Shown: positions 1 to 46,166 of the stretch, piece after piece
How the letters are laid out: the number at the start of each line of letters is the position of its first letter
Numbering within the stretch: position 1 is the first letter of the stretch
Position numbers and translations under genes: made by a program
The notes under the pieces: generated by a model
What the model was told of the DNA's origin: nothing
The model's database searches: none
What the model saw: the letters and a program-made list of their open reading frames with translations, nothing else
From: Jannaschia aquimarina
GTDB taxonomy: Bacteria; Pseudomonadota; Alphaproteobacteria; Rhodobacterales; Rhodobacteraceae
Assembly (NCBI RefSeq): GCF_000877395.1
Contig: NZ_JYFE01000004.1
Location: forward strand, 1-46,166
Direction: 5' to 3'
Length of the DNA stretch: 46,166 bases

Positions 1-125
1 ATAATCTCGAGGGTCTTATCCATCGAGCGTCCATCCGGCGCCTTGACGTCCGAACTATCCCCGGCGGCTCCTCGATGCTCCAATCGAGTGCAGCCTCGCG
101 TGGCGCTCGGCATGGTTGCAGCCGG

Positions 126-192
126 GTGTCACCGCGTGACGCGGCCCGATCCGACCCCTGCGAAACAGATCCCGCCCGTAACCGCCGCATAC
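126..192 (+). repeat. 67-nt dispersed intergenic palindromic repeat, copy A
   Basis: It starts GTGTCACCGCGTGACGCGG, has CGAAACAGATC in the middle and ends CATAC. The same start, middle and end recur at the same 67-nt spacing at five other intergenic places. It lies just past the 3' end of the minus-strand glutathione transferase gene. A left extension with GCGCTCG near 103 is shared with the copy at 20213. The ends of the unit are imperfectly complementary. The rest of 1-217 contains no gene that can be supported. Confidence 0.8.
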
Positions 193-217
193 ACGAGTGA
201 AACCTCTGCGAGGACTG

Positions 218-949
218 TCATCGTCCGTGCGGTTTCGCCGCGTAGAGTCCACGCTTCCACGATGGTCGTGCGGTAATGCGGTCGTACCAGGCCCGCAGGT
301 TGGCGAACCCATCCGCGCCGATCCTGTCACCGCCGCGATAGATCTCCTCCAGGCACCAGATCCAAGGGGCGAGCGCGATATCGGCGATGCCGAAGGCGTC
401 GCCGGCGATCCAGGGTCGGCCGTCGAGGCGATTGTCGATGACGCCGTAAAGGCGACGGGCTTCTTCGGCGTATTTCTCCGCAGGATACGGGTCGTCCGAC
501 TTGCCGGCCATGACGTGGTGGAAGTGGCCGAACTGCCCGAACATCGGGCCGACCGAGGCCATCTGGAACATAAGCCATTGCGTCACCTCGAACCGCCCGC
601 GGGCATCCGTGGGCATGAGGCGTCCGGTTTTCTCGGCGAGGTAGAGGAGGATCGCGCCGCTCTCAGACAGAGCGATCGGGGCGCCGTCCGGTCCGTCCGG
701 ATCGATCAGCGCGGGGATCTTGCCGTTCGGGGCCAGAGCGACGAAGGCCGGATGTTTCTGTTGCTTGTCGGCGAGGCGTACGTGGTGGACCTCGTAGGGC
801 AGGCCGAACTCCTCGAGCGCGATCGACACCTTCGCCCCGTTAGGCGTGTGTTCGGTGAAGAGCTGCAGCTTTCCCGGATCCGTCGCAGGCCAGGGGGTCG
901 GGTTCGTCGCGGGGGATTTCGTCATGGTGGTCGTGGCATGAGCTGTCAT
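218..949 (-). CDS. Glutathione S-transferase family protein (YghU/YfcG-like)
   Basis: The 243-residue protein has a thioredoxin-like N-terminal half (LQLFTEHTPNGAKVSIALEE, then NGKIPAL and the glutathione-binding SESGAILLYLAEK). An all-helical C-terminal half contains the GST fold motif IADIALAPW. This layout fits cytosolic disulfide-bond reductase-type GSTs such as YghU and YfcG, which use two glutathiones; the specific substrate cannot be read. The start at 949 is preferred because GGAG lies 7 nt upstream; a longer reading to 1021 lacks a ribosome site. It follows the LysR gene on the same strand with a 115-nt gap that probably holds its own promoter. Confident in family, not in substrate. 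Confidence 0.9.
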   Translation of the reverse strand: MTAHATTTMTKSPATNPTPWPATDPGKLQLFTEHTPNGAKVSIALEEFGLPYEVHHVRLADKQQKHPAFVALAPNGKIPALIDPDGPDGAPIALSESGAILLYLAEKTGRLMPTDARGRFEVTQWLMFQMASVGPMFGQFGHFHHVMAGKSDDPYPAEKYAEEARRLYGVIDNRLDGRPWIAGDAFGIADIALAPWIWCLEEIYRGGDRIGADGFANLRAWYDRITARPSWKRGLYAAKPHGR

Positions 950-1064
950 GTCCGGTCTCCTATATCGAAGCTTTGGACATGCACCGGCATGTGCTGCGCG
1001 ATAATCGGTCGGATCGGACAATCACCTTCAACGAACAGTCCTTAATTCCAGCAGCCGCGCGAGA

Positions 1065-1964
1065 TCAGGTCTCGAAGCCATCCAGACCATCCACGAGATG
1101 ATCGATCAAGGCCCGCACCCGCGCGGGAAGGTGCCGGCCCTCGGGATGGACGACCTGGATGGGCATGCCCGCCCCGGCCGCATGCGACAGTACTTCGACC
1201 AGGGTGCCGTCTCGGAGATCTTCTTGGAAGTGGAACCGCAGATCCTGCACGATCGCCAGGCCGGACAGGGCGACGCTGCGATGCGCTTCGCCGTCATCGA
1301 CGCACAGAGTTTGGGCCGTGTCGAAGGACACCGCCTCGCCGTCGACCTCGAACCGCCAGCGATAGGCGCGGCCCGACCCCTTGAAGACGAAGGTGGCGCA
1401 GACATGCGCATCGAGGTCCTCGATCGCGCCCGGTCGCCCATGCGCGGCGATGTAGTCGGGCGAGGCGACCGTAACCGTGCGGGCCGTGCCGACGCGGCGC
1501 GCGCGCAGGCCGCTATCGGTCAGATCGCCGAAGCGGATGGCCAGGTCGCGCCCCGTCCCGATCAGATCCGAGGGGCGATCGTCGAACCGCATGTCGAGCG
1601 CGACCTCGGGGTGGCGCCGGGCGAAGTCCAGCAGGAGCGGGACCGCGTGGCGACGGCCGAAGACCACGGGCAGGTCGATGCGGATCCGGCCCCTCAGGCC
1701 CCGGGACGCGCTGCGCACCTCCTCCTCGGCATCGGCCATCGCTTCGGTGATGTCGCGGGCGCGCTCGTAGAACCGCGTGCCCTCCTCGGTCAGGACGACG
1801 CGACGTGTGGTGCGGGTAAACAGCCGGACGCCGAGGCGGTCCTCCAGACGACCGACGCTCTTCGAGGTGCCGGCCGTCGTGGCGCCCAATCGGCGGGCCG
1901 CGGCGCTGAAGCCGCCCGTCTCGGCGACGGCCACGAAGACGGCGAGGTCGTCGAGTTGGTCCAA
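1065..1964 (-). CDS. LysR family transcriptional regulator
   Basis: The 299-residue protein has the N-terminal winged helix-turn-helix of LysR proteins (LAVFVAVAETGGFSAAARRL, then SVGRLEDRLGVRLFTRTTR), followed by a substrate-binding domain from about residue 90. Length is normal for the family. It is divergent from the short-chain dehydrogenase at 2082, the usual layout for a LysR regulator and its target. A perfect 14-bp palindrome sits 17 nt upstream of its start, so autoregulation and control of the neighbour are likely. The effector is unknown. Confidence 0.93.
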   Translation of the reverse strand: MDQLDDLAVFVAVAETGGFSAAARRLGATTAGTSKSVGRLEDRLGVRLFTRTTRRVVLTEEGTRFYERARDITEAMADAEEEVRSASRGLRGRIRIDLPVVFGRRHAVPLLLDFARRHPEVALDMRFDDRPSDLIGTGRDLAIRFGDLTDSGLRARRVGTARTVTVASPDYIAAHGRPGAIEDLDAHVCATFVFKGSGRAYRWRFEVDGEAVSFDTAQTLCVDDGEAHRSVALSGLAIVQDLRFHFQEDLRDGTLVEVLSHAAGAGMPIQVVHPEGRHLPARVRALIDHLVDGLDGFET

Positions 1965-1980
1965 TCCCTTCCCCCTATTG

Positions 1981-1994
1981 CAACGATATCGTTG
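1981..1994. promoter_or_regulatory. Perfect 14-bp palindrome, candidate LysR operator
   Basis: CAACGATATCGTTG is its own reverse complement and lies in the 117-nt gap between the divergent LysR gene and the dehydrogenase. Its AT centre flanked by dyad arms, with T-N11-A spacing, matches the general LysR-box form. Binding is inferred, not shown. Confidence 0.55.
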
Positions 1995-2081
1995 ATGGTG
2001 GCTCTTCGGATACGCCGATTATCGGCAGCCCGCCAGTCTGCCATCTCTCCTTGCGACACGAACGCAATGGAGGCCAAATCA

Positions 2082-2816
2082 ATGGCACATCTCAAAGACA
2101 GACATGTCCTGGTCATCGGAGGGTCCTCCGGTATCGGACTGGCCACCGCCCGGTTGGCCATGGAAGACGGGGCCCATGTGACGATCACGGGCCGGGATAC
2201 GGACAAGCTGAACCGCGCCGCCGTCGCGTTGGGCGGAGCCGAGGCGATCCAGCTTGACCTCGCCGACGAGGCCGGCATCGCCGCTCTCTTCGACGGGCGG
2301 TCGGTCGACCATGTCGGGATCACCGGGCCGGGGCCGGGGTTCTATCCCTTCACAGAGGCCGACATAGAACAGGTCCGTGCCGACTTCGACGCCAAGTTCT
2401 GGGGTCAGTACCGGATCGCCCGACAGGCCGTCGCCCGGCTGGTCGAGACGGCGAGCGGCGGATCGGACGCGTCGCTGACCTTCATGTCGGGGGCGTTCTC
2501 ACAACGGCCCATCCCGGGCGCCTCGACGCTCGCTGCGATCCAATCGGGCCTGGAAGGTCTCGCCCGGGCGCTGGCCGTCGAGGTCGGGCCGGTCCGGGTC
2601 AACGCGGTGTCGCCGGGCCTGACCGACACGCCGCTGATCCGTGGGCTCTTCGGCGACGGGACCGATGACCTCTACGCCGACACGGCGCGCGGCCTGCCAG
2701 CGCAACGCGTCGCTCAACCCGAGGACATCGCCGAGACCTTCGTTATGCTGATGCGGAACCGTTCCATGACCGGGTCCACGATCTATCCGGACGGCGGCCT
2801 CACCCTCCGAGGCTGA
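2082..2816 (+). CDS. SDR family oxidoreductase with altered catalytic motif
   Basis: The 244-residue protein has a clear Rossmann cofactor site (VIGGSSGIGLATARL, then ITGRDTDKL with Arg in the NADP-preferring position) and the C-terminal VRVNAVSPGL segment typical of short-chain dehydrogenases. The usual NAG motif is degenerate (DHVGITGPGPG). Where YxxxK should follow the Ser (FMSGAFSQRPIPGAS) the sequence reads TLAAIQSG, so the catalytic Tyr and Lys are absent. The family includes such YxxxN or non-catalytic variants. GGAGG 8 nt upstream fixes the start at 2082 rather than the in-frame ATG at 2067. It is probably regulated by the divergent LysR protein. Confidence 0.88.
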   Translation: MAHLKDRHVLVIGGSSGIGLATARLAMEDGAHVTITGRDTDKLNRAAVALGGAEAIQLDLADEAGIAALFDGRSVDHVGITGPGPGFYPFTEADIEQVRADFDAKFWGQYRIARQAVARLVETASGGSDASLTFMSGAFSQRPIPGASTLAAIQSGLEGLARALAVEVGPVRVNAVSPGLTDTPLIRGLFGDGTDDLYADTARGLPAQRVAQPEDIAETFVMLMRNRSMTGSTIYPDGGLTLRG

Positions 2817-2879
2817 GACCACCGATCCCGTACTCGAAGCCGGTCGACCACCGTCGGCCGCATCACAAGGAGCAAGACC

Positions 2880-3437
2880 ATGATCCTCAAGACCCTCTTC
2901 GCCGCCGCCCTGATCGCGGCTCCCGTCCTCGTCCCGTCGAACGTCTTCGCCCAGGACGCCGCGACAACGGCCACTGCGCCGGCCGATATTTCGGCAAACG
3001 TCGCCGACGCCCTGCTCCGCTTCGTCAACGGAATGGATACCGACGACGGCGCCCTGATCGGGTCCGCCTTCGCCGACGCCGCTCTGGTCGACTTCACCCC
3101 GGCGGCCGCCAAGGTCGGCATGCAGTTCCCGATCATCGAGGGGCGTGAGAACCTCGTCGGCGGCCTCGTCCCCTTCGCCGGCGCCTACACGACGTCGCAT
3201 TCCGTCACCAACGTCCGCGTCGATGTGGATGGAGACAGCGCGTCCCTCTATGCCATCGTCGAGGCGCAGCACTTTCCCGAAGGTGTCCGGGATCGCAACT
3301 TCAAGATGATGAACGATTACCACCTCGATCTCAGCCGCGACACCGCGGACGAAACCGGCCGCCGCTGGCTGATCGACCGCATGGTGATCGACAACATCTG
3401 GGCCGAAGGCGACATCACCGTGATGACCGGCGGGTGA
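2880..3437 (+). CDS. Secreted nuclear transport factor 2-like protein
   Basis: The 185-residue protein begins with a Sec signal peptide (MILKTLFAAALIAAPVLVPS, cleavage probably after VFAQ). The mature part resembles the SnoaL/NTF2-like alpha+beta cone fold: a helix with DALLRFVNGMDTDDGALIGS, then FADAALVDFTP, a central GREN loop and strands around HSVTNVRVDVDGDSASLYAI. Such domains bind small ligands or act as isomerase-like enzymes; nothing here defines a substrate. AAGGAG lies just upstream of the ATG. It follows the dehydrogenase by 63 nt and may be co-transcribed with it. A GC-rich hairpin follows the stop. Confidence 0.78.
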   Translation: MILKTLFAAALIAAPVLVPSNVFAQDAATTATAPADISANVADALLRFVNGMDTDDGALIGSAFADAALVDFTPAAAKVGMQFPIIEGRENLVGGLVPFAGAYTTSHSVTNVRVDVDGDSASLYAIVEAQHFPEGVRDRNFKMMNDYHLDLSRDTADETGRRWLIDRMVIDNIWAEGDITVMTGG

Positions 3438-3458
3438 AGCTGCCGTATTGAGGACACA

Positions 3459-3484
3459 AGGGGCGGTGCCTACGCACCGCCCCT
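3459..3484 (+). terminator. Terminator-like hairpin after the NTF2-like gene
   Basis: AGGGGCGGTGC and GCACCGCCCCT form an 11-bp perfect stem with a 4-nt loop, 22 nt after the stop codon. There is no clear T-run, so termination is inferred from position and stem strength. Confidence 0.6.
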
Positions 3485-3563
3485 CGTCATGAAGATGCGC
3501 AACGCATTCGGAAGCGCTTCAGTCGAGTGCAGGTTGGAGACGGTCCGCCATCGTTCTCTACGT

Positions 3564-3630
3564 GTCTCATCACGCGACGCGACCGGGTCCGACCCTTGCG
3601 AAACAGAACGCCCTCGTCTCTCGACCATAC
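3564..3630 (+). repeat. 67-nt dispersed intergenic palindromic repeat, copy B
   Basis: It begins GTCTCATCACGCGACGCGA, has GCGAAACAGA in the middle and ends CATAC at exactly 67 nt. It lies between the convergent NTF2-like and histidine phosphatase genes. Upstream, TCGAGTGCAG is shared with copy A. Confidence 0.78.
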
Positions 3631-3643
3631 TTGGCGTGACGTT

Positions 3644-4231
3644 TCACCCGGCCCATTCGTCCGGCATGAATGTGCCGCGCGTGGCGAAGCCTCCCGCACC
3701 GTCGGGGGTCAGCACCACGCCTTCGCCTTCCGCCAAGGTCACGCCCGCCACCGCGTTGATGTTCGAGCGATGCGAGACAATCACGCGGTTCGTTCCGGGC
3801 GCGGGCGGGGCCGTGACCAAGTCGCGCAGGAAGGCGACCCGCTCCCCCCGGCCGTCATCGTCCGATAGCAGGCCGATGAGGCGCATGTCCTCGGTCGCAT
3901 GCCCGAAGCTGATCCGTGCGTGGTCGGCGCAGCGGGCGAAGGGCGAGGCCCAGACCTCCCCGGCCACGATGCCGCGTTCGTCCCAAGCCGCCCCGATCAC
4001 CCGCGCCTGCCGCTCGCCCTCGGCCGAGAGCAGGCGCTGCCGCTCGCGGGGCCATTCGATGCGGTCGATGCCCGACCACTGCGTCGCGGCGTGGCGGAAG
4101 TAGACGACGTGCCCGCCCTCGCGCAGGGCCGGAATCAGCGTGCCGTGATGCGCGGCGGCGGCGCGTGGCAGGACGGTTGTGGCGACGGCGGCGCCTAGGG
4201 CGGCAAGGACGTGGCGGCGGGTCGGGGTCAT
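3644..4231 (-). CDS. Tat-exported histidine phosphatase family protein
   Basis: The 195-residue protein begins MTPTRRHVLAALGAAVATTV, a twin-arginine-type signal ending near PRAAAAH. The mature protein has VVYFRHAAT, a variant of the RHG phosphohistidine motif, then WASPFARCADHARISFG (second Arg) and VIVSHRSNIN (second catalytic His) near the C-terminus. This is branch-1/SixA-like phosphatase architecture, probably periplasmic; the substrate is not evident. AGGAG 6 nt upstream selects this start over an in-frame extension to 4345. It lies downstream of the amidohydrolase on the same strand with a 226-nt gap. Confidence 0.87.
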   Translation of the reverse strand: MTPTRRHVLAALGAAVATTVLPRAAAAHHGTLIPALREGGHVVYFRHAATQWSGIDRIEWPRERQRLLSAEGERQARVIGAAWDERGIVAGEVWASPFARCADHARISFGHATEDMRLIGLLSDDDGRGERVAFLRDLVTAPPAPGTNRVIVSHRSNINAVAGVTLAEGEGVVLTPDGAGGFATRGTFMPDEWAG

Positions 4232-4457
4232 CGGAAGCTCCTTCCGGTCGGGTCGCAGGTGTCGGACCGATGACGCGCAGAAGCAGCCTCCGGCTCCGCG
4301 CGGTTGCGCACGGGTTCTATGCTGATGCTGCGTCTCGGCCGCCACGGGACCGACGGAAGGCTGACGGGTCTGCCAGAGTACAGCGGATGCGTCGCGTATC
4401 CTGTCATCGCGTCCCTGGTTGGTGGTCGCGCGACCAACGCGCGATCGCCGAAGCCTT

Positions 4458-6284
4458 TCATCCCCGCCCCATCTCCGAATAATCGACCACCGGCGACCAG
4501 TCCGGCGCGATGGGGGGCACGTGGCGCAGGTCGCGGGCGGCGAACGCGCCCTTGGCGTGGACGACCGTGCCGCCCACGGCCGTCAGGTCGGCGGTGATCT
4601 TGGCGATCTCGGCATCGGTGACGGCGAAGACGTCGCGGTCCAGAATGGCGAAATCCGCCATCTGCCCCGGCACGATGGCGCCCTTCCGACCCGCATCGCC
4701 GGTGAACCAGGCCGATCCCACCGTCATGAGGCGCAACGCCTCCTCGCGGTCCAGCAGATTGTCATCGCCATACATGCGCATCCCGCCGCGGCTGAGCCCT
4801 GTCGACAGCCATTGCAGCGCGAACCAGGGGTTGTAGCTGGCGACCCGGGTGGCATCCGTCCCGAGGCCCACCGGCACGCCCAGGTCGAGGATCGCGCGGA
4901 AGTTCGGGGTGCGCTGCAACTCATCCATCCCGTGCTGTTCGACGAAATCCTCGGCCTGGAATTGCAGCCGATTCTGGATGTTGATGCCGCCGCCCAGGGC
5001 CGCGATCCGCTCCAGATGCGCGGGCGTGAAGGTCTCGACATGGTCGATGAACCAGCCTTCGGTCAGACCCGCCCCCGCGGCCACGTCCTCATAGACGTTG
5101 AGCAGCCGGTCGGCGGTCTGGCCATAGGTGATGTGCTGGCGGAAGGGCCATTGCCGCTCGCCCAGCAGGGTCATGATCCGGTGCTGGATCTCCTCGGCGT
5201 CCGAGTCGATGTCGGGGATCGGCTCGCCGAAGATCTCGAAGTCGTAAGACGCCCAGGACAGGTTCTCGCCCCCGCCCACCAGCTTAAGCATGTCGTCGCC
5301 CTGCTGCGGCGTCCATTCTCGCGTCCACCGATCGTAGTCGTCGTATTCCTCACCCTTGATCTGCGGGAAGGTGTGGTAGCCGGTGCGCACAGTCATCAAC
5401 CCGCGCTCGTGCAGCCAGTGGGTCACGGCGTAGGCATCGGCGTCGGGGAACTCCATGCCGCCCCCGCCCGCATCCGAGACGGAGGTGATGCCGAGCGCGT
5501 TCAGCTCATCCATGTACTGGATCGAGGAGTTGACCTGCTCGTCGATGCTGAGCTTCGGGGCGGCCACCAGCGTGCGGTACATCAGGAGGCCGGAGGGTGT
5601 CGCCAGCAACCGGCCGGTCGGGTCGCCGTCCACCTTCTCGATGGTGCCGCCCGGATAGGTCGGGTGGCCGGGCTGATCGTAGCCGAAATAGCGGATGGCG
5701 GCGTCGTTGATCAGCGTCAGCTTGTAGAGGTGATGAACAAGGATGGGCGTGTCGGGCGCGATGGCGTTCAGCTCGGCCACGGTGGGCAGGCGCTTCTCCT
5801 TGAACTGATGCTCCGAGAAGCCGCCGACGACGCGGACGAACTGGCCCTCGGGGGTGCGGGCGACCTGCTCGCGCAGACGGTGCAGGCCTTCCTCGAGGCT
5901 GTCCACGTCGTCCCAGCGGACCTCGTAGGTGTAATTCACCCCGCCCCGGATCGAATGGGTGTGGCTGTCGTTCAACCCGGGGATCAGGCGGCGGCCGCCC
6001 GCGTCGATCACGGTGGTGAAGGCGCCGCGAAAGGGCGCGACATCGGCTTCCGTCCCGACGGCGACGAACACGCCGTCGCGGGCGGCAAGCGCGGTGGCCT
6101 CGGGGCGGTCCGGGTCCATCGTAGTGATGCGCGCGTTCACGACGACGATCTCGGCGGGCGCCTCGCCGCTTTGGGCGCGGGCGGGACCGGCGGCTGTCGC
6201 GGCGCCGAGCGCTGCGGAGGCGGACAGGAAGGACCGGCGGTCGAGCGCGAAGCGCGGAGCGGGGCGGGCGGGGGCTTGGGTCAT
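4458..6284 (-). CDS. Tat-exported YtcJ-like amidohydrolase
   Basis: The 608-residue protein has a twin-arginine leader (LDRRSFLSASAALGAATAAG) and then the metal-dependent amidohydrolase fold. Visible features are the N-terminal beta-sandwich strand EIVVVNARITTMD, the metal-binding HTH in PGLNDSHTHSIRGG, a middle barrel (residues about 100-520), LGTDATRV near the C-terminal metal site, and a closing IVPGQMADFAILDRD segment. This is the YtcJ/AepA-like group with an insertion typical of about 550-600-residue members. The reaction is probably hydrolysis of an amide-type bond; the substrate is unknown. AGGAG lies 6 nt upstream. It is followed by a second exported hydrolase gene group on the same strand. 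Confidence 0.88.
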   Translation of the reverse strand: MTQAPARPAPRFALDRRSFLSASAALGAATAAGPARAQSGEAPAEIVVVNARITTMDPDRPEATALAARDGVFVAVGTEADVAPFRGAFTTVIDAGGRRLIPGLNDSHTHSIRGGVNYTYEVRWDDVDSLEEGLHRLREQVARTPEGQFVRVVGGFSEHQFKEKRLPTVAELNAIAPDTPILVHHLYKLTLINDAAIRYFGYDQPGHPTYPGGTIEKVDGDPTGRLLATPSGLLMYRTLVAAPKLSIDEQVNSSIQYMDELNALGITSVSDAGGGGMEFPDADAYAVTHWLHERGLMTVRTGYHTFPQIKGEEYDDYDRWTREWTPQQGDDMLKLVGGGENLSWASYDFEIFGEPIPDIDSDAEEIQHRIMTLLGERQWPFRQHITYGQTADRLLNVYEDVAAGAGLTEGWFIDHVETFTPAHLERIAALGGGINIQNRLQFQAEDFVEQHGMDELQRTPNFRAILDLGVPVGLGTDATRVASYNPWFALQWLSTGLSRGGMRMYGDDNLLDREEALRLMTVGSAWFTGDAGRKGAIVPGQMADFAILDRDVFAVTDAEIAKITADLTAVGGTVVHAKGAFAARDLRHVPPIAPDWSPVVDYSEMGRG

Positions 6285-6433
6285 GGATTACTCCTGCAGG
6301 TTTGGGCCTCAGATCGGGCCCGGCGGCGGGGAGAGGGCCGCCGGGCCAGCCCGCCCGCGGGGTACGGCACCGATAGGATCAGTCCCGCGGGCAGGAGGTA
6401 CGGGCGCGGACGAAGTCCGTCCACGCCACGGTC

Positions 6434-7165
6434 TCAGTTCGACGGCTGGGCGGTCGCGAAGTAACTCTCCAGCACGGCACCGTATTCGGGCGTGACCAAA
6501 GAATAGGCCTCGGCCATCAGCGGCGTGTTCTCTTCATCCCAGGTGTCGTGGATCTGGCTGAGGATCGAGAACGTGCTCTCGACCACCACGCCGGCTTGCT
6601 GAAGGCGCGCGATGGTCGTCTGCGAGGCGAGGTCGGAATAGTCGCCCGACGCGTCGATCGCGGCGATGACGTGGTATCCCTCGGCCGCCATCTCAATGGC
6701 GGGGAAGGCCACGCAGACGCTCGTCAGGATACCCGAGATGACGATGGTGTTGCGCCCCGTCGCCTCCACGGCCGTGCGGATGCGCGCGTCGTCCCAAGCG
6801 TTGATTGGGCCGGCGCGATCGATCACCTCCGCCGAGGGTGCGTTCTCCAGCACCTCGGGGATGAGCGGGCCGTTCGGCCCCTCGGGCACGGAGGTCGAGG
6901 CGATGACGGGAATGCCGAAGAACTCGGCCACCTTGCCCTTGGCCGCCACGTTGCGGCGCAGCTGGGTGGGATCGATGTCGTTGACGATTTGCATCAGCCC
7001 GGCCTGATGGTCGAGCATCAGGAATACCGTATCGTCGCGGTCGAGGAGGCGCTGGCCGAGCTCCTCGACAGGGGCATTCTGGGCAAGAGCCGCAGGCACT
7101 GCGGCGAAAGCGAGCGCGGCGGCCGCAAACGCGGTGCGCAGCAAAGCAAAAGGGTGGTTTTTCAT
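6434..7165 (-). CDS. Secreted isochorismatase-like hydrolase (YcaC-type)
   Basis: The 243-residue protein starts with a Sec signal (LLRTAFAAAALAFAAVPAAL, then AQ). The mature part matches cysteine hydrolases of the isochorismatase superfamily: catalytic Asp in VFLMLDHQAG, the INAWDD segment, and the nucleophile Cys in ISGILTSVCVAFPA. YcaC-like members have about 200 residues and are cytoplasmic, so the export signal is unusual. Substrate unknown. It lies upstream of the amidohydrolase on the same strand (149-nt gap), and both are exported hydrolases, so a shared degradation role is possible but unproven. It is divergent from the first AraC regulator. Confidence 0.87.
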   Translation of the reverse strand: MKNHPFALLRTAFAAAALAFAAVPAALAQNAPVEELGQRLLDRDDTVFLMLDHQAGLMQIVNDIDPTQLRRNVAAKGKVAEFFGIPVIASTSVPEGPNGPLIPEVLENAPSAEVIDRAGPINAWDDARIRTAVEATGRNTIVISGILTSVCVAFPAIEMAAEGYHVIAAIDASGDYSDLASQTTIARLQQAGVVVESTFSILSQIHDTWDEENTPLMAEAYSLVTPEYGAVLESYFATAQPSN

Positions 7166-7373
7166 GGGGTCCTCTCCATCGGATCGTGATCGGCCCTAAC
7201 GGTAGAGGCGTCGGGTACACTTCGTAGGACGCTCTTTTGCGCGAACCGATGGAAGCTTTGCCCGTAGCGATTGACCCCATCGCAATGGGAGCAATCGAAG
7301 TCGTTTCGTGCTATTTGAACAAGCGAGCATGCGCCTGGACCACCTCGCCGGTCGGCTGCGGAGGAATGCACGG

Positions 7374-8255
7374 ATGGACGACTACGCCCTGAACGTCCCT
7401 GACGGCGCCGAAGCCTTCGCTCCGCACGCGTCCCCACGCGCGCATGTCTGCCCCGTGACGCGGATGACCGTGACCGCGCTGCCGCCGGGTCGGGTAAAGG
7501 TCCGGATGCACGACGTGCCGTTCTTCATGACCGTCGCCCCGACCCCGCACCGGCCGCGGATCGACCGTCTTACGCTCGACGGGCAGGATCTGCGGGATCG
7601 CTCGCTGGTTAAGAGTCAGCCCGCCTTCGATCTCTTTACGGGCGGAAGCGAGCACGAAGTGTCCGCCTCGAACCGCGGTTGGCACCTGATGGTCGAGGTG
7701 CCGAAGGGCACCCTGCCCGACATCGTTCCGGAGGCGTGGGACGACCGGGACAGATTGGATGTCGGCATGGTGTCCTCGGCGGACCCCGTCGCGGTTCAAC
7801 TCGGCCGCCTCGCACTCGACCATCTCAGACAAGGCGCCGCCGACCGGCTCTATGTCGAGGGCTTGTCGATTGCGCTGACGGCGCGCGCCGTGGGGCTCCT
7901 GACCGGGCGCGGGGACACGCCGCCCACTGGCGGAACCGACAAGCGGATCGCACGTGCGGTCGACTTCATCGAGGCGCATATCGCGGATGACCTGTCCGTG
8001 GCCGGCATCGCGCGGAATGCCGCGATGTCGCCGTCCTGGTTCGCCGCGTCTTTCCGCGGACAGATGGGACGGTCGGTCCACGCCTATGTCATGGAGCGCC
8101 GGTGCGAGCGGGCCCGTCTACTGATTGCGGAGCAGCGCCTGTCGCTCGCGCAGATCGCTGTCGAATGCGGCTTCGCGCACCAGGCCCATATGGGACGGGC
8201 CTTCAAGCGACGCTTCGGCGTGACACCTGCCCGGGCCAGAACCGTCATCTTTTAG
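7374..8255 (+). CDS. AraC family transcriptional regulator, tandem paralogue 1
   Basis: The 293-residue protein has an N-terminal sensing half and a C-terminal double helix-turn-helix (RIARAVDFIEAHIADDLSVA, then MSPSWFAASFRGQ, and AQIAVECGFAHQAHMGRAFK with FKRRFGVTPARAR). Length is normal for AraC regulators. GGAGG 9 nt upstream favours the ATG at 7374 over a GTG at 7308; this also aligns the N-terminus with the neighbouring paralogue. It is divergent from the exported isochorismatase-like gene, a plausible target. A perfect-stem hairpin follows its stop. Confidence 0.9.
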   Translation: MDDYALNVPDGAEAFAPHASPRAHVCPVTRMTVTALPPGRVKVRMHDVPFFMTVAPTPHRPRIDRLTLDGQDLRDRSLVKSQPAFDLFTGGSEHEVSASNRGWHLMVEVPKGTLPDIVPEAWDDRDRLDVGMVSSADPVAVQLGRLALDHLRQGAADRLYVEGLSIALTARAVGLLTGRGDTPPTGGTDKRIARAVDFIEAHIADDLSVAGIARNAAMSPSWFAASFRGQMGRSVHAYVMERRCERARLLIAEQRLSLAQIAVECGFAHQAHMGRAFKRRFGVTPARARTVIF

Positions 8256-8260
8256 CGGCG

Positions 8261-8286
8261 GCGATGCGGCGCCGCCCACGCATCGC
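8261..8286 (+). terminator. Terminator-like hairpin between the two AraC genes
   Basis: GCGATGCG and CGCATCGC form an 8-bp perfect stem with a 10-nt loop, beginning 5 nt after the stop codon. No long T-run follows. Confidence 0.45.
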
Positions 8287-8460
8287 ACCCATGAGGCTGG
8301 TCGCCGCAAGTTCGCCCAGGCAGGCGCATCCTTCGGACGACAGCCAGCTTCATAGTCTCGATCGACTGAAACCTTGCCTGATCCGACGGAAGCGCCCGGA
8401 TACCGACATCGCGCGGCCGGATCGTGCTAAGGTGCAGTGGGACGACGATATCGCCCTGTC

Positions 8461-9381
8461 ATGAAAACCCTGACCGCCATGGAACAAGGAAGAGCAAAGG
8501 ACGACCACGCGTTCCGCGCCCTCGGCCAAACGGGGTCGTTTACCCCGTATACCTCGCCCCGAGCGCATGTCTGCACGATCAGCGGCATGTCGGTCGTCGC
8601 CCTCCCGCCGGGGCCGGTCGAACTCGACATGCGCGACGTTCCATTCTTCATCAACGTGGCCCCCTCCGTCCAGCCGAGTGCGCTGCACCGCCTGAACCTC
8701 AATGGACGAGATATTCGTCACCGATCTCATCTTCCTCGGCGCCCCGCGCTCGACGTCTACGCGGGCGGCAGCCATCACGAGATCGTGGCCGCCAACTCCG
8801 ACTGGGAACTCCTCATTCAGGTGGACGATGGCCGCCTGCCGGCGCTCGCGGCCGAGGATTGGGACGACCGCTTGGAGGATACGTTCGACATGGCCTCCCT
8901 CATGGATCCCGTCGCCCTGCAACTGAGTCGGCTCGCCCTCGACCACCTGCGCCGGGGCGATCCGGACCGGCTCTATGTCGAGGGCCTCGCCATCGCGCTG
9001 ACTGCACGGGCCGTCGGCCTCGCGACGAAGCGCGGCCCCTGCGCGCCGACCGGCGGGACGGACGCCCGCATTGCGCGCGCCGTGGACTACATCGAGGCGC
9101 ATCTGAGCGACGACCTCTCCGTGGCCCTCATCGCCAGCGAGGCGGCCATGTCACCCTCGTGGTTCGCCGCCTGCTTCAAGGACCAGATCGGCCAACCGGT
9201 CCACGCCTACGTGATGGCGCGCCGCTGCGAGCGGGCGCGCCTGCTGATCGCCGAGCGGCGCCTGCCGCTCGCGCAGGTCGCCGCCGCTTGCGGCTTCGCC
9301 CATCAGGCGCATATGGGCCGGGCGTTCAAGGCGCGGTTCGGGACGACGCCGAAGGAGGCGCGGACCTCGTTCTCATCGTAA
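8461..9381 (+). CDS. AraC family transcriptional regulator, tandem paralogue 2
   Basis: The 306-residue protein is co-linear over its whole length with the regulator ending at 8255. Shared blocks include SPRAHVC, ALPPG, DVPFF, DRLYVEGL, IALTARAVGL and FAHQAHMGRAFK. The C-terminal AraC DNA-binding domain is the most conserved part. It is clearly a tandem duplicate that has diverged most in the central ligand-binding part, implying a different inducer with similar DNA targets. The start is uncertain: 8461 is chosen as the first ATG; 8479 and a GTG at 8437 are alternatives and none has a strong ribosome site. Confidence 0.88.
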   Translation: MKTLTAMEQGRAKDDHAFRALGQTGSFTPYTSPRAHVCTISGMSVVALPPGPVELDMRDVPFFINVAPSVQPSALHRLNLNGRDIRHRSHLPRRPALDVYAGGSHHEIVAANSDWELLIQVDDGRLPALAAEDWDDRLEDTFDMASLMDPVALQLSRLALDHLRRGDPDRLYVEGLAIALTARAVGLATKRGPCAPTGGTDARIARAVDYIEAHLSDDLSVALIASEAAMSPSWFAACFKDQIGQPVHAYVMARRCERARLLIAERRLPLAQVAAACGFAHQAHMGRAFKARFGTTPKEARTSFSS

Positions 9382-9697
9382 TCTAGCGATTTCTCACCGT
9401 GATCAAATCGTCGTTGCAGGCCGCACATCTGGGACGCGATCACGACCGTCCCGGACGGGTGTCATCGGATTACACCGACCGGAATGACCCTCCCGGAACG
9501 GATCAGCGGCGTCACCCGATCATAGCCGATAGGTACGTTCACCCGGGGCCATGCAAAAACAACTGGGGGAGACCGGTCGTCGTGGGTCGCCCGACATCGG
9601 ACATGCGGGATGAGGATGCGCCATGCCGGAGCCGGAAGGAGACCGGCATAAGCAGTGGACCGGGATCGTTCAGACCTAGGCACCAAGCCTGCGTGTT
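9382..9697. other. Convergent intergenic region with one repeat copy
   Basis: This 316-nt gap lies between the second AraC gene and the MRJP-like gene, which converge. It contains repeat copy C (9459-9525). No coding potential, tRNA or clear terminator was seen in the rest. Confidence 0.6.
9459..9525 (+). repeat. 67-nt dispersed intergenic palindromic repeat, copy C
   Basis: It begins GTGTCATCGGATTACACCG and ends GGCGTCACCCGATCATAG, 67 nt in total. The right end is nearly the reverse complement of the left (TCGGATTACACCG against CGGCGTCACCCGA). CCGGACGG directly upstream is shared with the copy at 20213. Confidence 0.8.
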
Positions 9698-10834
9698 TCA
9701 TCGCGACTCCCTGGGGATCCGGTAGATCGCGAAGGGCCCGGCCGCCCGCATCTCCTCCAGGCTCGCGGGTTCGCCGAATGGGCCGAGCAGGGCGGTCAGC
9801 TCGCTGTCGGTGAACCACACGGCCCCGTCCGGGCCAACCGAGACGCTGTCGGCCCAGTCGACGTCGCCCCGGGCGACGAGGGTGCGCAGCGCCCCGTCCG
9901 GGCCGAGCACCGCGAGGCCGCCATTCTCGACATCGGTGATGACGGTGCCGCCATCCGGCATGGTCTCGATCCCGTCGCTCGTGGGCCCGGGGCCGACGCG
10001 CTCGACCGCGGCGGCGATTTCGGCGTCGGTCGTCTCGAAATCCGCTAGCAGCGCTGTGGGCACCCGGAACACGCCGTCATGCGTCATCGTCGCGTAGGTC
10101 AGCCAGTCGCCATCCGCCGAGAGGGCGATCCCGTCCACGCCGACCTGGAACGTCACCAGCCCGTAGCCCAGCCTGTAGGGCCGCCCGTCGGTGCGGCGCA
10201 TAACCCAGTCCTGCGGGGCCGTGGTCTCGTGGTCCGTCAGCACCTGCCGCCAACGGTCGCCCTCGGTGTCGAGGACGAGGAGCGCGGCGGCGGTGAAGCG
10301 CAGCAGGCCGGTATCGGCGAGGAACACGTAGCGCCCGTCCGCCGAGACGCGCAGGTCTTGCGCAAAGCCCGCGGTGCCCTCGGGGAACTCGAACGCGTAG
10401 ACGATTTCGCCCGCGTCCGGGTCGAGGGCCAGCACCTCGGTCGGACGGCCCTCCATGGCGCCCGGCCTGACGGCCCAGAGACGGCCCTGCGCGTCGGCCG
10501 TGATGCCGAACACGCCGTGGAGCCGGTCGGCCAGGCCAGGTGCGACCGGGCGCGCGGCGCCGTCCGCCCATTCGAAGACGAGGTGCTCGACATGGTCCTG
10601 GGGTCGGTGGAACGGATGGAGAGTGAAGAATACCCGCCCCTGCGGCGAGACGCTGACCATGCCGGGCGGCAGCTCCGTCTCGATGGCGATCTCGACCGAG
10701 TCCGCAGGGAATGATGGTTCGGTCGCGACGTTCGGGAAGGGCGTGCCCCTGCCGTAGACGATCTTCATGGCGACAAGGCCGACGACCAGCGCGACGACAA
10801 TCAGCCCCGCGACCCACTTCAGAATGCGCAGCAT
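9698..10834 (-). CDS. Membrane-anchored MRJP/yellow-like beta-propeller protein
   Basis: The 378-residue protein has an N-terminal membrane anchor or uncleaved signal (ILKWVAGLIVVALVVGLVAM) and then repeated beta-propeller blades: FGITADAQGRLWAVR, DLRVSADGRYVFLADTG, DGIALSADGDWLTYATMT, DGIETMPDGGTVITDVENG and SVSVGPDGAVWFTDSEL. Block order and the long LLADFETTDAEIAAAVERVG insert match bacterial major royal jelly/yellow family proteins, often labelled dopachrome tautomerase-related. No enzymatic activity can be deduced. Its ATG overlaps the stop of the upstream epimerase gene by one base (TGATG), so the two are translationally coupled. A GTG one codon earlier is also possible. Confidence 0.82.
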   Translation of the reverse strand: MLRILKWVAGLIVVALVVGLVAMKIVYGRGTPFPNVATEPSFPADSVEIAIETELPPGMVSVSPQGRVFFTLHPFHRPQDHVEHLVFEWADGAARPVAPGLADRLHGVFGITADAQGRLWAVRPGAMEGRPTEVLALDPDAGEIVYAFEFPEGTAGFAQDLRVSADGRYVFLADTGLLRFTAAALLVLDTEGDRWRQVLTDHETTAPQDWVMRRTDGRPYRLGYGLVTFQVGVDGIALSADGDWLTYATMTHDGVFRVPTALLADFETTDAEIAAAVERVGPGPTSDGIETMPDGGTVITDVENGGLAVLGPDGALRTLVARGDVDWADSVSVGPDGAVWFTDSELTALLGPFGEPASLEEMRAAGPFAIYRIPRESR

Positions 10835-11895
10835 CACGCGGCCTCTTTGCGCGGCTGCGGGACGTGGCCCCAGCGGGTGAGATCCGCGAGCGTGTCTCGG
10901 ACGCTCTCGGTGGGCGGGCGGAAGTCGATGCCCAGCACGTCGCGGGCGCGGGTGTTGTCGAAGCGGGGGTGCCGGCCGAGATGGGTGCGCAGGTAGGAAC
11001 CGACGCCCTTGGGCTGGGTGTAGCTGGCCAGCTTCATCACCGCGCTGCCGATGCTGTTGGCCAGTGACAGGCGGGGCAGCTTCGCGTGGCTATAGCCCTC
11101 GGCCCGCATCAGGGCGACGACTTCGGCCATGGTCATGTTGCCCGAGGCGGCGATGTACCGCCCCTGCGGCACGGCCGGGTCCATCGCGGCGACATGGGCG
11201 TCGGCGACATCGCGCACATCGACGAAGCCCCAGTCGAGGTCCATCACCGCCGGATAGACCCCGTTCAGGATGTCCACGAGGATCTGGTTCGACGCGTTGA
11301 TCGCCTTGGTGTGTGACGGCCCCACCACCAGGAACGGGTTGATAACCGACAAGTCGAAGCCGGGCGTCTTCTGCTCCAGGAACGCCCAGGCCGCCCGCTC
11401 GGCCAGGGTCTTGGAGTAGTAGTACGGGTTGCGCGTCAGCGAAGATGCGCCGTTCCAGTCGCCTTCGGTCAGCACGCGCCCGTCCGGCTCGTCGCTGATC
11501 GCCGCCATGGAGGAGGTCAGGACTACGCGGCGCACGCGCGGCGACTTGGCCGCAGCCTCCAGGGCGGAACGCGTGCCCTTCACTGCCGGGTCGACGAGGT
11601 CCCGCTGCGGATCATCCACGTCCACCGCATAGGGGCTCGCCATGTGCATCACGACGTTCACGTCCATATGCGCCGAGAACGGGTCGGGGTCCGTCAAGTC
11701 GGCGGCCACGAGCGTCAGCCGCTCGCCCGCGCCCTCCATCGCGCGCAGATGCGCGGTCTTGGACTTGTCGGCGGGGTCGCGCACTGTACCGGTGACCGAG
11801 TGGCCGGCCCGGAGCAGGCGCTCGACGACGTGGGATGCGATGAAGCCATTGGCCCCTGTGACGAGCACGGTGAGCGGTGCGGCAGACGGCGACAT
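10834..11895 (-). CDS. NAD-dependent epimerase/dihydroflavonol-reductase-like aldehyde reductase
   Basis: The 353-residue protein is an extended short-chain dehydrogenase. It has the nucleotide-binding TGANGFIASHVVERLL, Asp in LVAADLTDPDPF, the VMHMASPY segment, the catalytic Ser in VLTSSMAAI and YxxxK in NPYYYSKTLAE, then SVINPFLVVGPS. This order fits the DFR/cinnamoyl-CoA reductase/aldehyde reductase group using NADP(H); the substrate is not defined. It is co-transcribed with the MRJP-like gene and divergent from a TetR regulator; the 83-nt gap between carries a nested palindrome, so TetR control is likely. Confidence 0.9.
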   Translation of the reverse strand: MSPSAAPLTVLVTGANGFIASHVVERLLRAGHSVTGTVRDPADKSKTAHLRAMEGAGERLTLVAADLTDPDPFSAHMDVNVVMHMASPYAVDVDDPQRDLVDPAVKGTRSALEAAAKSPRVRRVVLTSSMAAISDEPDGRVLTEGDWNGASSLTRNPYYYSKTLAERAAWAFLEQKTPGFDLSVINPFLVVGPSHTKAINASNQILVDILNGVYPAVMDLDWGFVDVRDVADAHVAAMDPAVPQGRYIAASGNMTMAEVVALMRAEGYSHAKLPRLSLANSIGSAVMKLASYTQPKGVGSYLRTHLGRHPRFDNTRARDVLGIDFRPPTESVRDTLADLTRWGHVPQPRKEAA

Positions 11896-11919
11896 GGCGG
11901 AACGGTCCCATTGATACGA

Positions 11920-11949
11920 TATGAACGACTAGATATCTTTACGTTCATA
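11920..11949. promoter_or_regulatory. Nested palindromic operator between TetR and epimerase genes
   Basis: TATGAACG (11920-11927) and CGTTCATA (11942-11949) are perfect inverted arms. The perfect palindrome AGATATCT (11931-11938) sits at exactly the same centre. The site occupies the middle of the 83-nt divergent promoter region, the usual place for a TetR-family operator. Confidence 0.7.
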
Positions 11950-11978
11950 ATTGCGCAAGAGGACGAGCCGATACCGAC

Positions 11979-12536
11979 ATGGACGACCACCCCGAGACAT
12001 TCCTGTCGCCCGTCAAGCGCGCCCGGCGCGCCAAGATCGTCGCGGCGGCGCGGGATCTGTTCGTAGAACGCGGCTTCCGCGCCACGACGATGGAAGCCGT
12101 CGCCGCGACCGTGGGCATGTCGAAGGTCACGGTGTATGGCTACTTCCCTGACAAGGACGCCGTCTTCCTTGCGGTGGCGCGGGCGGTGGCGGAGGAGATC
12201 GAGGCGGCGTTCGATGCGGCGCTGGATACGGATGGGACCGTGCCGGACCGCGTCGCTGCCGCGCTCGTCGCCAAGCACGCCCTGGTCGCGCGCACGGTGC
12301 GCGACTCGATCCACGCCGCGGAACTCTTCGCTGCGAAGGACCGTACGGCCGGGGCCGTCTTCGCCGCACTGGACGCGCGACTCGAGGCCGCGATCGCGAC
12401 GACGCTCGATCGCCCGGGTGCACTCGACACGGCCCGCCTTCTTTTCGCCGCCACCCAAGGGATCGCAAACGCGGTAGAGGACGACGGGACGCGCGACACC
12501 GATATCGGCCGCCTCGTCCATGCGGTCTTGGCATGA
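11979..12536 (+). CDS. TetR/AcrR family transcriptional regulator
   Basis: The 185-residue protein has the TetR N-terminal helix-turn-helix (KIVAAARDLFVERGFRATTM, then VAATVGMSKVTVYGYFPDKD), followed by an all-helical ligand-binding domain (residues 70-185). Length is normal. It is divergent from the epimerase/MRJP-like pair and probably represses it and itself through the nested palindrome at 11920-11949. The ligand is unknown. Confidence 0.92.
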   Translation: MDDHPETFLSPVKRARRAKIVAAARDLFVERGFRATTMEAVAATVGMSKVTVYGYFPDKDAVFLAVARAVAEEIEAAFDAALDTDGTVPDRVAAALVAKHALVARTVRDSIHAAELFAAKDRTAGAVFAALDARLEAAIATTLDRPGALDTARLLFAATQGIANAVEDDGTRDTDIGRLVHAVLA

Positions 12537-12718
12537 GACCGATCCCGGGCGCGGCCGCTCCGAACGACCCTCGCCACGTCAGCCGAGAAGGCCGTCTTCC
12601 GGTCTCGATAATACGCTAGTCTTGGACGGGACCATGCTGTCGATCCAGTACTCTGGTCTGATGCTCTAGACCCCGCTGGCATGATCAAGGCGCTGCATAT
12701 CATACGGATTCCATCTGG

Positions 12719-12786
12719 GCATGCCCGCGTGACGGGAATCTGTTTCCAATGAGCCCCTCCGGCGCTGTTACCCGGTAAGGCTCATA
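12719..12786 (-). repeat. Decayed 67-nt intergenic repeat, copy G (reverse orientation)
   Basis: Read on the minus strand, the 3' half reads GGAAACAGATTCCCGTCACG and then a GCATGC end. This matches the middle and right end of the other copies. The left half is only loosely similar (CCGGGTAACAGCG). It is the only reverse copy seen. Confidence 0.45.
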
Positions 12787-12851
12787 GAGAACGGCCGCGA
12801 GCGCGTTCCCGAAGTGCATGTATCCGGCACGAATGGGTCTGTTCTGTATGA

Positions 12852-12917
12852 GTTTCATCGCGTGACGCGGCCCGATCCGATCCCCTAAAGCAGGACCCCA
12901 GCGTCACGCGTGCATAC
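12852..12917 (+). repeat. 66-nt dispersed intergenic palindromic repeat, copy D
   Basis: It begins GTTTCATCGCGTGACGCGG and ends AGCGTCACGCGTGCATAC. The inner arms CGCGTGACGC and GCGTCACGCG are perfectly complementary over 10 bp, the strongest stem among the copies. The middle is altered (CCCCTAAAGCAGGA) relative to the CGAAACAG of the others. Confidence 0.75.
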
Positions 12918-13045
12918 TCATTTGACACGTTGGGGAGAAACGCTGCCCGCAAACCGCTCAATCAGTAAACTACGTCCGAGCAAGGGCGCGAGGGGTGAAC
13001 CGCCCCGGGTTTGTCGGAGGCTCCTGATCTTGAGAGGATGGGGCT

Positions 13046-13378
13046 ATGACGGACGGAACGGGGAAGCGGCGCCGGCCGCAGTATTCGGCTGAACTGCGCG
13101 GGCGCGCGGTTCGGATGGTGCGGGAGGCTCTGCCCGATCACCCCTCGCGCTGGTCGGCGGTGCGTTCGGTGGCGGAGAAGATCGGCTGCACGGCACAGAC
13201 CTTGCAAGGTTGGGTGGGTAAGGCCGAGCAGGCGGACGCGCAGCAGATGGCCGAGGAACGAGCGCGTCTGAGGGCTCTGGAGCGCGAGGTCCGCGAGCTT
13301 CGGCAGGCCAACGAGATCCTCAGGAAGGCATCTGCGTATTTCGCGGCGGCGGAGCTCGACCGCCGATCGAAGACATGA
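13046..13378 (+). CDS. IS3-family transposase OrfA (helix-turn-helix)
   Basis: The 110-residue protein begins [20 protein letters not shown], the N-terminal helix-turn-helix of IS3 OrfA that binds the terminal repeats. A leucine-zipper-like coiled coil follows ([21 protein letters not shown]) and ends at [12 protein letters not shown]. Its TGA overlaps the ATG of orfB in the form ATGA. No classical A-rich slippery site is visible at the overlap, so an OrfAB fusion by frameshift is uncertain. Confidence 0.92.
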
Positions 13379-14280
13379 TCGCGTTCATCGACGCTCACCG
13401 CGGGCTCTACGGGGTCGAGCCGATCTGCCGGCAACTGCCGATCGCCCCGTCGACGTGTCATGCGCATGTCGCTGCGCGACGCGACCCTTCGAAGAGATCG
13501 GCCCGCACCAAGCGGGACGAGACGCTGCGCCCTGAGATCGCCCGCGTCTATGCCGAGAACTTCGGGGTCTACGGCGCGCGGAAGGTCTGGCGCCAGCTGC
13601 GGCGCGAGGGCTTCGAGGTGGCCCGGTGCACGGTGGAACGCTTGATGCGTGCCATGGGCTTGCAGGGCGCGGTGCGCGGCAAGACGGTGCGCACCACGGT
13701 ACCCGACCCGGCGCAGCCGTGCCCCAGAGACAAGGTGAACCGCGTCTTCAGCGCGCCCGCCCCGAACCGGCTGTGGGTCAGCGATTTCAGCTACGTCGCC
13801 ACCTGGCGCGGCTTCGTCTACGTTGCCTTCGTCATCGACGCCTACGCCCGTCGGATCGTGGGATGGCGCGTCAGTAGTTCTGCGACCGCTGGCTTCGTCC
13901 TCGATGCCCTGTAGCAAGCGCTCCACGCGCGTCGGCCTGCCAAGCCGAGCGGCCTAGTCCACCACAGCGACCGCGGAAGCCAGTATCTGAGCATCAAGTA
14001 CACCGAGCGCCTCGCCGAGGTCGGCATCGAGCCCTCGGTGGGCAGCGTGGGAGATTCCTACGACAACGCGCTCGCCGAGACCGTGATCGGTCTCTTCAAG
14101 ACCGAGCTCATCCGGCGCCGCGGGCCCTGGCGATCCCTGGAGGCGGTCGAACTGGCCACGCTCGAATGGGTGGACTGGTTCAACCACCGACGCCTGCTCG
14201 AGCCCATCGGGAACATCCCGCCGGCCGAAGCCGAGGCAAACTACGACGCGCAGATGGACGACATGGCCAACGCAGCGTAA
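13375..14280 (+). pseudogene. IS3-family transposase OrfB, interrupted by an in-frame TAG
   Basis: The reading frame encodes an rve-type DDE integrase. The first Asp is in LWVSDFSYVATW, the second in HHSDRGSQY, and the Glu in NALAETVIGLFKTELI; the C-terminus WFNHRRLLEPIGNIPPAEAE is complete. A TAG at 13912-13914 (codon 180) splits it between the first and second catalytic Asp. The codon stands where relatives have Glu (DALEQAL), so a single GAG-to-TAG change explains it. Everything downstream stays in frame to TAA at 14278-14280. Confidence 0.9.
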
Positions 14281-14353
14281 CTCAAACGAAATCGCCTCCG
14301 ACAAACCCGGGGCGGTTCAGGGCTCGCAAGAGGGTTTTTTTGCGAGCTGCCTG

Positions 14354-14974
14354 TTAATACATCCGTTCTTCGAAGTCGTCATCAATGATCGCTTGCATCC
14401 GCGACGTACTCTCGGACAGTTCCGCATGCGCGACCATGGCCTCCGCGAGGCTTGGCACGTCGCTGGTGTCGGACCATTGATCCGGTGTCCACATGCCGCC
14501 CCGCGCGATCGACTTCGCGCAGTGCATGAAGGCTTTCGAGACGGTGGCGAGCATAACGAGATGCGGCTCTCGCCCGTTCACCGCCATGGAAGATTGAAGG
14601 TCGGGATCGCGAACGATGGAAGCCGTACCGCTCACCCGCAGCGTTAAGGCATAACCGGGTATGAGGAATAACAAGCCGACCTCCGGATCGGTCAGCAAAT
14701 TCTCGAACGTGTCGATTCGCTTGTTACCCGGCCGGTCGGGAATCGCGAGCGTCTTCGGGTCAAGCACTTGGACGAACCCAGCCGGATCGCCGCGCGGGGA
14801 TACGTCCATCCTGCCGTCGGCGCCCCGCGAGCCGACAAGCAGGTAAGACGAGGCGGCGATGAAGCGCTCGCAGATACCATCGATGTGATCGATCTCCTTA
14901 CCGGTCACGCGATGGCTGGGCTCGCCGACGATCTCACGCAGGCGGCGCATCGTGGTAATTCGTTCCCGTTTCAT
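14354..14974 (-). CDS. Pyridoxamine 5'-phosphate oxidase family protein
   Basis: The 206-residue protein has the split-barrel flavin-binding fold seen in PPOX-like proteins: FIAASSYLLVGSRGADGRMD, then SPRGDPAGFVQVLD, TLAIPDRPGNKRIDTFENLL and VGLLFLIPGYALTLRVSGTA. This is the MSMEG_1061/FMN-binding subgroup, usually called pyridoxamine 5'-phosphate oxidase-related; a true PNP oxidase role is unlikely. GGAGG 8 nt upstream fixes the start at 14974. It is divergent from an HxlR regulator, a common pairing for flavin-dependent redox or detoxification genes. The insertion sequence ends 34 nt from its stop. Confidence 0.86.
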   Translation of the reverse strand: MKRERITTMRRLREIVGEPSHRVTGKEIDHIDGICERFIAASSYLLVGSRGADGRMDVSPRGDPAGFVQVLDPKTLAIPDRPGNKRIDTFENLLTDPEVGLLFLIPGYALTLRVSGTASIVRDPDLQSSMAVNGREPHLVMLATVSKAFMHCAKSIARGGMWTPDQWSDTSDVPSLAEAMVAHAELSESTSRMQAIIDDDFEERMY

Positions 14975-15150
14975 TGCTTCAACCTCCACGCAGCGCCGGC
15001 ATCGCACAGGGTTCCGGCATCGTCCCCAGCCATGCATTCTGGTTGCCCTGCGCCGTCCACGTCCAGTACAGCGACTGAACCTTGGGGTTCACAAACTGAA
15101 CTATGGGAATGGCTCTTCGGCGTGTAGGCTCCGGTCCGGAGGTTCTTCAC

Positions 15151-15867
15151 ATGCGAGGTAGCTACGGGCAGTTCTGCCCAGTCGCGATGGCGGCCGAGAT
15201 CGTATGCACGCGCTGGACCGTGCTCCTCCTGCGTGAATTGATGGTGGGTTCAACCCATTTCGGCGAACTGCGCCGCGGCGTGCCGCGCATGTCGCCCGCG
15301 CTCCTGTCCAAGCGCCTGCGCGAACTGGAGGCCTCCGGCATCGTCCTCCATACTGGAGAGGGCCTGTCCTCGCGCTACGGGCTGACCCAATCGGGCCGCG
15401 ATCTCGCCCCTGTTGTCGAGGCCTTGGGCGTGTGGGGGCAGCACTGGATCGAGACCGAGCCAAGCCTCGACAATGCCGATCCTCGGCTCCTGATGTGGGA
15501 CATGCACCGCACCGTCGTGCCAGACCCGCTGAGCGCCGCACGGCGCGTGATCGCGTTCGAATACCCCGAACTCTCCCTCCACGACCGATACTGGTGGCTG
15601 GTGATCGAGCCGGACGGGACGATCGATCTTTGCTCCGACGAGCCTGGATTCGGCGTGGACCTCTACGTTTCGACCGACCTTCGGACGATGACGGCGATCT
15701 GGCTCGGCCAAGACAGGTTCTCCCGCGCGGTCGATTGCGGCTCAGTCACCGTGGACGGCAGCAGGGCGATGGCTGGACACTTGGGCGTTTGGCTCCGCGG
15801 CAGCCATTTCGCGCCCCACGCAAAGCGCAGGCCGGATACCATGCACGAGCCTACGGGGCGGCTGTGA
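15151..15867 (+). CDS. HxlR family transcriptional regulator with C-terminal SCP2-like domain
   Basis: The 238-residue protein has an N-terminal HxlR winged helix (YGQFCPVAMAAEIVCTRWTV, then LLLRELMVGSTHFGELRRGV and MSPALLSKRLRELEASGIV). HxlR proteins are normally about 110-130 residues. The additional C-terminal half (from about residue 115) has segments such as YWWLVIEPDGTIDLCSDEPG and VDLYVSTDLRTMTAIWLG, resembling the sterol-carrier/alkyl-sulfatase C-terminal fold seen in long HxlR regulators. GGAGG 8 nt upstream sets the start. The Cys near the N-terminus is typical of redox- or electrophile-sensing members. Confidence 0.88.
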   Translation: MRGSYGQFCPVAMAAEIVCTRWTVLLLRELMVGSTHFGELRRGVPRMSPALLSKRLRELEASGIVLHTGEGLSSRYGLTQSGRDLAPVVEALGVWGQHWIETEPSLDNADPRLLMWDMHRTVVPDPLSAARRVIAFEYPELSLHDRYWWLVIEPDGTIDLCSDEPGFGVDLYVSTDLRTMTAIWLGQDRFSRAVDCGSVTVDGSRAMAGHLGVWLRGSHFAPHAKRRPDTMHEPTGRL

Positions 15868-15891
15868 TAGCATCCGGTGACACTCGCAAAT

Positions 15892-17604
15892 TCAGTCCCG
15901 GAACATCTGCCCCCTGCCGCGCCGGTCTGCGGACGACCTCCGGGTCACCGTACCCGTCGAACTCGGCAACAGGCATGTGCCGATCTTGCACCCGGCCGAA
16001 ACCATCACATCGGTCAGCAACACGCTGAGGCTGCCCCAGCTTACGCCCGTTAGCGCCGCAGTCGCCGCGCATGGCAGACTACCGAAGATCGCCATGAGAA
16101 CGCTCACGAACAACGCGAGGATGACCAGCCAGTTCAAGAGACATCGTAACGAAGCCAGCACGCTGCATGACGTGCTCGTGCGGCAGAAAATGACCCAGAG
16201 CGCCAAGAGGACCAGACCGACGACAGCGGATGCAATCCCCAAACCTGTCACGATCCCATTGCCCGTGCACACGCCGACGACGATCAGAATACCTCCGATA
16301 ATGAGCGCGGTGATCGCTGCGATCAGAAGCCCGTCACAGCCGAAGCCTCCACCGCCACCGCCGCTGGTGCAGCCTTCGAGGCCGATGGCGTTCGAGACCG
16401 TCTGACATCCGGGCGCGGAGGCCTCGACACGCACGCTCGCCGTCGCGCCAGCAGGCACGTCGACCGTGTGGGCCGGGCCATTCGTGGTCGTGTCGATGAT
16501 CCCGTTTATGGTCCAGACATAGGTCCATGGTGGCGGCACCGGATTGGTGACGACGACCGTATAGGTGCCGGGAGGAAGGCATCCGGTACTCAAATCTACC
16601 GCCGCGCCCCCTGCCGCCTGGACGACGAGGTCGAGACCTTCCGGACAAGAGTCCAGACAGGCCTCGAGATCGACGGACCCCGAGAGAAGCGGGCAGCCTT
16701 GCACGACCATCGCCGCTGTCACGTCCACCGCCTGGCCTGCCGCTAGGGTGACCGTCAGCGTATCGGACGTTTCAGGTTCCGACTGCCCGTCGACTGACCA
16801 TCCGATATTCGCTCCTTGGGTCGCGGGGGCCGTGATCTTGATGTCGTAGTCCCCGGATGGAAGGCAAACAACGCTTTCGGGATCAACGACCTGCCCGTCG
16901 CGGCTCACTTCAAATTCAAGCGCCGTCGCGCAATCTCCGCAGACATCCAATGTGCCGACCGGAATTGGGACAGGCGGGCAGCCGTGGGGTTGAAAATCGA
17001 TCAGCGTGAGGAACTTCACCCGGGCGTTAGGGTTCGGTGTAACCATCGGATCGTAGCGGCAAACGTAGGTCTCGGACGCGCTCGCGCCTCCAAGCAGCCC
17101 GATGGACGCACCATCCACCTTCGTGCCACCGGGACCGCAATCGACGTCCACCATGACGCCGGTGTCGCATTGGTTCGACATAAAAACCTTGATGCTGACC
17201 AGCCGACGTCCTTGTGGATCACAGCTTGTAGAGATCTTGTTGGGCGATGCGTCGTCCGCACGGAAATCGATGGTCGGACAGCAAAAACAATTGAGCACCC
17301 GCTCGACCGGATTGGCGCGACATCCTTCGACGGTCGCGCAGCGGCCGTTCACGAAGACCGTCTCATCGCAGCCGCATCCATCGGGCGGCGCGGGAAAGAT
17401 GGCTTCCCATGTGCCGTCCGATTGCATTTCGGCACCAATCTCGGTGAACGGCCCGTCGGCCGAACGGCACGACACGCCGACGATGACCGGACTTCCGCCC
17501 TCGATCTGGTCGGGGGGGCAATCCTCGGCCGTCCCTGTGATCCGAATGCCGGAAAGGGGGTCTCCTAGTCCGAAAACGCCGTCGATCGTGATATTGCAAG
17601 CCAT
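15892..17604 (-). CDS. Unrecognised Cys-rich protein with repeat domains and C-terminal membrane segments
   Basis: I do not recognise this 570-residue protein. Residues 1-110 are Cys-rich (CPPDQ, GCGCDET, LNCFCC). The middle has at least two tandem beta-rich units of about 90 residues, each with a CLPxGxY motif (VVCLPSGDYDIKI and TGCLPPGTYTVVV) and ending in GC plus LEAC or LEGC. A Gly-rich linker (SGGGGGGFGC) follows. Then come about four hydrophobic helices, including LLIAAITALIIGGILIVVGV and LVLLALWVIF, and a basic tail. The layout suggests a surface or envelope protein with disulfide-bonded Ig/PKD-like repeats held by a C-terminal membrane domain. There is no classic N-terminal signal peptide. 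Confidence 0.7.
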   Translation of the reverse strand: MACNITIDGVFGLGDPLSGIRITGTAEDCPPDQIEGGSPVIVGVSCRSADGPFTEIGAEMQSDGTWEAIFPAPPDGCGCDETVFVNGRCATVEGCRANPVERVLNCFCCPTIDFRADDASPNKISTSCDPQGRRLVSIKVFMSNQCDTGVMVDVDCGPGGTKVDGASIGLLGGASASETYVCRYDPMVTPNPNARVKFLTLIDFQPHGCPPVPIPVGTLDVCGDCATALEFEVSRDGQVVDPESVVCLPSGDYDIKITAPATQGANIGWSVDGQSEPETSDTLTVTLAAGQAVDVTAAMVVQGCPLLSGSVDLEACLDSCPEGLDLVVQAAGGAAVDLSTGCLPPGTYTVVVTNPVPPPWTYVWTINGIIDTTTNGPAHTVDVPAGATASVRVEASAPGCQTVSNAIGLEGCTSGGGGGGFGCDGLLIAAITALIIGGILIVVGVCTGNGIVTGLGIASAVVGLVLLALWVIFCRTSTSCSVLASLRCLLNWLVILALFVSVLMAIFGSLPCAATAALTGVSWGSLSVLLTDVMVSAGCKIGTCLLPSSTGTVTRRSSADRRGRGQMFRD

Positions 17605-17835
17605 GTCGCGTCACTTTCCCCGATGGATGTTGTCGCCGATCGCTCAGTTCGCGGGATTATCGGCCACCAAGGGCATGGCGGCCTTTGCCCGGAGCGCGTC
17701 GGAATCAGCGGATGGCGCTTGAGTGGTGTCGCCTACCGGAAACGCCGTTCCGCCCCGATGAGAAGCCGCCCGTGGCGCACCCACTCGGCCCGACGCGCAA
17801 TGCCTTGGAGCTCGTCCACCCGGCGGCGCGGGCTG

Positions 17836-18969
17836 CTAGAATATTCGCTCGATGGGCTGGCCCAGTGCCATGGCGCCTGCATACTCGGCCTGAACCTCTT
17901 TCTGGAGCGGGTGGTAGCGCGCAGCTTGAATGTCTCGAAATTTGCGTTCGAGTTCGCTCTTTCGGTAGAAGCCGACACCCCCCGCCAGTTCCATGGACAG
18001 CTCCACGACACGGATCGCGTTCTCTTCGACGAGGCGGCGACCGATCATCACATCGTTTATCGTCTCGGCCGATGGCGAGTCGCGCTCGACGGTCGCGATC
18101 ATATGCTCATGAGCCAAGCGCGCTGCGGTCAACGCCGTATCCATTCTTCCGGCGATCGACTGTCTGCGGTGCGACACCGGCTTCATTCCAGCGAGGCCAA
18201 TCGCGATCTCCCGGGCACTCTCAGCGATGCCCAAATAGACGGAATAGATCAGCGGAAAGGCAATTGTGGCGATCATCTGGAACGCGAGATGCCACTCGCC
18301 GGCTTTGCGCTTCAGCGCGATCTTGTCGTCTGCGACGAAAAACCCGTCGATCTGGATGTCGTGCGATCCGGTCCCGCGCATCCCCATGGTCCGCCAAGTG
18401 TCCAGCACGGTGACTTCGGGCGCGGCGAGCGGCACCGCGAAATGTAGCACGGTGTGGTCGCCGTCCTCCTCGAGGATCGCTCCAGTCACCAGAAGATCGC
18501 CGGCCGGCGCTCCCGATGCGAAGGCCTTGTGCGCCGTGATCCGGTAGCCGCCCTCGATCCTTTCAGCCGTTCCCGACCCGTCGATCCAGTCCGATCCGCC
18601 GGAGCTCAGGAGAACGATGTTCTCGTCCGCCACGCGGCGCAGGAGCGGCTCGACCACCGGGCGGGCCGTAGGCTGCTGGTGCCAGCGCCAGGCCGGTATC
18701 GCGACTTGGTGGGTGTGCATCGACAGGGCGAGCCCGGTTGAGCCGCATGCCCCCGAAATGACACGCAACATCTTGCAAAGCGCTCGGACATCGGCGCCGC
18801 CACCGCCGAGCTCCCGGGGCACGCCAGCGGAAATCAGGCCGACATTCTTGAGATCTGCATAGTTGGCCTCGACAAACCTGTCGTTCTCGTCGCTCTCGGC
18901 TGCTCTTTTCGCGAATGTCTTCGTGAGCCTCCCGGCGATCTCTCCGACGTCGACCGATGTCACATCCAT
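17836..18969 (-). CDS. Acyl-CoA dehydrogenase family protein
   Basis: The 377-residue protein follows the acyl-CoA dehydrogenase fold: an N-terminal helical domain (NYADLKNVGLISAGVPRELG), a middle beta domain (DWIDGSGTAERIEGGYRITA, then ASGAPAGDLLVTGAI and WRTMGMRGTGSHDIQIDGFF), and a C-terminal four-helix domain ending RDIQAARYHPLQKEVQAEYAG. WRTMGMRGTGSHD and the AxxxPLQ end are common in the subset acting as flavin-dependent dehydrogenases or monooxygenases (DszC/HsaA-like), so desaturation of acyl-CoA is not certain. The start at 18969 is a choice; an upstream GTG at 19053 is possible. It is divergent from the GNAT-like gene. Confidence 0.86.
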   Translation of the reverse strand: MDVTSVDVGEIAGRLTKTFAKRAAESDENDRFVEANYADLKNVGLISAGVPRELGGGGADVRALCKMLRVISGACGSTGLALSMHTHQVAIPAWRWHQQPTARPVVEPLLRRVADENIVLLSSGGSDWIDGSGTAERIEGGYRITAHKAFASGAPAGDLLVTGAILEEDGDHTVLHFAVPLAAPEVTVLDTWRTMGMRGTGSHDIQIDGFFVADDKIALKRKAGEWHLAFQMIATIAFPLIYSVYLGIAESAREIAIGLAGMKPVSHRRQSIAGRMDTALTAARLAHEHMIATVERDSPSAETINDVMIGRRLVEENAIRVVELSMELAGGVGFYRKSELERKFRDIQAARYHPLQKEVQAEYAGAMALGQPIERIF

Positions 18970-19177
18970 GATCTTTTGTATTTCCACGACGCAATCTCCC
19001 AAGTGCGAAACATTGGTCAGCGTCGCGGTTCGCAAACGAACAAGATAGTCCACGGACTGTACCGAAGAGCGGCCGACAGATCGAACTCCCCTCTCCGGCA
19101 GATCGACGCTTGGAAAGGGCCTTTGGGGATAGGCGGTGGGACGTTCCGCCCGTCACTCGTCGTGCTATGGCTGGCGC

Positions 19178-20170
19178 ATGTCCCCCGCCCCCTCCGATCC
19201 AAGCGCGTGGCCTTCGTTCGCTCATCAACTGGCGCTGGCCGAACGCCTCTACGGTTCGCTCGGTCGGCGGCGGGTCGAGGATTGGCTCGGTACGCAGGTT
19301 GGGCGCATCGGCAGCGCGGAGTTCGCGCGGCTGTTTTCGGACCACATCGACCTGCCGGGCGTTGCACCGTTTGACTACGCGCACCGCCACGTGCGGGTGG
19401 GAGGGCGCTCTCTGATCGGGGGCATCCGCTTCTACGGGCACGACATCGAGCGCCCGTTCGTGGAGGTGATCGCGCACGACTTCGCTGGCTCGGAAGGTGG
19501 GGCAACGCGCTTGGGGCCCGAAAGCCTTGCAAAGCTGGCGGACGCGGTCGCGTCCGAGTGGTCCGCGTTCGGTCCCCTCCACATGCGCCTTCGCGTTCCT
19601 CCCGATGCGCCCGTTCCCCCGAACGCTCACATCGACACGCATGTGTTCGTCGCCCGCTACAGCGACATGGCGCCCCCCGACGGCCGCGTGCGACTGACCG
19701 CATTCGCGGACCCGGACGAGGCCATGGCGATGGTGCGCGAGCGCTTCACTGTTATGGAGCGGGACGAGCCCGCCCTTCGGCGCAACGTCTCCCCCATCGA
19801 GCCGGACTACCTGACCGAGCTGCACGGGGAGGGCCGTGTTCATGCGATCGTTTCGGCCGCGCTCGGACGAGCGAGTGGCGAAGCGGAAGAGAACCTCGGT
19901 GCCCCCGTTGGCCTCCTCGCCGTCGCACCGGGTGGGGTGGACTGGATTGACGGTGACGAGGTGATGGAGGAGGTCGTCACGGTCGAGCACGCGGGGCATG
20001 GCTACGCGGCGTCCGCCCAAGCCGCGTTCGCCACCCTGCCAGGCAATGATCCGACCGCACTTCTCGTCGGCACGATCGACGTTCTGAACGTCGCCTCCCG
20101 CCGCACGGCCGAGCGGGCGGGGCGTGCGAACGTCATGGACTACCTATTCGTTGACCTGCCAACCGTTTGA
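19178..20170 (+). CDS. GNAT-like N-acetyltransferase domain protein
   Basis: The 330-residue protein has an uncharacterised N-terminal half (LALAERLYGSLGRRRVEDWL and further) and a C-terminal part resembling GNAT acetyltransferases: EEVVTVEHAGHGYAASAQAA, with GHGYA in the position of the acetyl-CoA loop, then LLVGTIDVLNVASRRTAERA and GRANVMDYLFVDL, the typical beta5-alpha4 asparagine/serine/arginine region. The substrate is unknown. The start is taken at 19178 rather than 19136; neither has a clear ribosome site. Repeat copy E follows 42 nt after the stop. Confidence 0.65.
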   Translation: MSPAPSDPSAWPSFAHQLALAERLYGSLGRRRVEDWLGTQVGRIGSAEFARLFSDHIDLPGVAPFDYAHRHVRVGGRSLIGGIRFYGHDIERPFVEVIAHDFAGSEGGATRLGPESLAKLADAVASEWSAFGPLHMRLRVPPDAPVPPNAHIDTHVFVARYSDMAPPDGRVRLTAFADPDEAMAMVRERFTVMERDEPALRRNVSPIEPDYLTELHGEGRVHAIVSAALGRASGEAEENLGAPVGLLAVAPGGVDWIDGDEVMEEVVTVEHAGHGYAASAQAAFATLPGNDPTALLVGTIDVLNVASRRTAERAGRANVMDYLFVDLPTV

Positions 20171-20212
20171 TAGGGTGCAGATCTTGAACGCGCTCGCTGC
20201 CGTTCCGGACGG

Positions 20213-20279
20213 GTCTCATCGGGTGACGCCGACCGAACCGACCCTGACGAAACAGGGCTGACCTGTCTTGCGGGCATAC
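20213..20279 (+). repeat. 67-nt dispersed intergenic palindromic repeat, copy E
   Basis: It begins GTCTCATCGGGTGACGCCG, contains ACGAAACAGG and ends GGGCATAC at 67 nt. The sequence before it, GCTGCCGTTCCGGACG, is shared with the copy at 25933 (GCAGCCGTTCCGAACG), extending homology about 23 nt to the left. It lies directly upstream of the metallopeptidase operon. Confidence 0.82.
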
Positions 20280-20351
20280 CCGGCTGCGACGTTCGCGTTT
20301 AACGATCTGATGCCGCTGCGCCGGGTTGGTGGACCTGCTACCTAGTCTTCC

Positions 20352-20381
20352 TTGCTTTCCCACGACGAAGGGAGCTTTAAT
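20352..20381 (+). promoter_or_regulatory. Candidate promoter of the metallopeptidase operon
   Basis: TTGCTT (20352-20357), an 18-nt spacer and TTTAAT (20376-20381) resemble a sigma-70 promoter. The -10 element overlaps the ATG of the 14-codon leader frame at 20380, so both cannot be used as drawn unless transcription starts upstream. Weak call. Confidence 0.3.
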
Positions 20382-20424
20382 GTCAGGGTGTCCATCAAGT
20401 TATCCGAACAATCCTGTAGTGTAG
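20380..20424 (+). other. Short leader reading frame abutting and in frame with the first operon gene
   Basis: AAGGGAG precedes ATG at 20380 with 5-nt spacing. The frame encodes MSGCPSSYPNNPVV and ends in TAG at 20422-20424, immediately followed by ATG at 20425. The leader and the gene at 20425 are in the same frame, and the latter has no ribosome site of its own. Either this is a leader peptide for translational coupling or the gene once started at 20380 and now carries an amber codon. Confidence 0.45.
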
Positions 20425-20799
20425 ATGGCGGAAGAAAGAGTGCTCCGGGATTTGGTCGATCCAGCAGTTACTGATACCGATGAGTTGCTGCGTCGTCTTG
20501 CCGCCGAAAATCCGCAGTCCAATGCGTTTCCCGGCGATCAAGTGCGGCAGGGCAAGGCGATGCTCATGAGCTGGCGGTCGCAACTGCAGGGGGCGATTTG
20601 CGGGAAGGACCGGATCGCCAGCCACCCGGCGGTGGCCGGAACCGACAACGTGAACGACATGGTTGCCCTAGCGGCGCTGGTCGCGGCTGAAGTGCCGACC
20701 GTCATCGGCTCAGGCATCAACAAGATGCTCATTGCCGCCTTGGTCGTGCGGATCGGTATCCGGAAGTTCTGCGACGGCTATGACCCGATTGACCCCTGA
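20425..20799 (+). CDS. Small accessory protein 1 of the metallopeptidase operon (unknown family)
   Basis: I do not recognise this 124-residue protein. The N-terminal part is helical and charged (DTDELLRRLAAEN, DQVRQGKAMLMSW). The C-terminal 50 residues are hydrophobic with a Glu, Gly and final Cys (ALVAAEVPTVIGSGINKMLI, then VRIGIRKFC). That C-terminal pattern is echoed in the other small protein of the operon (23263-23664), where a Glu and a Cys are about 27 residues apart in a similar hydrophobic stretch. Its 3' end overlaps the first metallopeptidase start by 20 nt, so the two are coupled. It may be an adaptor or regulator of the proteases. Confidence 0.7.
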   Translation: MAEERVLRDLVDPAVTDTDELLRRLAAENPQSNAFPGDQVRQGKAMLMSWRSQLQGAICGKDRIASHPAVAGTDNVNDMVALAALVAAEVPTVIGSGINKMLIAALVVRIGIRKFCDGYDPIDP

Positions 20800-22039
20800 G
20801 CGCATCGAACGGGTTTGGGCGGAGGCCGCCGCAAAGTATGGCCTCGACCCTGTGGTGAACGACCGGCGCGCGAGCGCGGCGCTGTTCCGGCAGCCCTACG
20901 ACCTGGAGAGTTTGCCGGCAACCCTAGCGGCCATGGAGATCGTGCGGGAAAAGACGCCGGCCTTCTTCGACGCTCATGACTATGATTGGGCCTTCGGACC
21001 TGCAGTTTGGCAGAAGAGTCTCGAGGCCAACTACCAATCCAGATCGTTCCAACATCTCTCGATGCTCCATCGATCTCCCTTTCGAGACCCTGCCTGGCAG
21101 CTCGACAAGGTGGTCGTGCGCTATGCGTTTCAGACCGATGCGCTGACCGCATCGCCGTTTCATCTCGAGCATGACGGGCTGCACTTCATCACTGTGCCTT
21201 TCGTTTTCAACGAGACGTTGATGCTGCTCTTCGCGGCCTTCCTTGAGACGATCGGCGGCCAAAGCGTAGGATGGGCAGCCCTCGAAGAGGGTGACGGTTC
21301 AGGCGATGGAACGCGTATCTCGTCTTATCTCAAGCATCTACTCCTGCGCATGTTGACGACCGACGGCTTTCATCCGTCAGTGCCCGGAGAGCCGCCCATG
21401 GACGTGGTCAAGCGCGAGGTGGCGTGGTTCGCCGATGCCGAGGAGGTTGAAGGAGCGCCCGGCCCACTTAGGGATCATCTGACCATGTCGTTGGTCGACT
21501 ACGCACTGGCCCATGAGCTGGGCCACCGTCTGCTTGATCATCGCGGCGTAACGCGGCTTGCTGATCTGGATGCACGTGTTGCGGCGGAGATTCATGCCGA
21601 CCGAGTTGGGTTTCATCTCTTCACCACGAGCTGGGGCTGGCGTGACGAGTTGATGGATGATGCGCCCTTGGGCCAACTTGCGCGGATCATGCTAGGCCCG
21701 CTTGGCTTCGCCATCTTTGAACGCTGGTATGCGGGCGCACTGTCGGGTCTGGCGGCGGCATGCCTGAAGGCCGGAGTCGAACCGGGGTTCGATCTGGCGA
21801 GCCTGGAGACCAGACGCCAGGAATCCGAAGCCCGGATGCGCGCGACATTCGAGGCAATGGCCACTCACCAAGCGCAGAGCATCGCCAAGGGCGCGTCTTT
21901 CACGGAAGACGACAATCGCCGGATTGATCGGCTCACGCGACGTATGGTGGCGTTCCTGGGCAACATTCTGCAGCAGGCGGGTTCGGTGCCACCGGAAGCT
22001 GTCCGGCGTGCCCGCAGGGTCACTGAGCCTCTGATTTGA
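20780..22039 (+). CDS. Putative zinc metallopeptidase 1 (HELGH, Lit/M48-like motif pattern)
   Basis: The 419-residue protein has a zincin motif H245-E-L-G-H249 in VDYALAHELGHRLLDHRG, followed five residues later by H254, and then E270-I-H-A-D274 as the likely third metal ligand region. The remainder matches no family I know. No signal peptide or membrane helix is present, so it is probably cytoplasmic. The HExxH...ExxAD order resembles gluzincins such as M48 and the phage-exclusion protease Lit (U49), but this is motif-level only. It overlaps the small gene before it and precedes the second metallopeptidase by 27 nt. The start is set at 20780 by position; no ribosome site is visible. Confidence 0.72.
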   Translation: MTRLTPERIERVWAEAAAKYGLDPVVNDRRASAALFRQPYDLESLPATLAAMEIVREKTPAFFDAHDYDWAFGPAVWQKSLEANYQSRSFQHLSMLHRSPFRDPAWQLDKVVVRYAFQTDALTASPFHLEHDGLHFITVPFVFNETLMLLFAAFLETIGGQSVGWAALEEGDGSGDGTRISSYLKHLLLRMLTTDGFHPSVPGEPPMDVVKREVAWFADAEEVEGAPGPLRDHLTMSLVDYALAHELGHRLLDHRGVTRLADLDARVAAEIHADRVGFHLFTTSWGWRDELMDDAPLGQLARIMLGPLGFAIFERWYAGALSGLAAACLKAGVEPGFDLASLETRRQESEARMRATFEAMATHQAQSIAKGASFTEDDNRRIDRLTRRMVAFLGNILQQAGSVPPEAVRRARRVTEPLI

Positions 22040-22066
22040 GTAACCAAGGGATCATTAGAGCAGTAG

Positions 22067-23200
22067 ATGTCGAAGGCTGACAACAAAGGGCGTTTTGTCA
22101 GTATCTTCCAGTCGGATTTTGCGACTTCCGTGTTTGCGGACGTCCGGTCCGATGCGCTGCGACTGGCTGTCGCCAACTTCCGGATGTCGGCGGCCGCGGC
22201 GCTTACCGAGATCAAGAAGATGTACGATTTTCCGCGAGATGCAATCGTTGAGCTAGGGCTGTCGGAAGAAGGTGCCTTGAATGCACGCGCTCGCTACGAT
22301 CCTGATACCGGGCACTATCGAGTCGAGTTTACGACCGGGTACTTGCTTTGGGCGGTTATCGTGGCCGGCTATCTAGCTCATCTTGTTCGTTCGGAGTTTC
22401 GGACCGAACGACGCCTCACCCTGTCTTTCAAGGAGTTCGAGGAAGATCTCAAAACGCTTGGTGCGCAAGAGATTTTGAACGGAGCAATTCCAGAGATTCC
22501 CCGGGAGATCGAAGGTAGCTTCTTGTTCTTCTTCGAGTCCGTCTATTTGCCTGTCCTGTTCCATGAATGCTCCCATGTCGTGCGCGGTCATTTGCCATTG
22601 CTCCGACGATATCGGTCGCAAGCGGGTCTGTGCGTTTTGGATGAGTTGATGGTACGCCGCGTTGGAGAGACGTCGAAGGCCTTCCCCTTGCGCGATGTCG
22701 AAGTGGATGCCGACATCTTCGGTGCCAGCCTTTCCAGCGAGTTTGCCTTCGCGCGATCATCCCATCTGGGCCGTTGGCGACACATGACTGGGAAGGAAAA
22801 CCTGTTTGCTGAGTTTGTCGGCTATGCGCTTTTCGTCGCCGGGCAGGAGCGGCAAGCTAAGGAACTCGTCGGGAGCAGCGTACGATATCCGTCGCCGCAA
22901 TTCCGTCTGATCATCCATGGCGTCGGTCACCAAGCACGCTGGATCAAAGAAAATCCAAGCGGCAACTACTTCGAGGACGTTCTCACACCCGGCTTCGAAC
23001 TCTTGGCTCCGTTTGAACCAGCTTTCCCGGAAATCGACATCTTCCGGGACATTGCCGACGGGTCGGAGTCTTCGGACCTTAGGCGCGAAGTTGATCAATA
23101 CTTCGCGCGCACCGCTGCAGAGCCGGACGGCATCATCGCAAAACAAGCATTGACCTGCCTACGGGATGATCCGCTACCGTCTCATCTCGGCCTGCTGTGA
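22067..23200 (+). CDS. Putative zinc metallopeptidase 2 (HECSH)
   Basis: The 377-residue protein carries H166-E-C-S-H170 in VYLPVLFHECSHVVRGH, with H175 at the same offset as in the other three proteases, and E212-V-D-A-D216 in RDVEVDADIFGASL. The N-terminal 150 residues include a hydrophobic stretch (GYLLWAVIVAGYLAHLV) and acidic helices. No signal peptide is evident. Overall sequence is strongly divergent from metallopeptidase 1, but the spacing of the metal-site residues is conserved. It lies 27 nt after the preceding gene. The DNA is visibly less GC-rich than flanking genes, suggesting transfer. Confidence 0.72.
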   Translation: MSKADNKGRFVSIFQSDFATSVFADVRSDALRLAVANFRMSAAAALTEIKKMYDFPRDAIVELGLSEEGALNARARYDPDTGHYRVEFTTGYLLWAVIVAGYLAHLVRSEFRTERRLTLSFKEFEEDLKTLGAQEILNGAIPEIPREIEGSFLFFFESVYLPVLFHECSHVVRGHLPLLRRYRSQAGLCVLDELMVRRVGETSKAFPLRDVEVDADIFGASLSSEFAFARSSHLGRWRHMTGKENLFAEFVGYALFVAGQERQAKELVGSSVRYPSPQFRLIIHGVGHQARWIKENPSGNYFEDVLTPGFELLAPFEPAFPEIDIFRDIADGSESSDLRREVDQYFARTAAEPDGIIAKQALTCLRDDPLPSHLGLL

Positions 23201-23262
23201 GCTGGTCGGAAAAGTAGTTTGTAGCACGGCTAAACGCTAACACCCGCACTGGAGATCAACGC

Positions 23263-23664
23263 ATGATCGTCGAGGAATATTTTGATGAGAGCTCATTGAA
23301 AGTGACCATTAATGAAAGCATGCCCGACTTAATCGATGCTGATTTACCCGCTATTGCCGACCGTTTTGCATCTGAGATGATGGGAGATAGCCTTGGCTTG
23401 GCGCCGGGAGACCTGTGGCAGGCGTTCAAATCAGAAATGTACCTTCTAGTCTGTACCGACGACGCCAAGTACAAAGCTTTGAGAGAAGCAGCTGCACGCC
23501 ACACGAAGAAGTCTCAAGTTCCGCTGCTGTCCGCGATCGCGGTATTCGTAGGATCGGAAATCGGCGTGGAAGCTGGTTTGTTGTCACCCTACGTGGCGCT
23601 TTTCTTTGCGTGGTCAATGAAGGTCGGGAAGGAATCAGCATGCCGAGCGATCGGCGCGTCGTGA
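23263..23664 (+). CDS. Small accessory protein 2 of the metallopeptidase operon (unknown family)
   Basis: The 133-residue protein is acidic at the N-terminus (EEYFDESSLKVTINESMPDL), has a central CTDDAKYKALREAAARHTKK segment and ends in a hydrophobic region (LLSAIAVFVGSEIGVEAGLL, then VALFFAWSMKVGKESAC). The end resembles that of small protein 1 in pattern. It overlaps the start of metallopeptidase 3 by 25 nt. Codon use is clearly AT-richer than elsewhere in the window. It could be an effector-associated or inhibitory partner for the proteases; this is inference from position and size only. Confidence 0.72.
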   Translation: MIVEEYFDESSLKVTINESMPDLIDADLPAIADRFASEMMGDSLGLAPGDLWQAFKSEMYLLVCTDDAKYKALREAAARHTKKSQVPLLSAIAVFVGSEIGVEAGLLSPYVALFFAWSMKVGKESACRAIGAS

Positions 23665-24758
23665 TGCAGGATCAGGCAGCCGAGGACTTCAAAGCATTTG
23701 CAAAACGCTATGGTGGAGTCTTCGATCTGCGCGCTTTCGACCACCCATCTTCGCCGCAACGTTGGATTGGTGAAATCCTCGGTGGACTGGAGACACTGAC
23801 GCGCTCCTATGTGGGTGACCGGAATGGGCGAGGGGAGGCCTACGCCGCGGAAAGCGGGCTTTTCGAGAACATGGAGGTGAACGGTGCAGCGTCGCGCCGG
23901 TCGTCCGGCTATCTGTTCGGAATGACTCTTGGCGTTCCTCTGCGCCTCGCGAACGCAACTTTGCTGCTGGCGCATGACGAAGCGTTCGAACCTCGGACAA
24001 CGGCTATCGATTATCTGCTTTCTGCACCGCCCTCCGCCGAGGACCCGGAGGGTTTCGAGGCGGTGATCATGGAAGCCGCAGATCCGCAGGCACTAGCATG
24101 GTCGCGTTCGATGACCTTTTTTTCGGTCGGGTTTGTCTGGATGCACGAAGCCTTTCACACGCTGATAGGCCATGTCGATTTCGCTCGCGATATTCTAGGG
24201 CTCGACATGGACGAGTTGAGCCTGACGGCCAACGATCCCTTTTATCATGAAGTGCTTCAGGCAATGGAACTCGATGCCGACGGTGCGGCACTAACGAACT
24301 TCTGTCTGACGGTCGCCGGACGACCGCGATTTGGTATTTGCGCCGACGGTAACCTTGATCCCCCCTACCGTGTGGCACAGGCTGCGGAAGGGGCATTTAT
24401 CGCTTTGGCCGCAATAGAAGGTCGCCGCAGTGCGTTGACGCATGCAAGCGAAACCTCTCACCCTTGGCCCAGCCGAAGGATCGCCTCGGCACGCGGCCTG
24501 CTTTCGACCTTCGAGCGCCGTGGTCACCTGCCGAAGGGAACCATGGTTGAGTTGGCCCGGCGGATCGAACGCCTTCTGCCACATATCCAAAACCCACAGA
24601 TCCTGTCGCTACTGTCAGTTCTGACGACCGACGGCAAAGTCGCCGAGGGAGATGCGGGGCGCTTAAGCGAACTGATCCAACTTGGTCGGTCTGAGTTGAA
24701 GGTCTTCGAGGAGACCTCCTTCGCACCACGTGTTCGGCTGAACGGGCCATCGAACTAG
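23640..24758 (+). CDS. Putative zinc metallopeptidase 3 (HEAFH)
   Basis: The 372-residue protein has H169-E-A-F-H173 in GFVWMHEAFHTLIGHVDF, H178 at the conserved offset, and E210-L-D-A-D214 in LQAMELDADGAAL. The C-terminal 150 residues are helical and without recognised domain. GAAGGA just before the ATG at 23640 supports this start; an in-frame ATG at 23664, overlapping the stop of the small gene as TGATG, is the alternative. It is tightly linked to the next metallopeptidase (23 nt). Confidence 0.74.
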   Translation: MPSDRRVVMQDQAAEDFKAFAKRYGGVFDLRAFDHPSSPQRWIGEILGGLETLTRSYVGDRNGRGEAYAAESGLFENMEVNGAASRRSSGYLFGMTLGVPLRLANATLLLAHDEAFEPRTTAIDYLLSAPPSAEDPEGFEAVIMEAADPQALAWSRSMTFFSVGFVWMHEAFHTLIGHVDFARDILGLDMDELSLTANDPFYHEVLQAMELDADGAALTNFCLTVAGRPRFGICADGNLDPPYRVAQAAEGAFIALAAIEGRRSALTHASETSHPWPSRRIASARGLLSTFERRGHLPKGTMVELARRIERLLPHIQNPQILSLLSVLTTDGKVAEGDAGRLSELIQLGRSELKVFEETSFAPRVRLNGPSN

Positions 24759-24781
24759 GTAACAGAAGGAGGCGATCCGGC

Positions 24782-25807
24782 ATGGGTTGGAAGGAACACC
24801 CATACGCGCTGGCAGCGGGCGGCGCAGTGAGCCTTATCGATCAGACTGACCATGGGTGCCCTGCTTTCTCGGTAGCCGCTCAGGCTCTTGAGCAGAACCG
24901 TTCCTTCATCGCTAGGCACAAGCTGGGCGGGCCGGACTTCGAGATTTGGCTATTGCCGAGTTCCCTGAAAGCCAACGCCCGCGCGTTCGATCTTGGTGCG
25001 GTGGGCGCCGTGTTCATACATGGCGGACTGCTGACAAGACTCTGGGATGCACTGGCGCGCGTTGTTGCGGGATCGGTCTTTTTGGCGAGCCGTTTTGCGT
25101 GGAAACGGCCGGGACCCGATGCGGACGTCCCCGGCGGGCCATGGGTCGTGGCGAACGACAAAAGGTCGGCCTACTTTTTGGAGGCCTTTGGGCGAGCAGT
25201 AGAGTTCGTCATTTTCCATGAGATCGCGCATCTCCGTCGGCGTCATGTTCGGCGCTACCGCGATGCGTCCGGTCACGACTTTATCGATGAGGCCTTCGGA
25301 ATGGCCTCAGAGGCCGTGGTGGGTTCGAAGCTATTGCAGCTTTTGGAGTTCGATGCCGACGCGACGGCGCTTGAGATGTGCTTGAACGCTACCTCGTGGT
25401 TTCGCGCGGAACGGGGCGAGGGATCGAGCGCACTGGAACCAGACCACCTCACCAGCGAGCTTTTTCTTCGGCTCCTGGCGGGCCCCGTGACCTTTCTTGC
25501 TCTAGATCTGGATGCAGAGCAGTCAGCCGTAAGCTACCACGGGCAACATCCTCCGTCAGTTCATCGTGCAATGCGCTATACGTTGCTGTTGGGAGACACC
25601 ATCCGCTCTTTGTCGGTCGAGTCCGACATCGAGCCGTTCGTCGATCAGGCATGGACCGAACTGGGTTTTCTGGCCCGACGATTAGGTGTCAATGGCGGTC
25701 GTTGGCATCATCGACGGGACGAGCTTCTTGCGTTCGAACAATTGAACCGGATCGCCGACGAAGCGAATGCATTCTCTCGGGCGATCGATCGTGAGATGTC
25801 GTCTTAA
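24782..25807 (+). CDS. Putative zinc metallopeptidase 4 (HEIAH)
   Basis: The 341-residue protein has H146-E-I-A-H150 in AVEFVIFHEIAHLRRRH, H155 at the conserved offset and E189-F-D-A-D193 in LQLLEFDADATALEM. This is the member closest in motif style to Lit-like/U49 peptidases as I recall them. The N-terminal part has DFEIWLLPSSLKANARAFDL. No export signal is present. AAGGAGG upstream gives it the best ribosome site of the operon. It is the last gene; a repeat copy follows 126 nt after the stop and no clear terminator was seen. Confidence 0.75.
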   Translation: MGWKEHPYALAAGGAVSLIDQTDHGCPAFSVAAQALEQNRSFIARHKLGGPDFEIWLLPSSLKANARAFDLGAVGAVFIHGGLLTRLWDALARVVAGSVFLASRFAWKRPGPDADVPGGPWVVANDKRSAYFLEAFGRAVEFVIFHEIAHLRRRHVRRYRDASGHDFIDEAFGMASEAVVGSKLLQLLEFDADATALEMCLNATSWFRAERGEGSSALEPDHLTSELFLRLLAGPVTFLALDLDAEQSAVSYHGQHPPSVHRAMRYTLLLGDTIRSLSVESDIEPFVDQAWTELGFLARRLGVNGGRWHHRRDELLAFEQLNRIADEANAFSRAIDREMSS

Positions 25808-25932
25808 GAATAAACTGAGCAGCTAGATCGAAGCATACAGCATCCTGCGCAGAGCCGCATACCTTGCTCTGGCGAAGTCGCTCGTTTCAGGGAAGTGCAC
25901 TTCGGCGACGCACTCGCAGCCGTTCCGAACGA

Positions 25933-25999
25933 GTGTCATCGCGTGACGCGGCCGGAGCAGACCCTCCCGAAACAGATCCACCTCGTCACCGGATCATAC
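25933..25999 (+). repeat. 67-nt dispersed intergenic palindromic repeat, copy F
   Basis: It begins GTGTCATCGCGTGACGCGG, contains CCGAAACAGATCC and ends CGTCACCGGATCATAC. The first and last 16 nt can pair at about 13 positions. It lies between the convergent metallopeptidase operon and azlD. The preceding GCAGCCGTTCCGAACG matches copy E. Confidence 0.83.
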
Positions 26000-26031
26000 G
26001 CCAGCAACACGGTTTGCCGGGACGCCTGTAA

Positions 26032-26334
26032 TTAGATCGGGAGCAGGCTGCCAATCGCGATGAAAGCACCTACTCCGATGGCCATGGTGAGGATCACGTG
26101 GTTCGACCATGCGGCGACCGCGACCGCGACGGCAGCCGCAAGCCACGCTTGAGGTGATGCACCCGCCAGGGACGAAGCCACGAGCGCCACGACTAGGCAG
26201 CCTGGCAAGTCATGCAGAACAGCGCGCAGGGCTGGACGGCGCTCGACCGCGTCGCCGATGAACAGGCCGGTCAGACGGATCGCGAACGTGCCCGCTACGA
26301 GCAGACCGATCAGCAGCCATTGCGCCTCGGTCAT
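26032..26334 (-). CDS. azlD: AzlD-type branched-chain amino acid transporter subunit
   Basis: The 100-residue protein has three to four hydrophobic segments (LLIGLLVAGTFAIRLTGLFI, CLVVALVASSLAG, VILTMAIGVGAFIAIGSLL) and the FAIRLTG and LPGCLVVALV motifs typical of AzlD. With AzlC it forms the AzlCD exporter for branched-chain amino acids in the inner membrane. Its start overlaps the azlC stop by 4 nt. Confidence 0.9.
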   Translation of the reverse strand: MTEAQWLLIGLLVAGTFAIRLTGLFIGDAVERRPALRAVLHDLPGCLVVALVASSLAGASPQAWLAAAVAVAVAAWSNHVILTMAIGVGAFIAIGSLLPI

Positions 26335-27035
26335 GACGGGCGCTCCGGCGCGGTGCCCGCGCGACCGGCCGCCGCCAGACGCATCGCGCCCGAAACGATG
26401 ACGCCCACCGCAGCCCCCCCGAGGATCGCGAACGCGCCTTCCACCTCGAACCGAACCAACACGGCCGTCGCCGCAAAGCTCGATGCGAACGGCAGGAGGT
26501 CGCGACGACCGCGCCACAGGCCGCGCGCCATGGCGATGAAGGCAGCCGTGAAAGCGAAGCCGATGCCGTAGCCCGTAAGATCGGGGACGCCCGCCCCGAT
26601 CCATGCGCCCAGCACGGTGGAGCCGGTCCACATGGCGACGACCATCAGACCCGAGCCGATCAGGAAATCCGCGTCGACACTCGGATCGCGGGCACGCTCG
26701 GACATGGTCAGCGCCCAGTTCTCGTCGGCGGTGACGTGAACGGCGAGCAGCTTCTTCATCAATGGCGTCGCACGTAGGACCTCCGACAGGGACGCCATGA
26801 TCCCGAGACATCGCAGGTTCAGCGCCATCCCCGCCACCACCGCGCCCGCAACCGCGCCATTCGCCGCGAACTGATCCACCGCGGCGATCTGAGACGATCC
26901 GGCGAAAACGCCGACACTCATCAGCCCGACCCCCCATGCCGGAAAGCCGACCTGAGCCGCCAGCACGCCGAAGGCGAAGCCGTAGACGGCTGCTCCGATG
27001 CCGAGAGGGAGGATAAGGGTTGCGCCGCGCCACAT
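26331..27035 (-). CDS. azlC: AzlC family branched-chain amino acid permease
   Basis: The 234-residue protein is a polytopic membrane protein with the AzlC marks GATLILPLGIGAAVYGFAFG, VGVFAGSSQIAAV, LNLRCLGIMASL (AzlC-type NLRH/NLR region) and VTADENWAL. It forms an exporter with AzlD. The start is taken at 27035; an upstream ATG at 27104 would add 23 residues that do not resemble the family. It is divergent from an Lrp-type regulator, the classical control arrangement for azlCD. Confidence 0.9.
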   Translation of the reverse strand: MWRGATLILPLGIGAAVYGFAFGVLAAQVGFPAWGVGLMSVGVFAGSSQIAAVDQFAANGAVAGAVVAGMALNLRCLGIMASLSEVLRATPLMKKLLAVHVTADENWALTMSERARDPSVDADFLIGSGLMVVAMWTGSTVLGAWIGAGVPDLTGYGIGFAFTAAFIAMARGLWRGRRDLLPFASSFAATAVLVRFEVEGAFAILGGAAVGVIVSGAMRLAAAGRAGTAPERPS

Positions 27036-27134
27036 ATCGAGACCTATAGCCGGGGCGAACGATGACGTTGTATCGAGAATACGTCTGCGGTGATGATGAT
27101 ACATCAGGAAAGCGGCGCGGAGGGCGTATCGAGA
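27035..27134. promoter_or_regulatory. Divergent azlC/Lrp promoter region with three TATCGAGA boxes
   Basis: TATCGAGA occurs at 27035-27042, 27071-27078 and 27127-27134, all in the same orientation, within 100 nt between azlC and the Lrp-type gene. Repeated boxes spaced over a divergent promoter are what an Lrp-family octamer would need; binding is inferred. Confidence 0.4.
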
Positions 27135-27136
27135 TC

Positions 27137-27589
27137 ATGGATACCATCGACCGCAAGCTTCTAGCACTGATGCAACGAGATGCGCGCACGTCCATCCGCG
27201 AGCTCGCTGACAAAGCTGGTGCATCCACCGCCTCGGTGCAGCGCCGCCTAAAGCGATTGCGCGAAGACGGCACGATCATGTCCGAGGTCGCGGTGGTCGA
27301 GCCGAAACGCGCGGGCTTCGGCCTTACCGCGCTCATCGCCGTGGAACTGGAACGCGACGGTCCCGACCGCGTGGATGCATTCAAGCGGCGGGCCATAGCC
27401 GAGAATCAGGTGCAGCAATGCTACTGCGTGGCCGGCGATACCGACTTCGTCGTCATCGCCGTCCTACGCGACATGGAGGATTACGAGGCGTTCACAGCGC
27501 GCTTCTTCGAAGACCCCCACGTCCGCCACTACCGCGCGTCCATCGTGGTCAGCCGCGTGAAGACAGGAAGCGCAATCCCTCTAAGGTAG
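27137..27589 (+). CDS. Lrp/AsnC family transcriptional regulator
   Basis: The 150-residue protein begins MDTIDRKLLALMQRDARTSI, the typical Lrp opening, followed by the helix-turn-helix (LADKAGASTASVQRRLKRLR, EDGTIM) and an RAM ligand-binding domain (FGLTALIAVELE, QQCYCVAGDTDFVVIAVLRD). The start at 27137 matches family length; an upstream in-frame extension to 27062 is not needed. It is divergent from azlCD, which it probably activates in response to branched-chain amino acids. Its 3' end overlaps the convergent cNMP-binding gene by 61 nt. Confidence 0.92.
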   Translation: MDTIDRKLLALMQRDARTSIRELADKAGASTASVQRRLKRLREDGTIMSEVAVVEPKRAGFGLTALIAVELERDGPDRVDAFKRRAIAENQVQQCYCVAGDTDFVVIAVLRDMEDYEAFTARFFEDPHVRHYRASIVVSRVKTGSAIPLR

Positions 27590-27960
27590 GTGGTCCTCAT
27601 GGGCATACGAGAGGAAAACGCCGACATCACCGCCGCGCGGAACGACTGGTCCGAGTCGAGGAGCCGATGGAAAGCTTCGGCGGGAATAGCGACGGCTTCG
27701 AGGGCCCCTTCCGCATAGCCCCATGCGCCATATGGTCGCCCGGTCAGAAGGCACGTCGTCGTCATCACGCATCCCTCCCCCGGTCCGAGCCGATAGAGCA
27801 CGACGACACGTCCCGAGAGTGCAGTCTGTTCCACGCGAACGGACCCGGAGAGCGGGACGAGATAGGCCTGCCCCTCGTCACCCGGCGCGAAGAGACGCGT
27901 TCCATCCGCGGCCGATATCCTTCGGCCGTGAGCCGAGACGAGGCGGGCGAGATCGGTCAC
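27529..27960 (-). CDS. Truncated Crp/Fnr-type cyclic nucleotide-binding domain protein
   Basis: The 143-residue protein has a recognisable cNMP-binding beta-roll (LFAPGDEGQAYLVPLSGSVR, VVVLYRLGPGEGCVMTTTCL, and AVAIPAEAFHRLL) and the start of the dimerisation helix (FRAAVMSAFSSRM). It then ends without the helix-turn-helix expected for a Crp/Fnr regulator (usual length about 220). The last 61 nt overlap the 3' end of the Lrp gene, so the DNA-binding half has probably been lost by a rearrangement. It starts with GTG overlapping the ArsR stop. It may act as a domain-only regulator or be non-functional. Confidence 0.65.
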   Translation of the reverse strand: MTDLARLVSAHGRRISAADGTRLFAPGDEGQAYLVPLSGSVRVEQTALSGRVVVLYRLGPGEGCVMTTTCLLTGRPYGAWGYAEGALEAVAIPAEAFHRLLDSDQSFRAAVMSAFSSRMPMRTTYLRGIALPVFTRLTTMDAR

Positions 27961-28325
27961 TGCGGCGCGCAGAACACGGCGTAGAGCGCGGCCATCAGCG
28001 CCCGCGTCTCGGCGTCAGCCAGGCGATAATGGATCGTCTGGCTCTCCCGGCGCGTGGCGACCATGCCGGAGGCGCGCAAACGGGCGAGATGCTGGGACAA
28101 TGCGGACTGGGACAGGCCGATCTCGCGCTGGAGCGCGCCAACCGAAGCCTCGCCGGTGCCCTCATGCTCCAGCTTGGCGAGGTGGCAGAGGATCAATAGC
28201 CGCTTGGGGTTGCCAGCCTCGGCGAGGCGGGCGGCGACGTGGCCGGCCTTCGCTTCCAGCTCGGACAGGGAAGGCGACTCGGGCAAGGCGATATCCTGTA
28301 TATTAGATTTGACTGATAAAGACAT
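27957..28325 (-). CDS. ArsR-family persulfide-sensing repressor (SqrR/BigR-like)
   Basis: The 122-residue winged-helix protein has NPKRLLILCHLAKLE, then LQREIGLSQSALSQHLARLR and VATRRESQTIHYRL. Cys47 (LILCHL) and Cys119 (VFCAPQ) match the two cysteines which, in SqrR and BigR, form a polysulfide bridge in response to reactive sulfur and release DNA. The neighbouring operon of YeeE/YedE, persulfide dioxygenase, rhodanese and SulP genes fits this regulator. It is divergent from that operon; an inverted repeat lies at its start. Function by family, not tested. Confidence 0.9.
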   Translation of the reverse strand: MSLSVKSNIQDIALPESPSLSELEAKAGHVAARLAEAGNPKRLLILCHLAKLEHEGTGEASVGALQREIGLSQSALSQHLARLRASGMVATRRESQTIHYRLADAETRALMAALYAVFCAPQ

Positions 28326-28337
28326 CTCTTATATGTA
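28299..28337 (+). promoter_or_regulatory. Promoter and candidate SqrR/BigR operator of the sulfur operon
   Basis: TTGACT (28309-28314), a 17-nt spacer and TATGTA (28332-28337) form a good sigma-70 promoter toward the YeeE gene. Imperfect arms TATATTAGA (28299-28307) and TCTCTTATA (28325-28333) straddle the spacer, where a repressor would block polymerase. The region is AT-rich compared with surroundings. Confidence 0.55.
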
Positions 28338-28385
28338 TCGGGTAAAGGGCGTCCTAGCAAGGTCGGCCGATCCGAGGAGAAAGAC

Positions 28386-28832
28386 ATGCCACCCATCACA
28401 CCTACCGGATCCACGCCCCTCGCTTCCCTCACGGGTGGCATCCTGATCGGCATGTCGGCCGTGATGGTGATGGTGCTCTTCGGTCGCATCGCCGGAATCG
28501 CCGGGATCACGCGTGGGGCTGTGGGCATGTCAGGGGGCGGCGACTGGGGGTGGCGATTGAGTTTCATAGCCGGGTTGATCGCTGCGCCGGTCCTGGTTGG
28601 AACCGTCGTCAGGCCGGTGGAGCAGACCGTCTCTGCCAATCTGCCGATGATGGCGGTCGCGGGCCTTCTGGTGGGCACGGGTGTCGCGCTCGGCTCGGGC
28701 TGCACGTCCGGCCACGGGGTCTGCGGCCTGGCGCGGCTATCAGTCCGCTCGCTGGCCGCCGTGTCGACCTTCATGGCCGTGGCCGCCTCGACGGTCTTCG
28801 TCCTACGCCACCTGATCGGGAGCCCGGTCTGA
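28386..28832 (+). CDS. YeeE/YedE family sulfur-transport half-protein 1
   Basis: The 148-residue membrane protein has about four helices and the conserved YeeE/YedE loop GSGCTSGHGVCGLARLSVRS with its two cysteines. Such proteins (TsuA, PmpA-like) move thiosulfate or other sulfane sulfur species across the inner membrane. GAGGAG lies just before the ATG. Its TGA overlaps the ATG of the next half-protein (TGATG), and the two together equal one full-length transporter. Confidence 0.9.
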   Translation: MPPITPTGSTPLASLTGGILIGMSAVMVMVLFGRIAGIAGITRGAVGMSGGGDWGWRLSFIAGLIAAPVLVGTVVRPVEQTVSANLPMMAVAGLLVGTGVALGSGCTSGHGVCGLARLSVRSLAAVSTFMAVAASTVFVLRHLIGSPV

Positions 28833-29275
28833 TGCGGGTGGTTCTGGGTTTTGCTGCCGGGCTCCTGTTCGGCGTGGGTCTCGTGGTCTCTGGCATGTCG
28901 GACCCGGCGAAGGTGCTGAACTTTCTCGACGTCGCCAATTGGACCACCACCTGGGATCCGAGCCTTGCCTTCGTGATGGGCGGAGCGAGTGTTACGGCCT
29001 TTGTTGGCTACCGCCTCGCCTGGCGCAGGTCCGCGCCCGTGCTAATGGACGACTTCGACGTCCCCTCCTCCACCGCCGTCGATCGCCCGCTGCTGACGGG
29101 GGCCGCGCTGTTCGGCCTGGGTTGGGGCATCGGCGGCTTCTGCCCCGGCCCCGCCTGGACCGCCCTGCCGCTGATGGCGCCGGGCACCCTCGCCTTCCTG
29201 CCCGCGATGCTGTTCGGCCTGTGGCTCGGCGGGCGGGCCAAGGCCTCTCCCCTCTTCGCCGGAGCCTCTGCATGA
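28832..29275 (+). CDS. YeeE/YedE family sulfur-transport half-protein 2 (DUF6691-like)
   Basis: The 147-residue membrane protein begins MRVVLGFAAGLLFGVGLVVS, has GMSDPAKVLNFLD and ends with the second conserved Cys loop, GIGGFCPGPAWTALPLM. It matches the second half of YeeE/YedE transporters (PmpB-like). Translationally coupled to half 1 and, by ATGA overlap, to the MBL hydrolase that follows. It probably imports or exports sulfur for the persulfide pathway. Confidence 0.9.
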   Translation: MRVVLGFAAGLLFGVGLVVSGMSDPAKVLNFLDVANWTTTWDPSLAFVMGGASVTAFVGYRLAWRRSAPVLMDDFDVPSSTAVDRPLLTGAALFGLGWGIGGFCPGPAWTALPLMAPGTLAFLPAMLFGLWLGGRAKASPLFAGASA

Positions 29276-30177
29276 CCGAGCCGCTGATCCGCCATTCCCC
29301 ATCGAGAGGCCCGAGCAGCCCGGACGTCTGGGGCGTATACGACGAGCCGACCGGCTCGGTGCAATATGTCGCGGCTTGCCCCGTGACCCGCAAGGCTGCG
29401 CTGATCGACGTGGTGCTGGGCTTCGATCCGAGATCCTTCGCCACGAACACGCGTAGCATGGACGCAGTCCTCGACCTCGTCGGGCACGAGAAACTGGTCG
29501 TCGAGCACATCCTCGACACCCACCCCCATGCCGACCACCTGATGGCCTCCGCACGCTTGCGCGAGGCGACCGGCGCGCCCAACGCCATCGGCGCCAAGGT
29601 TCGTGAGATCGCCGCGCTCTGGCGCGACCTCTACCATCTGCCGGACGCCTTCGATCCCAACCGGGACTTCGACCGCCTGCTCGCGGACGGCGATACATTC
29701 TCCATCGGCGATCTACCCGTCCGCGTGATGCTGAGCCCGGGGCACACGCTGGGCTCAATCAGCTTCGTGGTGGGCGAAGACGTGGCCTTCGTCCACGACA
29801 CCTTGATGTACCCGGACATGGGAACATCGCGATGTGACTTCCCAGGGGGCTCGGCCGCCGAGCTTTGGGACAGCGTGCAGGCGATCCTCGCGCTGCCCGG
29901 GCCCACACGCCTCTTCGTCGGCCACGATTACGGCGCCGAGGGCCGCGAGGATCCGATGTGGGAGGCAACCGTCGCCGACCATCTCGATCGCAACAAGCAT
30001 GTCCATGCGGGCGCCGACCGCGATGCGTGGATCGCCAAGCGCGAAGAGCGCGACGCCACGCTCGCGCTGCCCGACCGTATGCTCGCGGCACTTCAGGTCA
30101 ATCTGCGCGCCGGGCGACTGCCCGAGGCGGAAGCCGACGGTCACCGCTATCTGAAAATGCCGCTAAATCGCTTCTGA
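29272..30177 (+). CDS. MBL-fold persulfide dioxygenase-like hydrolase (ETHE1/Blh type)
   Basis: The 301-residue protein has the metal motif THPHADHLM (HxHxDH), His in LSPGHTLGSISF, Asp in FVHDTLMYPDMGTSRCDFPG and the last His in LFVGHDYG. YPDMGTSRCDFPGG is typical of the ETHE1/Blh persulfide dioxygenases, mononuclear iron enzymes that oxidise glutathione persulfide to sulfite. A bacterial length of about 290-300 is normal. Its neighbours (SqrR-like repressor, rhodanese, transporter) support this role. Confidence 0.92.
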   Translation: MTEPLIRHSPSRGPSSPDVWGVYDEPTGSVQYVAACPVTRKAALIDVVLGFDPRSFATNTRSMDAVLDLVGHEKLVVEHILDTHPHADHLMASARLREATGAPNAIGAKVREIAALWRDLYHLPDAFDPNRDFDRLLADGDTFSIGDLPVRVMLSPGHTLGSISFVVGEDVAFVHDTLMYPDMGTSRCDFPGGSAAELWDSVQAILALPGPTRLFVGHDYGAEGREDPMWEATVADHLDRNKHVHAGADRDAWIAKREERDATLALPDRMLAALQVNLRAGRLPEAEADGHRYLKMPLNRF

Positions 30178-30189
30178 AAGGACGCTGCC

Positions 30190-30555
30190 ATGAATTTGAG
30201 CTTCAAGGACCTTGTCGCTGAAGCGCGCGAACGGGTCGACATTGTCGCCCCGGCGGAGGCCGACGGCCTCATCCTAGACGTGCGCGAGCCCGACGAGTTG
30301 GACCAGGCAGGCCGGGTCGCGGACGCGCTCGCGATCCCGCGCGGCGTGCTCGAGACCCGCGCCGATCCCGAGAGCCCGATGGCCGAGGCACGCCTGACCG
30401 AGGTCCGTGAAAGCGGAACGGTGGACGTGCTCTGCGCTTCGGGCGGACGCGCGGCGCTCGCCGCCGACACGCTGCGTCGCATGGGCTATCGCGCCCGCGT
30501 CATCGAGGGCGGGATCGCGGGCTGGAAGGAAGCGGGCCTGCCGACGGAAGGCTGA
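30190..30555 (+). CDS. Rhodanese-like sulfurtransferase
   Basis: The 121-residue single-domain protein has LILDVREPDELDQAGRVADA and the active-site loop DVLCASGGRAALAA with catalytic Cys, then GGIAGWKEAGLP. Such proteins transfer sulfane sulfur to thiols or cyanide and often partner with persulfide dioxygenase. It begins 12 nt after the dioxygenase gene, in the same operon. The CASGGR loop is six residues as in sulfur rhodaneses. Confidence 0.93.
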   Translation: MNLSFKDLVAEARERVDIVAPAEADGLILDVREPDELDQAGRVADALAIPRGVLETRADPESPMAEARLTEVRESGTVDVLCASGGRAALAADTLRRMGYRARVIEGGIAGWKEAGLPTEG

Positions 30556-30563
30556 CCCGACGC

Positions 30564-32276
30564 ATGCGAGCGGCCCGTCTGATCCCGATCCTCGACTGGG
30601 GGCGGCGCTACGATCGCGCGGCCTTCGGGTCGGACCTGCTGGCGGCGGTGATCGTGACGATCATGCTGGTGCCGCAGTCGCTGGCCTATGCCATGCTGGC
30701 CGGCCTGCCGCCCGAGGCGGGGATCTATGCCTCCATCGTACCGATCCTCCTCTATGCGGTGTTCGGCACCTCGCGGTCGCTGGCCGTCGGACCCGTCGCG
30801 GTCGTCTCGCTGCTGACGGCCTCGGCCGTGGGCGAGGTCGCCGCGCAGGGAACTGCAGGCTACGCCGTGGCCGCGCTGACACTCGCGGGACTGTCGGGCA
30901 CGTTCCTCGTCCTGCTCGGCCTCCTGCGGCTCGGCTTCGTCGCCAACTTCCTCAGCCACCCGGTCATCGCGGGCTTCATCACCGCATCGGGCATCCTGAT
31001 CGCCGCAAGCCAACTCAAGCACTTGCTGGGCATCGACGCCCATGGGCACACGTTGATCGAGATCGTGGCCTCGCTGCTTTCGCACCTGAGCCAGACCAAC
31101 TGGATCACACTCGCCATTGGCTCAGCGGCGACGGCCTTCCTCTTCTGGGTCCGCCGGGGCATGAAGCCCGCGCTGCGCCGCATCGGCCTGCCGCCGCTCG
31201 CGGCCGACGTCGCGGCCAAGGCCGGGCCGGTGGCGGCGGTGGTGGCCACGACGCTACTCGTCTGGGGTCTGTCGCTCGAAGAGCGGGGCGTCGCCATCGT
31301 CGGCGCGGTGCCCCAGGGCCTGCCGCCCCTTACACTGCCGTCCTTCGCCCCCGACCTGATCGCGCAACTCGCCCTGCCCGCGGTCCTCATCTCCATCATC
31401 GGCTTCGTCGAATCCGTCTCGGTCGCTCAGACCCTCGCTGCCAAGAAGCGCCAGCGCATCGACCCCGACCAGGAACTCATCGGCTTGGGCGCCGCCAACA
31501 TCGGCGCGGCCTTCACGGGGGGCTACCCGGTCACCGGCGGCTTTGCCCGGTCGGTCGTGAACCACGACGCGGGCGCCGAGACGCCGGCGGCGGGCGCCTA
31601 CACCGCCCTTGGCCTCGCAGTCGCGGCGCTCGCGCTGACGCCGCTGATCTTCTATCTGCCGACGGCCACGCTGGCGGCGACCATTGTGGTGGCGGTGCTT
31701 TCGCTGGTGGACCTATCGATCCTGCGCCGCACCTGGGACTACAGCCGCGCCGATTTCGCCGCCGTGGCCGCGACGATCCTGCTGACCCTTGGCTTGGGCG
31801 TCGAGGCTGGCGTGGCCTCCGGCGTGATCCTGTCGATCCTGCTTCACCTATGGAAGACATCTCTTCCCCATGTCGCCGAGGTGGGCCGCGTCCCGGGCAC
31901 CGAGCACTTTCGCAACGTCCTCCGCCACGAGGTCGAGACCGTGCCCCACCTCGTGACCCTGCGCGTCGACGAGAGTCTCTACTTCGCCAACGCCCGCTTC
32001 CTTGAGGATCTCGTGCAGGCCCGCGTCACCGAGGGCTCCGGCATCACTGACATCGTGCTGATGATGAGTGCGGTCAACGAGATCGACTTCTCCGCTTTGG
32101 AGAGCCTCGAGGCGATCAATGCCCGGCTCCGCGACATGGGCGTGCGCCTGCACTTTTCGGAAGTGAAAGGCCCCGTGATGGACCGGCTGGAGCGCTCCCA
32201 CCTGCTCGCCGACCTCACCGGCCGCGTCTTCCTCAGCCAGCACGACGCCTGGGCGGCTCTAACCGAGCAAACGTAG
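30564..32276 (+). CDS. SulP family inorganic anion permease with STAS domain
   Basis: The 570-residue protein has the SulP core of about 12-14 helices with VPQSLAYAMLAGLPPEAGIY, VGPVAVVSLLTASAVG and GFVESVSVAQTLAAKKRQRI, then a C-terminal STAS domain (VTLRVDESLYFANARFLEDL, and VNEIDFSALESLEAIN). SulP proteins transport sulfate, sulfite-like or bicarbonate anions. At the end of this operon, sulfite or sulfate transport is the natural inference. It starts 8 nt after the rhodanese stop. Confidence 0.93.
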   Translation: MRAARLIPILDWGRRYDRAAFGSDLLAAVIVTIMLVPQSLAYAMLAGLPPEAGIYASIVPILLYAVFGTSRSLAVGPVAVVSLLTASAVGEVAAQGTAGYAVAALTLAGLSGTFLVLLGLLRLGFVANFLSHPVIAGFITASGILIAASQLKHLLGIDAHGHTLIEIVASLLSHLSQTNWITLAIGSAATAFLFWVRRGMKPALRRIGLPPLAADVAAKAGPVAAVVATTLLVWGLSLEERGVAIVGAVPQGLPPLTLPSFAPDLIAQLALPAVLISIIGFVESVSVAQTLAAKKRQRIDPDQELIGLGAANIGAAFTGGYPVTGGFARSVVNHDAGAETPAAGAYTALGLAVAALALTPLIFYLPTATLAATIVVAVLSLVDLSILRRTWDYSRADFAAVAATILLTLGLGVEAGVASGVILSILLHLWKTSLPHVAEVGRVPGTEHFRNVLRHEVETVPHLVTLRVDESLYFANARFLEDLVQARVTEGSGITDIVLMMSAVNEIDFSALESLEAINARLRDMGVRLHFSEVKGPVMDRLERSHLLADLTGRVFLSQHDAWAALTEQT

Positions 32277-32422
32277 CGGATGAGTGCACCCATATGCGAC
32301 ATATTGATGAAACGTGCCGGCCGAACGGATCAACGTCGCAGTAGGGTTGCCATCGCGGCTATGCGACGTCTACAGTTGCAGGTCTAGACCCTACCGCGAC
32401 ACCGGAGGCTCAGACCCCTTCC

Positions 32423-33025
32423 ATGCCCCGCTACGGCTACGCCCGCGTCTCCACGACTGACCAGGACCTCACCGTCCAGCGCGAGGCATTGATGCGCGCG
32501 GGCTGCACTGTGATCCGAGAGGAGAAGGTCTCGGGCACTTCGCGCCAGGGCCGGGAGGAGTTGCGGACGTTGCTGGAGTTCCTCCGGCCCGACGACGAAC
32601 TGGTCGTGACCCGGGTGGACCGGCTCGCGCGCTCCATCGGGGATCTGCAGGACATCGTCCGGGAGCTGCGCACGAAGGAGGTGGCTCTCGTCGCGACCGA
32701 ACAGCCCATCGACACCTCCACCGCCGCCGGCAAAGCGTTCCTCGACATGTTGGGCGTGTTCGCCGAGTTCGAGACCAACCTGCGCCGCGAGCGGCAGATG
32801 GAGGGAATCGCGAAGGCCAAGGCCCGGGGGGTCTACAAGGGGCGCAAACCCATGGTGGACGCTGCGAAGGTGCACGAGTTGCATGCCCAAGGGCTGGGGC
32901 CGGTGGCGATCGCGGCGGAACTTAAGGTCAGCCGATCGACGGTCTGGCGGGTGCTGACCGCAGACGGGCAGGGGGACCGGTCGTCGAAGGCCGTGGCCGC
33001 CGTATCTTCGGATGACGGCCCATGA
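32423..33025 (+). CDS. Serine recombinase of the resolvase/invertase family
   Basis: The 200-residue protein begins MPRYGYARVSTTDQDLTVQR, with catalytic Ser10, then LRPDDELVVTRVDRLARSIG (resolvase Arg motif), VFAEFETNLRRERQMEGIAK, and a C-terminal Hin-like helix-turn-helix (LGPVAIAAELKVSRSTVWRV). It would catalyse site-specific strand exchange at short paired sites, which I could not identify. It lies between the sulfur operon and the distal end of the CRISPR array and could be a relic of a mobile element. Confidence 0.93.
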   Translation: MPRYGYARVSTTDQDLTVQREALMRAGCTVIREEKVSGTSRQGREELRTLLEFLRPDDELVVTRVDRLARSIGDLQDIVRELRTKEVALVATEQPIDTSTAAGKAFLDMLGVFAEFETNLRRERQMEGIAKAKARGVYKGRKPMVDAAKVHELHAQGLGPVAIAAELKVSRSTVWRVLTADGQGDRSSKAVAAVSSDDGP

Positions 33026-33170
33026 CCCGGAGCGGACATTCGCGCGAGGTGCGGTCGCTGCGGAGCAGCGTGCCGATTGCCGCTGTCTCATCCGCCGCAG
33101 ACGATGGCGCTGTGCTTTCCGCGCAGGCTCAGCATGACGGTGATCGCTTCGTCTTTCCGATCGCTCCAGA

Positions 33171-33202
33171 ATTGGCCATGTTCGCCCTCGAAAGGGGGCA
33201 AC
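33171..33202 (-). repeat. Possible fossil CRISPR repeat beyond the array end
   Basis: CGCCCTCGAAAGGGGGCAAC (33183-33202) resembles the array repeat core CGCCCCCGCGAAGGGGGCGAC with one deletion and three changes. The gap to the first real repeat is exactly 34 nt, the common spacer length. It is the extreme old end of the array, where repeats decay. 33026-33170 holds no supported gene. Confidence 0.4.
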
Positions 33203-33236
33203 GCGGCCATGAAGTCGAACAATCCCTCGGGCGTGT

Positions 33237-36200
33237 GTGTCGATCCACGCCCCCGCGAAGGGGGCGACCGGAGCCCATCAGGTCCTTCAACATCTTGCCC
33301 AGGTTTCGATCCACGCCCCCGCGAAGGGGGCGACACGTCCCGAAGGGCGTCACCAAGCTCTACGTCCGGTTTCGATCCACGCCCCCGCGAAGGGGGCGAC
33401 GCCAGGACCGGCGCCAGATCGAAGCCGTAGTCAAGTTTCGATCCACGCCCCCGCGAAGGGGGCGACGACGGTCTCTGGTGGGCAGGTGATCGTATCTGCG
33501 GTTTCGATCCACGCCCCCGCGAAGGGGGCGACGCCTCTGCAACCGGCACCTCGAAGGCGAAGCAGGCGTTTCGATCCACGCCCCCGCGAAGGGGGCGACC
33601 GGGGGGGCGCCGCACAGGCGGTGTCATTGGATTGTTTCGATCCACGCCCCCGCGAAGGGGGCGACAACTGGCGGGACAGGTGATGGCGAGGGTACCGGCG
33701 TTTCGATCCACGCCCCCGCGAAGGGGGCGACAGGGACACTAAAGCCGCCCGTCTCATACACAACTGTTTCGATCCACGCCCCCGCGAAGGGGGCAACGGC
33801 CGCCCCTTGTGCAACTTGGCCTTGTCAGACGGTTTCGATCCACGCCCCCGCGAAGGGGGCGACCGTAATGCCGTGGCGCTTGGCAAACTTACGCACCGTT
33901 TCGATCCACGCCCCCGCGAAGGGGGCGACCCATTCTTCGCGCACCATGTCTGCTTTCGGCAGCGTTTCGATCCACGCCCCCGCGAAGGGGGCGACACATC
34001 TGGGGTTGGGGCGCCAAGTGGCTTCCATGTTTCGATCCACGCCCCCGCGAAGGGGGCGACGGCGCTCGCCGGGACAATTTGGTATGCGATGTGGTTTCGA
34101 TCCACGCCCCCGCGAAGGGGGCGACCGTCGGCCAAGGCAGCCTCGCCGGATCCGGGAAGTTTCGATCCACGCCCCCGCGAAGGGGGCGACGGTGCAGGAA
34201 CTCGCCAAGAAAGTCGCCGCGATGGTTTCGATCCACGCCCCCGCGAAGGGGGCGACAGCGGAATGGCCACGAGTGGTAGCTGTCCTGATGGTTTCGATCC
34301 ACGCCCCCGCGAAGGGGGCGACAGGGTATTGCGCGCATCACGGTTTCCGGGCACGTGTTTCGATCCACGCCCCCGCGAAGGGGGCGACGACAGCCGTCGA
34401 GATGTACAACGAAAGGGCAGGCGTTTCGATCCACGCCCCCGCGAAGGGGGCGACCCTAGCGATATTCCACTTGGAGCCGTAGTAAGGGTTTCGATCCACG
34501 CCCCCGCGAAGGGGGCGACTATCGATCGCCATGTCCCGGTGGCCGTGATGCGGGGTTTCGATCCACGCCCCCGCGAAGGGGGCGACGCTCGGCCCGGTTG
34601 GCCTGTCAGGAGGGACCAATGTTTCGATCCACGCCCCCGCGAAGGGGGCGACGCCTGGACGGTGCGCAGGGGCGCGACGGAGTTGTGTTTCGATCCACGC
34701 CCCCGCGAAGGGGGCGACGAGGGCCGAGCGGGAAACCTGCTAAAAGCTGAGTTGTTTCGATCCACGCCCCCGCGAAGGGGGCGACGAGGCGCGGTCAGGC
34801 CATCAGTGCTTTTGGCGAGGTTTCGATCCACGCCCCCGCGAAGGGGGCGACACACGATACCTGGATTGGTATCGGCGCTCGGATTGTTTCGATCCACGCC
34901 CCCGCGAAGGGGGCGACCTGGAGCCATAGGTTTGCCAGATCCTCCGCCGTTGTTTCGATCCACGCCCCCGCGAAGGGGGCGACGGTCCGGTTGCCCGCCA
35001 GCATCTTCGGTGACCGAGTTTCGATCCACGCCCCCGCGAAGGGGGCGACGCCGCTGGATTCAAATAGAGACACGGCACACCGGTTTCGATCCACGCCCCC
35101 GCGAAGGGGGCGACCCTTGATGCCGCAGTGTCCCGAGGAGAAACAGATGTTTCGATCCACGCCCCCGCGAAGGGGGCGACACGGACTTTGCGGACCTCAA
35201 GACGATTGCGCCGAGTTTCGATCCACGCCCCCGCGAAGGGGGCGACTCACGTCATAGTGATTTCTCATTACGACCTAATCGTTTCGATCCACGCCCCCGC
35301 GAAGGGGGCGACACGGCAATCCCAACAGCCCGAGCACCTGCGACGTGTTTCGATCCACGCCCCCGCGAAGGGGGCGACCCAAGCCAACTCCGTCTCGATC
35401 ACACGCATCTTGTTTCGATCCACGCCCCCGCGAAGGGGGCGACTTTACCGGCTCGACTTTTCTCCTCATCAACGGATGGTTTCGATCCACGCCCCCGCGA
35501 AGGGGGCGACCGTTGGCGTCGAATGTGCCGGCGTTGTCGGAGTAGTTTCGATCCACGCCCCCGCGAAGGGGGCGACTCCGAGACGGTCATTGCCAATGCG
35601 CTTGGTGGAAGTTTCGATCCACGCCCCCGCGAAGGGGGCGACAGTGTCCGGGGAACCGTCAGTAGAACCATCAGATGTTTCGATCCACGCCCCCGCGAAG
35701 GGGGCGACCGCTACTTTCGTTTCGCTTGTTCAGCGCGCTCCCGTTTCGATCCACGCCCCCGCGAAGGGGGCGACTGGGTGCCGCCTGCTCGATATCCTCG
35801 TCGCTGGGGTTTCGATCCACGCCCCCGCGAAGGGGGCGACCGCGTCGGAAGGCGCGCGGGTGCTGTACGGTGAGTTTCGATCCACGCCCCCGCGAAGGGG
35901 GCGACGCGCGACACGCCTGACCCCGTCGCAGGCCGCAAGTTTCGATCCACGCCCCCGCGAAGGGGGCGACACGGATGCTCGAGTGGTGTTGCCATTCACA
36001 TCCTGTTTCGATCCACGCCCCCGCGAAGGGGGCGACAGGACAACGATGCTCCGTTGCCCGCTGCCGGACCGTTTCGATCCACGCCCCCGCGAAGGGGGCG
36101 ACCTGGGATTGCGAAAACATGACTCTGCGTTGCCCTGTTTCGATCCACGCCCCCGCGAAGGGGGCGACTCTTTGCCTAGCCTTTAATAAGCGCATTGCCG

Positions 36201-38212
36201 AAGTTTCGATCCACGCCCCCGCGAAGGGGGCGACAGGTTCTCTCTCTCGCGAGCCTGCCGTCCACGGTGTTTCGATCCACGCCCCCGCGAAGGGGGCGAC
36301 ACGTAAGTCCCGCCAATTCACGCGCGCCGAAGATGTTTCGATCCACGCCCCCGCGAAGGGGGCGACTTTCGCCCTCGGGCGCCTCGCCGCCCCCGCTATA
36401 GTTTCGATCCACGCCCCCGCGAAGGGGGCGACGTGATCCGCACCGCAGACCAAAACGCCAATGTTGTTTCGATCCACGCCCCCGCGAAGGGGGCGACATC
36501 CGACACAGAGGTAACCGAAAAACGTGCCGACGTTTCGATCCACGCCCCCGCGAAGGGGGCGACCACGCCGCTGCTGGCCTTTCGGAGGTGCGCGTAAGTT
36601 TCGATCCACGCCCCCGCGAAGGGGGCGACGAGTTTGCGCACTGCATCAAGGCCGCTGGCATCGTTTCGATCCACGCCCCCGCGAAGGGGGCGACCCGTTG
36701 AACCGGTGACGCGGGTCATTTTCGGTGAGTTTCGATCCACGCCCCCGCGAAGGGGGCGACTTGACCTCGCGCTGGAGCGACGCGAGGCTGGCCTGTTTCG
36801 ATCCACGCCCCCGCGAAGGGGGCGACAGCAGCCGGGAGAGGTCGCGCGCAGCTTCGACCGGTTTCGATCCACGCCCCCGCGAAGGGGGCGACGCGCCCCA
36901 TAGGGGGCGCCATTTTTCCGAAAGGTGTTTCGATCCACGCCCCCGCGAAGGGGGCGACCGCTGGCGGCTGGAATTGGGCATATGCAGACAAAGTTTCGAT
37001 CCACGCCCCCGCGAAGGGGGCGACATGATATGACCAACATGGTCGTCGATGGATTCGTGTTTCGATCCACGCCCCCGCGAAGGGGGCGACGACTGGAAAG
37101 TCCCCGGAACACCGTCCCGCACACGTTTCGATCCACGCCCCCGCGAAGGGGGCGACGTTCGGCGGGGCCGCTCCCGAACTACCCGCAGCCGTTTCGATCC
37201 ACGCCCCCGCGAAGGGGGCGACCTCTCTCGGTTGCGTGGCTTGGCATCACGCTACCGTTTCGATCCACGCCCCCGCGAAGGGGGCGACTGGCCAAGGGCG
37301 AGTTGTCCACCGTGGCGGCTTGGTTTCGATCCACGCCCCCGCGAAGGGGGCGACAGTCGATCACGGGTGCGATCTTCCGCGACGCCGAGGTTTCGATCCA
37401 CGCCCCCGCGAAGGGGGCGACCTGCCCCGGCACGTTGGGCAGACCTGTCGCGACCGGTTTCGATCCACGCCCCCGCGAAGGGGGCGACACCTTCCCGCCG
37501 GAGCGGGTCGCCTTGTACGCCAGTTTCGATCCACGCCCCCGCGAAGGGGGCGACCTGAGTGCGGTGAAGGACAAATACGAGGGCACCCGTTTCGATCCAC
37601 GCCCCCGCGAAGGGGGCGACATCCTTCCCCGACATAACCTGTCTTTGTGAATTTGTTTCGATCCACGCCCCCGCGAAGGGGGCGACCGATCTTCCGCGAC
37701 ACGGAGGAAACGCACGAGCAGTTTCGATCCACGCCCCCGCGAAGGGGGCGACTTCTAACGCGACCGGAGGCACGGTCGAGCGAACGGTTTCGATCCACGC
37801 CCCCGCGAAGGGGGCGACTTTCTGGAGGAGGCCGTCTGATGACTGACGAGAAGTTTCGATCCACGCCCCCGCGAAGGGGGCGACTGCGCGTATACTTCGA
37901 AGACCTGACGCGAACCTTGTTTCGATCCACGCCCCCGCGAAGGGGGCGACCTTCCGGGTCCGCGCCGTCGCCGACCTGAATGATGTTTCGATCCACGCCC
38001 CCGCGAAGGGGGCGACGGAAGACCAGATCGCGTCGGAGCCGAAGCCCACGTTTCGATCCACGCCCCCGCGAAGGGGGCGACCATCGGATATTTTTCTTCC
38101 GCAGCTTGGTGTTGGTTTCGATCCACGCCCCCGCGAAGGGGGCGACTTTCGGGGCTTTCCCGTGCCTTCCGGCATGGCATGTTTCGATCCACGCCCCCGC
38201 GAAGGGGGCGAC
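33237..38212 (-). CRISPR. Type I-C CRISPR array, 76 repeats and 75 spacers
   Basis: By direct counting there are 76 copies of a 32-nt repeat. On the transcribed minus strand it starts GTCGCCCC and ends GGATCGAAAC, the classical type I-C form with a GC hairpin. Spacers are 33-35 nt, mostly 34. All repeats look identical except the distal one (33237-33268, one change at position 3 of the plus-strand form) and the one at 33766-33797 (GGGGGCAAC instead of GGGGGCGAC). The leader is to the right, beside cas2, so new spacers are near 38180 and old ones near 33270. The open reading frames crossing the array are artefacts of the repeat. Confidence 0.98.
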
Positions 38213-38378
38213 TCCGTCTGGCTATCATGCTCTTTTCGGACAGGAAATGTCGGGCGATCTGCGAATCTCCGTGCGGTCGGCTCCTGACGGCCTCGGAGAA
38301 AGCCTCGATGACTTGCAAAACAGATGTCTACAAGGCCCGCGAACCTCTCAAGCGCCGAACGGCCGCTTGGGGTTCGCA
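38213..38378 (-). promoter_or_regulatory. CRISPR leader between cas2 and the array
   Basis: This 166-nt non-coding segment separates the cas2 stop from the leader-proximal repeat, on the side where the repeats are perfect. It is the expected place for the array promoter and adaptation signals. A conserved-looking hairpin occupies its cas2-proximal end. Confidence 0.75.
38339..38377 (-). promoter_or_regulatory. Stem-loop in the CRISPR leader directly after cas2
   Basis: GCGAACC (38339-38345) pairs with GGTTCGC (38371-38377), and inside it CAAGCG-type arms (near 38350 and 38363) pair as well, leaving a small bulge. It begins 1 nt after the cas2 stop. It could end the cas transcript or mark the leader. 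Confidence 0.5.
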
Positions 38379-38666
38379 TCACACAATTATCAGATCGTCG
38401 GGGTCCTCGGACGGGCGCGCGCCGACATGCTCGACCCGCCTGCGCCATTCCCGCCCCAGAAAGTAGAACCGCAGGCTGTCGGTGGCGGGGTCGATCGCCT
38501 CGACGAGCCGAGCGCGCATCGCCGTCCAGCGTGCCGGGTCGACCTCGCATTCAAAGACCGAGTACTGGACGCGCTGGCCATGATCTTCGCAGATCCGAGC
38601 CACGCGGCGCAATCGCCGCGCGCCGCCCGGCCCGCTGGCCACATCGTAGGTCACCAGAACCAACAC
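38379..38666 (-). CDS. cas2: CRISPR-associated endonuclease Cas2, type I-C
   Basis: The 95-residue ferredoxin-fold protein starts MLVLVTYDVASGPGGARRLR, with the conserved Asp8 metal site in the YDV motif, and has RVQYSVFECEVDPARW and LRFYFLG. With Cas1 it forms the spacer-integration complex. It begins with GTG directly after the cas1 TAG (TAGGTG), the same junction seen between cas7 and cas4. It is the last cas gene, beside the leader. Confidence 0.96.
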   Translation of the reverse strand: MLVLVTYDVASGPGGARRLRRVARICEDHGQRVQYSVFECEVDPARWTAMRARLVEAIDPATDSLRFYFLGREWRRRVEHVGARPSEDPDDLIIV

Positions 38667-39695
38667 CTACCACACCCAGGCCGGATAGGCATCGAGGTCG
38701 CCGCGCAGGAGCCGCGCCAGCAGTTGCGCCTGGACCTGCGGCACGAGGCCGAGGGGCAGCCGTTCGTCCAGCCAGGCATGGCGCAACTCCACCCGCTTGC
38801 GATCATGATAGGCTTGCAGGACCGTGCGCCGCCCGTCCTCGGTCAAGAGCACCGCGCCCGTCTCCTGAACCTGGACGTCCCGCGCAGCCAACTGCCGCCG
38901 GTTGATCAGCGACAATGCCACGCGGTCGGCCAGGGGCGCGCGCAACTCCTCCATGAGGTCCAGCGCCAGCGACATCCGACCCGGCCGGTCGCGGTGCAGG
39001 AACCCCATCTGCGGATCCAGCCCATGTGCCTCGCAGGCCGCCCGCGTGTCCAGCGCGACCAGCGCGTAGAGGAATGACAGCACCGCGTTGACCGCGTCGC
39101 GCGGCGGCCGGCGGTTGCGGCCCGCGAAGGCGAAGGCCGGGTCGTCCACCCGGATCAGACGCCCGAAGACCGACCAGTAGGCATGCCCGGCCTCGCCCTC
39201 CTGTCCACGCAGGGCGTCGAGGTCCGGGGCGTCCAGCGCCAGCCGCGCCGCGTCGGCCAGCCGCCTCTGCGCCGCGTCCACGGCCGCGGTGCCGGGCGCG
39301 TCCCCGTAGTCGCGCAGGTGCCGTCGCAGCACGGCGCGTTGGTTGGCGACCTTGGCCGCGACGATCGCGCGGGCCACCGGCAGGGCGGCGGCGGGATCCG
39401 CGGTCGCCCGGTGCTGCGCGCGCCGTAGCAGGACGTTGCCCGATTGCGGCCCCTCAATCCGCGCCATCAGCTTGCCGGACCAGCCCAGGCAGGCCATCGA
39501 GATGCCGGATGCCGCCGCGAAGTGCATCACGTCCGGCGAGGCCGAGGTCTCGCCAAACAGGACGATCTGCCCCAGCAGGTGGGCCGGGCTGCGCTTGGCC
39601 ACGCGACCGTCGATCTCCACGGCGATGGTCTCGCCGTCCTTGCGCAGCCGCGCGCCCTCGGTCGTGACGTAGAGCGTGTTGAGAAGCCGCTTCAT
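38667..39695 (-). CDS. cas1: CRISPR-associated integrase Cas1, type I-C
   Basis: The 342-residue protein starts MKRLLNTLYVTTEGARLRKD (type I-C Cas1 opening). Putative metal ligands are Glu166 in LRGQEGEAGHAYW, His234 in MGFLHRDRPGRM and Asp246 in SLALDLMEELR. It inserts new spacers at the leader-proximal repeat. Its ATG overlaps the cas4 stop (ATGA). No damage to the active-site segments is visible, so adaptation should be possible. Confidence 0.97.
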   Translation of the reverse strand: MKRLLNTLYVTTEGARLRKDGETIAVEIDGRVAKRSPAHLLGQIVLFGETSASPDVMHFAAASGISMACLGWSGKLMARIEGPQSGNVLLRRAQHRATADPAAALPVARAIVAAKVANQRAVLRRHLRDYGDAPGTAAVDAAQRRLADAARLALDAPDLDALRGQEGEAGHAYWSVFGRLIRVDDPAFAFAGRNRRPPRDAVNAVLSFLYALVALDTRAACEAHGLDPQMGFLHRDRPGRMSLALDLMEELRAPLADRVALSLINRRQLAARDVQVQETGAVLLTEDGRRTVLQAYHDRKRVELRHAWLDERLPLGLVPQVQAQLLARLLRGDLDAYPAWVW

Positions 39696-40303
39696 TCCGG
39701 CACCCCCGCCCGCGCCAGCCGCCGGGCCAGCCATCCCGCGGCGGCGCGCGGCGCCTCGGGACGGCACAATCCGTTCAGCGAGCAGCCTTCGCACCGCCCG
39801 GCCTCGTAGACCGGCGAAGGTAGCGTGCCCTGCGCCATCGCCGACCGCGCTTCGGCCGCGACCCGTTCCGTCAGGTCGCGCAGGTCCGAGTCGAACGCCA
39901 CCGCCTGCCGCCGCCGCCGGGCCCCGTAGAACAGCGCGCCTTCGGGCACCTCCCGGCCCGTCATCTCCTGCAGGCACATGGCTTGGGCGCAAAGCTGTAC
40001 CTCGTCGGCGCGGTGCGCCTTGGGCCGGCCGCGCTTGTACTCGACCGGGAACGGGATGCCTCCCTGCATCTCGACCACGTCGGCCACCCCGTGCACACCC
40101 AGCCGCTCGGACGCGACGTGGACCGCGCGCAGCACCCGCATCCCCTCGCGGCTTTCGGGCAGGCCCTCGTCGGCGCGCTCGTGCAGGACGCGGCCCTCGG
40201 CGGTCAGGCGGTTCTCCTCCCACAAGCGCTCCACGTGGATCAGCGCGCATTGCCGGGGGCAGAACAGCCAGTGCTGCAGCGCCGAGAGCGGCAGGCTGTC
40301 CAC
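39692..40303 (-). CDS. cas4: CRISPR-associated exonuclease Cas4
   Basis: The 203-residue RecB-like nuclease has an N-terminal Cys pair (FCPRQC, Cys15 and Cys19), a nuclease core with GVADVVEMQGGIPFPVEYKR containing the Asp and ExK residues, QLCAQAMCLQEM, and C-terminal cysteines in GRCEGCSLNGLCRPE for an iron-sulfur cluster. In type I-C it selects PAM-containing prespacers with Cas1-Cas2. It starts with GTG immediately after the cas7 stop. Confidence 0.96.
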   Translation of the reverse strand: MDSLPLSALQHWLFCPRQCALIHVERLWEENRLTAEGRVLHERADEGLPESREGMRVLRAVHVASERLGVHGVADVVEMQGGIPFPVEYKRGRPKAHRADEVQLCAQAMCLQEMTGREVPEGALFYGARRRRQAVAFDSDLRDLTERVAAEARSAMAQGTLPSPVYEAGRCEGCSLNGLCRPEAPRAAAGWLARRLARAGVPE

Positions 40304-41251
40304 CTACCAGGGCTCCACGACCTCCACCCCCGCAGGCAGGTCGGCCGTGTCGACATCAATGCGGTAGTCCGAGAAGGCGCGCGCCGGCGGCCAGTTGTGG
40401 CTGCGCGGGTCCCCCACCGGTACGGCATCCCCACCATCGACGCGGCTCACGGTCACGCGCTCGAACAGCCGGTGCGCCTGCGCGTTGCCCAGGTCGCTGT
40501 CATGCTTGAATACGACGAGGCGGCGAGCGGCCATCATCCCGCGCGCGGCGGACCGCTCGAGGTCCAGCATGTCGCGAAGCCCCGTCCACAGCAGCGTCAG
40601 GTCGTCCTCCCCGAACCCGGTGCGCTGCGCCAGTTTCGCGTTGACGAAGCCGTACACGCGGTAGAGGCCGTAGGGCACCACCGCCTTGCGGCCCATCGTC
40701 CGCTCCTTGTCGCGGTCCTTCTCGTTGGTCACCGACGAGCGGGTGATTGACACCTCCAGCGGCATGATCGCCTCTTCCGAGCGGGCGAAGGACAGCTGCA
40801 CCGGCCCCCGAACCTGGCCCGCGTTCACGCCGGTGGACATGACGGCGCCGAAGGTGCGGACGTCCCAGAAATTGGCGCACATCCAGTCGGTCAGCGCGCG
40901 CGCCTCCTCGTCCTTCTTGGGCAGCTTCGCGCGATCCTTCGCGGCCACGTCGGGCAGCACCGCGTCCCACGCCTCGCCATGGGCCTCGTTCAACACGGCC
41001 CGCTCGGTGAAGTAGATGCGGTGCGGCGCGCGGTTGCCATGCGCCATCGCCACGTAGTTCCGAAGCTTCCGCTTGACCGAGACGTCCGACATCAGGCCGC
41101 GGTTCGTCTCCGGGTCCATCCGCGGCATGTTGCCCGCGTCCGGGTCGCCGTTGGGGTTCCCGTTCTCGACGTCGAGGAACAGCACGAAGTCGTACCGATT
41201 GGTCAGGCTGGCACCCGTCCGGTCCAGCTCCATGGTGGCCTGCTCGTTCAT
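40304..41251 (-). CDS. cas7c: Type I-C Cascade backbone protein Cas7 (Csd2)
   Basis: The 315-residue protein has the Csd2 marks NRYDFVLFLDVENGNPNGDP, AGNMPRMDPETNRGLMSDVS, NFWDVRTFGAVMSTGVNAGQ and GPVQLSFARSEEAI. Six or seven copies coat the crRNA spacer in the type I-C Cascade. Its ATG overlaps the cas8c stop by 4 nt. Length is normal. Confidence 0.96.
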   Translation of the reverse strand: MNEQATMELDRTGASLTNRYDFVLFLDVENGNPNGDPDAGNMPRMDPETNRGLMSDVSVKRKLRNYVAMAHGNRAPHRIYFTERAVLNEAHGEAWDAVLPDVAAKDRAKLPKKDEEARALTDWMCANFWDVRTFGAVMSTGVNAGQVRGPVQLSFARSEEAIMPLEVSITRSSVTNEKDRDKERTMGRKAVVPYGLYRVYGFVNAKLAQRTGFGEDDLTLLWTGLRDMLDLERSAARGMMAARRLVVFKHDSDLGNAQAHRLFERVTVSRVDGGDAVPVGDPRSHNWPPARAFSDYRIDVDTADLPAGVEVVEPW

Positions 41252-43020
41252 GCCGCGTCTCCTTCCGCGTCGGTGTCGTCGATCAGCGCGTCCGCCGCCT
41301 CTTCGGGCTTGGCATAGAAGGCCGAGATCTGGTGGTAGAAGCCGATGAAGAAGCGCCCCTGCGCTTCCAGCGGCAAGGTGGCAGGCATCTCGCCCTCCAG
41401 CGCGTCGATGATGGCGGCGACGGCGCGGTCGGCGCGGGCACCCGAACCGGCCTTCATGCCGCCCGCCTTGCGCAGCGACGACAGGTTGTGCTCGTAGCCG
41501 CGCATCAGCACCGGAAAGACCCGCGCGGGCGTGGCCGAGGCCGCGCCCATGTATTTTTGCCGCAGGCCCGCGCCACGCTCCTGATAGCTCTTCTCGGCGT
41601 AGACATACGCCCCGAAGAGCCGCCCCAGCAGATACGCGACATCGCGCGCCCCTTCATCCAGCGCCATCGGCACCTCCTGTCCATGGTTGCGCCGAAGGAT
41701 CGCGGCGATCGCCGCCGCCCTCCGGCCGTCGACCTTGCCGGCCTTGGCGTCCGGCTCTCCCTCGATCCGCAGCCGCCCCATAAGCGCGGCCAGCCACGTC
41801 GCCGGATAGCGCCCGCCCGTCATGATCGCGCGCATCAACTCGCCGCCCAGGGTGGCCGGGATATTGCCCGCGTCCCGCTGGGCGGCCACGTCGTAGAGCA
41901 GCGCCCAGGGCTTCGGCGGCATCAGGGCCCCGTCTTTGGCGAAGGGGGACGGCGCGATCGCCATGTCGTCCCAGAACCGCGTCACCGCGCGGGCAAAATC
42001 GCCCAGCGTGCCCGGATGCCAGTACCGCACCGCCAGCCGCGCCGCGTTCGGCGCCAATCCCAGGACGAAGAGCCGTGCGTCCGGGTTCAGCGCCACGTCG
42101 TCGCGCCGCCGCCCCTCGGCCATGGCGCGCAGCCTGCCCGCCAACTCGGGCTCGGCGGCCGGGTCGCCCGCGCCCGCGAGCATCGCGTCGAACCAGTTCT
42201 CCGCCTCCGGCTCCTCGGCCCAGAATGCCACGGTGTCCCCGCCGATCCGCAGGTGGTTCCCCGACCCCTTGGCCAGCAGCGCGTTCAGGGCGGTCCCGTA
42301 GGCGAAGGCCGCGGCCTCCGAGACGGGCGCGTTGTCGCCCTGCTTCTTGCCGTGGGATTCGTAGGCGGCGTCGTTGAACGATACCAGCGAGGCCCCCGCC
42401 GTCTGCGCGCCCATCACCCCCTTGATCGACGGGTGCAGCCGCGCCACCGGACCCGCGCGACCCGAGACGAGGCAGATCGCATCCCCCTCCCCCGCGCCAG
42501 TCAGCAGGGCCTGCGCTGCGGGCAGATCGTGGACGAGCCCGCCGTCGCCCAGGCGGAACACCACGTTCTGATCCACTAGCCCCGCCGCGTCCGGATGGTC
42601 GGCGAACCGCTCCGACTCCCACGTCTCGCAGAACCGGTGCAACGCGATCAAAGCGGGGTCCGTGGCCCCCTCCAGCAATTCCAGATGGGCCGCGACCCAG
42701 GCCGCATGCTCGGCCGCCGTCCGCTTGCCCTGGCCGGGGCCGTCCGGCGTCTCGGTGACGCCCAGCGCGTAAGCCGTCTTGTCCCAGAAGGTGTTGGGTT
42801 TGATCCCGCTGGCACGCTTGATCGCAGCAGGGACCGTCATCCTCCTAGGGACGAACTTGTTCTTCTCGAAGCTCCCCAGCCGACGGATCTCGCTCACCGA
42901 TCCGTCCCCGGCCAGCACCACCACCGCGCCGATCTTCTCGGTCGAGAACCCCGGACGCGGCCACTTCTTCTCCACCGCCCGCGCATCATAGAGCGCCGCC
43001 AACTCCTGCAGGATCGTCAC
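41248..43020 (-). CDS. cas8c: Type I-C Cascade large subunit Cas8c (Csd1)
   Basis: The 590-residue protein starts with GTG as (M)[18 protein letters not shown], a typical Csd1 opening. It contains [53 protein letters not shown] and [15 protein letters not shown], then a C-terminal helical part ([15 protein letters not shown]). It recognises the PAM and, through an internal start known in type I-C, supplies the small subunit Cas11c; a possible internal start was not pinned down here. The start overlaps the cas5c stop (GTGA). Confidence 0.95.
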
Positions 43021-43676
43021 CGCCCCCGCCCCTCTGCCAGGCAGGCGCCCACGTCGATGACGCCCGCCTCCATCCGCGCGCGGTAGAAGACCGAGGCGCG
43101 CCCGTTCGCATAGTCGATGTCGTGCAGCATCCAGCCCAGGTCGCGCGTCTCGGGGATCGCAGGCTCGAACCCCTCGACCAGCTCGAAATCCGCGGGGAAC
43201 TCGCGCACGCCGAGGCAGGGCTGGTGGAAGCACTGGCCCTTTGCGGCCCGGCGCCGGAACATCTCGGCATGCTTACCCGGATTGTCGCCGGGCCCCGCCC
43301 GGCCGGTCATCTCGAAATGCGCCTCGATCCCGTAGGCCACGCCGACCAGGCACAGCATCGCGCGCTGCTGCCGGTCCTCGTCGACGGCCAGCGCCAGCCC
43401 GCCCAGATCCCCCGCCTTCATGGCGGATCGCGCCTTGCCCGCCGGAATCTTCGAGGCGACCTCGTTGCGCCGGATCGTCTCGAACCGGATGGGGCGCAGC
43501 ACGTGGATGCGGTCGACCACCCAGCGGATCGCGGGCTTCCAATGGATCGCCTCCAGGATGCCGCGCGCCGCCGAGGGCGTCATCACATCGTAGGAGACCC
43601 GCTCCACCTTCATCTCGGGGCGCGTGAAGCAGGCGTTGCGGCCGCGGACCAGCAACTTGATTCCGGGGGCGGTCAT
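43017..43676 (-). CDS. cas5c: Type I-C crRNA-processing Cascade protein Cas5c (Cas5d)
   Basis: The 219-residue RAMP protein has [57 protein letters not shown] and a C-terminal [20 protein letters not shown]. In type I-C, Cas5 replaces Cas6 and cuts the repeat at the base of its hairpin, leaving an 11-nt handle. The start is set at 43676 because family members begin just before the IKLLVRG strand; an in-frame extension to 43730 is unlikely. Confidence 0.95.
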
Positions 43677-43749
43677 GCCGGACAGTCTGACAGGGAGGCG
43701 TACATGGGCGGAAACTTGCTGATCTCGCACGGGCCGTCAACGGCCTAAT

Positions 43750-43768
43750 GGTTAACGGAAAATTAACC
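43750..43768. other. Hairpin between cas3 and cas5c
   Basis: GGTTAA and TTAACC form a 6-bp stem with a 7-nt loop in the 94-nt gap, the only sizeable gap inside the cas operon. It may reflect a processing or partial termination point separating cas3 from the Cascade genes. Confidence 0.4.
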
Positions 43769-43770
43769 CT

Positions 43771-45912
43771 TCACACGACCCATGCGCCCTCGCCGACCCC
43801 GCTCAGCCCGGCCTCCGCGTCGTACAGATCGCTCGTTTGCAGCACCGCGAACTGCTCCTCGAACCAATCCGGCGCCCACCAGGCGATCTGCCCCGCCTCC
43901 CACATCGACGACCACATCGCCCAGGGAACGTTGACGGCATGGGACTGCACCAGCTTCGCGACCGACCCGGCCGAACCGAACCGCGCCGCCTCAAGCGCAT
44001 TCGACCCGACGCCCCACGGCCCGTCCAGCACGATGACAGTCCGCTCGCCGCCGGGGATAATGCGGAACGCCGCCTCCACCTGCTCGTAGGGGCAGGCGCC
44101 GGGGGTGCGCGCGATGGCCGCCAGCAGGCCCCGGACGCCGTGCACCTCCGCGGCGTCCAGCGCGTCCTCACCATACTCCCCCCACAGCCGCCGGAAGTAC
44201 GACGCCACCGCGTCCTCGCCGATCGGATCCTCGTGCCCCTCGGCTAGAACCGCCCGACCAATCGCGGCGAACTGCTCCACTGCCGGCGGCGCAGGATGCT
44301 CGGACCGGAAGACCTCGACCAAGCCCCGATCAAGCCGCCCTTCGCGGTTGCAGCGCCCCGCCGCCTGCGCGACCGAGTCGATGCCCGCCGCCGCCCGCAG
44401 CACGACCGGGAAATCCACGTCCACCCCCGCCTCGATCAGCGAGGTGGACACCAGTCGCACTGGCGCCCCTTGCCTCAGTCGCGCGCGCACCTCTGCCAGC
44501 ACCGCGCGCCGGTGCGCCGGAACCATCAGCGTCGACAGATGGGCCGCGCCGTCGGCATCCCGCACCGCGTCGAACAGCGCCCGGGCCTGCATCCGGTTGT
44601 CGACGATGCAGAGCGCGCGCCGCTCCGCCCGCAGCCGGTTGGCCAGCGCCGCGTCGTCCATCGACCCGACGTCGCGCACCTCCACCCGTTTCAGCGCCGC
44701 AAACAACGCTGCAGGCTCCGGCGCGATCTCGCGCGCGCCCTCCAATGCCTCGCCCGCCGGGAATCCCCCCGCCTTCGTCAGCGCGGGCTGCGTTGCCGTC
44801 GAGAGCACGACGCTCGCCCCGTAGCCCTCCATCAGCTCCCGCAAGGCGGCCAAGCAAGGTCGCAACAGGGGCAAGGGCATCGTCTGCGCCTCGTCCAGCA
44901 CGATGACCGACCGGGCGAGGCTCGGGAGCTTGCGGCAGCGCTTCTTGCGGGCGGCGTGCAAGCTCTCGAAGAACTGCACCGCTGTGGTCACCACGACCGG
45001 CACGTCCCAAGACGCCCCCGACACTCGCCGCTGCTCCGCCTCGGCCTCGTCCTCGCCGTCCCAATCGGCATTCGAGTGATGCTCCAGTACCGCATCCGTC
45101 CCCAGCACGCGGCGGAACACATCTACCGTCTGCTCGATGATCGAAGTGTAGGGGATCACGTAGATTAGCCGCCGCAATCCGTGCGCTAGCGCATGGTCGA
45201 GCCCGAAACCCAGCGAGGTCAGTGTCTTGCCGCCCCCTGTCGGCACCGTCAGCGTGAAAAGGCCCGGCGTCTCGGATGCGACGTCTCGCCCATGGGACAA
45301 GACGCGGCGCCGCAGGTCGTTGACGGACCCCTCGCCGCCTATCCCGGCCATGTGGACATCGAACGCGGCGCACATCGCCTCCGTCACCACCCCCGGGGAA
45401 CGGTCGGGGATACCCGCGTAGAACGCCGCCGTCTCGCGGTCGTCCGCGTCGCAAAGGGCGCCAAAAAGCATGCGCACCAGGAATTGCAGCCGGTAGGAAC
45501 CGAGGGACTTGTCCTCGCGCAATCTGGCGGGCCACTCCCAGTCTGGCAGGCGGCACCACTTCGGAAGCGTGACCGCTTCGGCGGCAGCAATGCGGACGCG
45601 GAGCCTGTCGGGGTCGGGCAATCGACCGTGATGCCCGGCAATGGCCGCGGCAAGAGGGCGCGCTGCCCCGCCCCACAAGACTTTCGCCCCCTCGCCGGAA
45701 TGGGCTGTGTCGTTGATCTCGCCCGAAAGCTTGCGCTGAAAGCCCGCCTTGATTTTGCCGAGGTCATGCAGCAGCCCGAGTACCTCGGCCAGTTCGCCGG
45801 CTCCGAACGGCTCGGCCCGGGCGCGAGCTGCCGCCGCGACCTGCAAGGCGTGCGCCTCGAGCGTTTCCCATTCAGATGCGGGTTTGTCGGCAAGAGAATG
45901 CGCGTAGATCAT
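43771..45912 (-). CDS. cas3: Type I-C helicase-nuclease Cas3
   Basis: The 713-residue protein has an N-terminal HD nuclease domain (His21, HD at 49-50 in LLHDLGKIKAGF, HH at 94-95 in IAGHHGR) and an SF2 helicase: Walker A PTGGGKT at 224-230, DEAQ at 340-343, STATQP, and a second RecA domain with LVSTSLIEAGVDVDFPVVLR and AAGRCNREGR. It is recruited by Cascade to unwind and degrade target DNA. Catalytic motifs look intact. It is the first gene of the operon. Confidence 0.97.
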   Translation of the reverse strand: MIYAHSLADKPASEWETLEAHALQVAAAARARAEPFGAGELAEVLGLLHDLGKIKAGFQRKLSGEINDTAHSGEGAKVLWGGAARPLAAAIAGHHGRLPDPDRLRVRIAAAEAVTLPKWCRLPDWEWPARLREDKSLGSYRLQFLVRMLFGALCDADDRETAAFYAGIPDRSPGVVTEAMCAAFDVHMAGIGGEGSVNDLRRRVLSHGRDVASETPGLFTLTVPTGGGKTLTSLGFGLDHALAHGLRRLIYVIPYTSIIEQTVDVFRRVLGTDAVLEHHSNADWDGEDEAEAEQRRVSGASWDVPVVVTTAVQFFESLHAARKKRCRKLPSLARSVIVLDEAQTMPLPLLRPCLAALRELMEGYGASVVLSTATQPALTKAGGFPAGEALEGAREIAPEPAALFAALKRVEVRDVGSMDDAALANRLRAERRALCIVDNRMQARALFDAVRDADGAAHLSTLMVPAHRRAVLAEVRARLRQGAPVRLVSTSLIEAGVDVDFPVVLRAAAGIDSVAQAAGRCNREGRLDRGLVEVFRSEHPAPPAVEQFAAIGRAVLAEGHEDPIGEDAVASYFRRLWGEYGEDALDAAEVHGVRGLLAAIARTPGACPYEQVEAAFRIIPGGERTVIVLDGPWGVGSNALEAARFGSAGSVAKLVQSHAVNVPWAMWSSMWEAGQIAWWAPDWFEEQFAVLQTSDLYDAEAGLSGVGEGAWVV

Positions 45913-46166
45913 GTCGCATCAATTATCGCATAGATTCGAAGAGATCAGTCCAGCGGTTTTTACTTCCCCGTGGCTGAATGTCCCTTCCATCCGAACGCTG
46001 CCTTCTAGGCGCGGCGGCCCAGCCACTCCGACCAGACGGAGATCGCGAACGACCCGTTGCAGCGAACGACCGCTTTCCGCCCCCCCTCCTAGCATAGCAT
46101 GGCCTTCATCTTATTGGATTAAATCTGCACCTGTTCGTCCTCCGCCCTCCAAAGCGCTGCCTGAAC
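45913..46166 (-). other. Upstream region of the cas operon
   Basis: This 254-nt end of the window lies upstream of cas3 and should hold the cas promoter. It is AT-richer near 45920-45960. No gene could be supported and the window ends here. Confidence 0.5.

Follow-up and report, generated by a model that had tools for sequence, protein, structure and literature searches.

A mobile operon of four divergent, M48-like putative zinc proteases in Jannaschia aquimarina: a candidate conflict system

Why would a bacterium keep genes for four divergent zinc proteases side by side? The question is raised by six tightly packed genes, A to F, all on the plus strand at 20425-25807 of a 46,166-nt stretch of Jannaschia aquimarina DNA, hereafter the window (Table 1). 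The initial annotation described four adjacent zincin genes encoding proteins of 341-419 aa, interleaved with two small ones across short or overlapping gaps. This is borne out: the pattern HExxHxxxxH...ExxAD recurs in B, C, E and F, the small genes A and D overlap B and E by 20 and 25 nt, respectively, and the remaining gaps measure 27, 62 and 23 nt. The operon start is taken as the first ATG at 20425; the 20380 given earlier lies 45 nt upstream. The GC content of 20425-25807 is indeed lower than that of the surroundings (0.584 versus 0.672 for 1-20170 plus 26001-46166).

Table 1. Genes and flanking repeats of the operon (window coordinates)
Feature	Coordinates	Strand	Description
Gene A	20425..20799	+	124 aa, hydrophobic C-terminal half; 3' end overlaps gene B
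Gene B	20780..22039	+	419 aa, predicted zincin, HELGHRLLDH...EIHAD from residue 245
Gene C	22067..23200	+	377 aa, HECSHVVRGH...EVDAD and YPSPQFR
Gene D	23263..23664	+	133 aa, moderately hydrophobic C-terminal segment; PDC-M35B relative (PADLOC)
Gene E	23640..24758	+	372 aa, HEAFHTLIGH...ELDAD and HPWPSRR
Gene F	24782..25807	+	341 aa, HEIAHLRRRH...EFDAD and HPPSVHR; clearest orthologs of all members
Left copy, 81-nt direct repeat flanking the operon	20175..20255	.	member of a dispersed repeat family
Right copy, same 81-nt direct repeat	25895..25975	.	Salipiger DNA similarity stops at 25900

The zinc ligands of the four proteins are predicted from the motif match. HExxH was found in 11 of 273 other ORFs and the extended motif in only 2 of them; this background comprises mechanically called ORFs of at least 200 aa, overlapping frames kept, from the window and 13 fetched loci, with 17 cluster or related proteins excluded. 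Both ORFs with the extended motif lie in loci that had been fetched as profile matches (L037 and L058). A later motif, [HY]PxPxxR, is lacking in B and takes the form YPSPQFR in C, HPWPSRR in E and HPPSVHR in F. The proteases do differ along most of their sequence, as first noted, yet some of them are related: blastp among the six operon proteins, run with composition correction off, pairs F with E at 2.2e-4 and with C at 1.7e-4, with weaker pairs at 0.8 (E-C) and 0.19 (F-B). Profiles devoid of window members recovered F at 1.4e-33, C at 3.9e-25 (a single-sequence profile) and E at 1.2e-4 among 190 ORFs, and every match of these profiles carries HExxH. C, E and F share a remote common ancestor. 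B is the most divergent zincin of the operon, hardly linked to the others. A profile of the X family of related proteases reached it at E 0.0016 (190 ORFs), whereas B as a query found no other zincin among 190 ORFs, its single match being an unrelated ORF at 0.057; PHROGs scores for B were 0.0052 (unknown function) and 0.034 (metallo-protease). An AlphaFold model of B (mean pLDDT 45) was unusable.

HExxHxxxxH followed by ExxAD is also the layout of the M48 peptidases (HtpX, BepA, Ste24 and relatives), in agreement with the motif order first noted, and M48 enzymes are common in proteobacteria. The operon could then hold tandem-duplicated quality-control proteases of M48 type without any role in conflict, and a profile of the four protease cores does find M48-looking proteins, by inspection, in four other genomes. 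However, the window proteases pass no family cut-off. F scores 18.5 bits with Pfam M48 (PF01435), just under the gathering cut-off of 20.3, and B, C and E give no match, so that M48 was rejected as a full assignment; the X protein of locus L034 passes, at 22.1 bits. The check for housekeeping or mobile-element families suggested at the outset likewise returned none above a curated cut-off for any operon protein. The proteases had also been called soluble, which holds for C, E and F, none of which has a 19-residue window at Kyte-Doolittle 1.6 or above; this too distinguishes them from M48 enzymes and argues against a housekeeping set. B has two overlapping windows of this kind, at positions 136-137. 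A structure model of F (pLDDT 70, pTM 0.80) matched no PDB fold at E <=0.001, and its second match in BFVD is a phage M48 protein (probability 0.96, E 0.29, TM 0.26/0.44). The F and E sequences gave best PDB matches of only E >=0.1, with unrelated names. PADLOC-DB 2.0.0 has no strong match to the four window proteases (best, F with Lit at 4.7e-4 and E with peptidase_U41 at 0.067), and PADLOC-based surveys therefore probably miss them.

The small proteins reach 19-residue hydropathy maxima of 1.84 (A) and 1.65 (D). A has no match in Pfam, PADLOC or NCBIfam, and its best PHROGs scores are only 0.05 (a tail protein) and 4. D matches PADLOC PDC-M35B at 1e-11 over residues 51-129 and phrog_31150, of unknown function, at 1.9e-9. 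The idea that A and D are paralogues was dropped: among 500 block-shuffled copies of A, 28 reach or exceed the score of the real sequence. Another possibility is that A and D are precursors, from which the neighbouring proteases release a peptide or a membrane segment. The overlap of both small genes with protease genes fits such processing, as does a gene for a 115-aa hydrophobic protein that overlaps a protease gene in locus L033, and the arrangement can be likened to the VMAP and FtsH ternary systems, described in the available part of the source as pairs of a zincin and a small diverging protein (PMC7159879). In genome G484 a D-like gene lies 1.7 kb from the gene of a HELGH protein (ArdC-like by inspection), yet no protease directly adjoins it. 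Moreover, D is 95% identical in Salipiger and is therefore not fast-evolving there, and no small partner gene was noticed in locus L032 among ORFs of at least 70 aa, listed without overlaps. We regard precursor processing as distinctly unlikely.

The operon has been horizontally acquired and transferred between genomes. In Salipiger thiooxidans a truncated C is followed by D, E and F, with protein identities near 95% (C 95% over residues 158-377, E 96%), and the DNA is 96% identical over 3,357 nt. Genes C to F are under purifying selection (dN/dS 0.14-0.28 between the two copies). By inspection of ORFs, the Salipiger neighbours are insertion-sequence and unrelated genes. No plasmid-borne copy was found by tblastn with B, C, D, E, F and three L032 proteins as queries, no viral copy in IMG/VR with C, F, B and E singly or with alignments A4 and A6, and no D in phages. 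The two flanking repeats are 77% identical; a search gave six genome matches, a number that counts the query but does not include the right copy. Their use as att sites was judged unlikely because the repeat is dispersed through the Jannaschia genome. Inspection of the ORFs between 17500 and 29000 revealed neither an integrase nor a conjugation gene, and of nine neighbour proteins compared with Pfam, six belong to ordinary families and three to none. An upstream 344-aa gene, tried as a synteny marker for the genus, matched 2 of 14 genomes, own included, and therefore no empty insertion site is demonstrable.

Outside Salipiger the neighbourhood is kept in looser form. Part of it is therefore conserved in other genomes, contrary to the outcome that the initial annotation said would refute it. 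A survey at E <=0.001 found matches in 7 of the 394 genomes of the family, the Jannaschia genome being one of them. Two of the six others have clusters: L032 (G1023) encodes four full-motif proteases and a 563-aa HESHH protein, and L033 (G266) three proteases of the cluster kind. Neither cluster forms a single operon: each has one protease on the opposite strand, and those of L032 are separated in part by unrelated genes. The remaining matches are cut off at a contig end (G965), a remnant-like short open frame (G1038) or single genes (G1059, G1115). F has orthologs in L032 (4.8e-28) and L033 (7.8e-22), and C in L032 (30% identity, tblastn 1e-24), the F and C orthologs being 27-30% identical to the window proteins. 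An E-like protein of L032 matches E at 7.7e-8 by tblastn. When the E-like proteins of L032 and L033 are combined in a profile, however, E scores 1.2e-4, no better than other proteases, and orthology of E is therefore not established. The full zinc motif is intact in 12 of 13 listed relatives: all but one of the 11 from the Salipiger, L032 and L033 clusters, and the lone proteases of L034 and L036. Only the HESHH protein departs from it. Single-protease relatives occur at L036, L037, L057 and L058. Among 76 relatives of G1023, a wider profile (A8) found matches in 11, G1023 included; the regions taken from two newly matched genomes (G980, G671) have one protease each, as far as seen. The weak matches L008 and L009 are interrupted by stops and were set aside.

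Several of these relatives bear on a regulatory reading. Like ImmA/IrrE-type zincins, the proteases might act on repressors, on antitoxins or on a partner protein. The cluster would then serve as an accessory of a mobile element, or supply control proteases, rather than be an anti-phage effector system. About 4 kb separate the L036 relative from a gene resembling, by inspection, a VirD4-type coupling protein, and the relative is tail-to-tail with a gene weakly matching HTH_31 (0.039); the X-family proteases of L032 and L034 are tail-to-tail with regulator-like genes of 255-277 aa. L33x has a sub-threshold match to Pfam M78. The metallopeptidase-like Shield protein ShdB, in the available part of its description, regulates ShdA negatively and likely degrades its partner (PMC10270631). 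On the other hand, the regulator-like proteins are not convincingly homologous across loci (L032-L036 6e-4 in a three-sequence comparison, nothing significant for L034), the window operon has no HTH family match and lies among ORFs (17500-29000) with no integrase or conjugation gene noticed, and one repressor would not require several divergent proteases per operon. We consider the regulatory reading unlikely.

It is gene context alone that makes a defence role of the cluster plausible, where such a role had earlier been thought conceivable. In G1023, PD-T7-1, short-Argonaute and ThsB genes are found about 9 kb from the cluster, and the nearest strong PADLOC match ends some 9.3 kb away from the ortholog of F; in G266 the cluster is 1.2 kb from cas9. 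PADLOC scores for hand-picked neighbours of these two clusters were 3.6e-114 (ThsB), 3.9e-175 (Aga_REase-PNTD), 4.5e-185 (pAgo_I), 4.7e-122 (PD-T7-1) and 7.8e-89 (Cas9). The match of D to PDC-M35B, and that of L33x to the PADLOC model peptidase_U41 at 3.4e-7, also speak for a conflict system. Known defence genes are thus near two of the four multi-protease loci, a count without a matched control. At the window and Salipiger loci, where few neighbours were scanned, none was recognised (nine window neighbours against Pfam, one of them also against PADLOC; one Salipiger neighbour against PADLOC, no match). The two clusters near defence genes, the sporadic spread, the low GC and the recent transfer to another genome all argue against housekeeping proteases, which we hold to be very improbable.

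We therefore return to conflict. The chances seem about even that the operon is a mobile, sporadic conflict system, most likely anti-phage, with several cytosolic M48-like zinc proteases, diverged from one another, as effectors and with small, partly hydrophobic proteins encoded alongside. Through the small proteins whose genes overlap B and E, the proteases would be restrained, either within a complex or at the membrane, and infection would free or activate them. Each activated protease would then cut a different protein, host or viral, such that the phage cycle is not completed; multiple paralogues may respond to more triggers or reach more substrates and make escape harder. What triggers the proteases, what they cleave and with what outcome are inferred in this scheme, as are their proteolytic activity and their membrane partnership. 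More tentatively, the cluster may represent an undescribed class of prokaryotic immunity in Rhodobacteraceae-like bacteria, in which a team of divergent zinc proteases, each tuned to its own trigger or substrate and some of them partnered by a small membrane protein, travels as one mobile module. To our knowledge, few protease effectors of bacterial immunity have been described, and the known zincin example, Lit, is a single enzyme. Three or four diverged zinc proteases kept together across distant loci would show combinatorial proteolysis; the cluster would also be a source of new proteases, and the proteins that these cleave may point to phage-sensitive host functions.

Among known systems, M48 shares the core motifs and a late 'HP...R' that the window [HY]PxPxxR resembles (HPPSVHR in F). 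Unlike M48, the window proteases match no family beyond the core, and the cluster genes are grouped in threes or fours. Likeness to Lit (U49), also proposed initially, is confined to the active-site helix: F matches the PADLOC Lit model over 26 residues (134-159) and nothing beyond, its L033 ortholog matches that model at 0.011, and membership was rejected (13.4 bits with NCBIfam Lit, cut-off 274). Lit is one gene, encoding a zincin that cleaves EF-Tu; the window operon encodes four candidate proteases. The PADLOC candidate PDC-M35 (A + B) shares its B component with D. A scan up to E 10 found PDC-M35A in none of A, B, C, E and F, and one of its models (216 positions) matches broadly at E <=1, including 11 of 14 control genomes; its two own-genome matches are on other contigs. 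The RRDM island of EPEC (RptR, type I R-M, DarTG, M48), likened here by description, is a tested defence island with a single predicted M48 zinc peptidase, for which the available part of the source shows no role (PMC12255303). Finally, Shield II/III includes, within an anti-phage system, the accessory ShdB, M15-like by its authors' structure search in the part of the account available (PMC10270631); by description, ShdB and the window proteases are alike metallopeptidase-like.

The six genes A to F lie on one strand, and the initial annotation, which proposed four divergent zincin genes with two small genes interleaved, is borne out for all six genes and for the motif. So is its claim of a lower GC content than the surroundings (0.584 in the operon versus 0.672 in the rest of the window). 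Each of the four proteases, B, C, E and F, carries HExxHxxxxH followed downstream by ExxAD, the complete motif being 30-51 residues long. The background comprised 273 other mechanically called ORFs of >=200 aa, after removal of 17 proteins belonging or related to the cluster; 11 of these ORFs contain HExxH and two have the extended motif, both within loci fetched as profile hits. Because the extended motif is so rare (2/273), chance is no reasonable account of four motif-bearing proteases together. Elsewhere in the window just two ORFs have HExxH, both on the reverse strand and without the extended motif. In blastp comparisons within the operon, F shows homology to E and to C (~1e-4), while E against C gives 0.8 and B reaches 0.19.

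Coordinates of the operon genes and of features in the window and at related loci
Feature	Locus	Positions	Strand	Remarks
Operon	window	20425-25807	+	six genes
A	window	20425-20799	+	124 aa; overlaps start of B
B	window	20780-22039	+	protease, 419 aa
C	window	22067-23200	+	protease, 377 aa
D	window	23263-23664	+	133 aa; overlaps start of E
E	window	23640-24758	+	protease, 372 aa
F	window	24782-25807	+	protease, 341 aa
Cys-rich protein	window	15892-17604	-	570 aa; C-terminal part hydrophobic by reading; no Pfam family
Dispersed short repeat	window	20175-20255 and 25895-25975		copies flank operon
HESHH protein	L032 (G1023)	12222-13910	-	lies between the genes for the E-like protein and C; Pfam gives no convincing match
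Regulator-like gene	L032 (G1023)	9366-10196		255-277 aa in both loci; tail-to-tail with X-family protease
Regulator-like gene	L034 (relative)	8772-9536		as in L032
HEFAH protease	L033 (G266)	6810-8211	opposite	third protease; overlapped by gene of 115-aa hydrophobic protein; cas9 at a distance of about 1.2 kb
HExxHxxxxH protein	L057 (relative)	9612-10583	-	solitary; YPHPLVR, no ExxAD; from wider profile
HExxHxxxxH protein	L058 (relative)	4925-6454	+	solitary; with ExxAD; from wider profile
Dense defence genes	L059 (G1023, contig 36)	3768-8802		ThsB-like TIR, short Argonaute and REase partner, PD-T7-1

A profile search of genomes of the same family matches 7 of 394 at E 0.001 or better, own genome included. 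Genome G1023 encodes four full-motif proteases and a 563-aa HESHH protein without ExxAD. It has orthologs of F (4.8e-28) and C (1e-24), an E-like protein (7.7e-8) and, on the strand opposite to the other proteases, a member of a further protease family, X; a regulator-like gene and a 2OG-Fe dioxygenase are interspersed. The regulator-like genes of L032 and L034 have no significant mutual similarity. Genome G266 has an F ortholog (7.8e-22) and an E-like protein, and its HEFAH protease matches the PADLOC model peptidase_U41 (3.4e-7). Among 190 ORFs, profiles built from relatives without the window members recover F at 1.4e-33 and C at 3.9e-25, whereas E comes out weakly (1.2e-4). When the two E-like proteins are made into a profile, three other proteases outscore window E, which is therefore no more than a possible ortholog of them. 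B is recovered by the X profile at no better than 0.0016 and, as query against the same 190 ORFs, matched no other zincin. In genomes of the order, F matched 2 of 196, own included, the other match being short and off the active site; in those of the class, C matched 3 of 337 at E 0.01, of which one is our own genome and the remaining two are weak matches with internal stops.

A close copy is in Salipiger thiooxidans DSM 10146, the one relative among 27 pattern matches in a contig scan with C. It comprises D, E, F and the part of C from residue 158 to 377, with ~95% protein identity; when that genome was searched by profile, the C, E and F counterparts were the only proteases found. The 5' part of C is missing beside a transposase-like gene, presumably IS5-like. 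The DNA similarity spans 3,357 nt and ends at window position 25900. We read this sharing as a recent horizontal transfer. Because dN/dS (NG86) between the two copies is 0.28 for the C part, 0.14 for D, 0.17 for E and 0.27 for F, genes C to F appear to be maintained. The short repeat flanking the operon has five more matches in the genome (contigs C23, C1, C30 and C63; 55-109 nt, 76-96% identical to the left copy).

D matches the PADLOC candidate-system component PDC-M35B (1e-11) and phrog_31150 (1.9e-9). PDC-M35B occurs in 1 of 292 genomes of the order, our own, and in 2 of 398 of the phylum, own included. In the other, G484, no protease directly adjoins the D-like gene, and a HELGH protein 1.7 kb away looks ArdC-like. 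A has no family in Pfam, PADLOC or NCBIfam, and its PHROG matches are at chance level. A and D share their size, a hydrophobic C-terminal half and the overlap with a protease gene, but sequence comparison gives no support for homology. Their hydropathy maxima are modest (1.84 and 1.65), so that membrane insertion is a guess.

Nine proteins were hand-selected from the G1023 and G266 neighbourhoods after ORF reading. PADLOC matches five strongly: ThsB (3.6e-114), Aga_REase-PNTD (3.9e-175), pAgo_I (4.5e-185) and PD-T7-1 (4.7e-122) in G1023, and Cas9 (7.8e-89) in G266. A KAP NTPase adjoining the F ortholog is matched in part (best QatA, 3.9e-19); the remaining three have no match, nor has the one Salipiger-locus protein scanned. 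The four G1023 matches end at least 9.3 kb from the F ortholog on the same contig; in G266 the distance from the end of cas9 to the first protease is 1.2 kb. Because these neighbours were chosen after ORF reading, they show proximity, not enrichment. Of the nine window neighbours scanned, six fall into families (acyl-CoA dehydrogenase, AzlC, Lrp/AsnC, cNMP-binding, ArsR and pyridoxamine oxidase-like), and the other three have no family.

Conservation of the motif, selection, transfer and repeated clustering are evident. We propose an anti-phage system, or a conflict system of wider scope, in which cytosolic zinc proteases, once activated, would be the effectors and A and D putative membrane anchors or inhibitors; we infer the proteolytic activity, trigger, target and partners of this system. 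Some relatives adjoin regulator-like genes and one is near a gene resembling conjugation machinery; the main rival is therefore that the proteases control a mobile element or a partner protein by cleavage. The portions available of PMC12255303, PMC6393860, PMC10270631, PMC7159879, PMC8195603 and PMC9069715 describe no operon of several such proteases, and no open-access paper was found on PDC-M35 or on Lit with EF-Tu. Since the search covered open-access literature only, a multi-protease operon may still be in print.

As to known families, none of B, C, E and F passes Pfam or NCBIfam cut-offs, and PADLOC gives no strong match to them. F scores 18.5 bits against Pfam M48 (cut-off 20.3), and the L034 relative is above that cut-off. 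When 210 class genomes were searched with a profile of the four cores, 7 besides our own had a match at E 0.01; an HExxH frame is seen in five of these seven loci, four of which look M48 peptidase-like on reading. C, E and F have a third motif after ExxAD ([HY]PxPxxR or HPPSVHR), which B lacks. AlphaFold, given an alignment of 10 sequences, models F (pLDDT 70, pTM 0.80) with three strands and one helix ahead of the HExxH helix (127-152), after which comes the ExxAD helix (182-211); enzymes of this kind typically show that order. The model finds no PDB entry at E 0.001 or better and, in a viral structure library, one uncharacterised phage protein, A0A8S5NTQ9 (E 5.7e-7, TM 0.62). With the cut-offs missed, F near M48, a relative passing and the F model lacking a PDB match, we therefore call the window proteases M48-like rather than members of M48.
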